NCBI GenBank assembly: GCA_001600055.1
Contig: BCIV01000016.1
Span: forward strand, 248,001 to 312,000
Length of the DNA: 64,000 bases
From: Filobasidium wieringae
Taxonomy: Eukaryota > Basidiomycota > Tremellomycetes > Filobasidiales > Filobasidiaceae
Direction: 5' to 3'
Of the stretch, positions 1-64,000 are shown piece by piece (within the stretch, counting starts at the first letter, position 1; each line of letters starts with the position of its first letter). The translations under genes and the position numbers were made by a program. The notes under the pieces are model-generated. The model was given only the letters and a program-made list of their open reading frames with translations, did not search any database and was not told where the DNA came from.

Positions 1-57
1 GGACCCTGGTTCAGGTTGTTCCAGAACGCTTATGCTTTCGCTACCAAGTCGGCTTGA
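1..57 (+). CDS. C-terminal end of an unidentified protein (partial)
   Basis: The first 54 bases read as an open frame (GPWFRLFQNAYAFATKSA) ending in TGA at 55-57. The rest of the gene lies outside the window. The short aromatic-rich tail is not enough to name a family. It is followed by about 160 bases of A/T-rich sequence that would be its 3' UTR, converging on the minus-strand gene that ends at 221. The frame is inferred only from being open to the window edge and ending at a plausible gene boundary. Confidence 0.45.
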   Translation, partial: GPWFRLFQNAYAFATKSA

Positions 58-220
58 GCGGGGATGGCAATGATCCCCATGAAATCTAGAGAAGTGTGAA
101 CGAGAGTGTGTATATTGATAGAGGGTGTGATTCGTTTGTTTGGGATATTATGGATACAAATGAAACGTCTGAATAGCTTTTTGGGGTCTAGGTCATGATT
201 TCGTAACACACCAATGCTCT

Positions 221-874
221 CTATAAACTACTCCTCGTTCCCGGAGTCTTGCTCTTCCCCGCCCTCCTCGCTCGTTTATCGACCATCATCGCCTGCCCCT
301 TGCCCTTCTCCTCCTTGAAATTCCTCCTCCTCTTCAACCCTAGTTGTTTCTTCGCTTCCTCCAAAGCCTCCTTCTCACGATCTTCCCGCTCCATCGCGAG
401 TTGTTTAGGTGTCTTGGGGAGATCCGTCGCCTGGACCCCTACACCTGCCGGGTTCGCTCCTCTTAGTCTGATCCGACCGTCCCGAAGGGTCTCGGTGATC
501 ACAGGGGAAGCGGCCGGTCTGAACCTATGTTCATCAGAGTACCTGCATCTCAACCCAGAATCAGTGAACCCGACCTCAACCCTACGTTTCTCGGCGCAAA
601 GCGCAGCTCACCGAGTAGCATAAATCACCTGAGGCTTCGTAGGTTTCCCCCATCCTCCCAATTTCTGACCGATCCATAACATCGCCAGGATCCCTACGAC
701 CAGTGCGACCCGGCTCCATACGGATGGAGGAGGTTCGTTGAAAGCTGCTCTTGTTTGAGCGTGTAGGGGCCGGTTGGGGTTGAGAGGAGGGGATGGGGGG
801 GTTTCTAGTACTTGTTCCCGTTCTTCCGAGGTTCGGAGGGGGGAGGGGGAGGGGGATCTGCTTCGTTCAGACAT
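221..874 (-). CDS. small single-pass membrane protein, unknown function
   Basis: Two exons, 874..612 and 542..221, with a 69-nt intron (donor GTGAGC, acceptor GCAG); 194 residues. The N-terminus is a Ser/Pro/Arg-rich cytosolic-looking segment. It is followed by one hydrophobic helix (about residues 52-68, VALVVGILAMLWIG). Next comes a conserved-looking stretch (FRPAASPVITETLRDGRIRLRG) and a long charged, Lys/Arg/Glu-rich tail that probably forms a helix. The splice restores the frame across the stop that follows the membrane segment. A TTG-initiated upstream extension to 925 exists, but the first ATG is at 874. It is transcribed divergently from COQ6, with 256 bases between the starts. I do not recognise the family; a tail facing the cytosol or matrix of an organelle membrane is inference. 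Confidence 0.7.
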
Positions 875-1130
875 TCGAGGTGTGTGAGTCCAACTGAGGG
901 TTCTACGTTGGATGTCGTAGCTCAAAGTGATAAAGTGATGATCTGTCGAACTTGTGACTTCGAGCTGATGGACCGGATGGATCTCATACGAATATCAAAG
1001 CTCAGACTTCCAGACGTCCGATCGGGCACACTTGATCTAACACAACTTGGGCTAATTATCACATTGAATTGCTCGACTTTCTCTCATTACTCACATCGAA
1101 CATCATCCATACACCAGTATCGCACCAACA

Positions 1131-3498
1131 ATGAGCATCTCAAGCCGTCATCTGTCTTCAACAGCAAAGCTCGCTGGATCCCGAACACCAGCACTCCGAA
1201 CGATCGCACAATCCACCCCCTCTCTTCGCCTTCGAACTCGATCATCGCCCCCTTCTTCAAGGTCGATCGCCCGAACATTCGCTCCTGCTTCAGTATCTAC
1301 CTACAGGAGCTATGCTACCACCGTACCTCTTCCCCAGGTAGATCAGACAGAGGCGCTTCCAGCTGTTTCGTTGGAGAATACTTATGATATCGTCATCATC
1401 GGAGCGGGCAATGCCGGGCTTGCTTTAGCAGCTACTTTACGTGAGTCGCCCGTTATCGCCTTCTATAACAACGAATAGTCGATTGATCCGATCGAGTGTC
1501 ACTGCAGTCTCTAAAGAATCCTTATTGGACAACGCCAAGGTCCTCCTAGTAGAAGGAGGCAGCCTCGATCGGGTTCGAGAATGGACGGGGAACGGGGATT
1601 TCGAGAACCGAGTTAGCAGTCTCACTGCGGCTAACGTCGAATTCTTGAAAAGTGAGTCCTCGAGTGGTAGCTTCGCTTGGTTTCAGGGTAATGTGTTGAT
1701 GATCGCGATGCTAGGTATCGGAGCTTGGCAATATATCGAGAGTTCAAGATCGTGTCCTGTTCAGGAGATGCTTGTGAGCTACCTTTACCTCTACCTCGAT
1801 CTCGAATAGACAGCTCAATCGTCATCTTGAACCAGGTCTGGACTTCAACCCCCTCCTCCTCGTCTCAATTACATTTCCCTACCGCTCGAGCGCCTATGGC
1901 CTACATGACGGAGAATACCAATCTTCAACGAGCTCTTTTGACTCAGATCGAACAGACCGGGCGGGGCAAGATCGCCATCAAAGAGAACGCAAGGGTAGAG
2001 GAGATGAAAATGTCCGAAGGAAAGCGAAGCGTCTTGCTCAATCTCGGCGGTCATGGTTGGGTCCGTGGAGGAGTGGTAGTCGGAGCCGATGGACCTAATT
2101 CCCCCGTCAGAGCGTTCTCGGGGATCAAATCGTTTGGTCATTCTTACCCTACTCACGGGATCGTAGCGACTCTCAATCACAGGAGGATGGATACGAACAA
2201 CACCGCATTCCAGAGGTTCTTACCGACCGGACCGTTGGCCTTCTTACCTATGAGTCGGACGGCATCGACCATGGTTTGGTCCACTCGACCGGAACTTGCC
2301 GCAGCTTATAAAGCCGTAGGACCCGACGCTCTATGTGATCTAGTCAACCTGGGTCTCTATGCGAGTGAAGCGGACCTGGAACGTCTGGACGTGGCCATCC
2401 TAAGTCAAGGCGTTTCACCCGAAATGATCCGGGCGGAGAGCGAGAGGATCATGCAATCCCTCTCTGCAGAGGAGATCAAATCTCTCCCTCCACCCATCGA
2501 ATCGATCGTACCCAAATCGATCGCCTCTTTTCCTCTGAAGTTGTCACACGCGGAGAGTTATATCGGGGAGAGGACGGTGCTTATCGGGGATGCGGCGCAT
2601 ACCGTCCATCCGCTTGCCGGGCAGGGGTTGAATATGGGGTTGGCGGATGTCAAGGCGCTGGGAGAGACGTGGGAGAAGACCAAGAAGGTTGGAGGTGATT
2701 TGGGTAAGTAACATCATCGTTCTTTGGGAAGGTTTCGGAATACTCACCGTTGGTTGGGTTTCGATCTGTTTAGGGGCTTATACCGCTATGCTCCCTTATG
2801 CTCGGGAGAGGTATCCTGCCAATCATTTGTTATTGTCTACTACGGACAAGTTGCACCATGTGTTCGGAACGAGAATACCCGTCATCAACTGGGCTCGGTC
2901 GATCGGGATGGACGTTATCAATGAGCTCTCTCCTGTGAAAAAGGCGTTGATGGAACGAGCCGGTGCTCAATCCGGGGCTACCCTGGCTTCCAAGAGCTGG
3001 TACGAGACTGGTGCGGACGCGATGGATGGATGGAAGACCGTCAAGGGTTTAGCTAGTATTGCTAAATCCGGAGCAGGCCAGTTGATCAGGAACGGTGCGA
3101 GACAGTTGTTGGAGAAGACCGCTGCTCCTCCCGCTTCCGTTGCGGGTCGAAGATCCATCCATACTTCGGCGAGGACGTTGGCAGTCAAGCCTCCTCCGCT
3201 ACACCGGCCCGGTCCCCCTCAACTCCCTAGGAAAGAACAAGCCGAGTTCGACGCGCTCGTCAAGAAAGCTCAGGCGGGTGGGATCAGCTTGGCAGATGCT
3301 AAAGCTCACGTCGCCGCATCGACCGGTGAAGAGGCTCAGCAGGCTATCGCGGAACATCGGGATCTGAGGAAGAAACCGAAGAACGAGTTTGAAGGGGAGA
3401 TCAACCCCAAGACGGGAGAGGTGGGAGGACCGAAGAGGGATCCGTTCCAGGCGGGAGATTCGGACTGGCAGTATGCCGGGAGGGTGACTGACTTTTAG
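1131..3498 (+). CDS. COQ6: COQ6 ubiquinone-biosynthesis monooxygenase fused to an SDHAF4 (DUF1674) domain
   Basis: Exons 1131..1440, 1508..1651, 1715..1773, 1836..2703, 2774..3498; 701 residues. The N-terminus is Ser/Arg-rich and looks like a mitochondrial presequence. The FAD motif IGAGNAG lies at residues 90-96, VGADGPNSPVR in the middle, and the second FAD motif GDAAHTVHPLAGQG near 422. This is the UbiH/COQ6 family, which hydroxylates the quinone ring in the matrix-side CoQ complex. COQ6 is normally about 480 residues, and its homology should end near residue 530. Without a stop, the last exon continues through a linker, a presequence-like segment (GRRSIHTSARTLAV, 585-598) and the DUF1674 signature NPKTGEVGGPKRDPF ending in GRVTDF (664-701). 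That signature is typical of SDHAF4/Sdh8, the flavinylated-SdhA assembly factor. Separate start sites or cleavage into two proteins cannot be excluded. Confidence 0.88.
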
Positions 3499-4115
3499 CT
3501 TGAAGGCTGCGATAGTCTGTCGGAGCGTATCATGACGTTGTATATGGGAGGAAAAAACTTTGAATCTCAACAGATTTTAATTGATCGCCTATCGTGCCCA
3601 CGTCAAGTAGGAAAGTATATCGTCTCTGCCATGATGAACCTGTGTGTTACGAAGCACGATGCGATACGAGCTCGAAACGACCTTAGCAGATCACCGAATT
3701 GCCCCCATAGATGAACCCATACGCTTATACAAGCTTCCCCTCCTACGAGTCTCCTGATACTCCCTTGCCTCCCCTTTCCTCGCTGTTGCGGTTTCATCTC
3801 GAAGTGCTGTGTTTGAGCGTGATGACATTTACGGCAACTTGCTCCGGTCACGTGATCGATGTTGACGTTGTCTCCAACTCGTCGACTGGAGTAAACTATT
3901 CCGTCCATCTTCCGTAGAAAACGAACCGATAAAACGACGAAAGAGGCCAATCATTCTTCATCGTGAGGCCAGGGCAAGAGAAAATGATAGGAGGGTCAGA
4001 TCAACCAAACGAGCAAGAAATATTATTTCGCCTATAATACATCGATTGCAAACTCGTTTATAATACATCCACCCATCTCAAATTCGCCCTCGAGACTTAG
4101 ACCCTGGATCGAGAC
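3499..4115. other. intergenic region between COQ6-SDHAF4 and BOR1
   Basis: 617 bases with no convincing gene; short ORFs on both strands have no coding character and overlap each other. It holds a TCACGTGA octamer (3848-3855). An 11-bp direct repeat TATAATACATC sits at 4033-4043 and 4059-4069, 50-80 bases before the BOR1 start. The repeat is A/T-rich and may be part of the core promoter. Confidence 0.6.
3848..3855. promoter_or_regulatory. TCACGTGA palindrome (E-box / Cbf1-type site)
   Basis: A perfect 8-bp palindrome containing CACGTG, 261 bases upstream of the BOR1 start codon. CACGTG is the known core site of basic helix-loop-helix factors such as Cbf1. The same octamer occurs in three other intergenic regions of this window (11464, 44014, 59321). 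A regulatory role is inferred from sequence and position only. Confidence 0.4.
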
Positions 4116-6817
4116 ATGTCTAGAGATTCGCCCCCTATACCAATGACTCGCAGAAGAACTAGGCAATCATCAGCTGCCACTGCCGCAGGAGATTATGATG
4201 TATCTCCTGCTTCTAGCGACACCAAAACGAAAAAAGCGAAATGGTATAGATACATCGGACTAGGAATGTATAGAGATGTCAAGAATCGTTTACCTTATTA
4301 TGCAAGCGATTGGACGGATGCTTGGAATTATCGAGTAGTACCTGCTACTTTCGTAAGTCAAGAAGAACTGCGAATACGAAGTTTTGTTAGAAGGTACTGA
4401 GATTATCCATATGTCCAGATGATCTTTTTTGCAAATGTAAGTTAGCAGCTATCGTTGTGAAGAAGACAACGGTCGAGACCTCTTGATTTTATGATAGGTA
4501 CTACCGGGTATAGCTTTTGCGCTTGACTTGATCGAAGCAACAGGTCAAACCGGAGTTCAAGAGGTTTTGCTTGCAACCGTAAGTATCATGGGCAAGAGCC
4601 TAGAATCGCCAAAATAGCTTACACGATTTGTGCTCAGTTTATCGCAGCTGCTGCGTCGTCATTTTTGGGAGTACAGCCATTAGCCATCTCTGGTGTGACA
4701 GGTCCCATCACCGTATTCAATAAGACCATCTACGGTACGTCGATCTCGCTCGAGATAGCAGGACACCAAAGGCTAAATTCACGACATCTGCAATTAGATA
4801 TCTTCGTGAAGAACGGTTCAGGCGGGGAAGGTTTCAATTACCTTCAATTCCTCGGCTGGGTTTATATGTGGGGAGCTATCTTGCACTGGCTTGCAGCTAT
4901 CTTCAATGGCATGTCTGGTTTATTAGCAAAGAACTTTAGGTAGCTAAATTGATAATGATGGCTTCTATAGTCAACTCTTTACTGAGATACGTGACTAGAT
5001 TCCCTTGTGAAACTTTTGGTTGGTATGTTGCGGTGGTTTATCGTGAGTATCAGACCTTCATCGCCGCAGTGATCGAGCCCGAAGCTGAATCGTGGATCAT
5101 CTTTTAGTGCAAGTTAGTAACGACCAGTACTTCAGTTTTCGCAATATCGGAACTAAACGACGTGCGCACCTGTTTTAGTATGGTATTCAGGTCGTCACCA
5201 GGCAATTTCGTCAATCAGACGATGCGGCTGCCTTCCTCGGGATCATGTGCGCCATCTTCCGCCACTCGCCTCAAAGATTTTGCCACTGACAATCAGAATT
5301 TCACAGTTTGGCGGTTTTGACCCTCATTATCCCTCATCTGTTCGATGCAATCTATCACTCCCCGTACATGCATCGTCAAGTTCGTCGATTTTGTGCAGAC
5401 TACGGAATGCCTATCACCATCATCGGGATGTCTGGTCTGGCTTATTGGGGTAGATTCCATGGGTACACGACGGAGGAAAACATGACACTTCCTATCAACG
5501 GAGCCTATACTGCGGCACAAGGAAGAGATTGGGTCGTCAAGTTTTGGCACCTGCCGGGGAAATACGTCGGGATCGCTTTTCCTTTTGGATTGGTTCTCTG
5601 GATCCTGTTTCTCTTCGAGTGAGTATTACGTATGTTAGCTGGCCGCTCGATTGCGACTAATCCTTGGTTGATCTTCTCTTCATCTAGTGCGAACGTCTCT
5701 GTGAGTTTAGCCTGTACTGTGCAATAGATTATAGGATTACTGAACCTCATGACGAGCTCAGGGGCTTATCGCGCAAGGTTCTGAGTATCCTCTGCGTAAA
5801 CCTGCTGGTTTCCACTGGGATCACTTCTTGCTTGGTATAACCACCATGATCGCTGGAATTTTCGGAATCCCTGCTCCTAACGGTAAGCGTCCCGTTCGTC
5901 ACGAAATAACTGCCAGGATCTAGACGCCTGATATTCCTTTCGCTGGTAGGTCTGATCCCTCAAGCACCTATGCATACCGCCTCTCTCGTTGTGCTCGGTC
6001 CGAACGCGAAGGAAGAGGACGAGGCATTAGAGTCGGGAATGACGGCTGAGCAGATGGAAGGCCGAGTCGACGTCGAACGACAGGGAATGGATACTAGCGA
6101 TGAAAAGTCGCGAACCATGGAAGTAAGACGTCAGATTGAGAAGTTGGAGAAGACCATCGACGGCGCCGAAGTCCCGGTCTCTGTCGTCGAACAGAGAGTC
6201 TCGAACCTACTTCAAGGGTCATTCTGTGAGTAAACCCAGATGTTTGGCTAAACCCGTCCTCATTCTGCTTCTCGATTATAGGCTTGGTCCTTATGACTGG
6301 ACCTTTCGAACATCTCTTGGGTCTTATTCCTAAAGGAGTACTTGCTGGGCTCTTCTGGTAAGCTCTTCTTTGAAACATTCAGGATGCCATGCCGAAGACC
6401 AATCGGTGGTTCTGCATCTCTAGGTACATGGGATCTGCTGCATTGTTCGGAAACGCCGTGACCGGTCAATTCCTGTACCTTATCAAGGACAGGCACTTGA
6501 CGTCCCCATCGGATCCTTTGCACCGAGTGCGAAAGAGCCGGATCATCATATGGCTTTGGTTCGAGCTCATCGGTTTCGCCGCTACCTTTGCAATTACGAA
6601 TACCATTGCTGCTATTGGTAAGTCTCATTTCCTCCGCTAGACCTAGACCAGGTTTAATCCTTTTTGCGTAGGTTTCCCTATCGTCATCGCGCTATTGATT
6701 CCATTTCGGATACTGGTCATTCCAAAACTGAACTTGTTTACTCAGGAGGAATTGGATATTCTTGATGGACCCGTCGCTAGTGACTTTACAATGCAGAGCG
6801 TGAACGTCAAGGTCTAA
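4116..6817 (+). CDS. BOR1: borate / anion exchanger, SLC4 family (BOR1)
   Basis: A plasma-membrane anion transporter of the HCO3-/borate (SLC4) family, 608 residues. The 15 exons are 4116..4352, 4419..4436, 4498..4578, 4638..4734, 4798..4908, 4971..5042, 5108..5112, 5179..5246, 5307..5618, 5688..5700, 5762..5882, 5950..6225, 6282..6357, 6424..6617, 6672..6817. Family hallmarks are GVQPLAISGVTGPITVFNKT, RYVTRFPCETFGWYVA, the helix-rich core and LMTGPFEHLLGLIPKGVLAGLFWYMG. The N-terminus is Ser/Thr-rich and cytosolic; the C-terminus is a short charged tail. Three exons are tiny (18, 5 and 13 nt). The 5-nt exon TGCAA is required to keep the frame between VVY and QYGIQV. The intron from 4909 starts with GC rather than GT. 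Known family members export borate; the substrate here is inferred from homology. Confidence 0.92.
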
Positions 6818-7578
6818 ATGAATTTAGATTAGAAGTTTATTTACCTTGAACATTTGTCAACATCATGTATCTAACCATGTATCCCTATATCCATCAAGGA
6901 TGTTAATGTCTTAAGGGTCATACGCAAGGGTCATACGCAATGGAACGACGAGACAAAGGACGATGACAAGTTCCACAAGGATGTGTGCTATGACGATTGT
7001 CGTTGAGCGGTAAACAATCACGCTGTCGATATCGAGAGGAACCGAGAACGCAGCAATCGTTGGACAGCTATAACGGTTGTCATGCTGGGTTTGTTCGAGC
7101 TAAAGAGGTAGTTGCTATCGTTGAGGGTGAGTAAGGTCATGCTAGCTAGCTATCTTCCAAGGTGTTATTCACTTCCAATTCACGTACAGTATGAAACACA
7201 TCGGCAAAAGCTCGGGACACATGGACACACAGTGATATTGATGATGTATACAAATCAAGGGTATTGACGTATGTTGGTCAGATGTACATGGATTTTCCTG
7301 GATGTTATATCCCCCCAATAAGACCAACTGGCTCTCGTCTCTGTCTGTGTGGGAAATGCCTTCGGAACCGATCTAACTACTCGGAACTGTTCTTTTAGTT
7401 CTGTTGTGGACGTGAAGAAAGATGCAATTTATTGATATCTAGATGGCTGTGCGTATGAGTAAGGATTATACAACTTCTCGTGCTCTATCCTTTCACCCTG
7501 TTCAGACCTTGTCAGTACCCCTGTAAATCGAAGCAGAGTGAGCATTCCGTTGCAACTTCAAACTCGATGGCGATTGGC
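6818..7578. other. intergenic region (convergent 3' ends)
   Basis: 761 bases between the ends of BOR1 (+) and thioredoxin reductase (-). No ORF with coding character was seen. Apart from the short tandem repeat at 6915-6940 it looks like ordinary 3' UTR and spacer. Confidence 0.6.
6915..6940. repeat. 13-bp tandem duplication
   Basis: GGGTCATACGCAA occurs twice head to tail, about 100 bases after the BOR1 stop codon. It is probably a small slippage duplication in the 3' UTR; no function is suggested. Confidence 0.8.
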
Positions 7579-8880
7579 TCACATGTATCCAGTCAAAGCT
7601 TCTGATGGGATATGCTTCTCCTCCACCGGAATCTCGTTATCTTCCGACTCCTCCTCGGAAATCAAACGTTCCGCTTCCAATGCAGCCATACAACCAGATC
7701 CAGCACTAGTGATAGCCTGTCGGTACTTCTTGTCCTGGACGTCTCCTGCAGCGAAAACACCCTTGATGCTAGTCTGAGCGGTTCCGGGAACGGTGACGAT
7801 GTATCCATCAGCATCCGTATGCACTTGTCCTCGTACGAGGTTGGTAGCGGGTTCGTGTCCAATAGCGTAGAAGAGACCGTTGGTTTTCAGTTCAGACTCT
7901 TCGCCCGTCTTGACGTTCTTGATAGCCAGGGATTGCAAAAGATCTCCGTCTCCCTTACACTCGGTCGCGACGGTCTGATCGTGGGTAAAGAATCATCAGT
8001 ACAGAGCCCCATATTCTAAAGCTAGGTATGACCGATACTCACGTTCCAGAGAACCGTAACCTTGGGATGACTCGTCAACCTCTTCTGCATGATCTTACTG
8101 GCCCTCAACTCCCCCTTCCTGACAAGCACGTAAACGTGGCTTCCGTACTTGGTCAAGTAGGTGGCCTCCTCCGCAGCGGAATCTCCTCCTCCAATGACCG
8201 CCAAAGGCTTGTTTCGGAAAATAGGAACGGCACCGTCACAAACGGCACAGGCGGAGATTCCGCTCTGCCAGTAAGTCTCCTCACCAGGAAGGTTCAGTCG
8301 TTTCGCGGAAGCTCCAGTGGCGATGATGATAGTATCGGCGGTCTCGAATTCAGAGTCCTCCTCTTCACCTTCTCGCCAGTACTTGAATGGTCGTTGAGAG
8401 AGATCGACCTTGGCAATAGTTTCGGTGATGATGGTAGTTCCGAATCGTTCGGATTGAGCACGGAACTTGTCCATCATTTCTCCTCCATTAACACCATCAG
8501 GGAAACCGGGGAAGTTGTCGACGTCGGTCGTGGTGGTCAATTGACCTCTTAACAAGTGAAAAGGAAATTCTGATAAGTCACGATATCTACCGCACATTAG
8601 ATAACAGACAAGCATACCCAGGAGCGAATCCGTTAGCCATGAGACCCTCAAAAAGTACAGGCTTGAGCTCTGCTCGTGCAAGGTAGATAGCAGCACTGAT
8701 ACAGGATATCATCAGTATTTAAATACTTTATCGGAGCATAAATTATAGGTCTCACGTGTGACCAGCAGGTCCACTTCCGATGATAACGACCTGGCTATGC
8801 ATCTTCTTGCTCTTCTCTCCACCGGCCTTGGGTTCTTTCACTTCGAAGGGAGCACCCTGAGATTGAGGAATAGGAGCCAT
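7579..8880 (-). CDS. TRR1: thioredoxin reductase (NADPH), low-molecular-weight type
   Basis: Exons 8880..8756, 8695..8618, 8547..8043, 7974..7579; 367 residues. It reduces thioredoxin with NADPH. Motifs are the FAD-binding [19 protein letters not shown] near the start, [17 protein letters not shown], the redox-active CAVC (residues 168-171) followed by DG, the NADPH-binding [10 protein letters not shown], and the C-terminal [16 protein letters not shown]. Length and order match the fungal/bacterial type. The C-terminus carries an extra acidic tail of about 25 residues after the usual end. The start is the first ATG in frame (MAPIPQ). Upstream of it the frame stays open for 52 codons and looks like a mitochondrial leader but has no ATG (see findings). 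Confidence 0.96.
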
Positions 8881-9485
8881 GGTGCTAGTTGAAAATAGGG
8901 AGATGGCTGCTGCTGTGGAGAGTACTAGTGATTTGTGCGATAATTGAGGACGGCTTCGTTGAGCGAGTATCCAGGGGTTTCTTATAGAGCTGTCGGAGGA
9001 AGGCAAATGAGTGATCAGTACCTCAGGCAGTACCAAACTGTGTTGGAAAGATGGTCGAGCGACCTACCAAGATCTAGCTGAAGCGAGCGAGCGTGACGCT
9101 GATGAAGATAACCTTTTGAAGCTCGACGATGTGATTCTACTGACGGAAGCCAGCTTGAATGAATGGTGTCAAGAGAAGAAGGTATAGTTTGTGAATGGAG
9201 AAGCAGGAGTGGATGGCAACGATGTCCTGGCTGAGAGATGTTTGTAAGGTTGAGATGGATGACAAAGGTCGCCCGCCGCCCGGCAACGTGATACCCGCCG
9301 TAATTTCCCTAAGAAGCGCAAACCACCAAGCGCAAAAGCGTGTTTCAGGTTTCCGTGACTAGCCGTGTTGACCATACTGTCATGACCCAATAGTACAGAT
9401 AAAAGAGCGATACATGGTATGTTACAAGCGAGATCCTCGTTTCCTGCAGATTGATAAGAACGATATCCGTTGCTACGACTCCTCG
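8881..9485. other. 5' region of TRR1, with an open frame lacking ATG
   Basis: On the minus strand the TRR1 frame remains open from 9036 to 8881. It encodes an Arg/Ser/Ala-rich, acid-poor stretch (for example ILAQRSRPQLSHKSLVLS). No ATG occurs in any minus-strand frame from 8881 to about 9370. The longer ORFs in this interval on both strands overlap the 3' exon of the next gene and are not credible. Confidence 0.5.
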
Positions 9486-11325
9486 TCAATGCCCTCGTCC
9501 GGTGGACTTTCGTTTCTTCCTCTCCTTGACAGGGGGAGAGCTGGCCGACGGATTTTGACCTACTGGCTCGTCCGCCCAGTACAAGTCCTGCCAAGTCTCG
9601 AGCTGTTCTTGGTCCATGCCGAGCTCGAGTATCTCGTCGCTAACCGAGCCGAAACCGATCGTTGAGCAATCTCCTTGCACAAGCCCGATAATCAAGCTGA
9701 CTCACAAGCCGAGAACAACCATCACCCTAGAAACCACCATCCTCCAAACATTTCCCACAACCCCTTCCTCCATATACCTAGCCAAAACCACTTTGTTCCT
9801 TACTTGAGCGGGCCAGCGCAAGTAAATCGCAAGCCGTTGTTCCTGATACGATTCGTATAGCGAGAAAAGGTCTTGCAAGATCGGTCGGGGGCGTTTTACC
9901 GATACCAACGATCCAACAACAGGCTTGATTTCCCCTTCAAAATCGGAATCGAGATCGGCGGTGTCATCACTGTCGCTGGAATCTGCGACGGAAGGTTGCC
10001 GAATAGCATCAACATGTAGGCGAGGTAGCCAAGGCCTCGACTGTGTCAGCATCTCTGAGAGCTGATCATCCGGAATTTCACCGATCGAGCTCAAGACTTG
10101 GTTGAAAGCTTTCTGAATAGGCGTCGGTTCGTCTTCACCGTGCGAAGCTGAGGTGTGAAGTTTGGGTTCTTGTTTGAGTGTGAGTTCTCCCTTGTTAGAA
10201 GCTGTTTCGGGTCCCACCTCCGTTTCATACCTGCCCAAAGCCTGTGTTATCCTGATCTTGTCTAACCCTGCTTGTAAACCCATCCAAATCCCCAACCTCC
10301 CTCGATCCACTAGATCCTTGCGTTTGTCTACCGGTTTGATCTGAGGGATCAAAACATCTCTAGGGAGATCTGTGACGCTCGAAAGAACAAAGAGGACGTA
10401 TTCTGTTTGTCCTAGAACCAATCCTTCGTCTAGCTCTTGCCGTTCGGAAGAGGCAGTTGATCTTCCAGAAACTCCAGGTCTACCTCTGTAAGATCTGCTC
10501 GCTTGGTAAAGCTTCTCTAGATTCAATATAGCTTTCTCCTTCAGGATTAGAAAGGGGGACAGGTCGATCCTCGGCTTGAGATTGTCAAAGTTGCCAGATG
10601 AGGGTTGTAGAGAGTTGGGAATCAGGGATACGGTCAACAAAGCCCAATCGATTTCATCCTGTAAAGTAGCGCCGTATTCTAGCAGTACTGAACGGTAATG
10701 TAAAGCCCGAGCTAGGCATCGTCGGTTGAGTGTGACGAGGTCCTGATCAATCGATTGGAACCGGGGGGACACCGGATTCGCTCTTGAGTGAGGCAAAGGG
10801 GCAGGAAACCAGATTGCACATTGATAGTCGAGGACATCCCGGAAGATGATGAGATGTAACCGGCATAGTTCGGTGATAGCTTGTTCCTGCTCAAGATCGA
10901 TACTGGAGAGAGTTTCGAGAGATTTGCCATCGGGGATCGAGTCACTCAAAGCTCCGTTCAGAGCCTCAATCGTGCTCGCAACCGAATGGATCTTCTTTCT
11001 CAAAGCAGATAAGAGGAGTGTACCTTCATTCCGGGTTGAATCGATTTGAATCGTGAGCAAGTGGGACAGCGAGTTCTGATTCTTATTGGAGAGGTTGACG
11101 ATCTTCTGGAACAACCATCCGATGACCGGTACATCTATATGTCACAGGTAGTCCTCTGTGAGCAAGTTATCGCTAACAAAATATGCCGCTTACTGGTAAG
11201 CTGATCGTTCTCCGCGGATGAAGCCTGCAGAGAATCAGGAAGTAATGGACCTTGAAGCATCATGAGATGGGTACACCTTTAGGCCTCTTCCACTGAGAAG
11301 CCTGATTCCTTGAAGAAGTGCGCCG
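9486..11325 (-). CDS. conserved-looking protein of unknown function
   Basis: Supported exons are 11325..11277, 11224..11194, 11134..9706 and 9639..9486. The last intron (66 nt) removes an in-frame TGA and restores the frame to the C-terminal exon. The true start is not certain; an 11-nt first exon at 11438..11428 would give ATG in phase (MNHP), but this is weak. The protein is about 560 residues, largely helical, without a signal peptide. It has an acidic Ser/Asp patch (about residue 410) and a basic C-terminus (KERKKRKS). A hydrophobic run precedes the last exon. No family was recognised. It is transcribed toward TRR1 and follows ATG13 on the same strand, with independent promoters likely. 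Confidence 0.65.
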
Positions 11326-11463
11326 CTAGTGGCTATATGAACGAATGATGATGAGCATAGTCAAATTTGATAGCTTTGATCTCGAAACATCTCAGAGATC
11401 TCAGAACAAAAGCGAAAGCGATCTAACGGGTGATTCATCCGCGTTTCATCCTTGAGCGGTCAA

Positions 11464-11471
11464 TCACGTGA
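11464..11471. promoter_or_regulatory. TCACGTGA palindrome
   Basis: The octamer lies between the 3' end of ATG13 (11586) and the 5' end of the unknown gene starting near 11325-11438. That places it in the likely promoter of the unknown gene. Function is inferred. Confidence 0.35.
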
Positions 11472-11585
11472 CGAGTCAGATAACGTCACATCGTAAACAA
11501 GCAGAAACCCCGCCAATACATCGAGTACTGTACATCCATCGTATCGTCTATGTTATTTATCTCCCTCGCTTCACCCATCGAGAAA

Positions 11586-14500
11586 TCACATGGCCATCTC
11601 TAAGTCCCCCACAATCGAAATCTCATCCTCGTCATGTTCTTCATCTGCGCTTGCTGCAGAACTGTTCATCGTGCCTTCCCGTGAAGATCGATATCTTTCC
11701 CGAACAGGCTGATCGTCTTCCGAAGCCCATCTTCTGCCTCCACTACCTCCATTATCCCTCTCAACGAGGGAAGAAGGAGCGGTGGAAGAATTAGTTTCCG
11801 TGCCCGTCCTATGATGTACCGAGGGGTAGACTCGGTTATCACGTCCACCGTTCCCGGTACCGGTCATCATTCCCGTATGGTCATAGATCCCCGTCATCCC
11901 CCTGGTCGCCCTGACCGTTCGGTCCATCAGATCATGAGGGTGATTGTTCGATCTTCGGGGAGAAACCGCTGTATAGGATAAACCTTGAGAGTTGGGGGAG
12001 GTTGGAAGGGGGGAAATGATTCCTGTAGGACTGAGCAACATCGGGTTTCCCCTTGGACTAGAAGAAGGGCTAGGTCTTCCCAACGATCCCAGACCCTTCC
12101 CACTCCCAGCTCCGATCTCGTTTGATTCTCTGGCTCCAGGACTGGCGACCCGGATCCCTTCTTTGTCGGGTGACATTAACTGCCCAAACCCTCCACGTTG
12201 AAGGACGGGAGCTCGGATCCGTTTCCCATCCTTCTCCCTATCAATAGACATCGGTCGGCTCGGAAGGAAATCGTCGGGAATGACTAGTTCAGGTTCATTA
12301 GGTGGCGGGAGGGACCTGTTTCGAGTCAAACTCGGACTCTGAGATGAACCAGGGAGTGACTGGATTTGTCGTCCCTTGGTCAGATCCGACTGCATATCCC
12401 TTGACTGTAGATCGATGGGGCTAGGTTGATCGACGGTGGTTACGACGGGAGCCAACGAAACCTCGCCTTGTTCACGATCGCGTTCCTCCTTCTCTTTATC
12501 AGATATAGGTTCTCCACCCTGAAACGCCGAGACAGTAGGACTAGCTTGGATAGGAGCCTGAGCTAATGGGGAACTACTCTTGACGCTCGAACCCATTCTC
12601 AAGCTAAATGCAACCTCTTTGTTCGATGCAGGGAAAGACGAGGTAGAGCTGGTCCGCTCGTGTAAAGTAGGCGATACCGGTTGACCGCGCGAATCACCCA
12701 AAGAACTGGTCTGATTGAGACTAGATCGTTGTTGAGCGGCTCTCATTCCGCTAGGCATCATCCTATCTACCGGGGAGACGCTGCTCGAAGTGGCCAAAGC
12801 CGATCCAGTCAGTCCGGCAGAAGAAACAGGCTGAGGAAATGGTTGAGCAGCCATCGTATAGCTCCCCGCCATCCGATTGAGCGTATCATTTACTTGCGCT
12901 TTCGTCAAAGGTCGGCGCATGAAAGCGCTAGCCCCCGCTCCTATTCCGATGGAACCTGTCCCTGAGGGAGGTTCTGATGGCTCTGGAGAGCCTCGAGACG
13001 ATCTTCGTGGCAGGGAGAGAAGAGAAGAGGTGGATGGGAGGTAAGCCTTTGATTGGGCTACGGAAGCGGAGAGTGAAGGTGGACGTGGCATAGTGTCGAG
13101 CGTCCTGAGGAACATATTGATATCGTCATTATCTGGTGCAGTCGAGAAAGAAGGCTAGCGTACGGGGAAGAGGTGATCAGAACCTGGCAGAAGTTTTATT
13201 CTCTGTAGCTCAACTTACTGGTCTAGACGATCCGGATAATCTAGTGGTCGTTCGAGACATACTATGTCCTCCCATCCCCAATCCAGCTAGACTTCCCGGA
13301 TCCAGACTACTCGCGGCGGAACTAGGAGCTCCAGGGTTAAGTCCGAGATTGAAAGATGGCCGTCTCTGGCCGAAGGAAGACGAATATCGTTTCAGACTGT
13401 GCGGTATGACAGGAACAGGAACGCCATGTCCGGCTTCTTCTTCATGATATTCCGGGATAGGTGGGGTGGGATTGGACTGATGCCCCGTCAAACCTGGTCT
13501 AGTGGGTACGTTCGTGCGTGGAATACTACTCGAGCTAGGACTAAGGCTAAGCGGCCCTCGGAACGAAGCTCGAGATGGGCTCGTCCCGGCGCCGGCCAAG
13601 TTATTTGCCAAGTTGGAAGGCCGCGATCGTGGTTCGTTTGACTGTGAAAATGATCTTCCTGAACTTGATAGGTATGAGCTCGGTCTCTGCAACGACGATG
13701 GTCTACCATCATAACTGCCACTCTGTCGGAAGCCGGTAGCCAGAGGGCTCGAGCGATTTCCCAAACTAGATGAGGGAGCCGGGCTGACAAATGGCTGGCT
13801 CCCAGCCCCGACTTCAAGGGAAAGTGCAGAGTTGCGTCGAGCGATACCTAGTGAAGCCAAAGGGGAAGTCGATATCTGAGATGTGATTGTCAGCTAGAAT
13901 TTCTTCTGTACAATCAACTTTTAGGACTTACTCTTCCATACAGTCCACCTAATCTTGTTCGATCTCCCAAACTACTAGGTCCGCTCGAAACAGAAACAGA
14001 ACCGATTCTCTCTGTCCCCTCAGCCCCACTTCTAGTCGAGCTTCTAGGAACAGCGAACGGCAAAGCCGGTGTACCTCCTTCCGTATCATTGTTAGACCCC
14101 GCATCTGATCCTCTTCTTCCATCTCCTCTATACCTTGCATCCAGACCAACACCAGCTCCAGATCCCACTTGGGATTCGGAAATGACGCGTCTTGGTCGTA
14201 ATGGCGGTACCGCTACGGTAGGTTGACTCGCCGGTTCCCTGAGGGCGGTCGAAGCAGCCACTCCAGTCTCCCCTACATCACTTGGATCTATAGGCGTATT
14301 GTTTGCTCTGGAAGAAGCACCCGATGCCTGTTCGCCGTACAATCCGGAAGTGACGGATACGCTCGCTTTCCTCTTGGCGGTCAAAGTGGGTGTAAAGTAC
14401 TCTTCCTCCAAATCCAGAGCACCCATATTCTCCGTCTGGGCACGAGGAGCACTTATGCTTTCCCTCGCTCGCAAATCAACTCCAGCCAACGCGGAAGAGA

Positions 14501-15787
14501 GTATAGATTCCACGTCTTCCGCCCAGATATCGACTTCTTCCCTTGCCTGTACGGAGAGGGAGAACAACCCGTGCGATAGTGGGATAGTAGGAAAAGTATA
14601 CTCGATCGGTTTATCGTCCAGACCCTCCTCACTCTGAGCAGGATCTCGAGCGTTGATCCGGGTACTGTAAGGTATGAGAGATTGATTCAACCCAATCAAC
14701 CCTTGTTCCATCTTATTCCAGGCCTCTCTGATCCCTTCCTCAGAGGTCCGTCTTCTATACGTCGGCGATCCCGCTCTTCTCCCCTGCTCGTCATCCGTAT
14801 CGCTATCATCATCGTCCATCCCTAAATCATCCTGTCTAACCCAATCCTCTTCGTACCCCTCGGCGGACCACAATTTGACCCCTACCCTCAAATTCCCTCC
14901 AGATCCTCCGGAATGGTTCTTTCTTCTCAACCGACGGTGTAAGCGATAAGCGGGGAGGAGTCGGATGTATTGATAAAGTGATCTGAAATGGATAATCCCT
15001 GATTTGTAAGAAGCGGAAGATGATGGGTAGTTTATTGGATTCCCTTGTGCCGCCCCCGTAGTTTGAGCGGGAGGACGATCGGTACGGATGAAAGCGGATG
15101 AAGATGACATGGAATTGATAGGTGAGGTTGTGCTCGAAGTGGTCGGGGAAGGGTTGGAAGGTAGCTGAAGCGAACGCAAGGTCCATCTTTCTAGTACGAT
15201 CCCTCTTGTTCTTCCGGGAGATTGTCTTCCTTTGCCTTTATGATCCACAGGCTCATTATCCGTCGGTAAATCCAACCGGTAGGTATCCTTAAGCTTCACA
15301 CCTTCTCGATCTGTTCCATCTGATCCTCTTCGATGTACTAGAGCATGTTTCGCTGGAAGATCCGAGACATCCAGGATGAAAGCTATCAAGAGTGGTGGGA
15401 CGATTGCGTATGGGTTAGAAGAGGAGGCAGGAGAAGAGTTGGATATGGATTTGTAGGCTATTAAATCTGGCCGGAAGAGTTCTGGATCGGGAAGAGGGAG
15501 GTTAAACTACAATGAGGTGGACGTGGAGGGATGAATCAGCGGAAAGTCAATTGACGCTGATAAGGAGATTCATTGTTTACCCATTTATCAATCCTGACTT
15601 CCTTCTTTCCTCTTTCATTCGTATCCTTCTGATCCTCTGTTCTAGCTCCGCTTTGCCTTTCCGATTGGAATCCATCATGTGTCAGCCTAGCCTCCGTCAA
15701 GACCTCTACAGCCTTGATATAGAATCGATGTACGATCAGATCTTGTCTCTGTCGATCTTGCTGATTTGTTACCGAATGAGTAGACAT
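11586..15787 (-). CDS. ATG13: autophagy protein Atg13
   Basis: Exons 15787..15581, 15506..13932, 13875..13219, 13154..11586; 1335 residues. It is the regulatory subunit of the Atg1 kinase complex that starts autophagy. The N-terminal HORMA region is recognisable: RQDLIVHRFYIKAVEVLTEAR, then KWFNLPLPDPELFRPDL across the first intron, LERWTLRSL, the helix RSLYQYIRLLPAYRLHRRLR and LSHGLFSLSVQ. The remaining 1000 residues are Ser/Pro/Gly-rich and disordered, with many possible phosphorylation sites, as expected for the TORC1-regulated tail. It is longer than the yeast protein (about 740) because of this tail. The start is the first ATG in the N-terminal exon; the frame stays open upstream with a TTG only. 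Exons 1 and 2 join without a stop and complete the conserved KWFN motif. Confidence 0.9.
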
Positions 15788-16529
15788 GTCGGTCGATGAG
15801 GATTGTTGTAGGATAGGTTGTGTCAAGGATAAAGGATGAGGCGATTGCTACATTGCAGTATCATCGGTTCTCAAGAAGGGGTCGATTTAGATGCTGCAGG
15901 CCCGCAAGTGTACGTCAGTCGAGGCACTGGCTTGCGACCTTTGAGAAGTCGAGTGAAACGGTATGGTACGATGTGGGGAGAGGATGGTATGAACATGGTA
16001 TCCTTATCAGAATGTGCCAGCTGAAGTGACGACCGGCGATCGGTGGTGAGTACACACTGGCTGGTGGAATGGGAACGAGGTGAGTGAGCGTCAGTCCGTC
16101 GCAATCAACACGCGGGGTCCCCGCATCGTAATGGCCGCACTTGCAATACCGCCCGACTTCATTCAGAAGCTGAACTCAGACCTTCTCCCATACAAATGTG
16201 ACCCTTACTAGACCTGCTGAAGAGAGGAAGAATTGCTTTATATCAGTTCGGTTTATCAGCTCCGCTTCCTCGTTTGCTTGGTCAGACCAGTATGGGAATC
16301 AAGTATTGCATCATATGGCATTTGGTTACTACTGTTTGTACAGTCCTGGCGGCAAGGCCGTGGTTCGACTTGGTCGTAACCTTTTCCGTTCGTACCACAT
16401 CTACCGGCATACAAATGGAATGAAATGGCTAGAGACCTGTATTCGTGGTGCCACGTTTCGACATGCAAATACAATGCATCAAGTTCGGTCGTTATACAAC
16501 ATCTTCTAACGCTCCCCGAGATTTCCTTG
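15788..16529. other. intergenic region between ATG13 and LEO1
   Basis: 742 bases holding the ATG13 promoter and the LEO1 3' UTR. Short ORFs on both strands overlap and show no domain or splice support. I see nothing else in it. Confidence 0.55.
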
Positions 16530-18563
16530 TTACTCATCATCTTCTTCATCTTCGTATCGCAATACTCGTTTTTGTATGACCGTCTGATCCCGAGTAGCCA
16601 ATTCTTCATCCTCGTCATCCAGATCCATCGGAGCGGCCGTCTCCACTCGAGCTGGAGTCGGTTCCGCTGAGTAACGCATAAGTGAGTCGTTAGGCACAGC
16701 GCTTTTCAAAAAAGGGAAAAACCAAATTGAACTCACCTTGCTCCTCCTCCCTCTCCCTCTTCTTCCTCTCTTTCTTGGCCTTCTTCTCAGCCTGCAACAA
16801 CTTTTCCGCCTCCCTCTCTGCGTAGTCCAACTCCTCCTCCGATTCCTCGCTGGCATAATCTCGGGTCGACTTTTTCGCTCGTTTGCTCGATTTGGGGTTG
16901 GAAGAGGATTTCGTCGCTCGTCGCATCTCACGATCGAGATCATCTGAATCGGCAGCGGATCCTTCTGATTGCGATTTAGCACCAAGACCGGCGTCTTCAT
17001 CTTCATCATCGTCCACCTAGATCGTACGGGAAGAAAAGATGGTCGATCAATTTCCTTCAATAATTCGGGTAATCAGGCACTGAGCGGAACTCACGACGAA
17101 ATCGTCCGATTCGTAATCTCCACCTCCATACCCACCCCCGCCCGACCTCCGTCCAGCCCCCATCGCATCCATATCCTCATCAGAACTATAATCCGCCCTT
17201 CCTCTATTCCCTTGAACCCTCTTCCTACCCGCTCCAGCAGCAGGTTCCGTCTCGTCCCTCTCTCTCAATTGAACCCCGCTCGATCCCTTCCAAACGGGCA
17301 TACTGAAGGCGGCATTGAAATCATGACCCCTATCCTTGAGTTTCTTTCGTTGAGATTCTTGTAATTCCCTGACCTGGTCTTCGATGATCTTGTCAGGTCG
17401 AATCCCGGACGTATCGACGTGAGAATGGATCCTAGCCTTCTTCGCGGTGGCTTTCGTCACTGCGGTGACACGTTTCTGATGATCCCTGACGTTCCGAGTC
17501 TGAGCGACGAGGGAGATGGATCCGGTCAAGATGGTATCCGCGACAAGAATCCGATCGTCGAAATCGGTCGCGAAGAGGACAGAGGGTGGCCCTTCCTTGT
17601 TGACCGTTACAGGCGGCACATATTGAGACTGCGATTGACTCCCCTCCGCTTCCCTCTTCATCTTCTGTTCCGCTACCATCTCGTTCAACGCGAAAGGTTT
17701 CTTCCCTCCACCCGCAGCCACACTCTCTACCTGTAAATCCCACATCTCCTGCCCGACCATCAAACTAGCCGTCCCGTCACTCCACCTAATGACTCGAGCG
17801 TTACTCTTCTTTACAGGAACCCCCTGAGATCCATCGACCCATTTCCATCGGACGGAATTGGCAATAGAATGCATCCTGTTCAAAGCTCGTACTCGTTTCT
17901 GTTCTTCAGTCACATCGTCCATCTCTTCCGATTCTTGTATTGGGCCTTGTTCGGACCGGTAAAGATCGGGGTGGAAGGGTTGACGAGGGAAAGTGATTGC
18001 TGAAGGTAGCTTCAATACCCATGCCTTTTGGTTACACGACAGTGTCTCATATCAGTCTCAAAGTCCACTGAGATTAGAAGGAAAAGGGCAAAGACTGACT
18101 TGTCCGTCACTACTAGCCAACTTTGGGATCTTGGGCAAGACCATGTTAGCCTCCAAAAGCGTTTCCTCAGTGACCATAGCATTATCGTCTTCCTCATACT
18201 CCAGCTTCTGCCTCCTTCCTACTTCATCATCACTCGCACCGGACGATCGAGAAGAGCGGGATGTATCGCGGGGACGTTTCGTAGGGGTCGAGGTGGTGGA
18301 TCTTGAAGGACGGACGGGGGAAGGGGTTCGCGAGTTGGATCGAGCTGGGGATTGGGATGATCTTTTTGTTACTGGAGGTCGGACATCGTCAAACTATAAG
18401 TCAAGCGGCGTGTTTTAGGAATCAGTCAATGAACTTTGAGAACGTGAATTTAAGAGAGCATTACCATGTCAGCGAGTCCATCTTGTTGTGCAAGTGGGGA
18501 TGCTGATCGAGAACGCGGTACTGCTGGCGATCCAGGAGGGGAGGTTGAGGGAGAGGCAGACAT
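16530..18563 (-). CDS. LEO1: Paf1 complex subunit Leo1
   Basis: Exons 18563..18465, 18393..18100, 18024..17095, 17016..16737, 16666..16530; 579 residues. Leo1 is a nuclear subunit of the Paf1 elongation complex that travels with RNA polymerase II. The conserved core begins at AWVLKLPSAITFPRQPFHPDLY and runs through RMHSIANSVRWKW, SNARVIRWSDGTASLMVG and GSISLVAQTRNV. The N-terminus is Ser/Arg/Pro-rich. The C-terminus is a strongly acidic and basic mixed-charge tail (SEESEEELDYAEREAEKLL, then EDEEDDE), as in other Leo1 proteins. The second intron uses the donor GTCAGT. Adjacent to the divergent Rap1-like gene; the two starts are 316 bases apart. Confidence 0.93.
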
Positions 18564-18878
18564 GACGAGGAGGTGTTCAGAGCTGGTAGTTGAAGGGTTC
18601 AAGCTGGTTGAACGATGTGGTGCAATGGATGAGGTGTACTGCAGTTAGAGACCGTATAGCTGTAATCCACAGCTCGGTAAGCGCATCTTAGATGTCCCAT
18701 TGCGCTTCTAATTGACGTTCAAACACGTTCTACGCTTGTTTCAATTAGTCGCGTCTCGCGTCATTCTAAGCGACTTGGGAACTTGCTCAGACTGAATACT
18801 CATCGACTGGATCGATCTCATCCACCTCCGATAGCAGCGCCAGTCATTCCCCCTGTATCTCTCATCTAGCTCGACGAT
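18564..18878. other. divergent promoter, LEO1 / Rap1-like gene
   Basis: 315 bases between two divergent start codons. No ORF of interest and no clear TATA box. It probably contains both promoters. Confidence 0.6.
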
Positions 18879-21460
18879 ATGGCAGGTACTACGGAAGGCA
18901 GGGGGACTGCCCCCACAAACCCGGATGGAGTAGCACCTTCCAAAAATCAAGGAGAAGACGCTAAACCTCCAGCAGAAGACGTCAAACCTCCTCTCTTGTT
19001 CGTAGGAAAGACGTTCCATATCGCTTCTTCTTTCCCCGAATGGTATGATAGCAAGTTGAAGCAAGATATCCAGGTAACTCCTTTTACAGCTCAAAAAGAG
19101 ACATCATACGTTGACAAGCTGACGAGAGCCATATGGACAGAAAAATGGAGGTACCCTCACAGACGACTTGTGGGATTCAAATTATATCATCCACAACCCT
19201 CCTTCCTCCTCGGAACCGTGGTTCACCAGCTTTATGGACGACCGACAAGCAATTTTAAATCGAGGAGACCCTGTCCCAGTCGTAAGATCCTACCATTGGG
19301 TCTATTCCTGTATCCATCATAACCCACCTTCGATCCTCAAGATCGACGACCTCCCATCGACTCAACCGTTGTTGACCTCTTACGAAGGCGAAGATCCTGC
19401 TGGGAAAACAAAAACGCGGCCGCTCTCTATCTACTGTACGGTCAATATGCCAGTCCTTTCCGAGAAGGGGGAACAGAACAACACGGACGCTTTAAGGAAT
19501 GTCGTCCGTTCTATCGAATCCAACGGAGCGTACCGTTCCATGCAAAGAAAATCGGCAGATATCCTCATCCTCGACCTGACTCGTGAATCCGGTCAGAGAT
19601 TCAACATGGAAAAGGCCCCGCATCAGACCTGTTACGCGAGATCTTGGCTCGAAGGAATTCTCAAGGGAACTTCACCTTACATAAGAAACCGACCTTCAGG
19701 GAAACAAGCAGGAATTAAGCAGGAGAAACAGGCGGGAAGTTCTTCTTCACATTCGAAAGCGGGTCAGCAGAAGAAGAAGAAGGCCGAGCCGGGAAGCAAG
19801 ATGAGAGTTGATATGGCCACCGAGGGGAACAATGGATGGTTAGAGAAACAACCCGTACCGGTCAAACCGTTAGTTTCCTTCCTCTGGGTCGTTTTCGGAA
19901 TGGAATATATTGATAGTGGTTTTGTGTGCAGATCAAGGATGGAATATTCGGAAAAGGACGATGAGATGATCATCAGGTGGTTGTACTACCATGACCCGAC
20001 AAAAGCCCGATGGAAGTCGATCAAATTCTATCAAGATCTCGTCAGTCACGTTTCGTGTCAACCATTTTCCTCTCGACATTATTGACACACCCTTCGCACG
20101 AATCATACCAGTGTAACCCAAAGGATGAGAAATATCTTCGATTTGCCGACCGTCATTCTCCCCAATCATGGCACGAACGCGTTCGAAAGAGGTTCTCGGC
20201 ATTCTCTCACAGGGGTAATAAATTCCAGCATGCAGGACTTGATCGGTTATTGAGAACCCGAAAGGAGAGGGCCGAGTTGCAGCTGGAGGAAGCGAATGAC
20301 GAGGATTCGGCTACGGTTAGGGAATGGGTTGAGGGGACTGCTCGAGCAGACGGAGCGGAGCGGGAGGCTGGACGACCACGTCAAGATAAGGGGAAGGGGA
20401 AGGAGGTGGCTGTTGAAGACCGGGTAGACGGGAGGGTGGAGAGACATGTCCAGCAAGAGGCAGAAGCAGTCACAAATGGGAAACGAAAGAGAACTCGGGA
20501 TAATGACGACGATGTGTCCGTTGAGGACGAACCAGCTAGAAAACAGTAAGTCTTTCGTAACGAAGACTGTCTGGCTATGCTGAGTATCGTGAACTGGTGA
20601 ACTCTCATACTAGACCCAAAACTACCGCTGTAATTCCAGAAGAACCTCTACAAGCTACAGAGGTTCCGCCCATTGCACCGCCTCCTGTTGAAAGGGAAGC
20701 TTCGCCTGCTCAGCCTGTCGAAGTACCACCTCAAGATGCGTCGGCCTTACAAGAGGCTTCTGACAAGCAAAAGCAAGATGACGATGACGTGGTGCAAGAA
20801 ACTCCACCTGAAGAGCAGCGCGCGAGCGTTCCCGAAGAGCACAATGTTGAACAGGGGGATCGCCAGCCTCAAGCCGACCTGCTACAATTCATGCAGGAGG
20901 TAGTTCAAACCGTTAGTGAGGTCGTTCAACCTGTCATGGTAGATGCGCAGCAAGAAAACACAATGAGAACCGAGGAGGGAGACGACGAGATAGAAGACGA
21001 TGACGAGATGGTGGATGATTTCCTGAATCATTTCCAGCGAAAGCGCCTGGACAAGGGCAAAGGCAAGGCCGTCGATCGCTCTCTATCGCCTCAGCCGGAG
21101 GTTGAAAGACCGCCTTCAGTCCAGCGAAAGAATAAGAGGATCTCGACGGCCAGTGAGCGAGAAGTACAGGACTTGATCAACGAACCAGAAGAGCAGACTC
21201 CAGACCCTGTCCCTCCCCAGAGAGCGACCCCTGAGGTTGTCAGAAATGAAGAACCCCCTGAATCGAGGATGGGACAGCAGAGGTTGAAGCCCATCGCTAG
21301 CAGGTCGAGAGCTGAAGAACTGTTCGAGAGTATGATAGCAGAGTTTGGTTGCACACATAAGGATGTGTTGGAATGCATGAAGCTCTGCGCGCGGGAAAAC
21401 AAAGGAGTAATCGGGATTCCGGAACTTAAAATTATTTTAGGCAAGAGATTCAAGAGATGA
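18879..21460 (+). CDS. BRCT and Myb-domain protein, probable telomere protein Rap1
   Basis: Exons 18879..19073, 19141..19868, 19932..20040, 20112..20545, 20614..21460; 770 residues. A BRCT-like domain (about residues 35-145) starts LLFVGKTFHI and ends VRSYHWVYSCI. A second alpha/beta region follows (SIYCTVNMPVLS to CYARSWLEGILKG). Next is a Myb-like domain (about 310-390): YSEKDDEMIIRWLYYHDP, then RHSPQSWHERVRKRFSAF, which resembles the Rap1-type Myb with its conserved W-x-x-R/Y-x-K-R end. The rest is acidic and disordered. The last 50 residues (SMIAEFGCTHKDVLECMKLC) could be a C-terminal interaction module like the Rap1 RCT. The intron 19869-19931 is 63 nt and in frame, so an unspliced form would also be open. 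BRCT plus Myb in this order is the architecture of fungal and animal Rap1; the specific assignment is inference. Confidence 0.72.
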
Positions 21461-21626
21461 GCATTTAAATTATCTTCGTTTTCGCTACTCATGTAATAAC
21501 ATTTAGAATTCGTAATGCCGGTCCATTGTATTCGCGCCTCTATCCTTCTAAGTCAGCTGACGCCTTTCAAGTTATTCATTATGATACTATCGATGTTCCG
21601 TTCCATACAATCATCTCATTCGCTCT

Positions 21627-23987
21627 TTACTGGTCACCAGGTATCGCGAACATCATGATCTTTCCACTTGCGTTGGCACCTAATACAGTGCCGGGACGTC
21701 CGGGATGCATGGCATGAACTGCTGGGACCGCCGTAATGCTATGACAACGGTGACTGTCAGATATCATGAACAAGTGGAAATCAACGTATGACTTACTCTC
21801 CATGCGAAAGATCAACTATCGATTTCCCGGACAACCCGCTCAATATAGTGATCCGTCTTTTCATGTTTCCAACCTATATCTCACCCGTGGAATCTTAGCC
21901 AGACATCATCTCCATCAAACCTGATCACAAGCTTACCATTACATGCGGCGCCAGATCCGTATATGGACTCCATTGAGCCTTGAACACTGTAACCCATCTT
22001 CCAACTTGCGTATCGTGTTTCGCGGCCCAGATCTCTTTGAGCTCCACGGCAGGAGAGTCAACGATAAATTTGGATGGCTGGGCGTTCCAGACTGGGTCGA
22101 CGAGCATAAGTCAGAGCAGTGCGGATCCACGTCACACAATCTTCTCACCTCGGATCCTGTCATCGTAGCTCGTAGTGAGAATCCGCTTCCCTTCTAGATC
22201 CCAGTAGGCGGAGCTACAGCTTAAACCGTGCTTGGCTCGCGCTCTGAGGACTTTTGGATTGTTCTTCTTTTCTTCGTACTTCTCGATGATTCCCCAATCA
22301 CAGTCTTTTGTAGGATAATTTTCCCGGTCATGTGGCGGGACCAGATCACCAGGAAGAGATGTGTCCTGTGTATATGCATATGGCTCCATTCTCAATTTGT
22401 CGAAGTTTCGAAGATCCCATATTCTGATTGACAGGAAACAATTCAGATCATGAGAGCGCAGTCGCGAATCAAAGAAAAAACTCACCGCATTGTCCGGTCA
22501 TTATGCGCACTACAGACAAGCCATGGATTTACAGCTATATCATATCTCTGTCAATTTGAGCTTAATCATCTGCATCCTAACGCTTCACTTACGATTTATG
22601 CTGAATCCCCCGACCTTTCTTCCGGCAGCCGCCTGTCCCTCGGCAATCTCAAAGCGCCGTCGCACCCGCTTTCCTTCTCGCATGTCCATGTGATTCATCC
22701 CTCCTTCAGAATCTACTAGCCATATTTGATTGCCGTCTGGAGTCAGGTCGAAGTGGTTGAACAAGGCGTCAGGATCCGGTGAAGCTAGTACTTCGGTTGA
22801 TGTGGATGTGGCGAGGTCGAAGCGACGTAAAGAACAGTCGTATGAAGCAGTATATAACTGGTATCATTTTCTTAGGCACAACATACTTGTAACGAAAAGG
22901 TAACGAACGATACTCACAGTTTGTGCGTCTACGGGATTCCATCGAAGACAGCTCACTGCACTCGCTTGATGGGCTTGGACTCGCCAGACATTACTAATGG
23001 GCGAGCCTGAGATCGTCTGCCCATCCTCATCGGTCACGTCCTGGATGGGCCCTTCAGCATCCCAGCTGTGCGGAGTAAATTATCTATCATAGCCTATATT
23101 CAACCTGGAATGCTTCAGACTTACATTGCAAGCATTCCTCTCTTGTCTCCCATAATAGAGAGGCACTTGGTTTTCTCTGGATGGACAATCAAGCTGTACG
23201 CCCTATCCGTAGAAGCCTTGATCTCGTCGATGAACCGGACTTTGCCGTAGTGCTGCCGGAGAGCTAAATCAGAAGCTTCAATCGCAGCAGAAGCGGGTGA
23301 CTGATCGTCCGGATCTGTCTGATCTTCTCTAGGGGTGAGAGTCTCTCGGGGATACGTTTTGAGCGATAAACCATGGAACAGCGTTCCCTATAAATCGTTG
23401 TTCTGAGGGCATCAGACTTGACTGCCAATTGGGTAAAGAAATGTGCACTAACCAGCGCTTCGACCTTCTTCGTACCTCCATATTTATCGTCGTCGATCAT
23501 TTCGGCTAGCTCCATTGTAGGTTTCCGCACTTTTCTTGCAAGCCGCCTCTCTACTGCTCTTGCCTTCTCCTCTTCAGCATTATATTCCTATTAGCGGAGC
23601 ATGCATGGTCAGATCCGCTCTGGCCTAGATGCTCCATATAACGTACCGCTACGGCTGCAGCGTCTTCTTCGGTCTGGGCTAACATACCCCTTAACCTCAT
23701 ACTTGTTCGAGCTGGAGGAGCTACAGTCACTTTCGGTTTCTTCTTGGTCCTATCCCCCTTAGTATCGCCAGCTGCTTTCCGTTTGGAAGCAGGACCTGAG
23801 CTAGATGCTCTAGACGAAGCGGCTCTTGAGGATGTGACATCGTTCAACCCTAGTGAAGCGAGTAGAGCTTGATTATCAGCAATAGTCTTGAGCCGCTCTT
23901 GCTCGCTGTGAATACATAATTAGTTCGAATGGGCTAGGCCTTGATCCGGCGAAATAAGGCTCACTATTTGTTCTCAAGCTCGTCCAT
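21627..23987 (-). CDS. CMR1: WD40 DNA damage-binding protein Cmr1 (WDR76 family)
   Basis: Eleven exons: 23987..23965, 23905..23647, 23587..23453, 23387..23125, 23065..22918, 22857..22593, 22534..22486, 22423..22149, 22091..21937, 21873..21797, 21738..21627; 586 residues. Cmr1/WDR76 proteins are nuclear beta-propellers that bind histones and damaged DNA. The N-terminal motif NKYEQERLKTIADNQALLAS is typical of the family and spans the first intron. A basic Ser-rich segment with RTSMRLRG follows. WD repeats are seen in AYSLIVHPEKTKCLSIMGDK, VSCLRWNPVD, LYTASYDCSLRRFDL, CSAHNDRTMRIWDLR and ILTTSYDDRIRVW. The propeller closes near the C-terminus (GNMKRRITILSG, NASGKIMMFAIPGDQ). Phases of all ten introns agree. 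Convergent with the Rap1-like gene. Confidence 0.93.
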
Positions 23988-24315
23988 CAGGATATGGGCT
24001 GTCGACGATGCTTCTGGGATATCTCGGGTATAGTATAGTTTCGACAATATCAAGAGCTGAACAACCCAGTATCTCCTGCGATAAAGAAGCGCTGGAGATG
24101 AAGCATGAGATGTATAGCCATCCATGACTAGTTCTGATTTGGATCGATCGGATATGGCAAACGCGTCGCGCGACGGGCAAGAACGCGTCATTAGCGGAAA
24201 GTATGAATATGAACATGAAGCTTCTATCTTTGAACAATTTGACCAGAATTCAGACAATGTGTCTACCTCTCTTCCTATTTATTACACTGCTACCGAGCAG
24301 GTCTTACCACTAACC
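23988..24315. other. intergenic region between CMR1 and PYC
   Basis: 328 bases: CMR1 promoter and pyruvate carboxylase 3' UTR. A plus-strand ORF (24124-24489) crosses it but runs antisense through the last PYC exon and was not accepted as a gene. Confidence 0.55.
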
Positions 24316-27300
24316 TCAAGATCCGATCTCAGCGATCAGATCTCCTTGAGAGATAGAGTCGCCTTCATTGACACCAATCTTCTTGACCTTGCCGGATACT
24401 GGGGACGAGACAACCGACTCCATCTAGTAAGACAAAAACACAAAGATATTAGTAAAGACGCCGTAAGATTGTACCGTGGTTACAGCTAACTCGCCTTCAT
24501 AGCAGAAAGGACACAGAGAGGGTCACCAGCCTTGACTTCGGAGCCTTCCTTGACTCGGACTTCGACAACGACACCGGCCTGAATTGGGATTCTTGTTAGG
24601 ACTGGTTAATGGCTTTATTACACAGGCATACTTACCATAGGGGATCCAACCGAGCCAGGTTCGCTAGTAGCCTTCTCTCGGCTGACCTTGGAGACGGCGG
24701 CCTGACGGTCATCAATGACGACGACTCGGGTCTCGGCGTTGACCTCGAAGAAGCACTCTCGAGTACCAGTGTTCTCGTTGAGCTTTCCAACGGCGAGGAG
24801 TCGGACGATCAAAAGCTTTCCGGCTTCAATCTCGATGTTGATCTCCTCATTGATCTTAGGTTTTCCTAGGAAGTGTCGAGTAGGAACAACACTGAACGAT
24901 GAGCGGAAAGATGAGAAGCTGTCACTCAGTCGCTTGTAAGGCAGTTAGACTTACCTGAGGTCTCCATACTTGTCGACAAAGCTCTGGAACTCTTCGAATA
25001 CCTATTAAGATATTGAACAGATCAACTGATGCTTCGACAGTTCATGAGTATTAATGGCGCACCTTAGGGTACATGTAGTAACCTAGAAAAGGAACGTATC
25101 AGTAATCGCTCATCGGGATGACTACAGTTCGGTACTCACTTGCTACATCGACGTCAGTAATATTCTTTCCGAACTTCTCCCTCAACTCGGTCTTCAACTT
25201 CTTGAAGTCCAAGGGCTTCATGTTGAGACCGGGACGAGTGTCGATCTTGGGTCGTCCACGAATGATCTTGGTCCTGAGGGGCTCAGGGAATCCACCGGGA
25301 GGTTGTCCGAGATAACCCTGGAAGTACTCGATGACGGACTCGGGGAAGTCCAACTTGTCAGCTCGTTCGGTGACGTCTTCAGCGGTCAGCTGGTTGCTAG
25401 TCATGAACTGAGCAAAGTCCCCAACGACCTTGGAACTGGGAGTGACCTTGACGATATCTCCACACAACAAGTTTGCCAGAGCGTAGTTCTTCTTGACCTG
25501 GTTCCAGTTCTCTCCGAGACCCAACTGTTGGGCCTGGAAGAAGAGGTTACTGAATTGACCTCCAGGCATCTCGTGCTGGAAGACACTAGAATCGCTCGAC
25601 ATGGCAACGGCCTCGCTGTGAAGGGATTGATATCAGAACTGTTGAGCGAATATGAGGCAGAGAGAGTGTCTTACAATGGCTTGTAAAGAACCCTGACCTG
25701 AGTCCAGTACAAGTTCAAAGCCTGAATGTCGTCGAACCTGATCCCGGTTCCGAGTTCGGTCTGTTCCAAAGCAGAGCACACGGCACCCATGGCGGGCTGA
25801 GAAGTACATCCACTCATACTGTCGATCGCACAATCGACAACGTCGGCACCCGCAGCGGCACATGCCAACATAGAAGCGACAGCCATACCAGCGGTATCGT
25901 GAGAGTGCACGTGGATGGGAAGGTCAGGGTGAGCCTTTCGGATGGCGCCAACAAGCATGGTAGCAGCCTGAGGCTTCAAGAGACCGGCCATATCCTTGAT
26001 AGCCAATACGTGAATACCCTCGGCGACCAGCTGATCGACAAAGTCAAGGTAGTACTGCAAGGTGTACTTGGTCTTCTTTGGGTTGGCAATATCACCAGTG
26101 TAACAGACGACGGCCTCGACCACACCACCAGCCTTCTTGGCGGCATCGATTCCAAGCTTCATGTTGTCGATGTAGTTGAGCGAGTCAAAGACACGGAAGA
26201 TGTCGAGACCATTCTCAACAGCCTTCTTGCAGAAGTCGTAAATGGCGTTGTCAGGGTAGGAAGTGTATCCGACAGCGTTGGCACCACGAACAAGAGCCTG
26301 GAAAGGAATGTTGGGTACCAGCTTTCGCAGGGTCCTGAGACGCTCCCAAGGATCCTCGTACAAGAATCGCATAGCGACATCAAAGGTGGCACCTCCCCAA
26401 CATTCCAAAGAGTAGGCGTTGGACAGAGCGTAACTGGTCTCCTTGGCAATGTTGGCCATATCGATTGTTCGGAGTCGAGTAGCGAACAAGGACTGATGGG
26501 CATCTCTCCAAGTGGTGTCCATGATAAGACAACCAGGGTACTCTCGGACTGCCTTGGCGAATCCAGCAGGACCCTTCTCCTTGATGATGTTCCTCCATCC
26601 AGTCTGACAAGGTACAGAAGTATCGATGGACTTGTTCGAGTCGCTGGGATCCTCAAGACGAGGAATAGGAATCTCAGAAGTCAAACCGGGTTCTCCAACC
26701 TGACCCTTGATGGAAGATCCGTTGACGGCGATATCTCCCAAGTAAGCCAAGAGCTTCTGAGCTCGGTTCTGACTGGTCACGAGCTTGAAAAGATCGGGTG
26801 TATCGTCAATGAAGGTGGTCCAGGTCTTTCCGCTCTCGAAGACTGGGTGAGTAAGCAGTCGGATAAGGAAAGGAATATTAGTCTAGAGGAAATAGCTTGC
26901 TCAGCTAATTAACTACCTCTCAAGGAACGGAGCGGTACACACCTTGACACCTCTGATACGGAATTCGACTAAAGCTCGAAGGGTCTTTCGGCGGGCGACC
27001 TCGTAAGTGGTTCCACGAACGGTACATTTGACCAACAACGAATCATAATGAGGCTGTAATACGGGTCCCGATCTGATTCAGGCAACCGATCGACCACTAA
27101 AACGGTGGCTCTCAGCTACTCACAGTGATCTGAGCTCCGGCGAATCCAGAACTAGCGTCCAACCTCACACCGTTTCCTCCCGCACTTCTGTAGACCTCGA
27201 TCTTTCCAGTATCTGGTTGGAATCCGGCCGCAGCATCTTCGGTAGTGATACGACACTGAATAGCGAATCCTCGCTTGGTGATAGCGTCCTGAGTCAAACC

Positions 27301-28846
27301 GAGGGAAGACAAGGAAGCTCCTGCGGCGATCTGGATTTGAGCGGCAACGATATCGATTCCGGTGATTTCCTCTACCCGCGTCGTAAAGGATTGCATCAGC
27401 CATACGTACCCGATATCTGCTGCGAGACTATACTCACCGGTAATGGTGTGCTCGACCTGGATACGAGGGTTGATTTCGATAAAGTAATGACGACCCTGTT
27501 GATCGACCAAGAACTCGGCGGTACCGGCGTTACGGTACTGAACGGCGTTGGCAAGCTTGATAGCGTCGTTCAAGATGGCCTGACGGATATCTTCGGAAAG
27601 GTGAGGTGCAGGGGCAACCTCGACTACCTGTATTAACACGAGGGAGGTATCAGAAATTATACCTGGAAAGAGAAGCAAGGATGGAGATGTGTACCTTCTG
27701 GTGACGACGCTGAACGGAACAATCACGCTCGAAGAGATGAACACAGTTGTTGTAGCTGTCAGCCAACAACTGAACCTCGATGTGACGAGGACGGTCCAAG
27801 AAACCTATTGTACCAGGGCTGTCTAATCAGTTCATGTTTCATGCCAATCTTCCCGGCTCCTGTACTTACGCTCGATGAAAACAGTTCCATCTCCGAAGGC
27901 CGCTTTGGCCTCACTGACCGCCCTCTCAAAGTTCTCCTTGAAACTGGCTTGGTCCCTGACGACTCTCATTCCCCTTCCTCCTCCTCCCATAGCGGCCTTG
28001 ATGATGACGGGGAATCCATGCTCCTTGATGAATCCCTCGGCGAGATCGTAGGACTCTACAGGTCCGGGCGTTCCGGGGACGACGGGGACACCGGTCTTCT
28101 GAGCCAGGGTACGGGCTTTGGTCTTGTCACCTAGAGCATCGATGGTTTCGGGTCGAGGACCGATGAAAGCGATCCCAGCGTCCTCGACTTTCTTGGCGAA
28201 TCCGTGGTTCTCCGAAAGGAAACCGTATCTGACATCGTGTATTCGATCAAACCGAGAACCCAAATCAAGTGAGATCGAATCATGCTCACCCAGGGTGGAT
28301 CATATCGACTCCGTGCTCCAAAGCGATCCTGATGATATCATCCTGAGCCAAATAAGCTGCCACGGGAGTTAGCCCCTTTCCAACTTGATAAGCCTCATCA
28401 GCCTTCTGCCTGTGAGCACCCATCTTATCCTCGATAGAGTAGATGGCTACGGTCTGCATGGCCAATTCGTGTGCGGTTCGGAAGACTCGAATGGCGATTT
28501 CTCCTCGGTTCGCTACCAGGACCTTTTTGAGGGGTCCAGCATGTCCTGCTTGTTTCTTTCTCAACGTTTGGATGCTGGGTATACATTACGGGGGAAGGTG
28601 AGTCCAAGGGAGCATGAGAGGAGAAACGCATTCCGCACTCACGTGTGGGCTGCAGGGGTGCTGGTTCCGGTCTGAGCACTGCCTGGAGATCCAGCACCAG
28701 TTCCAGCACCGGCCGACGCAGATGTCATAGCGGACACGACACTGTGCATCTGTGATGTTGGTTTGACATATCGTAAGCTTCGGAGTGTCAAAGGGATGAG
28801 GGTTCGTTTGAGAAAGGTGACATACCGGGTTGCTATCAGATGACAT
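24316..28846 (-). CDS. PYC1: pyruvate carboxylase
   Basis: Fifteen exons: 28846..28826, 28749..28643, 28574..28290, 28228..27870, 27804..27695, 27627..27438, 27371..27124, 27053..26943, 26882..25675, 25615..25140, 25082..25063, 25001..24955, 24891..24636, 24578..24495, 24423..24316; 1209 residues. It carboxylates pyruvate to oxaloacetate using ATP and biotin. Biotin carboxylase: [44 protein letters not shown]. Carboxyltransferase: [37 protein letters not shown]. Biotin domain: LSAMK|MESVV, with the target Lys at residue 1174. The intron 24424-24494 splits this motif directly after the Lys and has a GC donor (GCGAGT). A 20-nt exon lies at 25063-25082, and the 66-nt intron 27372-27437 is in frame. 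The N-terminus lacks an obvious presequence, suggesting a cytosolic enzyme as in other fungi. Confidence 0.96.
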
Positions 28847-29610
28847 CTCTGTGTGATCTTGTAGTTACTCTATAGCGATAGAGCGATTCGTGATGTGATG
28901 CTCCTTCTGTGTGTACAATAATGTACAGGGCGATCGAGAGCGAGGGTGCGTGAGCGAGATGTCAAACGTTTCGGGTCAAGAGGTACGGTACGGGCCATCG
29001 CTTAGAGCGAGATAAGGTGAACCGGTACGTCACTTACCGAGTGAACCGGCAGAAAGAAGTGTGTAGATCTGACAGTGGTCGATGAGGATGCACTGTAGAG
29101 TCTAGAGTTGTCTGTGGTGAGGATCCCAGAGTCAAGCTGTGCACTATGAAAGGGGAGCTGTATCGACCAATATCAAGGAAACGGGACCGGCGCTTTATCG
29201 CTGCTGGCTGCTTGGCTGTATCCGTATCGACCGAGCGAGACGATCGGAAGCAATTATGAAGATTGTGACGCGTCCGTTCTGATTCGATCACTCGTTCTCG
29301 CTCGTGTTGAAATAATCAAATTCCGTATTCCGTCTCATCTCATCGTCACAACAACGACCTCAGCGTAGAAATCGTAGCAATAATATTTACCTTGGATGGA
29401 TCGTGTTCCCTGCGGTAGACCAGTCCACACATCAAATGTCCACTGAATCTCACTCCCATACCACTCGTTGATCCAACCAGTAGCCGTCACTTACCGGCTA
29501 AATCGCTGCGGCCCGTCGATCCGGCTTGTCATTTGAATTGAAATTCGTAACACCCACCTCGAAGCCATCCCGTCCGACGTGAATGGTCAATCACTTGGCG
29601 GTGTAACATC
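28847..29610. other. divergent promoter, PYC / DMT transporter
   Basis: 764 bases between divergent start codons. No convincing ORF; an 85-codon minus ORF here lacks support. The region likely holds the 5' UTR and promoter of pyruvate carboxylase, a gene usually under carbon-source control. No specific site could be assigned. Confidence 0.5.
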
Positions 29611-31419
29611 ATGCCACCCCTCTCCAGAGCTAAACGAACACTATCATTCCTCGTCCTAGGTCTGATCGTTGTAGCTTCTGCCACTCAGACTGAAGTTGCC
29701 AACGTGAGGAGATATTCAGGAGGTCAGGATCAAATATTGTGATCGCTAATTGCGACTCGTTTCCGCTCGTTCGTGATAGTATGTAACAGCACAAAAGGGT
29801 TGGTCAACCCTGTTCTATAATGTACATCTAAATGAGAACCCTAATACCGCTGCTTCTTGGTTTTTTGAGGCTATAGCAAACCGTACTTCACCTTGTGAGA
29901 CAGACCGTTCATTCCCCATACATGTCCCCAACTCATGCTGAGACCCATACTGTCAGCTTCCTTACACATTCGTTCTTCTCTATAATCTTTCCCGTACATC
30001 TCCTCTTACTGAGGTTCATCAAGCCAAACCTATCGACGAAAGAAGCTCTGAAAAGGTTGAGGATCGTGGTTGCTGAACAGGTGCGTCCGCACGACAAACC
30101 ATTCACGAGTGAGATCGAACGTTTCTCATTCCGAGCAACGTTTGAGATCACTTCAGTTGGACGTGAATTCGGAAGATGGGAGAGCGTTATATAGGAAACT
30201 TGCAAGGGTTATCTGCAAGTTGACAGCTCTTATATCACTGTGAGTCGAGAGCCGGCAGTACTAAGAAACGGCTCATCTTGACACCCTTTCATACTGATAT
30301 CACAGACCTTCTATATGCTGGTACATCGCCGTACCTCTGACAGGGTGAATTCGAATTCATGACAACCTGTTGACCTGTCACTGACATCCAGACGCGTTCT
30401 TCAGAGTGACAGATCTCACCACTATCTACGCCACAGCAACGTGGTGGACCTATCTCTTCAGTCTTATCCTGCTCCGTACACCTCTATCCCGAATAGTAGT
30501 TCTTTCCATCGTCATCGCCTTTATAGGGACGATCCTGATAACCTATTCAGGCGTGGAAGAATCCAAGCATCGAGAAGAATCAGGAGAAGTCCCGGACAAG
30601 GCATTCAAGGAACCGCCTCATAGGATCGTTGGGGATTTGGTCATGCTCACTGGAGCGATCATCTTGGGGTTCTATGAGGTGATTTACAAGCTGGCCCTTC
30701 CCGAAGGACATGGGGGTGTCAACGTGGAGGAAGATGAAGAGGAGACTACCGCTGAGGTAGGGTATCAGGCCGTCTCGACTGGAGAGGAGGAGGAATCGAT
30801 ACATCATCCAGGGCATAGGAGATCGTACTCCAACTCGTCCCGACCTGCCAACTCGAGCATCATCCCTCTTGACTCGGGAACTCAGTTGTTCCGCTCGGAC
30901 CCACTCGCCACGACCAAGACGAAGTTACCTCTAGCACTGCATGCTAATCTGCTTACGTCGCTGATCGGGATTACCACCATGGCCTTGTTCTGGATACCTA
31001 TTCCGCTGATTCATTGGTTAGGGTGGGAGCCTTTCGAATTGCCTTGGGGTAGTTGGGGCCTTATGATGCTTATCTGCGCAACTGGAGCGATTTACGTGAG
31101 TTTCGAGGGTTTCTGATCGGGAACGAAAGGCTTTGCTTAGCTTCGACTGTAATACTCAGAATGGGGGATTCATGGTAAGGTTCACAGCTAGTCTCTCTCG
31201 ATGACTCACCTTGTTAACGACAACTCCATTCTTCTACAGATCCTCATCGGTCTATTAGGACCAACAACAGCTTCTGTGGCTAATCTCCTGACAATCGGTC
31301 TGGTCGCGCTGATAGACTCGTTCTATCTAGGACGAGCGATACCTGGCTGGACACTTGTAGGGGCGAGTCTAGTCGGCTCCGGATTCGGAGTTCTGCTCTG
31401 GGCGGGAGAAGATGGTTAG
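29611..31419 (+). CDS. drug/metabolite (EamA/SLC35F-like) transporter
   Basis: Nine exons: 29611..29703, 29780..29802, 29877..29894, 29957..30080, 30157..30239, 30306..30344, 30405..31095, 31160..31174, 31240..31419; 421 residues. Multi-pass membrane protein of the DMT superfamily, similar to the SLC35F / yeast YML018C group, which sit in vacuole or Golgi membranes; the substrate is unknown. Helices are seen in LSFLVLGLIVVASA, FFSIIFPVHLLLLRF, LISLPSICWYIAVPL, TWWTYLFSLILLRTPLS, IVVLSIVIAFIGTILIT, LVMLTGAIILGFYEVIY, LIGITTMALFWIPIPLI and the last exon. The motif GVTDLTTIYATATWW fits the EamA signature region. A 110-residue acidic/Ser-rich loop lies in the middle. Exons of 23, 18 and 15 nt are predicted; the first two are the least certain part of the model. 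Confidence 0.82.
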
Positions 31420-32080
31420 ATGGATATGGGTGTGATTAGAGTGACATATTGCATAGCATTTAGAGCGTGTACGACTGGCTTGGATCAATCGAGGAGGAGG
31501 ATCGTGCGTAAAGCAGGTTGAGCAGCGGGCCAGCTTGTAGTCATTATTGTCATCCCCCACCCTATAGACAGGAACGCAAGCGAGATAACAATGCGTTTGA
31601 TAAGGATTCATAGATCCATAGTGCATCCCATCACACTGTCAGATCATTCAGAGTGCTCCCATTATACTGCTGTAATGTGCGTCATCCAATACTCTGTGGC
31701 GGTAGACTTCTCGATATTGTTTTGGTCTGATCATTTCCGATGAGGGGAAGTCTCCGAGCGAGGCGTGTCCCACCGAGGTGTGACCAGTGCATGCCAGGTG
31801 CCAATGTAGACCCTACGGTTGCCAACACTGATTCATGGTCTGGTCTGGCCTAGCAGAGCGTGTACCCAATAAGAACAAGACATCACCCAAAGTTTTCATC
31901 AGGTCCAAGATCGACAGTACACAATTTGCATGATCATCTAAATAAAACCCCATGTTACAACTGATTTGAGAAGTTTGTTTTTCGGCTAATGAAGCGACTA
32001 GATTCGACTACAAGGTTGACACGATCTAAGAACTTGCCCATTGAAGGGTATTTTTGGTTTGGTAGGGTTTTTCATTTCTT
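31420..32080. other. intergenic region (convergent 3' ends)
   Basis: 661 bases between the transporter (+) and the acidic unknown gene (-). Nothing recognised beyond presumed 3' UTRs. Confidence 0.6.
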
Positions 32081-33127
32081 CTAGCTCTTGACTATCCGCA
32101 CACCTCTCCCGTATGTGATATCTTCGCCCTTCTTGCTGCCAATCATCCTCATGTTCATTGATTCTTCCAGAGACCCGTAAGTGGAGTCGAAGGAAGTGGA
32201 AAAGTCATCCAAAACGTCTTCGGTAGGAGTGGCGAGGAGTTGATCCGGTGACTCGTTGTCTTCAGTATCAGACTCAAAGTCGGGTACTTCGTCGTCAAAC
32301 TCGCTGAGGAAGGAGCTGTTGTGGGTGAGCTCAGGTCGGTCCGTGGCTGACTGAACCATGAGATCGATCTCTTCTTCTTCATCGAAGATATCGTAGACCT
32401 CTAGGATCTCGTCCACCGTCATTGCGGATTCAAGGGAGGGGGGAAGGGTATTGATGTCCATCGGTCCTTCGAGTTTGTCCGCGACGAGAGTTGGCTTCAA
32501 TCGAGGAGGAGGAGGAGGAGTGAAAGACAAGGAAGTCTCGAAAGGGGGTGGAGAAGGTGTAGTGGATCGAGACGAGCTGGACATGTCAGTGTCATCGACC
32601 GCGTAGATCTCGACTCGGGTGTCCTGAGGAAGCATGTTGTCCACGACCATGGGAGATGTTTGAGGGGACGACGATGCAGAGGATCCAGTTTCAGAGCTGT
32701 GTAGTTCGTTCCATGTCTCCTCGAACCAAGCTTCTTGTCCCTCTTCTTCTGGAATGTAAGGGGTAGGGTCGATGACAACTCCGTCGTCTCCACCGGCACC
32801 CTGTTCGTCGGCTTCGAACAGGGCATCCATGCCTCGCTCGAAAGCAGGTCCGTTCCAGAGAGAAGAGAGGGAGCGAGATGACGGTTTAGTCGATCGACGA
32901 AGGAAGACACTCTCCTCGGTCTTCCTCTTCCGTTCCTTTTCGCGCTCGATGAGGCCCCAGTCGAGTGCGTTCTGGATGAGGATTCCTTTACGAAGGAAAT
33001 CGGGAGAGTCTCGGTTGGTAGAGGCGATCGACTCGGAGAGGTATATGAGTTTGTTTTGAGACATTTGGATCAGAGCTTCCACGGAAGGGTGGAAGATCCG
33101 AGATTGGTAACGAGATGATGGGAACAT
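32081..33127 (-). CDS. acidic protein of unknown function
   Basis: Single coding exon of 348 residues starting at the first ATG (MFPSSRYQSR). The N-terminal 80 residues are mostly helical, with a basic patch (EREKERKRK). The rest is acidic and Ser/Pro-rich, with a PPPPPR stretch and long Asp/Glu runs (FDEEEEIDLM, DFESDTEDNE), and is probably disordered. The frame stays open upstream to 33481 but only from a TTG; a 69-nt GTAAGC..ATAG intron (33217-33285) lies in that upstream part, so it is best read as a spliced 5' UTR. No family recognised. Confidence 0.65.
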   Translation of the reverse strand: MFPSSRYQSRIFHPSVEALIQMSQNKLIYLSESIASTNRDSPDFLRKGILIQNALDWGLIEREKERKRKTEESVFLRRSTKPSSRSLSSLWNGPAFERGMDALFEADEQGAGGDDGVVIDPTPYIPEEEGQEAWFEETWNELHSSETGSSASSSPQTSPMVVDNMLPQDTRVEIYAVDDTDMSSSSRSTTPSPPPFETSLSFTPPPPPRLKPTLVADKLEGPMDINTLPPSLESAMTVDEILEVYDIFDEEEEIDLMVQSATDRPELTHNSSFLSEFDDEVPDFESDTEDNESPDQLLATPTEDVLDDFSTSFDSTYGSLEESMNMRMIGSKKGEDITYGRGVRIVKS

Positions 33128-34241
33128 TTCGATAACTGTGTTGCGGTTGGTGGTACCCTGGATAGTAGTAATAGGACGAGTGCTTGTTTGAGCAGCGATA
33201 GTGCTTAAATTGATGTCTATTGGTAAAAACACGTGGAATGAGTTTTGTTGATCTGCAGAGCGATCTCGCACGAACGTGTGCTTACAATTCGGTTGGGATG
33301 GATCGGTAGATGTGCTAATCTCCAAACGGCGAGTGGTAGGCGAGTTCAGTTTGCTTTCCGTTGTCGGTTTGTGTTTGGTCGTATGTTTTGGTGTTACCGA
33401 GGGCAGAGTTTGATCGCAAGAGTAGTTGCTCGACGTGAACGTTTGATGTTTGTTCAGGTTGATTGTGATTGTTTGATTCAAATATCATAATGTTGTGAGA
33501 AGGGAAAGTTGAAACGGTTGAATGGTTGTGGTAAAAGGGAAAGGACGTGTTGGATATGTATGGAAAATACTGGATGATTCACTTAGCAAGCCATGTTGGA
33601 TAGGTGACTGTGGTGGTAGTGAAGTATGATGGTTATCGAGGTGATGGTCAAGGTGCAGAGGTGACGGTGCGACTGATCGTAGTGTTGTGGACTGTCAAGT
33701 ATATAAGTACGGTCAGACGAGTGATGTCGTGCTGCGATAACGTATGAGTGAACGTGAGGATTATTGATGTATCGAGTCATGTCAGCTTTTTTGCTTGCTC
33801 AGCGTTGTTCGGAGGCCTCGATGGCGATGGCGCGATAACCGCTATTGCGCGATCAACGATGACTCGATCGTTCCGGCTTGTGCTTGAAACTCTCGCGTCG
33901 GTCACGGCCGATCCTAATCTTTTCCCTCTGAACGGGCGGTGACTGATACGAGCGATGACTTCGTCATCATCGTAGAGTACCTCGAACTGAGAAGGTCAAA
34001 GTAACAAGTAACAGCAACGAACCATCGGCAGCAGCAATTATACATACCAGTAGTGTGCTCCCGTCATCTTTGAAAGGCGTGAATCGCTGGAATCCGGAAT
34101 GAACGATAAGACCTTATGACGTGATCGCTGGCAAGAGCTAGAAGCTTCGGACGGTACTGCGCTAGACTCCGAACGTCGACTTTTAGACCCATAAACCTTT
34201 TTACAGTTATGTCGCTTTTCATCGTGGCGCTCGACATCTAC
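33128..34241. other. 5' UTR and promoter region, TATA-like box
   Basis: About 1.1 kb upstream of the acidic-protein gene, up to the tRNA. It contains a probable 5'-UTR intron (33217-33285) and, on the minus strand, a TATATA box at 33700-33705 that would suit a start of transcription near 33670. Beyond 33750 I see no gene. Confidence 0.45.
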
Positions 34242-34328
34242 TTCTGCGTAGCACAGTGGTAGTTGCACCGAGCTGTTATTAAATAACTTGCAACTCGGGG
34301 GTCCGAGGTTCGACCCCTCGCGTGGAAG
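34242..34328 (+). tRNA. tRNA-Asn (anticodon GTT) with a 14-nt intron
   Basis: The acceptor stem TTCTGCG pairs with CGTGGAA (two G-U pairs). The A box TAGCACAGTGG and B box GGTTCGACCCC are intact. The anticodon stem is CCGAG/CTCGG (34268-34272, 34294-34298). The anticodon loop reads CTGTTAA once a 14-nt intron (34279-34292) is removed between positions 37 and 38, the canonical place. The anticodon GTT is at 34275-34277. The intron contains AATAAC, able to pair with the GTTATT around the anticodon. The T stem is CGAGG/CCTCG. Confidence 0.9.
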
Positions 34329-34332
34329 ATTC

Positions 34333-34350
34333 TTTTTGTGCTTCTTTTTT
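34333..34350 (+). terminator. RNA polymerase III terminator of tRNA-Asn
   Basis: Two T runs follow the tRNA: T5 at 34333-34337 and T6 at 34345-34350. This is the expected Pol III stop signal with a backup. Confidence 0.75.
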
Positions 34351-35260
34351 GTGCTTTCCCCGGTGGCAAACTTGTCGATGTCGCGCGTGTTTCGTTGTGT
34401 GCATGCCCCCTTGAACTGGCAGAAGATATGGAATTCTCTGGCATGACCTGCAGAAATGCTCGACAGTTTCCTTGACGACGACCCAAGATTAGCGGATGCC
34501 GAGCTAGCGAGCTCAGTCCTGCTTGAAGATGTATTGCATGTGATGTGGACCGCCGCAATGATGTTCTCTCGTGCTTTCCTTCTATCGAGCGGGAAACATT
34601 CGAACAGGAGACTCCTGCTTGTCGACGTGTCTCAGAACTAAAGAGATTGACTCTGAATTGTCGGACGCACCGATACACCTGTAACACAGAGGTGATCGAT
34701 TCAAGCTTCTCCACTCCTCTTTCCAACATCTCCTGTAGATACGAAATTCATCATCAACAAGGCACTCTACAGTGTGCTAGCGAAAGTAGTGTCCCACTAC
34801 GAGGAAAGGTTGGAAGACACAGAGACAAGATGGCAGAAAGAGTTGAAAAACAAGGTGGGAGGCAACTGCCAAGTGGGCAGCTACAGTTTAGAGGCCATTG
34901 AGGACGGTAAAGACAGTCATGAGGCAGCTGCAATAGAGGGAAAGTTCACAGACTAAGCAAAAGACTGATAAGTGTATACACGCTCATGGCCGACCATCAC
35001 TGTATGTCTATCAATTCTTGAGCAAGCAATCCAAGGGCGCATTGCCCCTGTCATATGTATCGCTTGCACAACGGCAACGACAGGAAACAACGTGACTCCG
35101 TCGATTGCGCCAGGATCATCCGCCTCGGATCCGAGCGCTACACATCGTCGAATCGGATTGAAGCATGATTATCATCGAGTAAGCGAGTAACAGAAGCGAG
35201 ATTATACAACGGCCGTATATATTCAAATAAAGTATGTACAAAGCGAAACATTAGATCAAC
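34351..35260. other. intergenic region with weak coding candidates
   Basis: 910 bases between the tRNA and the MFS transporter gene's 3' end. Two plus-strand open stretches look somewhat protein-like: 34456-34641 (ATG start) and about 34736-34956, which reads FIINKALYSVLAKVVSHYEE and ends KFTD. A short intron with acceptor TGTAG at 34739 could join upstream sequence to the second. No consistent full model was found, so no gene is called. Confidence 0.3.
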
Positions 35261-38200
35261 CTAAGGAGAGCCTCCTTGACTCATACTACTACTTTTAACC
35301 CTCTTGGGCCTTCTGGGTCGGCCTCGTTCAGCGTCCACCTTGTAAGTCACACGGGGGAGTCGGATAAAGCTCAAGAAGATTTGTGCGATCACTAGGACGA
35401 TGACTGCCACCCCGAACACGGTAGGTGAATAAGTTCCAACGGTCTTTGCAAAAACGAGGGAGAACACGAGGGGTCCCAAGAACGCTGAGCTCATCGCTTG
35501 AACAACGGAAAGACCACCGAAAAGACGGCCTGCATCCCGCGAGGAGTCGATCAAGTTCAAGGCCAAAGAGTTACCGGCTGGTCCCGCACATGATCCAAAG
35601 GAGACCAAACACGTCAACAGTACAAAGACTGGCGCAGGTACGAGGAAGGCCATTCCGATGTAACCGAAGATGTCGACCAGCAGACTCAAACGAATGATCG
35701 ACAAGTCAAAGTGGCTGTCTGCGGCTGCCTGAGCCGCTTTCACGTCTTCCTCGGTCTGGTCCGGTTGAGCCTTGATTTTAGGTTTGAACAGTTTCACGAC
35801 GACTGTGTTGTGGTAGGGGGTGAGCATTCGAAGGAAGACCTCTATATCAGGCGTACTCACGAGGCATGAATCCCAAAAGGATGATTCCACGAAGACCAGC
35901 CAAAACTGTCAGATAAGGACCCAACTGTCGAATGGCATCACGTTAGAATGACGCTCGAATGCCGTGATTAGCGTGCTCACCTCTGCCGAGCTCCATCCGT
36001 AACGGTAGATCAGGAATTGTGCCTTGAGCTGAAGCAAGCCCTGTAGGTCACAAATTGCAAGTCAGTAGTATGCTCCACGTTTCGCGTGATTGTCAACGCT
36101 CCGTACCATCAGGATGCTCATGCAAGAGATGGAGAGGATCAAGAAGAGAAGATTGCAATCCTTTCGGGAAACCACTCGTCCGCCTTCGTGATAATCCTTC
36201 TTCTGGGGGATGAACAGCCGTAACGGCGAGAGGAAAGAGAACATCCGCCTTCGAAGCCGTTTCATCCTGCCTCGGAACTTCTTCTTGTTTTTACTACTCC
36301 TGGCAGTCATTCCAGAAACTCTTGACCAGCTAGAGGCATTGGTATCGGCTTGATCCAGCTCGTCCTCTGATTCTTCCTCCCACGCGCGTTCAGCTGCCTC
36401 TCGCTCGGCAAGCTTGTGCTTTTTCAACGCCGCGGCCTGAGACAGAGCTGCTCTAGCTTCGGAAGACAGAGATTCTGGCAAGACGAATGCCACGAAGAGC
36501 ACAAGGCAGCTATTGACTAGAGCCGCAAGATAAAATACGCTCATACTATTCGAAACGTGAACGAGTAAGCGATCGCCTAGGACCACATGCGGGGCCGCCT
36601 AGACTCACATGCTTCCCGTCATGCGGATGAGAGCACTTCCCAAGATGGGACCCATTGAAAATCCGCACATCATAATACCTCCCACTCGACCAAACACGTT
36701 GGCACGACTTCCGTCTGGTGTGACGTCGGAGAGATAAGCATGGTTGGTAGCAGTGATGGTAGAAAATCCTCCCAGGAGCCCATCCAACAAGGGTCCGAGA
36801 ATGATGAACCTGTATCCGAACGGTACCTTGTGTGGATAAGTAGCGGTTAAGATAAGGATTACATCGCTGGAGGTACAGCCGCCAGACAGTCAATATCGCG
36901 CATGCGCGTAGCACAGATAACGAGTAGACATACTTTGAGACCAAACCCAGAACAGCAATGCTCATCACTTTGGTCCTACCAAGGCGATCGGAGACGGCTC
37001 CCCAGAACCCGGTCGTCAAGGCGGATAAGATACCCATACTGAGCGTCATGACTATGCGAGATCGGATGATGAGCAATCATATCTCGAATGCTGAGTGAAA
37101 AATCGAAACACACCCATGGTCAAGGTCGCAGCGGCTGCCAAAGTGTTGGGACTCTTCTTGCACAACCTAGGATCGATGACCACCGGCTTTCGATCGTATT
37201 CGTCGTGCTTGTTCCCGTGCTTTCGATGACCATGCGGTCCGGAAGGGTAATCCTCGTCAGCGTCAGGGAGCGAAGGTCGGTCCTTCTCCGGGACGGATCC
37301 GACAGGTCGGTGAGGTACCTGTCCTCCTGGCAGGTCGTCTCCGTCAGAGGGAAGAGGTAGAGGGATTTGAGTCTGAGGAGTCTTGGGTTCCTTTCGCCTG
37401 GCTCTGTCTGCGGCGATTCTGTGCTGAACGTCGATCATCCATCGATCGGCAGGAGTGAGAGGAGGAAGATCAATCGTCTTGTTGATAGCATGACCGACGA
37501 AGCTATCCGCCAAGAAAGCTTGATTCGTCTCGTCGTCGTAAATTTCTGCGAGTTGCTCTTTGGAGATGGAAGGCGCATTCCAAATCGACCGTGCCATGTG
37601 CATAGCGGTCATACCTCCTGCAGGATCGCTCGCGAAGCGCTCGGTATTCTGAGTCTGAGGTGGGTGGGCGAGACAAGCCAGATTGATCATGAGTTCCTGC
37701 TTGGGAGCGGAGCCCATTCCCATCGTCACGGCAAAGCAGGTCACAACGGGAAGTAGCCTATAGATGAGGACTGAGATCAACGATCATCGGGCTTTCCGAA
37801 CGGAGTGACGGGACTAACCAATTGAGGCCGGGCCTCCTCCATCTAGGCCTTCTAGCGATACTTCCTTCCCGGACGGTGTCATATTTGTGGGTGGAAGCAT
37901 CTCGAATAGGAATCATACCGCTCGAGCCTGGGGTAGAGGTTTCACTGACTGCAATTTCATCTGCTGCATCAACGTGACGGGATTTCGAATGTTCCGCGCC
38001 GGCTGACGGAGAGAAAGCGACTGATCTCCTCCTACGCTGATCAGCCTTGTCAATGTCGGCAGCTTCATCTTCTAGATCGCTTTCCATTTGTTCTTGTTGC
38101 TCTGCCATGATCAACGCTTCGAGATCAGGAGCCATGTTCCCTCCGTGTCCAGCTACGAAGATGTCCCCATGCTGATGATGGATGTGGTGTCCATTGGCCA

Positions 38201-38384
38201 TCGTGTCCACTGCGAGCGTGGCAGAAGGGTCGTCGAGAGAGTAATGGGAATGATGAGCTTTCTGTGAATGGATCGATCTGCCTGATTTGGAGGAGATCGC
38301 TGAATCGTTTCTTTGAAGAGTAGGGGGTCGTAGATGGTCATGGTCCTTGGACTTGGATTTAGATCGCGTTCGATCTGAACTCAT
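35261..38384 (-). CDS. major facilitator superfamily transporter with long cytosolic extensions
   Basis: Eight exons: 38384..37819, 37757..37114, 37051..36934, 36866..36609, 36545..36107, 36040..35981, 35924..35861, 35802..35261; 896 residues, about twice a usual MFS protein. A 190-residue His/Ser/Arg-rich N-terminus precedes the first helix (WLLPVVTCFAVTMGMG). A 210-residue Pro/Asp/His-rich loop follows. Then comes the MFS signature LTTGFWGAVSDRLGRTKVM (motif A) and VPFGYRFIILGPLLDGLLGG. The sequence SDVTPDGSRANVFGRVGG resembles the TetA/HIAT1-like branch. A basic central loop of about 100 residues separates the halves. The substrate is unknown; the His-rich stretches (GHHIHHQHGD, HGHRKHGNKH) could bind metal, which is inference. 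Confidence 0.85.
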
Positions 38385-39260
38385 CGTGCGGTCGTAAGAA
38401 TCACCGTTGGAGGGGGCCTGTAGGGTGTCGTGCTTTGAGTCGTTTCGAGTTGTGATGATCAGATGGCTGATGGTCCTTGGAAAGGCATATCCCGTGAAAG
38501 AAGCGACAGAGTGAAACGCCGTCGAGGTATGCAGGTGTGGTTTATAAGCGGGTTTTTACTGGTTGCTAATTGCAGGCTGAGCTAGGCTGATGGTGATGTT
38601 ATTACTGTGCTTCACGACTTTATCGTCAGCCTCGTCCAATCACTTGACAAGTACCCGTTTGATACAACAATGATGACCTGCTCAGCTGGACTCGAGTGAG
38701 CGAGTGATGAGGTCGATACGGTGTCATGCGTTCACCACTGGTTGGGCTTATCGTTCGCTACAACTCGCTGCTTGCTCGCGGGCCCTCCACTCGATCGAGA
38801 TCTCACTTACGAGCGAGAGCCTCGTGTTGCGCGCAGAGTAAGGATGCGCTCACTTCGGATAACGCCTACCATGTTTCCCTCCCAATTCCAGCTCGAACCC
38901 TCAAACACATCCATCTTCCGCACATCTTTATCGCTCACCAGATGAGATCCAGAAACCGGTTCTTTACTCATCCAAACAGCTCTTTGTTGAGATTGGAATG
39001 CTCCTCGGAAAGTTCCCATGCACCAAAACGTCATAGCCAAAGGAATCCAGGCACGATCCTCCACCAGGTATCGGCCACCTCCGGAAATCGCCAAGCTAGG
39101 CGGAAATACAATTGCAGAACGGTAGCTAAAAGACGTGACAGATAGCGTTTCACCAGACACAACGTACGCATCTGACTCTGCAGGCGATTTCAGGGTTCCC
39201 TTGTGGAGTGCATGTATACCTCGCTGATAGACTATGGATACTATACAATCGTTCATCGTA
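38385..39260. other. intergenic region upstream of the MFS gene
   Basis: 876 bases containing the MFS promoter. A 149-codon ATG-started ORF (39256-38807, minus) and an overlapping plus ORF (38726-39145) are present. Neither shows a domain or splice support, and they conflict, so neither is called. Confidence 0.4.
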
Positions 39261-42200
39261 TTATGCTGCTCTTCCAGTCCTCATCAACCCCTTGACCCAA
39301 CTCAAGGTCGACCCTCGAGCAGGCTCAACTCCACCGGAAGACGCTCGGGCGACAGGAGTCGAACGGACTCCTCCTGAAGGTCGACCACCCGCAGTTCTTC
39401 TAGGTGCCCTAGGGGGTCCAGCAGTTTGTACACGTTTAGGCCTTCGTGCTCTACCTACAGCCTGGGGATCGACAATCACAGGTCCTGCCCGACCTCCTAC
39501 GGCTTGAGTATTGTTACTCCTCCGACGTCGAGACTGAGGAATCACATCCGGTTGTCTGAAGCGCAGGATAAGCGAAACGTAGACAGCGATTCGACGCGGA
39601 TTCTCTTACCTTGCTGACCTATCGCCTCTTCCTCTTCTCCTGTTTGCTGGTTGCGAGCTTCTGAACTGTCCATATCCGAGAGGAGGTCCACTATACGAAC
39701 CCCTATGCATGGGAGGCGACTGCATGCCCGATATGGGTCGAGGCGGTATCCATGCGCTCATTGTCGGAGGAGAAATACCACCTCTCCATCCGAAGGGTGG
39801 CATGGTCGGAGCCATCATGGGCATTGGTCTGGCTTGTGGCATCATCGGCATGATAGGGCCTCTACGGGGTGCCATCATGCTCGGTGGAGTGGGGATAAAA
39901 GGGGGAACAGAAAGCATAGAACTAGGTGGAGGAGGAGGGAAAGGTCTTCCAACAACCATCATGCTGCTCGGGGGGAAATTGTTGCCTGCTCGCGGGGAAA
40001 GGAGAATTGGCGACGTTCGACGTCGTTCATCGGAACTATCCGTGCTGTAGCCACTTTCGGAAGAGCTTCTTTCCCTGATGGTCCGCCTTCTTCGACTACT
40101 AGGAGTACTGGCGGTCATCTGAGTTTCCGTCCAAGATCCATGCGATGAAGCTTTCTTTCTTCTCGCTTCTTCCGTCTGTATGCGCGACAAAGCATTCAAA
40201 TCGGACGATGGCTCTCGCACAGACGTTTTAGATCGAGAGGTTCGTACACTCGCATCGTCCTGAGCCTGATGCTCCCTTGCATCCGAGTGCCGAACAACAT
40301 CTTGAAGAGATAGTTCGGACGCTTTACTTCGTTTCCTGATGACTTGAGAGGCCGTTGGTTCCCTAACTTCATCATCACGACCTTGATGGCTCGCTCTGGA
40401 TACTGAGGAAGCACGAGATTCAGACCCAGCTCTCAAAATTAAGATTCGGCTCGCGAGTGCAGCTTCTATCCTGTCTTCGGGAGTAGCTGTCCGCAGGGCG
40501 CGGGAAGATTGGCGAGAAAGCTGTACAGTATCATCGTCCTCGGCATTTCCAACGCGGGCGATCGTTGTAGGGACGTTCGATGGGACTGTGCCTCCGGAAG
40601 GAGAGTTACCAGCTGCCGTGCTCAACGTCTCCTGGTTGAAGGATTGTTGACGAGAGACCGACGCGCGAGTCGTATCGCGGATAGCAACGGTTGGTTCATC
40701 CTGCTCAATCCGACCTTCAACGACGGTTTGTGGCACGAGCCGGGAGGTTTGTACGGTTCTTTCAGTTCTGAGGGAAGGAGTGTGTCGTTGTCTGATCTTT
40801 GGGGAGGGATGAGGATCAGGATATCTCTTTCTTTCGACCTGCGAGGGAAGTCTTTCCCTGTAGATCGAGGCGGGCGAAGGATTACATATTTCCGCGTTAG
40901 GAATACGCGTAGTCTGCTGAATGATCCGCTGTGAACAATCTAATCAGAGAACGGATCATCATGCATATAGACCGACTTACCTGAACAGTCGATTCGCTAT
41001 CGGGAGTGTTCCCGGATCCTATTACGCTTCGATCCTCATCTGGGACGCTTGTGGAAGCTCGGCTAGATGGCAGTAATACATGACTGGGATAAGGGGTAGC
41101 TTGTCTGTAGCCAGGCAGTCTACCGGTAGCTGCAAGTCCCGTGTCTGGCATTTTGCTCCGTTCCATAATCGCATCTAATCTGTTCAGCGTATCCGCTGTA
41201 TCGAACGAGTTGGTCAGAGTCACCGGATGGGGCCGAGGACGCAAGGACGGGGGAGGATTTGGCTTTGCCATGACTGGAGGAGGAAAATCCGAGGTAAAAG
41301 ACGATGTTCTTGAAGCGGGTCGTGAGGAGCCTGTCCGCTGTCGTGAAGGAGGGGGCAAAGGGGGAAGGTCTCTGTTCAATGTAGAGGCGTTAGGTCTAGT
41401 ATCATTTGTATATTGAGTAGGGTGGCGTGAGACGGGAAAAGCGATCCTGTAAGGGTTTACTATGGGCTGCAATTTGGAAGTCTGCCTTTCCGAATAGAAA
41501 GTCGCTTCGGAAGACGGCAGACGGATCCGAGTTACATCCCCGTCAAGGTCTGCTGCTCTAAGGCCGAGTTGATTGCCAGCGATCGCATAGGGATCTGCCC
41601 GTTCAGGAGGACTCCCTGGGTGCAATTTCGGCTGAGGGTTCAATCTTGCTTCGATCCCGTTCCCAAAATCATAGACTCTCAGGGTTTCCATCCGTCCGTC
41701 ATTCATGATCCTTGGTTCTTCCCGAAGAAGTGGATAACGTGGAGTCAGTTTCGGACTGGGACGGGCGGATATCGATTCCTTTGGCGAAATCGTAAGGTCA
41801 TCCTCATCATCGTCCTCAACGTTATTCCTATTCACTTGACTTCCTCCTAGAGAGAGACCTGCGTTAGAGGCACGGGGATCGATGTCGTTTCTCCAGTTGT
41901 CAAGGCGGTTGTACCATCTTCGGTTGACAGACACTTCTGATGCCGGAAGGGTGTATTCGGAGTAGGAATAGTAAGAGACAGCATCGTCATCCTGAGGCTT
42001 AGGCATGTTTACTGCATTTACTGATGTTATATATGGGGCGGTATGGAGGGGCTGGTATATGTCTGGGGGAACAGCGACAGATTTAGCGGAAAAGACGAAG
42101 TCCACAACCAAGCCAATCTCACCTTTACGAATTGGATATAGCAAGCTCCTTGGATACCTTTCTTCGCCTCCATATCCATTTGGTTGGGTCGACGAGTGCT

Positions 42201-42386
42201 GTACTGAGCGATGAGCTCGACTAGGTCGAAGTTTTCGGGCGAGTTGTCGACCCGAATTATGTCCGGCGAGACAAAGTCAACTAATATAGTACGATGTCTC
42301 AAAAGCTTCCCCTTATATAACTGAAGTTCGCGGTCCAAGCTCAAGAGGCGCTGATGATCGGTGATGGGTTGCTGCTCTGGAATTTG
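39261..42386 (-). CDS. large Pro/Ser/Arg-rich protein of unknown function (5' end uncertain)
   Basis: Exons 42386..42123 (possibly extended or joined upstream), 42051..40981, 40928..39610, 39555..39261; at least 913 residues from the ATG at 42179, about 980 if the first exon is fully coding. All phases agree. The N-terminal exon is folded-looking (LDRELQLYKGKLLRHRTILV). The rest is low complexity: a Tyr/Ser/Asp segment (SYYSYSEYTLPASE), Pro-rich runs (LPPLPPPSRQR), a Met/Pro-rich segment (PRRGPIMPMMPQARPMPMM) and a basic C-terminus (SRRRRSNN). An alternative start is MPKPQDDD at 42006. Extensive disorder with charge blocks suggests a scaffold or nucleic-acid-associated protein, but no family was recognised. 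Confidence 0.6.
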
Positions 42387-43178
42387 CTATTCGACTCAAG
42401 TGCCCCAAAAGGGAGTCATCGGTAACCGACATTCTGATTAGCAGCTAGCAGATACGGTAGATCTCCTTTATGTGAATCAAAATGATTGAGAGGCCTGAGA
42501 AGGAAGACAAAAATGATGGCACGCCGTGGCTTTGAGCAGGAAAGAGAATTGACAGGACGATAAGAGCGAAAGTGAGACCGATGACGAAGAAAAAGGTCCC
42601 TAGAACGTCTAGAACATTCCTCTCTGCACGTTCTCAGGACAACAGGACAACAGGCATACAGGGTACAGGGCCTGGTTGATCTTGCTGTCTCACCGCCGGA
42701 TCTACACATTCACACGGAACATCTGTTTCACATCCTTTCGCGCTATGGTTGTAACATATCACGTAATCGGTTCATACTTCGGTTCCGAGGCAATCGCGCA
42801 CGAGCCAAGGTGTTGCTCTGGATTTCAGCTGTCTTGAGGATTCAGGCCTCAAATCCCCCATTCTCATATCGCTCGATCGATTCACAGCAATACAGTCGTT
42901 CGAATCCATGAACCTGCGCTTAAGAACGCCGCGGGATCATCAGAGCAGACCGCTCGATGAGTCCCACCGTAACGATCGTCACAAGATTCTCAATTCCAGC
43001 TTCGATCTCTGCAACGCCGGATCTACTTTACAAAGACCCTGGAATGATGGATATGACCGTCCGTGTTTGTACAAGGCGGGATCATGAGCGAGATGTTTAC
43101 AATTACACGTCCGACCACCATCGGTCAAGACATAACGGCTGCTCTACTTTTGCCGCATCTTCAACCCCGATCTAGCTT
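42387..43178. other. intergenic region; may hold the 5' exon of the preceding gene
   Basis: 792 bases. On the minus strand an ATG (about 42431) and splice-like signals near 42390-42440 could provide a first exon for the Pro/Ser-rich gene, but no combination kept the frame convincingly. Nothing else seen. Confidence 0.35.
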
Positions 43179-43888
43179 CTACCACAGAGTCTTCCTGATC
43201 TCCCTCGCTTCTCTTGCAACACTCTTGTTGAAACCCCATCGTTTTTTCAGGTTAGATAGATCTTTCGATAGTTGTGATCGATGCGAAGGGGGAGAAGGTG
43301 CTAGTCGTGCGAGATGAGCGGAGAGGGCGATAGGTATGTTGAACCTGTAGATCGGATCCGATAGCAAAAGTGATGAGTATTCAGCCTGAACAACCATTAG
43401 GAGTGAACGGGTCGAACTCACTTTTCACACAACGCCTTCCTTGTCCATCGAGCAGGATCATCTAACCTCAACCCTCTCATCTCCTGAATCACCTCCGCAT
43501 TCAATCCAAGTCCCTCTTCAACTTTATCGACCCTTCTTCTCCTGACCAGAGGCGCTCCAGCCTGAGCACTTGCCCTGACGTTCCCTGACCCCTGAACCCA
43601 TTTCAATACGTCCGGTACGGCCCCGGTATTGTAAGAGGGAGCAGAAGCGGGAGGTGCGTGATGAAAAGTTAATCCGGTATCCTTCAAAGCTACAGACGGA
43701 GGAGTTTGAGCGGGCGATCCAGGTCGGGGTCTCGATGTTCCTGCTGTTGGTTTCACATCGAGAGGTTTGAGAGGAGAGGGAAAGGACGGTCGTCGAGCTG
43801 GTCGAGCTCGGTGAAGGACTCCTCGAGTGTGAGGGATGCGGGGCATGAGATCGCTCACAGCGAAGGAAGAGAGTCGGAAAGATGGCAT
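43179..43888 (-). CDS. MRPL20: mitochondrial large-subunit ribosomal protein mL58 (MRPL20 family)
   Basis: Exons 43888..43422 and 43344..43179; 210 residues. A basic N-terminus (MPSFRLSSFAVSDLMPRI, Arg-rich after it) fits a mitochondrial presequence. The family core is the helix LNAEVIQEMRGLRLDDPARW, then TRKALCEKFNIP across the intron, and the C-terminal KKRWGFNKSVAREAREIRK. The 77-nt intron is placed by the phase-2 junction AA|G, which rebuilds the conserved CEKFN. The promoter is shared with the divergent Zn2Cys6 gene and carries a TCACGTGA site 126 bases upstream of this start. Confidence 0.85.
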
Positions 43889-44346
43889 GGCTGAGAAATT
43901 GTCGTCCTTGCGTGTAAAAGGTGTACGCCAGAGATGTGTTCGAGTCCGTCCTATGCATCATGCATCTTCGATCAGTAATTATACGAGGTGCCGTAGCAGT
44001 CCAAACGTCCAGGTCACGTGAAAAAACGCGCGACTTGGTCTCAATATACGCGAGAGAGAGACGACCTGAACCGGCCTTGACCTGCTAATTATCAGCTCTA
44101 CCCTGCACCTCAACTCACTCAACGCTCCCTCGCCCTACTTTCCGCTCCTCGTGACCTCCCCATTAGCCTTACATGTCTGTCTCCATCAGGTTCCTCTCGA
44201 CTACCCACCATATATAGCGAACACCCCAATCGTGAACGACTCAAATCGTTTCACATCGCTCGAAGCCTACGCCGCACGTCAACACTGACGACAAGCTGTC
44301 TGTCTTTGAACCTTCAAGTAGATTCTGGTGAGGCAGACCGAGGCAA
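43889..44346. other. divergent promoter, mL58 / Zn2Cys6 gene
   Basis: 458 bases between divergent starts. It contains the TCACGTGA octamer at 44014-44021. No ORF of interest. Confidence 0.55.
44014..44021. promoter_or_regulatory. TCACGTGA palindrome
   Basis: The octamer lies 126 bases upstream of the mL58 start and 326 bases upstream of the Zn2Cys6 gene start, in their shared promoter. Same motif as at 3848, 11464 and 59321. Confidence 0.45.
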
Positions 44347-47300
44347 ATGTCGACTACCTCGTCTTCCTCACCTCGACCTCCTCCGCCTCTTCAAGACCAG
44401 GGGTCACCGATGCAGGTCGATGACAAGCCCGCCCATGAAGCAGAAACATTCGACCAGCCTCATTTGGATGGGATCTTTCCACCAGAAATACAGCAGACTA
44501 TCGATCAGGTCGTAAACGATCATGATCATGAGCTGGCGCAATCTATTGCGGCGGATTTGTTTGGCGGTGTCGTGCCGGAAGATTTGTTACAGGCGATCAA
44601 TCAAGTTCAGCGGGAGGACGATGATCATGACGAGCTAATGGAGGGCGGAATGCAGGACGCTGCAGAGAGTATGATCAATTCGATATTCAGCTCAGACTTT
44701 CTGGACCAACTCAATGAGAATTCGGACAGCGTCTCGTTGGACATGCTGGAACATCACACGAATGCCACGAATTCCCCGTTCGTGCTCAATTTGGACCACG
44801 AACACCTCGCTTCGATCGCCAATTCGATCGTCAATTCTCCTCATGGTTCGGTCATGCAGGAACATACTCCCATACCATCGCCAACACAAAACGGATTTGA
44901 TAGACCCTTGCAGGCTCAGCCAGCCGGATTTCGACCATTCCATCCATCTCCTATTGCTACCACAGCCAGTCCTATTGTACCATCCCATCCTTCAACGGAA
45001 ACGACACTGAGATCGACTTTCAACGGTGAATCTCATAATACCGTCCCCGTTATACCCACCGCAAGACCATCACCACAATATACGACCACAACTCCGGAGA
45101 CAGATCAGGCTCCCGCCATACCGAAAGCGTCCAGCGAGGTATCAAAGCCCTCTCCTTTCCCAGCAACTGTTCCGCCTAATGCTGCGCTCACAACCGTCCG
45201 GGCCGTTCCGAACGTACAATTGCAATCCAAATTGGCTACCAATCCGCAACCCAGTCCCAGTATCGGGCCAGACAACTCGGTAAAGACGGCTGGAAGCGCA
45301 ACTCCCACCCTTACGCATATCCCTGTCGCAGTGCCCTTGCCCTTAAAGCAGTCCTCGGCTTCAGTTAACGCAGCCTCGAGCTCTTCTAGAACGGATGCGA
45401 TCGCCGGAAAGCCTCAAGACAATGACGATAGGCAGATCATCAAGAAGCGCCGTATCAATGAAGGCTTAGGCGAGAAAGCTCGAGTTATGGAGGGACTGGA
45501 CGTTGCTGCTCTACAGGATTTCGAGGACATACTTTCAATCCCAGGTATCTCAGAGATCAGTGGAGATCTTAGGGAGGTGCTAGAAAGTGGTTCCACTGGA
45601 GAGAAGCCGCTCAGCCAAGCACAAATCGATGAGATCGTCGGTGAGTGCATTGGACAGGATACTTGTGGCGCGGGCTCACCTTTCATCTCGTTTTAGCTTC
45701 TCTCGGTCGTCCTGGTACTTTAGATCAGAAGAATCAGGAAGAAACCGTGCCAGCGCAATTTGCTCATCCGATAGCATCAGCTTCAACAGTGTCAGGCAAA
45801 TCCTCACAGGAGAAGATCGCTTCAGCCGGGGAAGATATTGACGAACTGGAAGATGACAACGATCCGGCCTCACAAGCTCAGGAACTTCTTGCCATGATCA
45901 GCGCTCTCCTTCCAGCTGGCGAAGATTATCAGGACGATGGTGCCCAATCGGAAGATGAGCTCGAGAATGACATAGACGAAAATGCAGAATCTCCCGCACC
46001 CGCATCGCTACCGGACGGAAAGGTGAAAAAGGAAAAGGATACGCCCGCAGAGAAAAAGGAGAAAAAGCGACGGAATCGGATGGTTCTGTGAGCAATTGAG
46101 ACAGTATCGCCAGCTAGTTCGCCCTTCTAATCTAGTACCATACATAGGAGTTGTACCGAATGCCATAGACGAGTGAGTGTACTGCTCGTTTGCCCCATGT
46201 TTGGCCATGCTAACGCACCTCTTTCCTTGACCAGAAACGTAGGTTGCGTTAAAATTAGAGTAAAGATTGTTACTAACGTCCTTCTGTCTGGTTGAATCTT
46301 GCTCATGACAGAAGCAGTAAGTCACTATTCCCTTCGCTTCTGTGCAATGTTCTCATGTTGCTTTCGCCATCAAAGTGCGATCGTAATATACCCTGTGCCC
46401 GATGGTCAGTCCGAAGAAACCAGTTCTCTATCACGAAGTTGGGTACTGACACCAAGTAAACAGTGTGAAGCGAGGTGTTCCGGAGCTCTGCCACATGGAA
46501 GCCCCCGTCATGCCAACAAGGAAAGGCAAGCGAAAGTAAGACGATAAGCTACTATCATGATGGATATACATTGACCGAATACTGATTACCTTCAGGCGGG
46601 AAGACGAAGCCTTCTATCAAGCCATGTCCGCTCCTGGGTTCGATTGGACCGCCCGAGTACGCGCGCTGGAAAGCTTGTTGCGAACAAATCCTGCCGCATT
46701 TGCCGATCTGGACCTGAACAACACCCTTGTTAGTGGCATGTCTAGCTTGCAGATGCCCTTATCTGAGGTGCCTACTGCGGACGAACAAGAGATGCAAAAC
46801 CAGATCCAAGCGGTAATTAGTCTTATCAATCAAGCACAAGCTGCTCAGCATCAGCTTGAATTAGAAGGTACCTCTTCGAACTTAGTGACCGCACACCTCA
46901 CGCCGACTGGGGCTCCACTGGCTAGACCGGTGGAACCCAACAACGCACTGAAATCTCCTGCATCTACGGCTTCAGTGGGGCCTAATCAGGCTTCAATAAA
47001 AGTGATATCACCTCTCACCCACGCTACTGATGCTCAACCCAGAACTGGTGGTGTGGGCGATGTGCAGTCCCCCAGGGCATCGCCTGGTCCAAGTTCTTTG
47101 CCTGCTGCAAGCTCACCTGGTGTTAGACCTGTGTCACAGACAAATCGTTCCAGCCCGATGCCATCTCCTTTAGGTGTATCGTCCTTCAGCAATAACTCTA
47201 CCGCTACACCAAAGCCATCTTCATCGGTACCTTCAAGAATCATCTCCGCCAACGCTAACACGAAAGCGCCTACGAGTCCACTTGTGATCGCGGCCGGACC

Positions 47301-49808
47301 CGATGCAATACCGCAGCCCCTATCAAGCTTGCAACTCACACGATCTAGCTCAGTCGACGTTGTGCAAGAGCATGCGAAGCTCATCGAGGTGCCGAAGAGC
47401 GATCTGGTGCCTTTGACCGTAACAAACGTACTCCCGGCGACTGGTACGGATAAGCAGAGCACAACAGTGACAGAAGGACCAGACGGTGTAGCCTCAGCAG
47501 TGGTGCCAAAGGAGAACAATGGTATCATTTCCGACGTTCTTGAGACTTCTGTGGGTGGAGAGGGTTCCCATGGTCATACGAATGAGAGAGCGAAGGTTTT
47601 ACAACTAGCGAGCAAACCCGCTAGTCCTCCCCAACCTCTCAATGAAGGTGCTGATCCCCAGGACGTAGGGATGCACGTCGACCTGATACCTTCGGGGTCG
47701 TCCCAACCTCCTGAAGTTATGACTGCCATCGAAAATGATACTAGTTCAGGCGACTCGTCCGAGATGAACACCAGTCATACTGCCAAGGATTCTGGAGCAC
47801 TTAATATACCTGCAAACCTACAGGCTGAATTGGCAAAGCTTGCTCAAGGAGTTCAAGACTCTGCCTTCACAGACGATCTGCACGAATCGTTCGAGACCGA
47901 CATAAATCTTAATGATCTTATCAATGGCGATACCTCAGCAATTTTAGCGCAGCTCGCGAGTTCCATAACAGTCCCTATGGCTGTTCAGCCGTCGGAGACG
48001 GATGATGCTCAAGGAACGATCCTCATGGACATGATAACTCAACTGACGAATGGAGGGAATAAAGCGCAGACAGCTTCGTTGCTAAACATACTATCTGTTG
48101 CTCCACAAGCTGCTACAACCCCTACTAGCGAGCTCTGGGCATCAGTACCACAAGCGCCTGTCGAGACGTAAGAGAATGTCTTTTGAAATGGTAACAAGGG
48201 AAACTCACCTTCTTCGACTTCTTTTAGCACGCAACAAGTGGCTCGTTCTTTCAGCACAGATATTGGTGTCCATAAGTTGAATTTAGGCCTAGCTGGGTTT
48301 CGAGAGGACGACGGACGAATATTCGTCCCACCTACAACTCGACAGGTTGAGCGCCAAATGCATCTCCGAGGAGGACTGTCTCACGAAGCCCTTCCCATTG
48401 AGGGTCATGCTCCCTTCCTAGATCTCGCTCTCAAATTCGCCTACGGGAAAGATGGCTATGCGTACAAGGAGGGTAGGGTAGGTACTTTCCCATATCTATA
48501 CGACTTGACCTAGCCTACACTAAGCCGTCCCGCTCTGCACAGATTGCTGCTGTTCAGACGATGTCGGTTACTGGTGCTCTGAAACTTGGCGCCACTTTCT
48601 TGTCACGCTTTCCTGCTCACCCTGCTTCGAAAGTAATTTATATTCCAAATCCAACGATTGAGGAGGAGGCTTGGGCATTGCGCGAGGCAGGCCTGGAGAT
48701 TCGCCTATATCGGTTCTTCGACAGAAGGACTGGAGGTGTGGACTGGGAAGGCATGCGAGAAGATTTGCAGAACGCGCCGCATCAATCGATCATTCTTATG
48801 CATGTCGGTGGAAGTACACCTACTGGCGCAGAGCTCACGGCTGCGCAGTGGCGGCTGATTACTGAAGTTATAAAGGTGCGTTCGTCCTTGACACATACAT
48901 GCTTTTGGAACTGCGTGCTGAACAACAGACCATATTCGATTTAGCAACAACGCCATATCCCGTTCCTTATTTCAGAGTTCCAAGGCTTGTCCAGTGGCAA
49001 CGTCGATCGAGATGCACAAGCCTTAAGAATTATGGCGCATAAACGGATCCCTATGGTCTTGGCTCAAAGTTTTGATGCTGTGAGTCCGCAACTTGTTCCA
49101 CATGGTGAAATCAACTCATACAAATTCATCAACAGGCCATGGGCTTGTACTCTGACAGTCCATCTATCGTGTCAATCGTGGCCAATGCTCATGCAGATAA
49201 GGACAGAATTGAATCGCAGCTCAAGCATATGGCTCGCGCAATGCATTCACATCCACCACCCTGGGGAGCTCACGTAGCTGCTACAATACTCGGCACTGAA
49301 AGCGTTTATAATAACTGGCAAGTACGATAAGAATCATCTATCTGACTGAACCGCTTACGTTCGTTTCTTGGAACCCTGCAGGACACAAGAGGTCAAAGCG
49401 ATGTCCGATCGTTTAAAAAGTATCCGTGAAAAGCTATTCGATCATTTGACCAACAAGCTCAGAACCCCTGGTAATTGGTCGCATATCCGGAAGACGCATG
49501 GCATGTATTGGTGAGCAATATTCCCTGAGCCGTCTTGCAAATATATATCTTAACAATTCTTTGATAGCAATACACTTCTAGCTCCACAGCAGCTACAGAC
49601 GCTTTCTTATAGAGAACACATACACCTACTACCGGAAGGCTGTTTCTCTCTGGGTTGTCTGAATGCAGCCAAGATCGAACAGCTCGCCCGTGCGATCGAC
49701 AGTGTGGTTCGAGATTCTCCTATGGAGGATGATGATCTAGCTGCCCAGGCTGCCATGCAAATCGAGATGGCACTTCGCCAAGGATTTGGGCCCGATGCTG
49801 GATTTTGA
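44347..49808 (+). CDS. Zn2Cys6 transcription factor with C-terminal pseudo-aspartate-aminotransferase domain
   Basis: Fourteen exons: 44347..45640, 45697..46087, 46148..46172, 46235..46238, 46312..46316, 46376..46404, 46464..46535, 46596..48167, 48228..48477, 48543..48875, 48945..49079, 49136..49317, 49382..49510, 49568..49808; 4662 nt, 1553 residues, frame closed throughout. Residues 1-545 are acidic and Ser/Pro-rich. A basic run (KKEKKRRNRM) precedes a complete binuclear zinc cluster at 564-592: CTECHRRKQAC, DRNIPCARC, VKRGVPELC (spacing C-2-C-6-C-5-C-2-C-8-C). It is built from five small exons, including 4- and 5-nt ones. After 530 disordered residues, an aspartate-aminotransferase fold begins near 1137 (HKLNLGLAGFREDDGR) and runs to the end (SGNVDRDAQALR, KHMARAMHSHPPPWGAHVAA, GNWSHIRKTHGMY). 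The catalytic Lys and most cofactor residues are replaced. The intron from 49318 has a GC donor (GCAAGT). Likely a nuclear regulator whose C-terminal domain senses or binds rather than catalyses; that is inference. Confidence 0.82.
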
Positions 49809-50000
49809 TCCACTGTAACAACATTACCAGCATGTTCAAGGAGGGTTTTAACATCGTTGTATCCATCACCATCTTTGATTTCGACTCTATTCATTAATTT
49901 GCATGTCCATACAGTCTCGTCCGCTGAGACTGATAAAGTTGCCGCACACTGAATCCATACCATCAAAACGTGTTGCATACCTTTCACGACCATAGCTGAC

Positions 50001-50927
50001 CTACCTAATGATTCCAGCTAGTAGTCCAGCAGTGTTCTGTACCAGCTCTCTGTGAGTCTGAATGTTGAACACGGTGAAACCTGCCGGATCCGGGCCGTAC
50101 TGGTGTCAACGAAGCACACATACGTCCTGCATGCGAGACCTACTAGCGAATGAAATATCACACAGAAGCTTCCGATAGGTCCAGACTCTCGAATCCCTTT
50201 CTTTCTTTGTATATACGCCTTCGTCTGTCTCAACCTCAAGCTTGATCAATTGGTCCAAGCTTTTGATGAGCCATAGCCGGCTAACGATGACACGCGCTTG
50301 AGGTCGGCTATCATCCGGGTAACGCACAAATCGACTAAAGGAACTCACTTAGCCCATTTGTCCGCCCAAAGACCTGCCCTCTTCTCGACGATGCCCAGCC
50401 TTGACAGACAGAAAACATCGTCAGCTATGTTGCAAACGGAATCAATCGTCTTCTTAGTCTCGAAACGGAGAGTACATCAAGCAAAGCTTACCGATTCCGT
50501 TTAAGAGTGCAACAAAGGCCGTTGCAATGCTGGACGTCTGTGTAAGCGGATCAGAGCGCAACAACACAAGAAGCGGGGCCAAGGGTGAGAAGAGAATCAT
50601 GCATTTTCTTGACAGTATAATTGTAATGAAGTCAACGCACAGCCAGAGCTTCTAATTGTTGCGAAGCTACACTCACCTGGCTAAAGAAAGGCTGCTAATG
50701 GCAGATGCGAGCTTTTGTAAATGATCTATTTTCATTATCTGTGAACCTAATATGATCTTTGCAAGGAAGATGTACATCTTAGTACCGTATTGTATGCATT
50801 TCAAAGTTTTGTCTCTCCCAGAACTGGTTTCCACAATCGACGATAGGATTACCAGCCGGGTAAGGTTGCGAGATGAATCGTCTTTGTGGTTGTCGTAGCC
50901 ATCAATTTGTTTGCCTTTCTGCACCAT
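50001..50927 (-). CDS. PEX11: PEX11-type peroxisomal membrane protein
   Basis: Exons 50927..50677, 50607..50492, 50424..50349, 50280..50144, 50080..50001; 219 residues, the usual length for the family. Pex11 proteins elongate and divide peroxisomes. The signature near the N-terminus is ETSSGRDKTLKCIQYGTKMY. It is followed by LARKCMILFSPLAPLLVLLR, an Ala/Leu-rich helix IATAFVALLNGIADDVFCLS, GLWADKWAN, WTYRKLLCDISFASF and the C-terminal membrane segment ELVQNTAGLLAGIIR. The last intron (63 nt, 50081-50143) is chosen because it removes an in-frame TGA and keeps the frame. It converges with the Zn2Cys6 gene, with 192 bases between the stops. It most resembles the PEX11C-like branch. Confidence 0.82.
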
Positions 50928-51374
50928 GGTAAAAGAGCCGCTTTGGTGTAGAACTGGCGAAAGAACAACTCCATATAGGTTCGTCGAGGTCTCGCCGAGC
51001 TGTCCGCTGCATGGGCGTATTACAGATATCCTGTAGGTGTCGACATAGCTAGCATCCGCACTTCAGAAGCGACGCGTATATGAGTCAGATTACTGTACCT
51101 GCTAATTGCTGATATCTGTTCAGTAGTATGGATGCCTTGTACTCTATGCTCCCACAAACCACAAATAGCACTTGGCACCACTTTTAAGGTCGATCAAGTC
51201 AACATATCGAATTGCACCAGTATCGTTCAGCTGCTCAGCGCGTAATCCTAGAGCAAGCGTTTCTTGCATTTCACGGGAAGCAAGACGATCTTAGCTGCAC
51301 CTGAAGAGCCACCTATCTAGCGATGAGATGCTAGTCCGAAGATAGTTGAACAATCCTTGCCGTTTCCCCTCGCA
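50928..51374. other. divergent promoter, PEX11 / CTK1
   Basis: 447 bases between divergent starts, with no ORF or site that could be assigned. Confidence 0.55.
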
Positions 51375-54300
51375 ATGTCAAACTGGAAACAACGGGGACG
51401 CCAGCATGATCCATATATCCGGGATGACGGGTGGAAGCGCAGGGAGGATCGACAAGCTGTAGCGGCATCGGTTCTGCCAGGAGATCCACGAAGGGACAGC
51501 GACCGAGCTATCAGGCAAGGTGAAGGTCTGGACTCGTCGCTTCGCAATATTCATGATGGTACTCCCCTCGGCACTCGAAGCTATGCTGACGAAAACCTCG
51601 ACCAGCCTTCAGGAAGCCGCTGGAATCAAGGAGGTAGACCTATCCAACCACGCAAGTTTTTAGATACAGAAGATCGCTACAGTAATAGCAGATCAGGCTC
51701 TGATTACAACAGGTCATACCATGATGCTGTGAGGGAGGGCCGCAATCGAGATTCCTTTTCTCAGAAAAAATCTACAAGTAGGCAAGCTTACAAATCAGTT
51801 AGTTCTCGTGCACACCAACCAACTAGCCACCGGGTCCGCGCAGACAGACGGTCACCTGAACGCTCTTCAACATCGCCCGAGCCGCTACACAGAGATACTG
51901 AGCAAAAGCGTAGATCTGTATCCCGACATAGTTCTAGCTCAATAGAACCGGTGAGTGGAAAATCGTATCCACGCCGTCACACTCGGCAACCTCTTGGACA
52001 ACCGGATAAGCACGATTCTTACGGCGGATCTGCTTATAAAGAGATACGTCGCAGCAACTCTCCGAGACCAAACGAAGCTACCCAATCTTATACTAGCAAC
52101 TCTCACAAGCGAAGTGCATATGCGGATGATGACAGGGAAATCAACAAGCGACGGAGATTGTCCCGTTCACCTTCCCCATTGGCCCCGGCAACAGCCGCAG
52201 TCGGCTGGGACCGATGGCGTCGGCAACGTCTTAGCAACACGAAGCATCCCGACACAAATATCAACGAGGACATCGGTAAAACTGGCAACGCCACTCGACC
52301 AGACGATCATTCTTCTGTCGTGCGGAATGCGTATGAAAATCGTAGCCATACAAGCACAAGGGTCTATTCTGGCTCTAGTCGAGAAATCGGCAGAAAAGGC
52401 TCTGGTCGAGCTTTTCAAGACCGCAGAGATGAGCCCGATCGCGAACCCCGCAGCTATCAAAGATCTCCATCTAGATCTCCTCGACGTTCTCAGGCAGATA
52501 GACCTTCATATCGTACTGAGCGAGTCAAACGGTCTCCTTCACCAGTCCGTGATATCAGACGGAGAAACGCAAGCGTCTCTTCCTTCTCATCTGACGAGTC
52601 GTCCGAACCTCAGGCACAGAGACCGAGTGCATATGTATCCAGCAGAGCTCGACGGAATACACGCTCGACATCGGTTTCTACTAGACGTGCAGTCGAACGG
52701 CTATCTTCTAGAGAGCGTTCCCCTCGAATCGATTCTGGGGGAGCTCCCGTCAGAAACAGATCGCGTACTCTGATACCGACAAGTCCAGCCAGAAACCGCT
52801 CTCCCAAAGGAGTCCGTTGGGCATCGCAACGCGATGATGATACGAGTCCGGCGTCGCCCAAACCACCTATAGTAATCCCTCCAAGGACAGGGCGTACCCC
52901 AACTGGACCTCGAAACACAAACTACGAAGGGAACCATTCTGGAGTGCATCATCGGTTTCTTACGAGAGTTTCTCCTACTCCTACTCCTGCTTTTGCAGAT
53001 CTGCCTGAAGTGAGCCCGAGGGCTTTAGCTGGTAGCCGCGCCTTTGTCAGTATCGCTCTTCCAAAGAAGCAATCGATCGTTTCGCAGGCAGCTCGATCTC
53101 CCGAACTCAAACCCAAGCCTCAGGGTTTGAAGGCGGACATGCTAGCCAATAATTCCGAGCTTGAGGGAGTTAGACGACAGCTGACAGCCGAGCAAGGACG
53201 ATACTCACAGTTGCAACATCAAGCACACCCTTACATGAGAACGACTATCTCGCTGCTGCAAAGAAAGGATCCTAACCTTGTCTGGAATGTCGAAGATTTT
53301 CTTCGAGACTCTTTTCGTCGAGAACCCAACGATCATGAACTCCACGCTATTGGTATGATGCATAGTCAGCTCAAGATCATCAGGCTGCTCGAGGAGCGAG
53401 AACAAGCGCTTCTCAATCTTATCTCCACTGCCGACGAGGCAGGTCCTCCCAGCACGGCGGCTATCGCTTCACCATTCCGCTCCCCGAATGGTGGCAATCA
53501 ACGTATTGTCGACAGGGAGTCAGCTCGATGTTACGAGCCACAAGGATCACATCCTAGTCCTACTGTACCATCGGAGCGGGACCTGAGGTCTCTAGACATA
53601 ATATCCTCTCAACGCGTCCAGCCTGAGGACTTACCAGTCGGGAGTTCCAACAAGCCGTCCCCGAAAAACTTCTCTCTGCCACAGCAAGCACCTTTGGTCA
53701 AAGGAAAGCCTTACGAGAAGATTGTACAAGTAGGCGAGGGTACCTATGGGAAAGTTTATAAAGCTCGGAATCAAGAGGGGTGTGGAATTGTAGCCCTAAA
53801 ACGAATACGAATGGAAGGAGAGAAGGACGGCTTTCCGGTGACCGCCATGCGCGAAATCAAACTACTTCAAGGGTTAAATCATGAGAATGTTATCAAGCTG
53901 CACGAGATGATGGTATCCAATGGTAAGCAACCTTGGCTTTCGAACTGGTGGATGTGAGGACTGACAGAAGGCTTGCAGGGTCGGTATACATGGTTTTCGA
54001 ATACATGGAGCACGACCTTACGGGAGTGCTTAATCAACCGCAGTTCATTTTTTCTGAAGGGAATCTTAAAAGTCTATCGGCACAAATGCTGTCTGGACTA
54101 TCATATCTGCATCAGAAATCGATTCTACATCGAGACATGAAGGGCTCAAACATCTTGCTCAACAGCATGGGTATACTTAAATTGGCAGATTTTGGTCTGG
54201 CCAGGTTTTACGATAGAAAGAAACGCAACGATCATACAAATCGTGTCATTACCCTTTGGTATCGTAGTCCGGAACTTCTCATGGGGGAGACTGTGTATGG

Positions 54301-54953
54301 AGCTTCGGTCGACATATGGAGCGCAGGGTAATTGATAGGCCTGGTGTCCCACTATTGTCGTTCTTTGCTCATCTGAAACAACCCTTTTAGGTGCATCATG
54401 CTCGAGTTATATGCTCGCAGGCCTGTCTTTCAGGGCAACGACGAGATTCATCAACTCGAGGTCATTACTGAGATAATGGGAACACCTACTCATCATGATT
54501 GGCCAGCACTTGGCGGCCTGCCTTGGTATGAATTAGTGAAGCCAAAGGTACAGCGAACGAGTCGTTTGCTCAAGACGTACGCCAAGTGAGATTGTTTCGT
54601 CTCTCCTCTTAAAGCGTTCGAGCAGCTCACACGCAGAATCAGTTCCATTAGTTCTAGCGGCTTAGCCGTGGTACAGGCATTGTTAGCCTACGATCCGAGC
54701 AAACGATCCAGTGCTGAGGAAGCACTATTAATGCCATATTTCACGCGAGAACTGCCTAGCCCAGAAGTGCCTTCGCAGTAAGCACCTCATTTCGCCTTTG
54801 CTATCGATTATTTACACTAAAAGTGCGCCTGCGGATAGTATCGCTGAAATCAAAGGAGAATGGCATGAAATGGAGGCGAAGCAGGACAGAGCTCGGCGTC
54901 GTCAGAAGGAAGGTCTGGCGAACGAGGGCATCATACCAGGAGTTGGGAAATGA
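51375..54953 (+). CDS. CTK1: CTD kinase catalytic subunit, CTK1/CDK12 type
   Basis: Exons 51375..53922, 53979..54327, 54391..54585, 54637..54777, 54824..54953; 1120 residues. The first 770 residues are Arg/Ser-rich and disordered (many RSxSP motifs), as in CDK12/13 proteins. The kinase domain spans about 778-1075: glycine loop [20 protein letters not shown] with the active Lys, the cyclin-binding helix [27 protein letters not shown], and an activation loop with a Thr before [13 protein letters not shown]. The short C-terminal tail after exon 4 is charged. The enzyme is expected to phosphorylate Ser2 of the RNA polymerase II CTD together with a Ctk2-type cyclin. The start is the first ATG (MSNWKQRGR); six upstream codons begin only with TTG. 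Confidence 0.93.
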
Positions 54954-55745
54954 AAAGATGCCATGATTCAGCGATGAGGGTCACCATCCTCAATTTCACT
55001 TGCTTGTTTAATCAGCTCGGTTACTCGTGTCATCAATGGGTATTTGTACAATATTGGACAAGGGAGATGAGGAAGATGTCCTTTGTCGGGAGCGACGCTT
55101 CTTCGCTGCGGCTGGCTCATCGTAATGCCACTGTATTTCCGGATCTGCTCAGTGGTGGTTACCGGATTTCTTGGTCGCAATAAAGTCATCGTAGATAACG
55201 TAAAGGGTAAATGCTCCGAGTCCCCACGTAAATCCAGGGAACAAGTTTCTATACCCAGAATCCCGCACGGTTTCTTGTTCAGCTTAGAACTGACCGGTAT
55301 CCAGCAATTCTCTTACCTGAACATCGCCTTGTTCTGGAAGATGGGTGACTTTCTCCAAGCTTCCCGCTTTGCCCATGGGTCTCGATATAACTTTGACATC
55401 CTAAAGGCAAACAAGCAGATATGCCCTCAAATTAGGAACGAAGTGGAGGAGTGTTTGGGGATGCATGGTCTCACTCACTTGGTATCCACCAGAAGTTTCA
55501 AAAAGGGAGAGAAGTGGGGAGAGTCCAACGTTGGGTGCCGGGTGGTTACAATCAGTGCATAGTTGCGATTGGTATGAATGGTAACGGTTGCCTGTAAAGT
55601 GAAGCCCTAATAATTCACGTTCGCTCGAGCGAATAAAGTACCAATTCGAATTCGTCCGTCATACGGTGGGATATCGAAAGCATCCTCTTTCAATACTAAT
55701 CCACACGTCCTAGGGCGCCAGCCTTTCCCAGCACATACCCAACCG
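54954..55745. other. intergenic region after CTK1
   Basis: 792 bases. A plus-strand open frame (55083-55562; first ATG at 55125, about 145 codons) is present but shows no recognisable motif and no splice sites joining it to a neighbour. It is left uncalled; it may be 3' UTR and promoter. Confidence 0.4.
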
Positions 55746-57460
55746 ATGCTAGTACCTCCGTCAGTTCCAACAGGGCAACATCACCAGTCTTCACAGCCGC
55801 TATCAGACCAGGATGTTCTGGGCTCGATCACTTTAGCTCTAGCGAGTACAGCGGATGGATTCGAACGAGATCTCACAACGAACATGAATGTAGACCGCGG
55901 AAACAACGGCGATCTCGTTGACGAATCGAGGTCGACGGATAACCATATAGAGGAATCTAACAGGGGCTCTAGATCTACTCTGGCAATCAAACGCGGACGG
56001 GGCCGACCGAAAGGATCTCTGGATAGGATGCCAAGAGCGTCTCGGGCAGGAAAGTCAGGGAGCGTGGATGATTTTGAGCTTGGGGAAGTCGGTCAGGATG
56101 TGTTCGATAATGACCCAGCATATACAGCTGCAAAACGTAGGCCGGGGCGACCACGAAAGCCAACCGGTGCAAGCGTCTCTGTGCATGAGGCGGCCGCGTC
56201 CAAACTCGGCAGTTCACTTCCACCCTATCAGTCAAGCTCGAAGAAGCCGTCACAAGGTGGAGAGGGTCCGAACCCAATGAGCGCCGAGAGGAGAGAGGCT
56301 AATCGATTGGCAGCGGAGCGCAGTCGACTCCGCCAGGCAGAAAGAGCGACCATTCTAGAGACAATGGCCAAAGGAATGACACAGGAGAACATCGAGTTAA
56401 AGAGTAAAATCAACGCTTTGATGGCACTGGCCGATAGTACCGATAGACCTGTCACTTCATCTCAACACCCTCAAGCTGCGGATTGGCAGCGTACTGGTCA
56501 TAAATTAGCGTTGGGGACAAACGAAAATCGATCATCCGTCAGCGTACCAATAGGTTCTACTGTCATAGTCGAACGTATGCCTTGTCTACAATCGGAGATA
56601 GAGGATGGTCTCCAACGCGATGCTAAGCAATTAGAAGCCTTGCTGAACGGAGGGGTCACGCAAGCAGCAGCTTCGTACACAGAGGAAATTGGTTCTACCT
56701 TTGATGAGCGGGAGACACTCGAGGACATCGCTAGACGCTTAGAAACGGAGCGCCAGCAGTCTTTGCAAAAACTGTCTCGTTCTCGAGCGGGACTCCTCCA
56801 GTTACGTGTATCTGCTGATCATCCGGTGCCATCTGCGGAGCATGACGTTGACGCTGCGCAAGTTCATCTGGCATTTGCCGGCCTCGAAGCACACGTCGAC
56901 CAATTACTTGCGGTAAGACAACAAGTTTCAAGTTCCGAACACATCTGACTTGGTTGCTGACAGCCAAATCGGATATTTAGCATTACGATCCCGTTCCCAG
57001 TATGAAGTCCAGTCAGATGTTTACTTTACCGGCGAAGTTCTCTCCGATACCACTGCCTGAGCCTTTGAAAAGAGGGCGTCCTAGCAAGGTTCAAGAAGAG
57101 AAGACCGTTCGGAGACGCACAAACAGAGCTCTCAACAAGGTCTCCACGAACGAACACAAGCAAGGATCGCGTCCCACGGAGCGCAAAGTGAAAAAACGTC
57201 CCGAGCAATTTCGGCGTTTCCGGGTTGAAGGGGACCCTGATAATATATACATCGAGAAGAGACAACCAGCTGCAGGAGCCCCTGGTGAGATCGTCGAAGT
57301 GATCAGTAGAAGAATTTATAATCCCCGACCGGATCTTTCAGGCTTCAGACACAAAGAGCGAAATCGGTCCAGCGATTTAGAGGCTCATTTAAACCGAATT
57401 GAGCCGCACACAAACTCTAGTGTTCTGGAGGAGCGAGGTGCCCACGACTCATTTTTGTAA
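55746..57460 (+). CDS. AT-hook and bZIP-like nuclear protein
   Basis: Exons 55746..56912 and 56981..57460; 548 residues. Three AT-hook cores are present: KRGRGRPKG (near 83), KRRPGRPRKP (near 130) and KRGRPSK in exon 2. A bZIP-like segment follows (about 180-225). Its basic region ERREANRLAAERSRLRQAER contains N-x-x-A-A-x-x-S-R, the bZIP signature, with a short heptad stretch after it. Further coiled-coil sequence lies at 340-370 (LEDIARRLETERQQSLQKLS). The combination suggests a chromatin-bound transcription factor binding A/T-rich DNA. No specific fungal family was identified. The single 68-nt intron joins in phase 0. Confidence 0.72.
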
Positions 57461-57700
57461 TGATACATATGTCTGAAGTCAGTGCTGGATGGCAAGCGAG
57501 AAAGTACGATAGTAGCTATGAAGCCGTCACGTCTAAGTTGAGGATTCCACCGGTGTAGTTCGTTGCACTTGAGGTTCTTTCACGACGCCTTTTGTCATTA
57601 AATGTCTGACATGCTCATGTGCTGGTCCGTTACGCCCACTTTGCACGTCAACGGATAGTTTATGTCAATATACGTATAGTTGCATCACGAGGAACGAGAC

Positions 57701-59219
57701 CTACTCGAGGTAAAGATCCAGCACATCATGAAGAAGGGGACCCGCTTTGAAATCTAGTTTTTCTATACCAGGAAGACCGTCAGCCCTGGTGGGTCCAGTC
57801 GATAAGATCAAAACCGGTTTCTTGGCTTCTACAGCCTGTTTGATGAGCCTGGACATTCTCATATCAGCTAAACACATCAAGATCGACGGCGATTCACAGG
57901 GTCACGTACCGGAATGCGCTGTAAGTTGCAAGTGAAGTGCCAAGCACAAGCACGGACGACGCGTTTGTAACCATTTGATGTCTGACTGCCTTTGATCAGT
58001 CTGCTGCTGGTTATATCGTCTGGGCCTTGCACCTCACTCACGAGCGATCCTTGATATCCTCTTTGATGGTTTCACCGAAAAACACGACGTTCGGTTTCAC
58101 TATGGATCCCTCTATTCCGATATCGTGACACTTTGAGCAAGATGGCACGATGAACTGCTCATATTGAACTTCTCCAAGGTCGACCTTTAAGCACGTTTTC
58201 AGAACACATTGACGGCTGAAGGCAATAGAATTCGACGAACATCTCCGTCTGGATTTGTCTTCAGCGGGCCTCCATGGGATTCTTCCACAATTTGCTGCCA
58301 TCTCGGGTTTAGTTCCGCTAATCGTTCTTGCCATCTATCTCGAGGCTCGACGTGATGATGCAGAGGACAATGAACATAATGCAAAGTTCCGTGTAATTCT
58401 AGCACTCTTCGATCCGTTTCTTCAGGCGTAAATGGAGAGGCTTTGTGATGTAGGCGATCCACCTGTTCATACTCCGTCAGCTTTTCCCAGCCTGATGGCT
58501 TTGTGGCTCTCACATTTTGCGTTATCAAAGATGGAGCTATACCAAGTCGTTGTAAAGAAGCGATATACATATGGGTAGGATTAGGTACCGCTTGCTTGAC
58601 GGGTATATACTGCCATTTGATAGAGTATTCAGCGGGGCATCCCTTCGCTAGGGCATGTGATAATAGCTTACCCCAATAAACGATCTTGCCCAGTCTTGAA
58701 GTCAAGTTAATGAGTACCAAGAATGCCTTCGGCGCAGCAATCTCGACTCACATCTTTTTCTATGAGACTCGCGCATGTAAAATATGAGACACTGTCTCGG
58801 TGAGGCAACTAAGTGAGACGGCATACCTGTACAGGTCTCCTTTGGAGCCGGGATCAACCAGTTCGCCATAGAAAATAGGACTGTTACCAGAACCTGGATG
58901 AGCGTTGTGAACGATAGACAAGGTAGAGACATGTACCGGAAATTTGGGTTCTGAGTATCTGCGAGTGATAGTGGTAAGGTAATAGCATCTCTATCTAGAC
59001 TACAACACCCTTACAATGGCCTTCCGTCCCCCTGTAAGCCCTAATACCACTGTCGACGCTTACTCCAGCACCGGTCAAAATGGCTGTTTTGTACTGTCCT
59101 TTATCGAGAAATAGTTTCAATTTCTTGACAGCATCTGCATGTGAGAGTCCAGCTAAAGGGTTGACGAAAGCAGGATGCTTGGCTGAAGGAAGCGGCAGAT
59201 TAGGTATCGAGATCCGCAT
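57701..59219 (-). CDS. SIRT4-type mitochondrial sirtuin
   Basis: Ten exons: 59219..59015, 58958..58937, 58880..58827, 58759..58752, 58694..58672, 58609..58514, 58462..58241, 58184..58042, 57981..57910, 57848..57701; 330 residues. NAD-dependent protein deacylase. Motifs are AILTGAGVSVDSGIRAYRG, NFRPIFYGELVD, RKRYWARSFIG, the catalytic ITQNVDRLHHKA and LELHGTL, KPNVVFFGET, and the NAD-binding VLVLGTSLATYSAFRL. The RKRYWARS motif depends on an 8-nt exon (AAAAAGAT, 58752-58759) that restores phase on both sides. Of the two Zn pairs, the second is CSKC. The first reads CPLH rather than CxxC. The N-terminus is short, hydrophobic and basic, with no acidic residue in the first 30, fitting mitochondrial import. 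Sirt4-class enzymes act on mitochondrial acyl-lysine; the substrate here is unknown. Confidence 0.9.
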
Positions 59220-59320
59220 GATAAACAAGCGTCTGAGTCTAGTTCAGAATTATGCCAGTTTGAAGGATACCCGCATGCTCGATCGTAGATCGGAGTTGAT
59301 AGCTCACTCTCATTTCGCAG

Positions 59321-59328
59321 TCACGTGA
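59321..59328. promoter_or_regulatory. TCACGTGA palindrome
   Basis: The octamer lies 102 bases upstream of the sirtuin start codon. It is the fourth copy in the window. Confidence 0.45.
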
Positions 59329-59498
59329 TATCTCGAATCCATTATATTGCTGAAGCGAAGGTTGTCATGTATAGGATACGTGCAAGCATACAAGGACCAT
59401 GGTTGCGTCATATTCGCAGAGCGATGTACATCCACATAACAAACGCACTCCCTCTTCCAAAGTCCCTGCAACCCAGTTCGGGAAAGACTCCGATTCTT

Positions 59499-60554
59499 TA
59501 CGAACGAGGCTTTTCCTATCAGATGAAGTAATATAATTTAAGCAACCACACAACGAGAAACGCGGAATCAGACCAACCTTCTTCTCCTTCCACAGAGCCA
59601 ACAAACCGACACCAGAGACCTTGACGACCTTGAATCGGACCTGTGATGATCGGATATGAGTGAAGGGGATCAGCTCCGAAACCGCCTTGCGAACTGTTAA
59701 GACCCACTTACTCCTGGGATATCTCCCTTAGCCTTTCCTCGTCGACCGAATCCGGAGATCAAGACCTCGTCGTTCTCGTCAACAAAGTTCAAACAACCGT
59801 CATTGGGAACGAAAGCGGTAACCTTCTTTCCGTTCTTGATGAGCTGGACACGAACACACTTTCGGATAGCGGAGTTGGGCTGCTTGGCCTCAACACCAAC
59901 CTAGAATGACCCAGAAAATCAGTACCCATTGATGTGAACGACCATCGATTCTCCTTCTACAATCCTTCAGTTCAGAGTATGCTTTAGGTTCGTAATGAGA
60001 TTGAGACTCGCTTGACGCCCGTTCCCGAATTCTAGACCAGTGCATCCCATCTTTAACAATTTGCATCCCATCCTGAGCCGAATGAAAGAGGTCGTTGACA
60101 GACGAAGGATCGCTTCGGATCCATCAATTTCTGGTCGCATCGCACTCGTTTGACTGATTCTGCATGATTTCCCGCAATGTTCCAAACGAAACCCAATTGG
60201 CTGACACGTGTGCCCGACCCGATCAAACACACCCGAAAAGTGGCTAACCTTTTCCAAAACAATTCCCTTGGCATGAGAGGAACCTCCAGTGGGAGAGGTC
60301 TTGTAGATGTTTCCAAGAGCCCTCTTCTTGTAGCTTTTATCGGCCCATCGGTTGTCCCGACGAGCGACACGAAGCTTTCGAGCGGCTTGCAATCCACGAG
60401 GCTTTCCGGCTGGGGTTCCAAGTAATGTTAGATGGCATGAGGTATGTCGCAAGTGACCGCGGATGAAGGGACGGGAGGGAATCGTGAAACATAGCAATCC
60501 TCTTTCAGCGATTTATCCGAGCAGTACGAGCGCATCAAAGCACTCACAACCCAT
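59499..60554 (-). CDS. RPS23: ribosomal protein uS12 (RPS23), cytosolic small subunit
   Basis: Exons 60554..60548, 60409..60249, 59900..59712, 59640..59578, 59516..59499; 145 residues, exactly the family length. Sequence features are [30 protein letters not shown], the decoding-site loop [52 protein letters not shown] and the C-terminal EKPRS. uS12 sits at the decoding centre and its PNSA loop contacts tRNA and mRNA. The first exon is only 7 nt (ATGGGTT). The second intron (59901-60248) is 348 nt, several times longer than the norm in this genome. The first intron (60410-60547) is 138 nt. Confidence 0.96.
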
Positions 60555-61025
60555 CTTGTTGTTGTTGACTGTTGACGAGTAGGGAATCTAAGCCAAAGTC
60601 ACGCTCAGCTCGTCTGCCAATTAGTCCAGGTCGTCCAATTCGACAAGGCTGGACCTCTCCGCGCAGAAGCACTGCTCGGCGATATTGAGCAGCTTAAGCG
60701 CGCTCAGTCGACTTGCGCTTTTACATCGGTCGTACTACATCGACTTCTCGCTTCGCGCTTCCGCTTGCCATCGCCCCGGGACGTAAACACACGTCATTCA
60801 TATACATACTTAGGCTGAGGGCTTGATAACGCATGCTCAGTCGTCATCGGGCCCCGTATCCTCTCTACACGTCGGATCTGATTGACATATCGTGCGTTTG
60901 TTGCTCATACGCTATCATTCAATTGGACTTCTTGCACTATCTTAGTTTACGGAGTAGCATCTCACGTATCGAGCCATTTGTGACCACCAGAAGCACGGCT
61001 CGAGGCTTACGTATACTCTGCTGGG
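60555..61025. other. divergent promoter, RPS23 / CAP2
   Basis: 471 bases between divergent starts. GC-rich near RPS23 (GCGCTCAGTCGACTTGCGC region), as often seen at ribosomal protein genes. No specific site assigned. Confidence 0.5.
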
Positions 61026-62166
61026 ATGGATTCATATACCGCCGCCCTCGATCTTCTCCGTCGGTTACCTCCGACCAATGTTGCTGCCAATCTAGAAGCA
61101 ATTTCGACTCTCTGTCCCGACCTTGCAGACGATTTGGCAGTCTCTGTCGATTCTCCGTTGCAAGTAAAGGTCGACGAAATTGATGCAAAGGAGTATCTGT
61201 GCTGCGATTACAACAGGGACGGCGAAAGCTACCGGTAAGTTTATCCACCTTGTACACCTAGAACAGACGTCAATGTGATCGGCGGCTGTCCTTTGCTTCT
61301 AAAGATCCCCTTGGACGAACAAATATGCCCCATCCCTATCGGACGGAGCTTTACCTTCTGACGATACGAGGAGCTTGGAGATCGCGATGAACAAGGCATT
61401 TGATGTCTACCGGGAGATGTGAGGAAGGCATTTTGTTCATGATAGTATCTTGGGACATTGTCTAAAGCATCCAGTGATGTCCATCCCTCACCATAGGTAC
61501 TATGAAGGGGGTATATCCTCGGTCTACTTGTGGGATCTGCCAAATGTTGGATTTGCAGGCGTAGCTCTGTTTAAGAAGGGTTAGTCGCTGGATGCAAAAG
61601 TGACCTTTGGAAGCTCAACCATACGTGCTCCACAACGTAGCACTACCATCAGAATCAGTGGAAGTCGGCTCGTGGGATAGCATTCATGTTTTCGAAGTTC
61701 AGGACACCTCTCGCCAGGCGCACTACTCGCTGACATCGACTATCCTGCTATGGCTCGGTAATCAGGCTATGACAGCTGACGGGGACGGATATGTAAATCT
61801 TAGCGGAACTACAACTAGACAGGTGCGTGATCGCGTGGCAGCACCCTGGACCTCACTCAACTGTTCACTTGCAGATTGAGCTTGATCTCACGGCCAGCAC
61901 ACCAGCTCAACACGTCATCAACATTGGAAAGATGGTGGAAGATGCCGAGTAAGGAATGGCCCATATCGACGTGATGACTTGAGCATGACTGATAAGAAAC
62001 CGTATCTAGGAACAAACAGAGAAACTCCTTGTCCGAAGTGTACTTCGGTAAGACTAAAGACATTGTCGGGGAGCTGCGATCGGCGGAGGGTAGCGAGCTC
62101 ACACGTCGGGAAGCTGATCTGCGCCGTGAGCTGATGGGCGCTTTCGGGCGACGTGCCCCTCAATAA
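61026..62166 (+). CDS. CAP2: F-actin capping protein beta subunit
   Basis: Exons 61026..61234, 61305..61418, 61497..61579, 61653..61822, 61875..61948, 62010..62166; 268 residues, near the family norm. It caps barbed ends of actin filaments as a heterodimer with the alpha subunit. Family sequences are [74 protein letters not shown] and [19 protein letters not shown]. The intron before [10 protein letters not shown] uses the second of two candidate acceptors because only it keeps the frame. The C-terminal tentacle region is present. Confidence 0.94.
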
Positions 62167-62548
62167 TAGGATATACCCGAAATTTTATGTCTATATCTTG
62201 TTCAGCATGTGTAGCCTGCTAGCTTGTAGAGCTTTTAGTATGATATGTAATATATTGTACATGTGTATCTGTATATCTGTATATCTTACGCTATACACTA
62301 ATTGCGTGCGGCTGCGTGCATGCGTTATACGCACCGTTCGACCATACCTATGGGTTCTGACCGAGCTTCGTGCGGATGCAAAAAGCTGTGGGACGCGGGG
62401 CCGCGCGACTCGACAGCACAGTGAACAGAGTGAGTAAGGTCGAACCGTAATTGTGTCTGATCATCCTAACGATTCCGATTCTTTTGACGGTTTCCTAACA
62501 AGCTCTCACCTCACCCTCACGCACCATTGTACTTTTCAAACGAGCATT
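62167..62548. other. intergenic region between CAP2 and ERG9
   Basis: 382 bases of CAP2 3' UTR and ERG9 promoter. It is A/T-rich with several TATA-like stretches at 62240-62300, far from the ERG9 start. Nothing else seen. Confidence 0.5.
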
Positions 62549-64000
62549 ATGGGAGCTTTGGACTATGCTCTCCTCGGTGAGTTTCGCTCAGGTGAATTAA
62601 AACTAATATGGGATTGACAGCTCTCCATTTCCTTCAGCGTTCACGCATCCTGTCAGTAGCCTCTCCCGCTGCTGAGCACTAGAGTATGAATGTTGAGCAT
62701 TGTTGGTGTTTCTAGAGCGAGCTTCGTTCCCTTCTGACGTACAAGATCTATCATGACCCCAAGAGGGATATCACCGATCCTAGTGAATACGAAACAAGCG
62801 GTTATGACCGGCAAACGATGAAGGAGTGCTGGAGGCTTCTAGACCTTACCAGTCGAAGCTTTTCTAGCGTTATCAAAGAGCTGGATGGGGAACTTGCTAG
62901 AGTGGTTAGCATCGCGATAAGCAAATTTTTGGACAATACGACGATGTTGACTTATCGAATTGGCAACTAGGTTTGCATTCAGTATCTGGTGCTGCGTGCA
63001 CTGGATACTGTCGAAGACGATATGACTTTATCAAACTCGGTGAAGCTTCCATTACTGGAAGACTTTCATAACAAACTCAACCAATCTGGCTGGACTTTCG
63101 ATCAGAGCGGCCCGAACGAGAAAGACCGAGAGGTCTTGCAGAAGTTTGACTTGGTCATCGACGAGTATCAGCGTCTTCAGCCAAAGTGAGCTGGTTTGAT
63201 TTGCTCGTAATGAACGCTTGACGTTCGGTGGTCGTCAAGCTGATCGTGCTTCGTGTAGATATCAAGAAGTCATCAAGTCCATTACACAGAAGATGGGTAG
63301 AGGAATGGCTAGTTTCGCTGCACTGGCTACCCCTGAACAACCGGTAGCTGAAGTCGGCTCTATTGCCGATTACGATCTTTACTGTCACTATGTTGCAGGT
63401 TTGGTAGGAGAGGGCTTGTCTGGGCTGTTCTCGGCTTCAGGAAAAGAACGTGAATTTATCAAGGACCAACTCACATTGTCTAATCATATGGGACTATTGC
63501 TGCAAAAGACCAACATTCTACGGGACTATCGCGAAGACGTGGACGAAGGTCGTGGATTCTGGCCTCGTGCTATTTGGAGCAAATACGGCTTCGATAAGAT
63601 GGGTGATCTGCGCGACGAGAACCGGGAGAAGGAAGCATTGTGGGCATTGAGCGAGATGACCTTGGATGCCCTAAGGCATGCTACATCGGCGCTGGACTAC
63701 TTGAGTCTGCTTCGGAATCAAAGTGTTTTCAATTTCGTCGCCATTCCAGCTGTGATGGCTATCGCTACAATTGAAAGGTGTTTCATGAACCCTGATGTAC
63801 TCCGCAGGAACGTCAAAATTAGAAAGGGAGAAGCTGTGCAGGCAAGTCTATGATCGCTTCACAGACACTTTCCAAAGGCTTACCCCCGTCAAATTGTTTC
63901 CGCAGCTTATGAACATTGCAGTCAATCCAAGAGATGTCGCATACTGTTTTGTCAAGTACGCCAAGCGTATCCATGCTAAAGTCAACGTTGAGGATCCCAA
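62549..64000 (+). CDS. ERG9: squalene synthase (farnesyl-diphosphate farnesyltransferase), partial
   Basis: Exons 62549..62576, 62638..62651, 62716..62904, 62971..63185, 63259..63841, 63906..64000 and on beyond the window; 374 complete residues seen. An ER-membrane enzyme that joins two farnesyl diphosphates to squalene, the first committed step to ergosterol. Motifs are LTYKIYHDPKRD, LTSRSFSSVI, the first Asp-rich LRALDTVEDDM, YCHYVAGLVGEGLS, and the second Asp-rich NILRDYREDVDEGR followed by FWPRAIWSKYG. The second exon is 14 nt. The intron 63842-63905 has a GC donor (CAG|GCAAGT), a strong GC-AG consensus; reading through it reaches a stop within three codons. The C-terminal membrane anchor lies outside the window. 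Confidence 0.96.

Follow-up and report, generated by a model that had tools for sequence, protein, structure and literature searches.

A single gene model occupies positions 44347 to 49808 (+) of the window, the 64,000-nucleotide stretch of Filobasidium wieringae DNA analysed here. It joins a Zn2Cys6 zinc cluster to an aspartate aminotransferase (AAT) domain. Rebuilding it from the DNA reproduced the one open frame of the preliminary description, 1553 amino acids in 14 exons without an internal stop, with a start ATG at 44347 and a stop codon that ends at 49808. The 13 introns range from 56 to 73 nt; 12 have GT-AG borders and one, at 49318-49381, is GC-AG (donor TG/GCAAGT). We infer the following exon joins from sequence and homology.

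Exon 1, 44347..45640, +: acidic low-complexity N-terminal region, residues 1-431; ATG-open frame; donor G/GTGAGT.
Exon 2, 45697..46087, +: acidic, holds the QAQELLAMISALLP block; basic KKRRNRMV directly before the zinc cluster.
Exon 3 (25 nt), 46148..46172, +: zinc cluster cysteines 1-2 (SCTECHRR).
Microexon 4 (4 nt, AAAC), 46235..46238, +: first part of K-Q-A; CAG/AAAC/GTAGGT; from splice-path enumeration.
Microexon 5 (5 nt, AAGCA), 46312..46316, +: remainder of K-Q-A; CAG/AAGCA/GTAAGT; from splice-path enumeration.
Exon 6 (29 nt), 46376..46404, +: CDRNIPCAR and the beginning of the following Cys codon.
Exon 7 (72 nt), 46464..46535, +: CVKRGVPELCHMEAPVMPTRKGKR; cysteines 5-6 and basic linker.
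Exon 8, 46596..48167, +: RVRALESLLR stretch, then a long low-complexity linker reaching the AAT domain.
Exon 9, 48228..48477, +: beginning of the predicted pseudo-aminotransferase domain; Y70 to A1185.
Exon 10, 48543..48875, +: predicted pseudo-aminotransferase domain; G108 to V1223, W140 to I1253, N194 to T1306.
Exon 11, 48945..49079, +: D222 to I1334, Y225 to F1337, K258 to A1370 (final codon).
Exon 12, 49136..49317, +: R266 to S1378; R292 kept as R1404; 3′ end is the GC donor.
Exon 13, 49382..49510, +: predicted pseudo-aminotransferase domain.
Exon 14, 49568..49808, +: R386 to C1499; end of the AAT fold, short acidic tail, stop.

Zinc cluster and microexons

The zinc cluster, CTECHRRKQACDRNIPCARCVKRGVPELC, lies at residues 564-592, where a complete cluster had been proposed. 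Its spacing, C2-C6-C5-C2-C8-C, fits the Zn2Cys6 pattern C-2-C-6-C-5~12-C-2-C-6~9-C, and Pfam PF00172 (Zn_clus) scores 24.9 bits against a cut-off of 21. The six cysteines and their spacing are the same in the window protein and in Kwoniella-type sequences. A Pfam scan at E<=0.001 gave no domain besides Zn_clus and Aminotran_1_2, the middle homology domain (fungal_trans) included; the cluster is thus its one known transcription domain. The RVRALESLLR stretch of exon 8 is a helix, at modest confidence, in the predicted model of a homolog.

The middle of the cluster is encoded by one 4-nt and one 5-nt exon, the riskiest piece of the gene model. Splice paths were enumerated across 46148-46535, allowing GT-AG introns of 45-120 nt and at most five introns per path. 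This gave 7806 paths, of which eight yield the zinc-cluster pattern without a stop; just one of the eight carries KQ and the KRGVPxxC tail, as homologs do. K-Q-A in the window corresponds to KQH or KQQ in homolog models with an intact cluster. As a chance control, a similar enumeration (both strands, three frames, at most about 6000 paths per place) was run at random places in the window; 300 were drawn and 2 overlapping the gene were skipped. Such a pattern arose at none of the 298 places, and we reject the origin of the cluster by chance from free splicing. Leaving out both microexons, 9 nt in total, keeps the frame open.

Aminotransferase domain and its active site

Pfam PF00155 (Aminotran_1_2) covers residues from about 1146 to 1517 with 126.8 bits against a cut-off of 19.7, and a PDB sequence search matches a mitochondrial AAT (E=1.3e-76, over query residues 5-392 of 394). 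These searches bear out the earlier reading of a full-length class I aminotransferase-like C-terminus and, together with the predicted model of a homolog, identify a fold-type I AAT domain.

The active site was tabulated for 38 of 46 sequences (45 related database models and the window protein), leaving out eight fragments, P0038-P0045. P0047-P0050 served as the reference set of AATs, taken as active-type because they retain the lysine. Residue numbers, residue roles and the selection of pocket positions follow pig AAT.

The PLP Schiff-base lysine (K258) is replaced by A, S or T in all 38 members, which include many close relatives such as two Kwoniella bestiolae models. Nor does any of the 38 with a residue at the position keep N194 (with one gap in its column), D222, R266, R386, Y70, G108 or W140. 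These losses rule out an ordinary active aminotransferase. With the PLP lysine and the other main cofactor contacts gone, the C-terminal domain is, as far as its residues tell, a catalytically dead pseudo-aminotransferase and not a PLP sensor of the MocR type. R292 is retained in 38/38 members and position 257 carries D or E in 37/38, so part of the pocket region is constrained. Former pocket columns are variable more often than the others (13/18 versus 25/69, p=0.008) and are newly conserved about as rarely (2/18 versus 8/69, p=1), which leaves a rebuilding of the old pocket into a new conserved one unsupported. The fold itself is retained.

Relatives and comparable systems

Protein searches each scored about 8000 candidates inside a length range. 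In six of the 45 related models a single protein has both an intact cluster and the AAT domain: those of Kwoniella pini, K. dejecticola, Cryptococcus sp. DSM 104548, C. wingfieldii and C. floricola, and P0032 (865 aa), whose source has contigs no longer than 3399 bases and which is perhaps a transcript. In a further 18 a partial cluster stands with the AAT domain in one protein; the same architecture occurs in relatives. Three models start directly after the cluster, and 18 have no cluster, lost or mis-annotated; eight of these 18 are shorter than 450 aa, while Naganishia P0013 (1130 aa) and P0017 (1412 aa), P0046, and P0015 from Saitozyma are long. The intact cluster is thus missing in 39/45. 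The named family members, Cryptococcus neoformans included, we take to be Tremellomycetes (three checked by look-up).

The Filobasidium floriforme model (P0001) begins at the Met of HMEAP, in the exon 7 stretch; the start Met of the C. neoformans model P0020 (632 aa, 37 member sequences) lies two residues past the sixth cysteine of relatives; and models of several relatives break at the microexon site. From such breaks conservation of the microexons in relatives may be read. These very short exons seem to be the reason why many genome annotations miss the DNA-binding part, and we suggest that many public models lack this domain because of them.

In the bacterial MocR/GabR/PdxR regulators a GntR-type winged-helix domain is joined to a regulatory domain of the fold-type I aminotransferase kind, in which the PLP lysine is generally kept. 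The window protein likewise joins a DNA-binding domain to a C-terminal domain of AAT fold, but the former is Zn2Cys6, with no winged-helix GntR domain at E<=0.001 (Pfam), and the PLP-binding lysine is absent from 38/38 members. QutA of Aspergillus and Qa-1F of Neurospora are Zn2Cys6 activators of quinate use whose regulatory part comes from AROM domains. They share with the window protein a regulatory part of metabolic-enzyme origin beside a Zn2Cys6 domain; the ancestor is AROM there and aspartate aminotransferase here (Pfam, PDB sequence search). From mitochondrial and cytosolic aspartate aminotransferases, to which it is related by fold and by full-length sequence homology, the window protein differs in lacking the active-site lysine and cofactor contacts and in carrying an N-terminal DNA-binding extension.

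Two further systems concern annotation. The consulted parts of the CeGAL paper (PMC10141177) describe proteins of Zn2C6 plus middle homology domain whose DNA-binding domains are often lost to annotation errors, one example being a short exon that codes two amino acids. The window protein resembles them, as there described, in a Zn2C6 domain easily missed in annotation, but has no middle homology domain, the AAT fold taking the C-terminal place. In Trichoderma virens Xlr2, according to the portions of PMC11121469 used here, a 20-nt microexon missed by annotation codes part of the Zn2Cys6 domain, as in the window gene. Its inclusion is glucose-dependent, whereas the window gene is known from exon structure alone, and those same portions assign Xlr2 a fungal transcription factor domain and name no aminotransferase domain.

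A putative regulator and its rivals

The window locus is very probably one gene, since cluster and AAT domain occur in the same protein among relatives. The alternative, that the exon model falsely merges two adjacent genes, could draw on the stretch 46088-46595, mostly intron with five small exons, and on the 18/45 related models that have the AAT side alone. Against it, in 24/45 the whole cluster or a portion of it stands with the AAT domain in a single protein, and three more begin just after the cluster. The check for two separate genes in relatives is in this way answered in part, and on these homolog models we set the two-gene reading aside as very improbable.

We consider it probable that the gene encodes a DNA-binding regulator that uses a dead enzyme as dimer and partner-binding scaffold. 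The protein would run from an acidic low-complexity N-terminus through the Zn2Cys6 domain, which basic stretches flank, and then by way of a short likely helix and a long flexible linker to the catalytically dead AAT-type domain. It would be a nuclear, DNA-binding transcriptional regulator. Genuine AATs are dimers; the dead domain, as a predicted dimer, would most likely tie two zinc clusters to each other and give partner proteins a surface to bind, instead of acting as a sensor of a PLP-linked amino acid. A working DNA-binding domain would need both mid-cluster microexons spliced in.

Sensing of metabolites in the manner of MocR/GabR had been suggested for this protein; in its usual, PLP-dependent form the suggestion is not supported, given the lost lysine and contacts and the more variable pocket. 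The suggested link to the control of amino acids or nitrogen finds no support in this analysis either. A modified form, in which an amino acid, keto acid or free PLP held non-covalently in the old pocket alters DNA binding, would account for the shared pairing of domains and for the constraint at R292 and position 257, but with nearly all tabulated PLP and substrate contacts gone in 38/38, and the pocket more variable and not enriched in new conserved residues, we hold it unlikely. Similarly doubtful is a vestigial or mostly spliced-out cluster, the main product being a pseudo-AAT that does not bind DNA. The 39/45 models without an intact cluster would suit it, as would the in-frame skip of both microexons and the Xlr2 precedent, where microexon exclusion removes the Zn2Cys6 domain (PMC11121469, portions used). 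The agreement of cysteines and spacing with Kwoniella-type sequences is, however, unexpected of a vestigial domain, and missed cluster exons are common: over 90% of factors with the middle homology domain only are put down to annotation error in the consulted parts of PMC10141177.

More speculatively, and with little probability, the 9 nt could act as a switch, their inclusion giving a DNA-binding form and their skipping a dimerising, non-binding, blocking form, while the pseudo-enzyme reads a non-PLP ligand or partner. If true, a switch regulator on a dead AAT would be used by a whole fungal class, a major human pathogen included.

This is a second, apparently independent pairing of a DNA-binding domain with the aminotransferase fold, now with a dead enzyme site; the scaffold role of the fold would therefore be separable from PLP chemistry. 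A conserved regulator of these fungi may also stand in many public models without its DNA-binding domain. The fusion had been noted as not known to be described, and agreeing with this, a Zn2Cys6-aminotransferase fusion is absent, by title and abstract start, among the literature matches listed, in a coverage with subscription papers and bioRxiv mostly outside. Words beginning with aminotransferase are absent from the main text of the Ezt1 paper and from that of the C. neoformans transcription-factor collection (PMC4391232). In the consulted portions of PMC10470540, PMC8022950 and PMC3990503 microexon appears just as a mapping option.

Two minor leads concern the ends of the protein. A ubiquitin-interacting motif in the C-terminal tail is rejected, there being no UIM match at E<=1 in six homologs (Pfam). 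At the N-terminus, a profile search aligned PLSQAQIDEIVASL with PLTREQVQEFV of Tremellales; as E is only 0.038 for that stretch, their homology remains a hint.

Gene model and zinc-cluster microexons

The gene at 44347-49808 (+) was rebuilt by reading the DNA from 43800 to 50400 and fitting splice sites. The coordinates, exon count, protein length and zinc-cluster position of the preliminary description were all recovered, and its single frame of 1553 codons over 14 exons was borne out, the rebuilt model having no internal stops. The 13 introns are 56-73 nt long; 12 are GT-AG and one (49318-49381, donor TG/GCAAGT) is GC-AG.

The zinc cluster (residues 564-592, CTECHRRKQACDRNIPCARCVKRGVPELC) passes the Pfam Zn_clus cut-off, scoring 24.9 bits against 21, and is built from exons of 25, 4, 5, 29 and 72 nt. 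Because exons as small as the two microexons (4 and 5 nt) are easily invented, we enumerated the splice paths over this region. Eight of 7806 GT-AG paths carry the zinc-cluster pattern, and only one of the eight has both features of the relatives, KQ and the KRGVPxxC tail; a similar enumeration at 298 random places in the window, with up to about 6000 paths listed per place, gave the pattern at none.

Seven database models of relatives read CTECHRR/CDRNIPC, which is the cluster minus the residues of both microexons, and an eighth middle-less model, P0023, reads CTECHKHCDRN. Other relatives' models have breaks near VL/, RR/, /CDRN or /RC, close to the intron positions of the window gene. These breaks are consistent with conserved introns and missed microexons. 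Two models from Kwoniella bestiolae CBS 10118, P0002 and P0011, look like one and the same gene and disagree at the zinc cluster (CTECHRR/CDRN versus VF/RCIKRG), so gene prediction is unstable at that spot. According to a published account (PMC10141177), fungal annotation often misses DNA-binding domains.

The C-terminal domain

The full-length aminotransferase-like domain described earlier is confirmed by a PF00155 match (residues 1146-1517) and by alignment with a mitochondrial aspartate aminotransferase (AAT) of known structure, over residues 5-392 of a 394-residue piece (E=1.3e-76). The active site was tabulated for 38 members (37 models and the window protein), excluding eight short fragments, with pig AAT numbering and with roles for the PLP lysine and contact residues that we assume here. 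At the lysine position (K258), 29 members have A, five have S and four have T, and the lysine is absent from 20/20 of a set reduced at 80% identity. D222, R266, R386, G108 and W140 are gone in all 38, and Y70 and N194 in all 37 members with a residue at that position; Y225 is retained in 12 of 38 and R292 in every one. Since the lysine and most of the tabulated contacts are gone in the members examined, the domain in the window protein and its relatives is, judged from sequence, a pseudo-aminotransferase.

In the Kwoniella pini model P0004, a highly charged single helix some 120 residues long (833-953) is predicted at the end of the pseudo-AAT; the window protein has no such helix.

Relatives, and one gene or two

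Three protein searches, each scoring only about 8000 candidates within a limited range of lengths, gave 45 family models. The window protein and P0004 align in two colinear blocks, one over the zinc cluster (46%, E=9e-32) and one over the AAT domain (50%, E=2.5e-167). The proposed search of fungal proteins for the same architecture found an intact cluster together with the AAT domain in 6 of the 45. These fusions argue against two separate genes in relatives, the outcome that the preliminary description set against a single gene, whereas the 18 models without the cluster leave room for it; eight of the 18, each shorter than 450 aa, look like fragments. The long cluster-less models are P0013 and P0017 (both Naganishia), P0015 (Saitozyma) and P0046. 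P0013 also has the QAQxLxAxxSALxP stretch that precedes the cluster in the window protein, but at E=0.48 only. Elsewhere the cluster lacks its middle (8/45), only its tail is present (10/45), or the model starts at a Met directly past the sixth cysteine (3/45). One model with both domains, P0032 (865 aa), may be a transcript, since its source holds sequences of at most 3399 bases and the gene is rich in introns.

Among the 17 and 32 proteins listed by two of the searches, five from named species and P0032 carry annotations for both Pfam domains, so the architecture already exists in databases. In the literature, no paper among those listed describes such a fusion, judged by title and opening of the abstract. 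The nearest ideas are the bacterial MocR/GabR/PdxR regulators and the fungal QutA/Qa-1F activators.

Filobasidium floriforme (Filobasidiales), Kwoniella pini (Tremellales) and Cutaneotrichosporon oleaginosum (Trichosporonales) are all Tremellomycetes by taxonomy look-up, as we take the genera of the remaining named members to be. The closest relative among the matches found is F. floriforme (74% over 550 residues), which makes a source related to Filobasidium probable for the window. The sole named match outside Tremellomycetes among the candidates scored, P0048 (Bachmanniomyces), is an ordinary AAT with its PLP lysine retained. Two Cryptococcus models, the 632-aa P0020 of C. neoformans and the 529-aa P0036 of C. 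bacillisporus, begin past the zinc-cluster site; judged by them, the gene would not be listed among transcription factors.

Possible function and neighbouring features

Sequence comparison establishes the domain order, the conservation and the dead active site. The protein would be a nuclear DNA-binding regulator that may dimerize via the AAT fold and bind a partner, its acidic N-terminus being a putative surface for activation or repression. By analogy, the window gene might conceivably be switched by microexon skipping; the published counterpart is Xlr2 of Trichoderma virens, whose 20-nt zinc-cluster microexon is omitted in glucose (PMC11121469).

A Pfam scan of 20 of the 40 longest open frames in the window, and Rfam for the tRNA, gave the following.

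Other features of the window
1692-2708, +, FAD_binding_3 match
13917-15506, -, ATG13 match
17050-18051, -, Leo1 match
34242-34328, +, tRNA (Rfam, 39.8 bits, 87 nt)
51327-53954, +, R- and S-rich frame of 876 codons, with the start of a PF00069 protein kinase domain at its end
55614-56945, +, bZIP open frame (PF00170, E=1.7e-6)
58202-58747, -, SIR2 match
63200-63850, +, squalene/phytoene synthase match

The bZIP frame, about 6 kb downstream of the gene under study, is likely a second transcription factor, and the 876-codon frame is probably an intron-split kinase gene. The tRNA at 34242-34328, not reported by ARAGORN, perhaps contains an intron, given its length.
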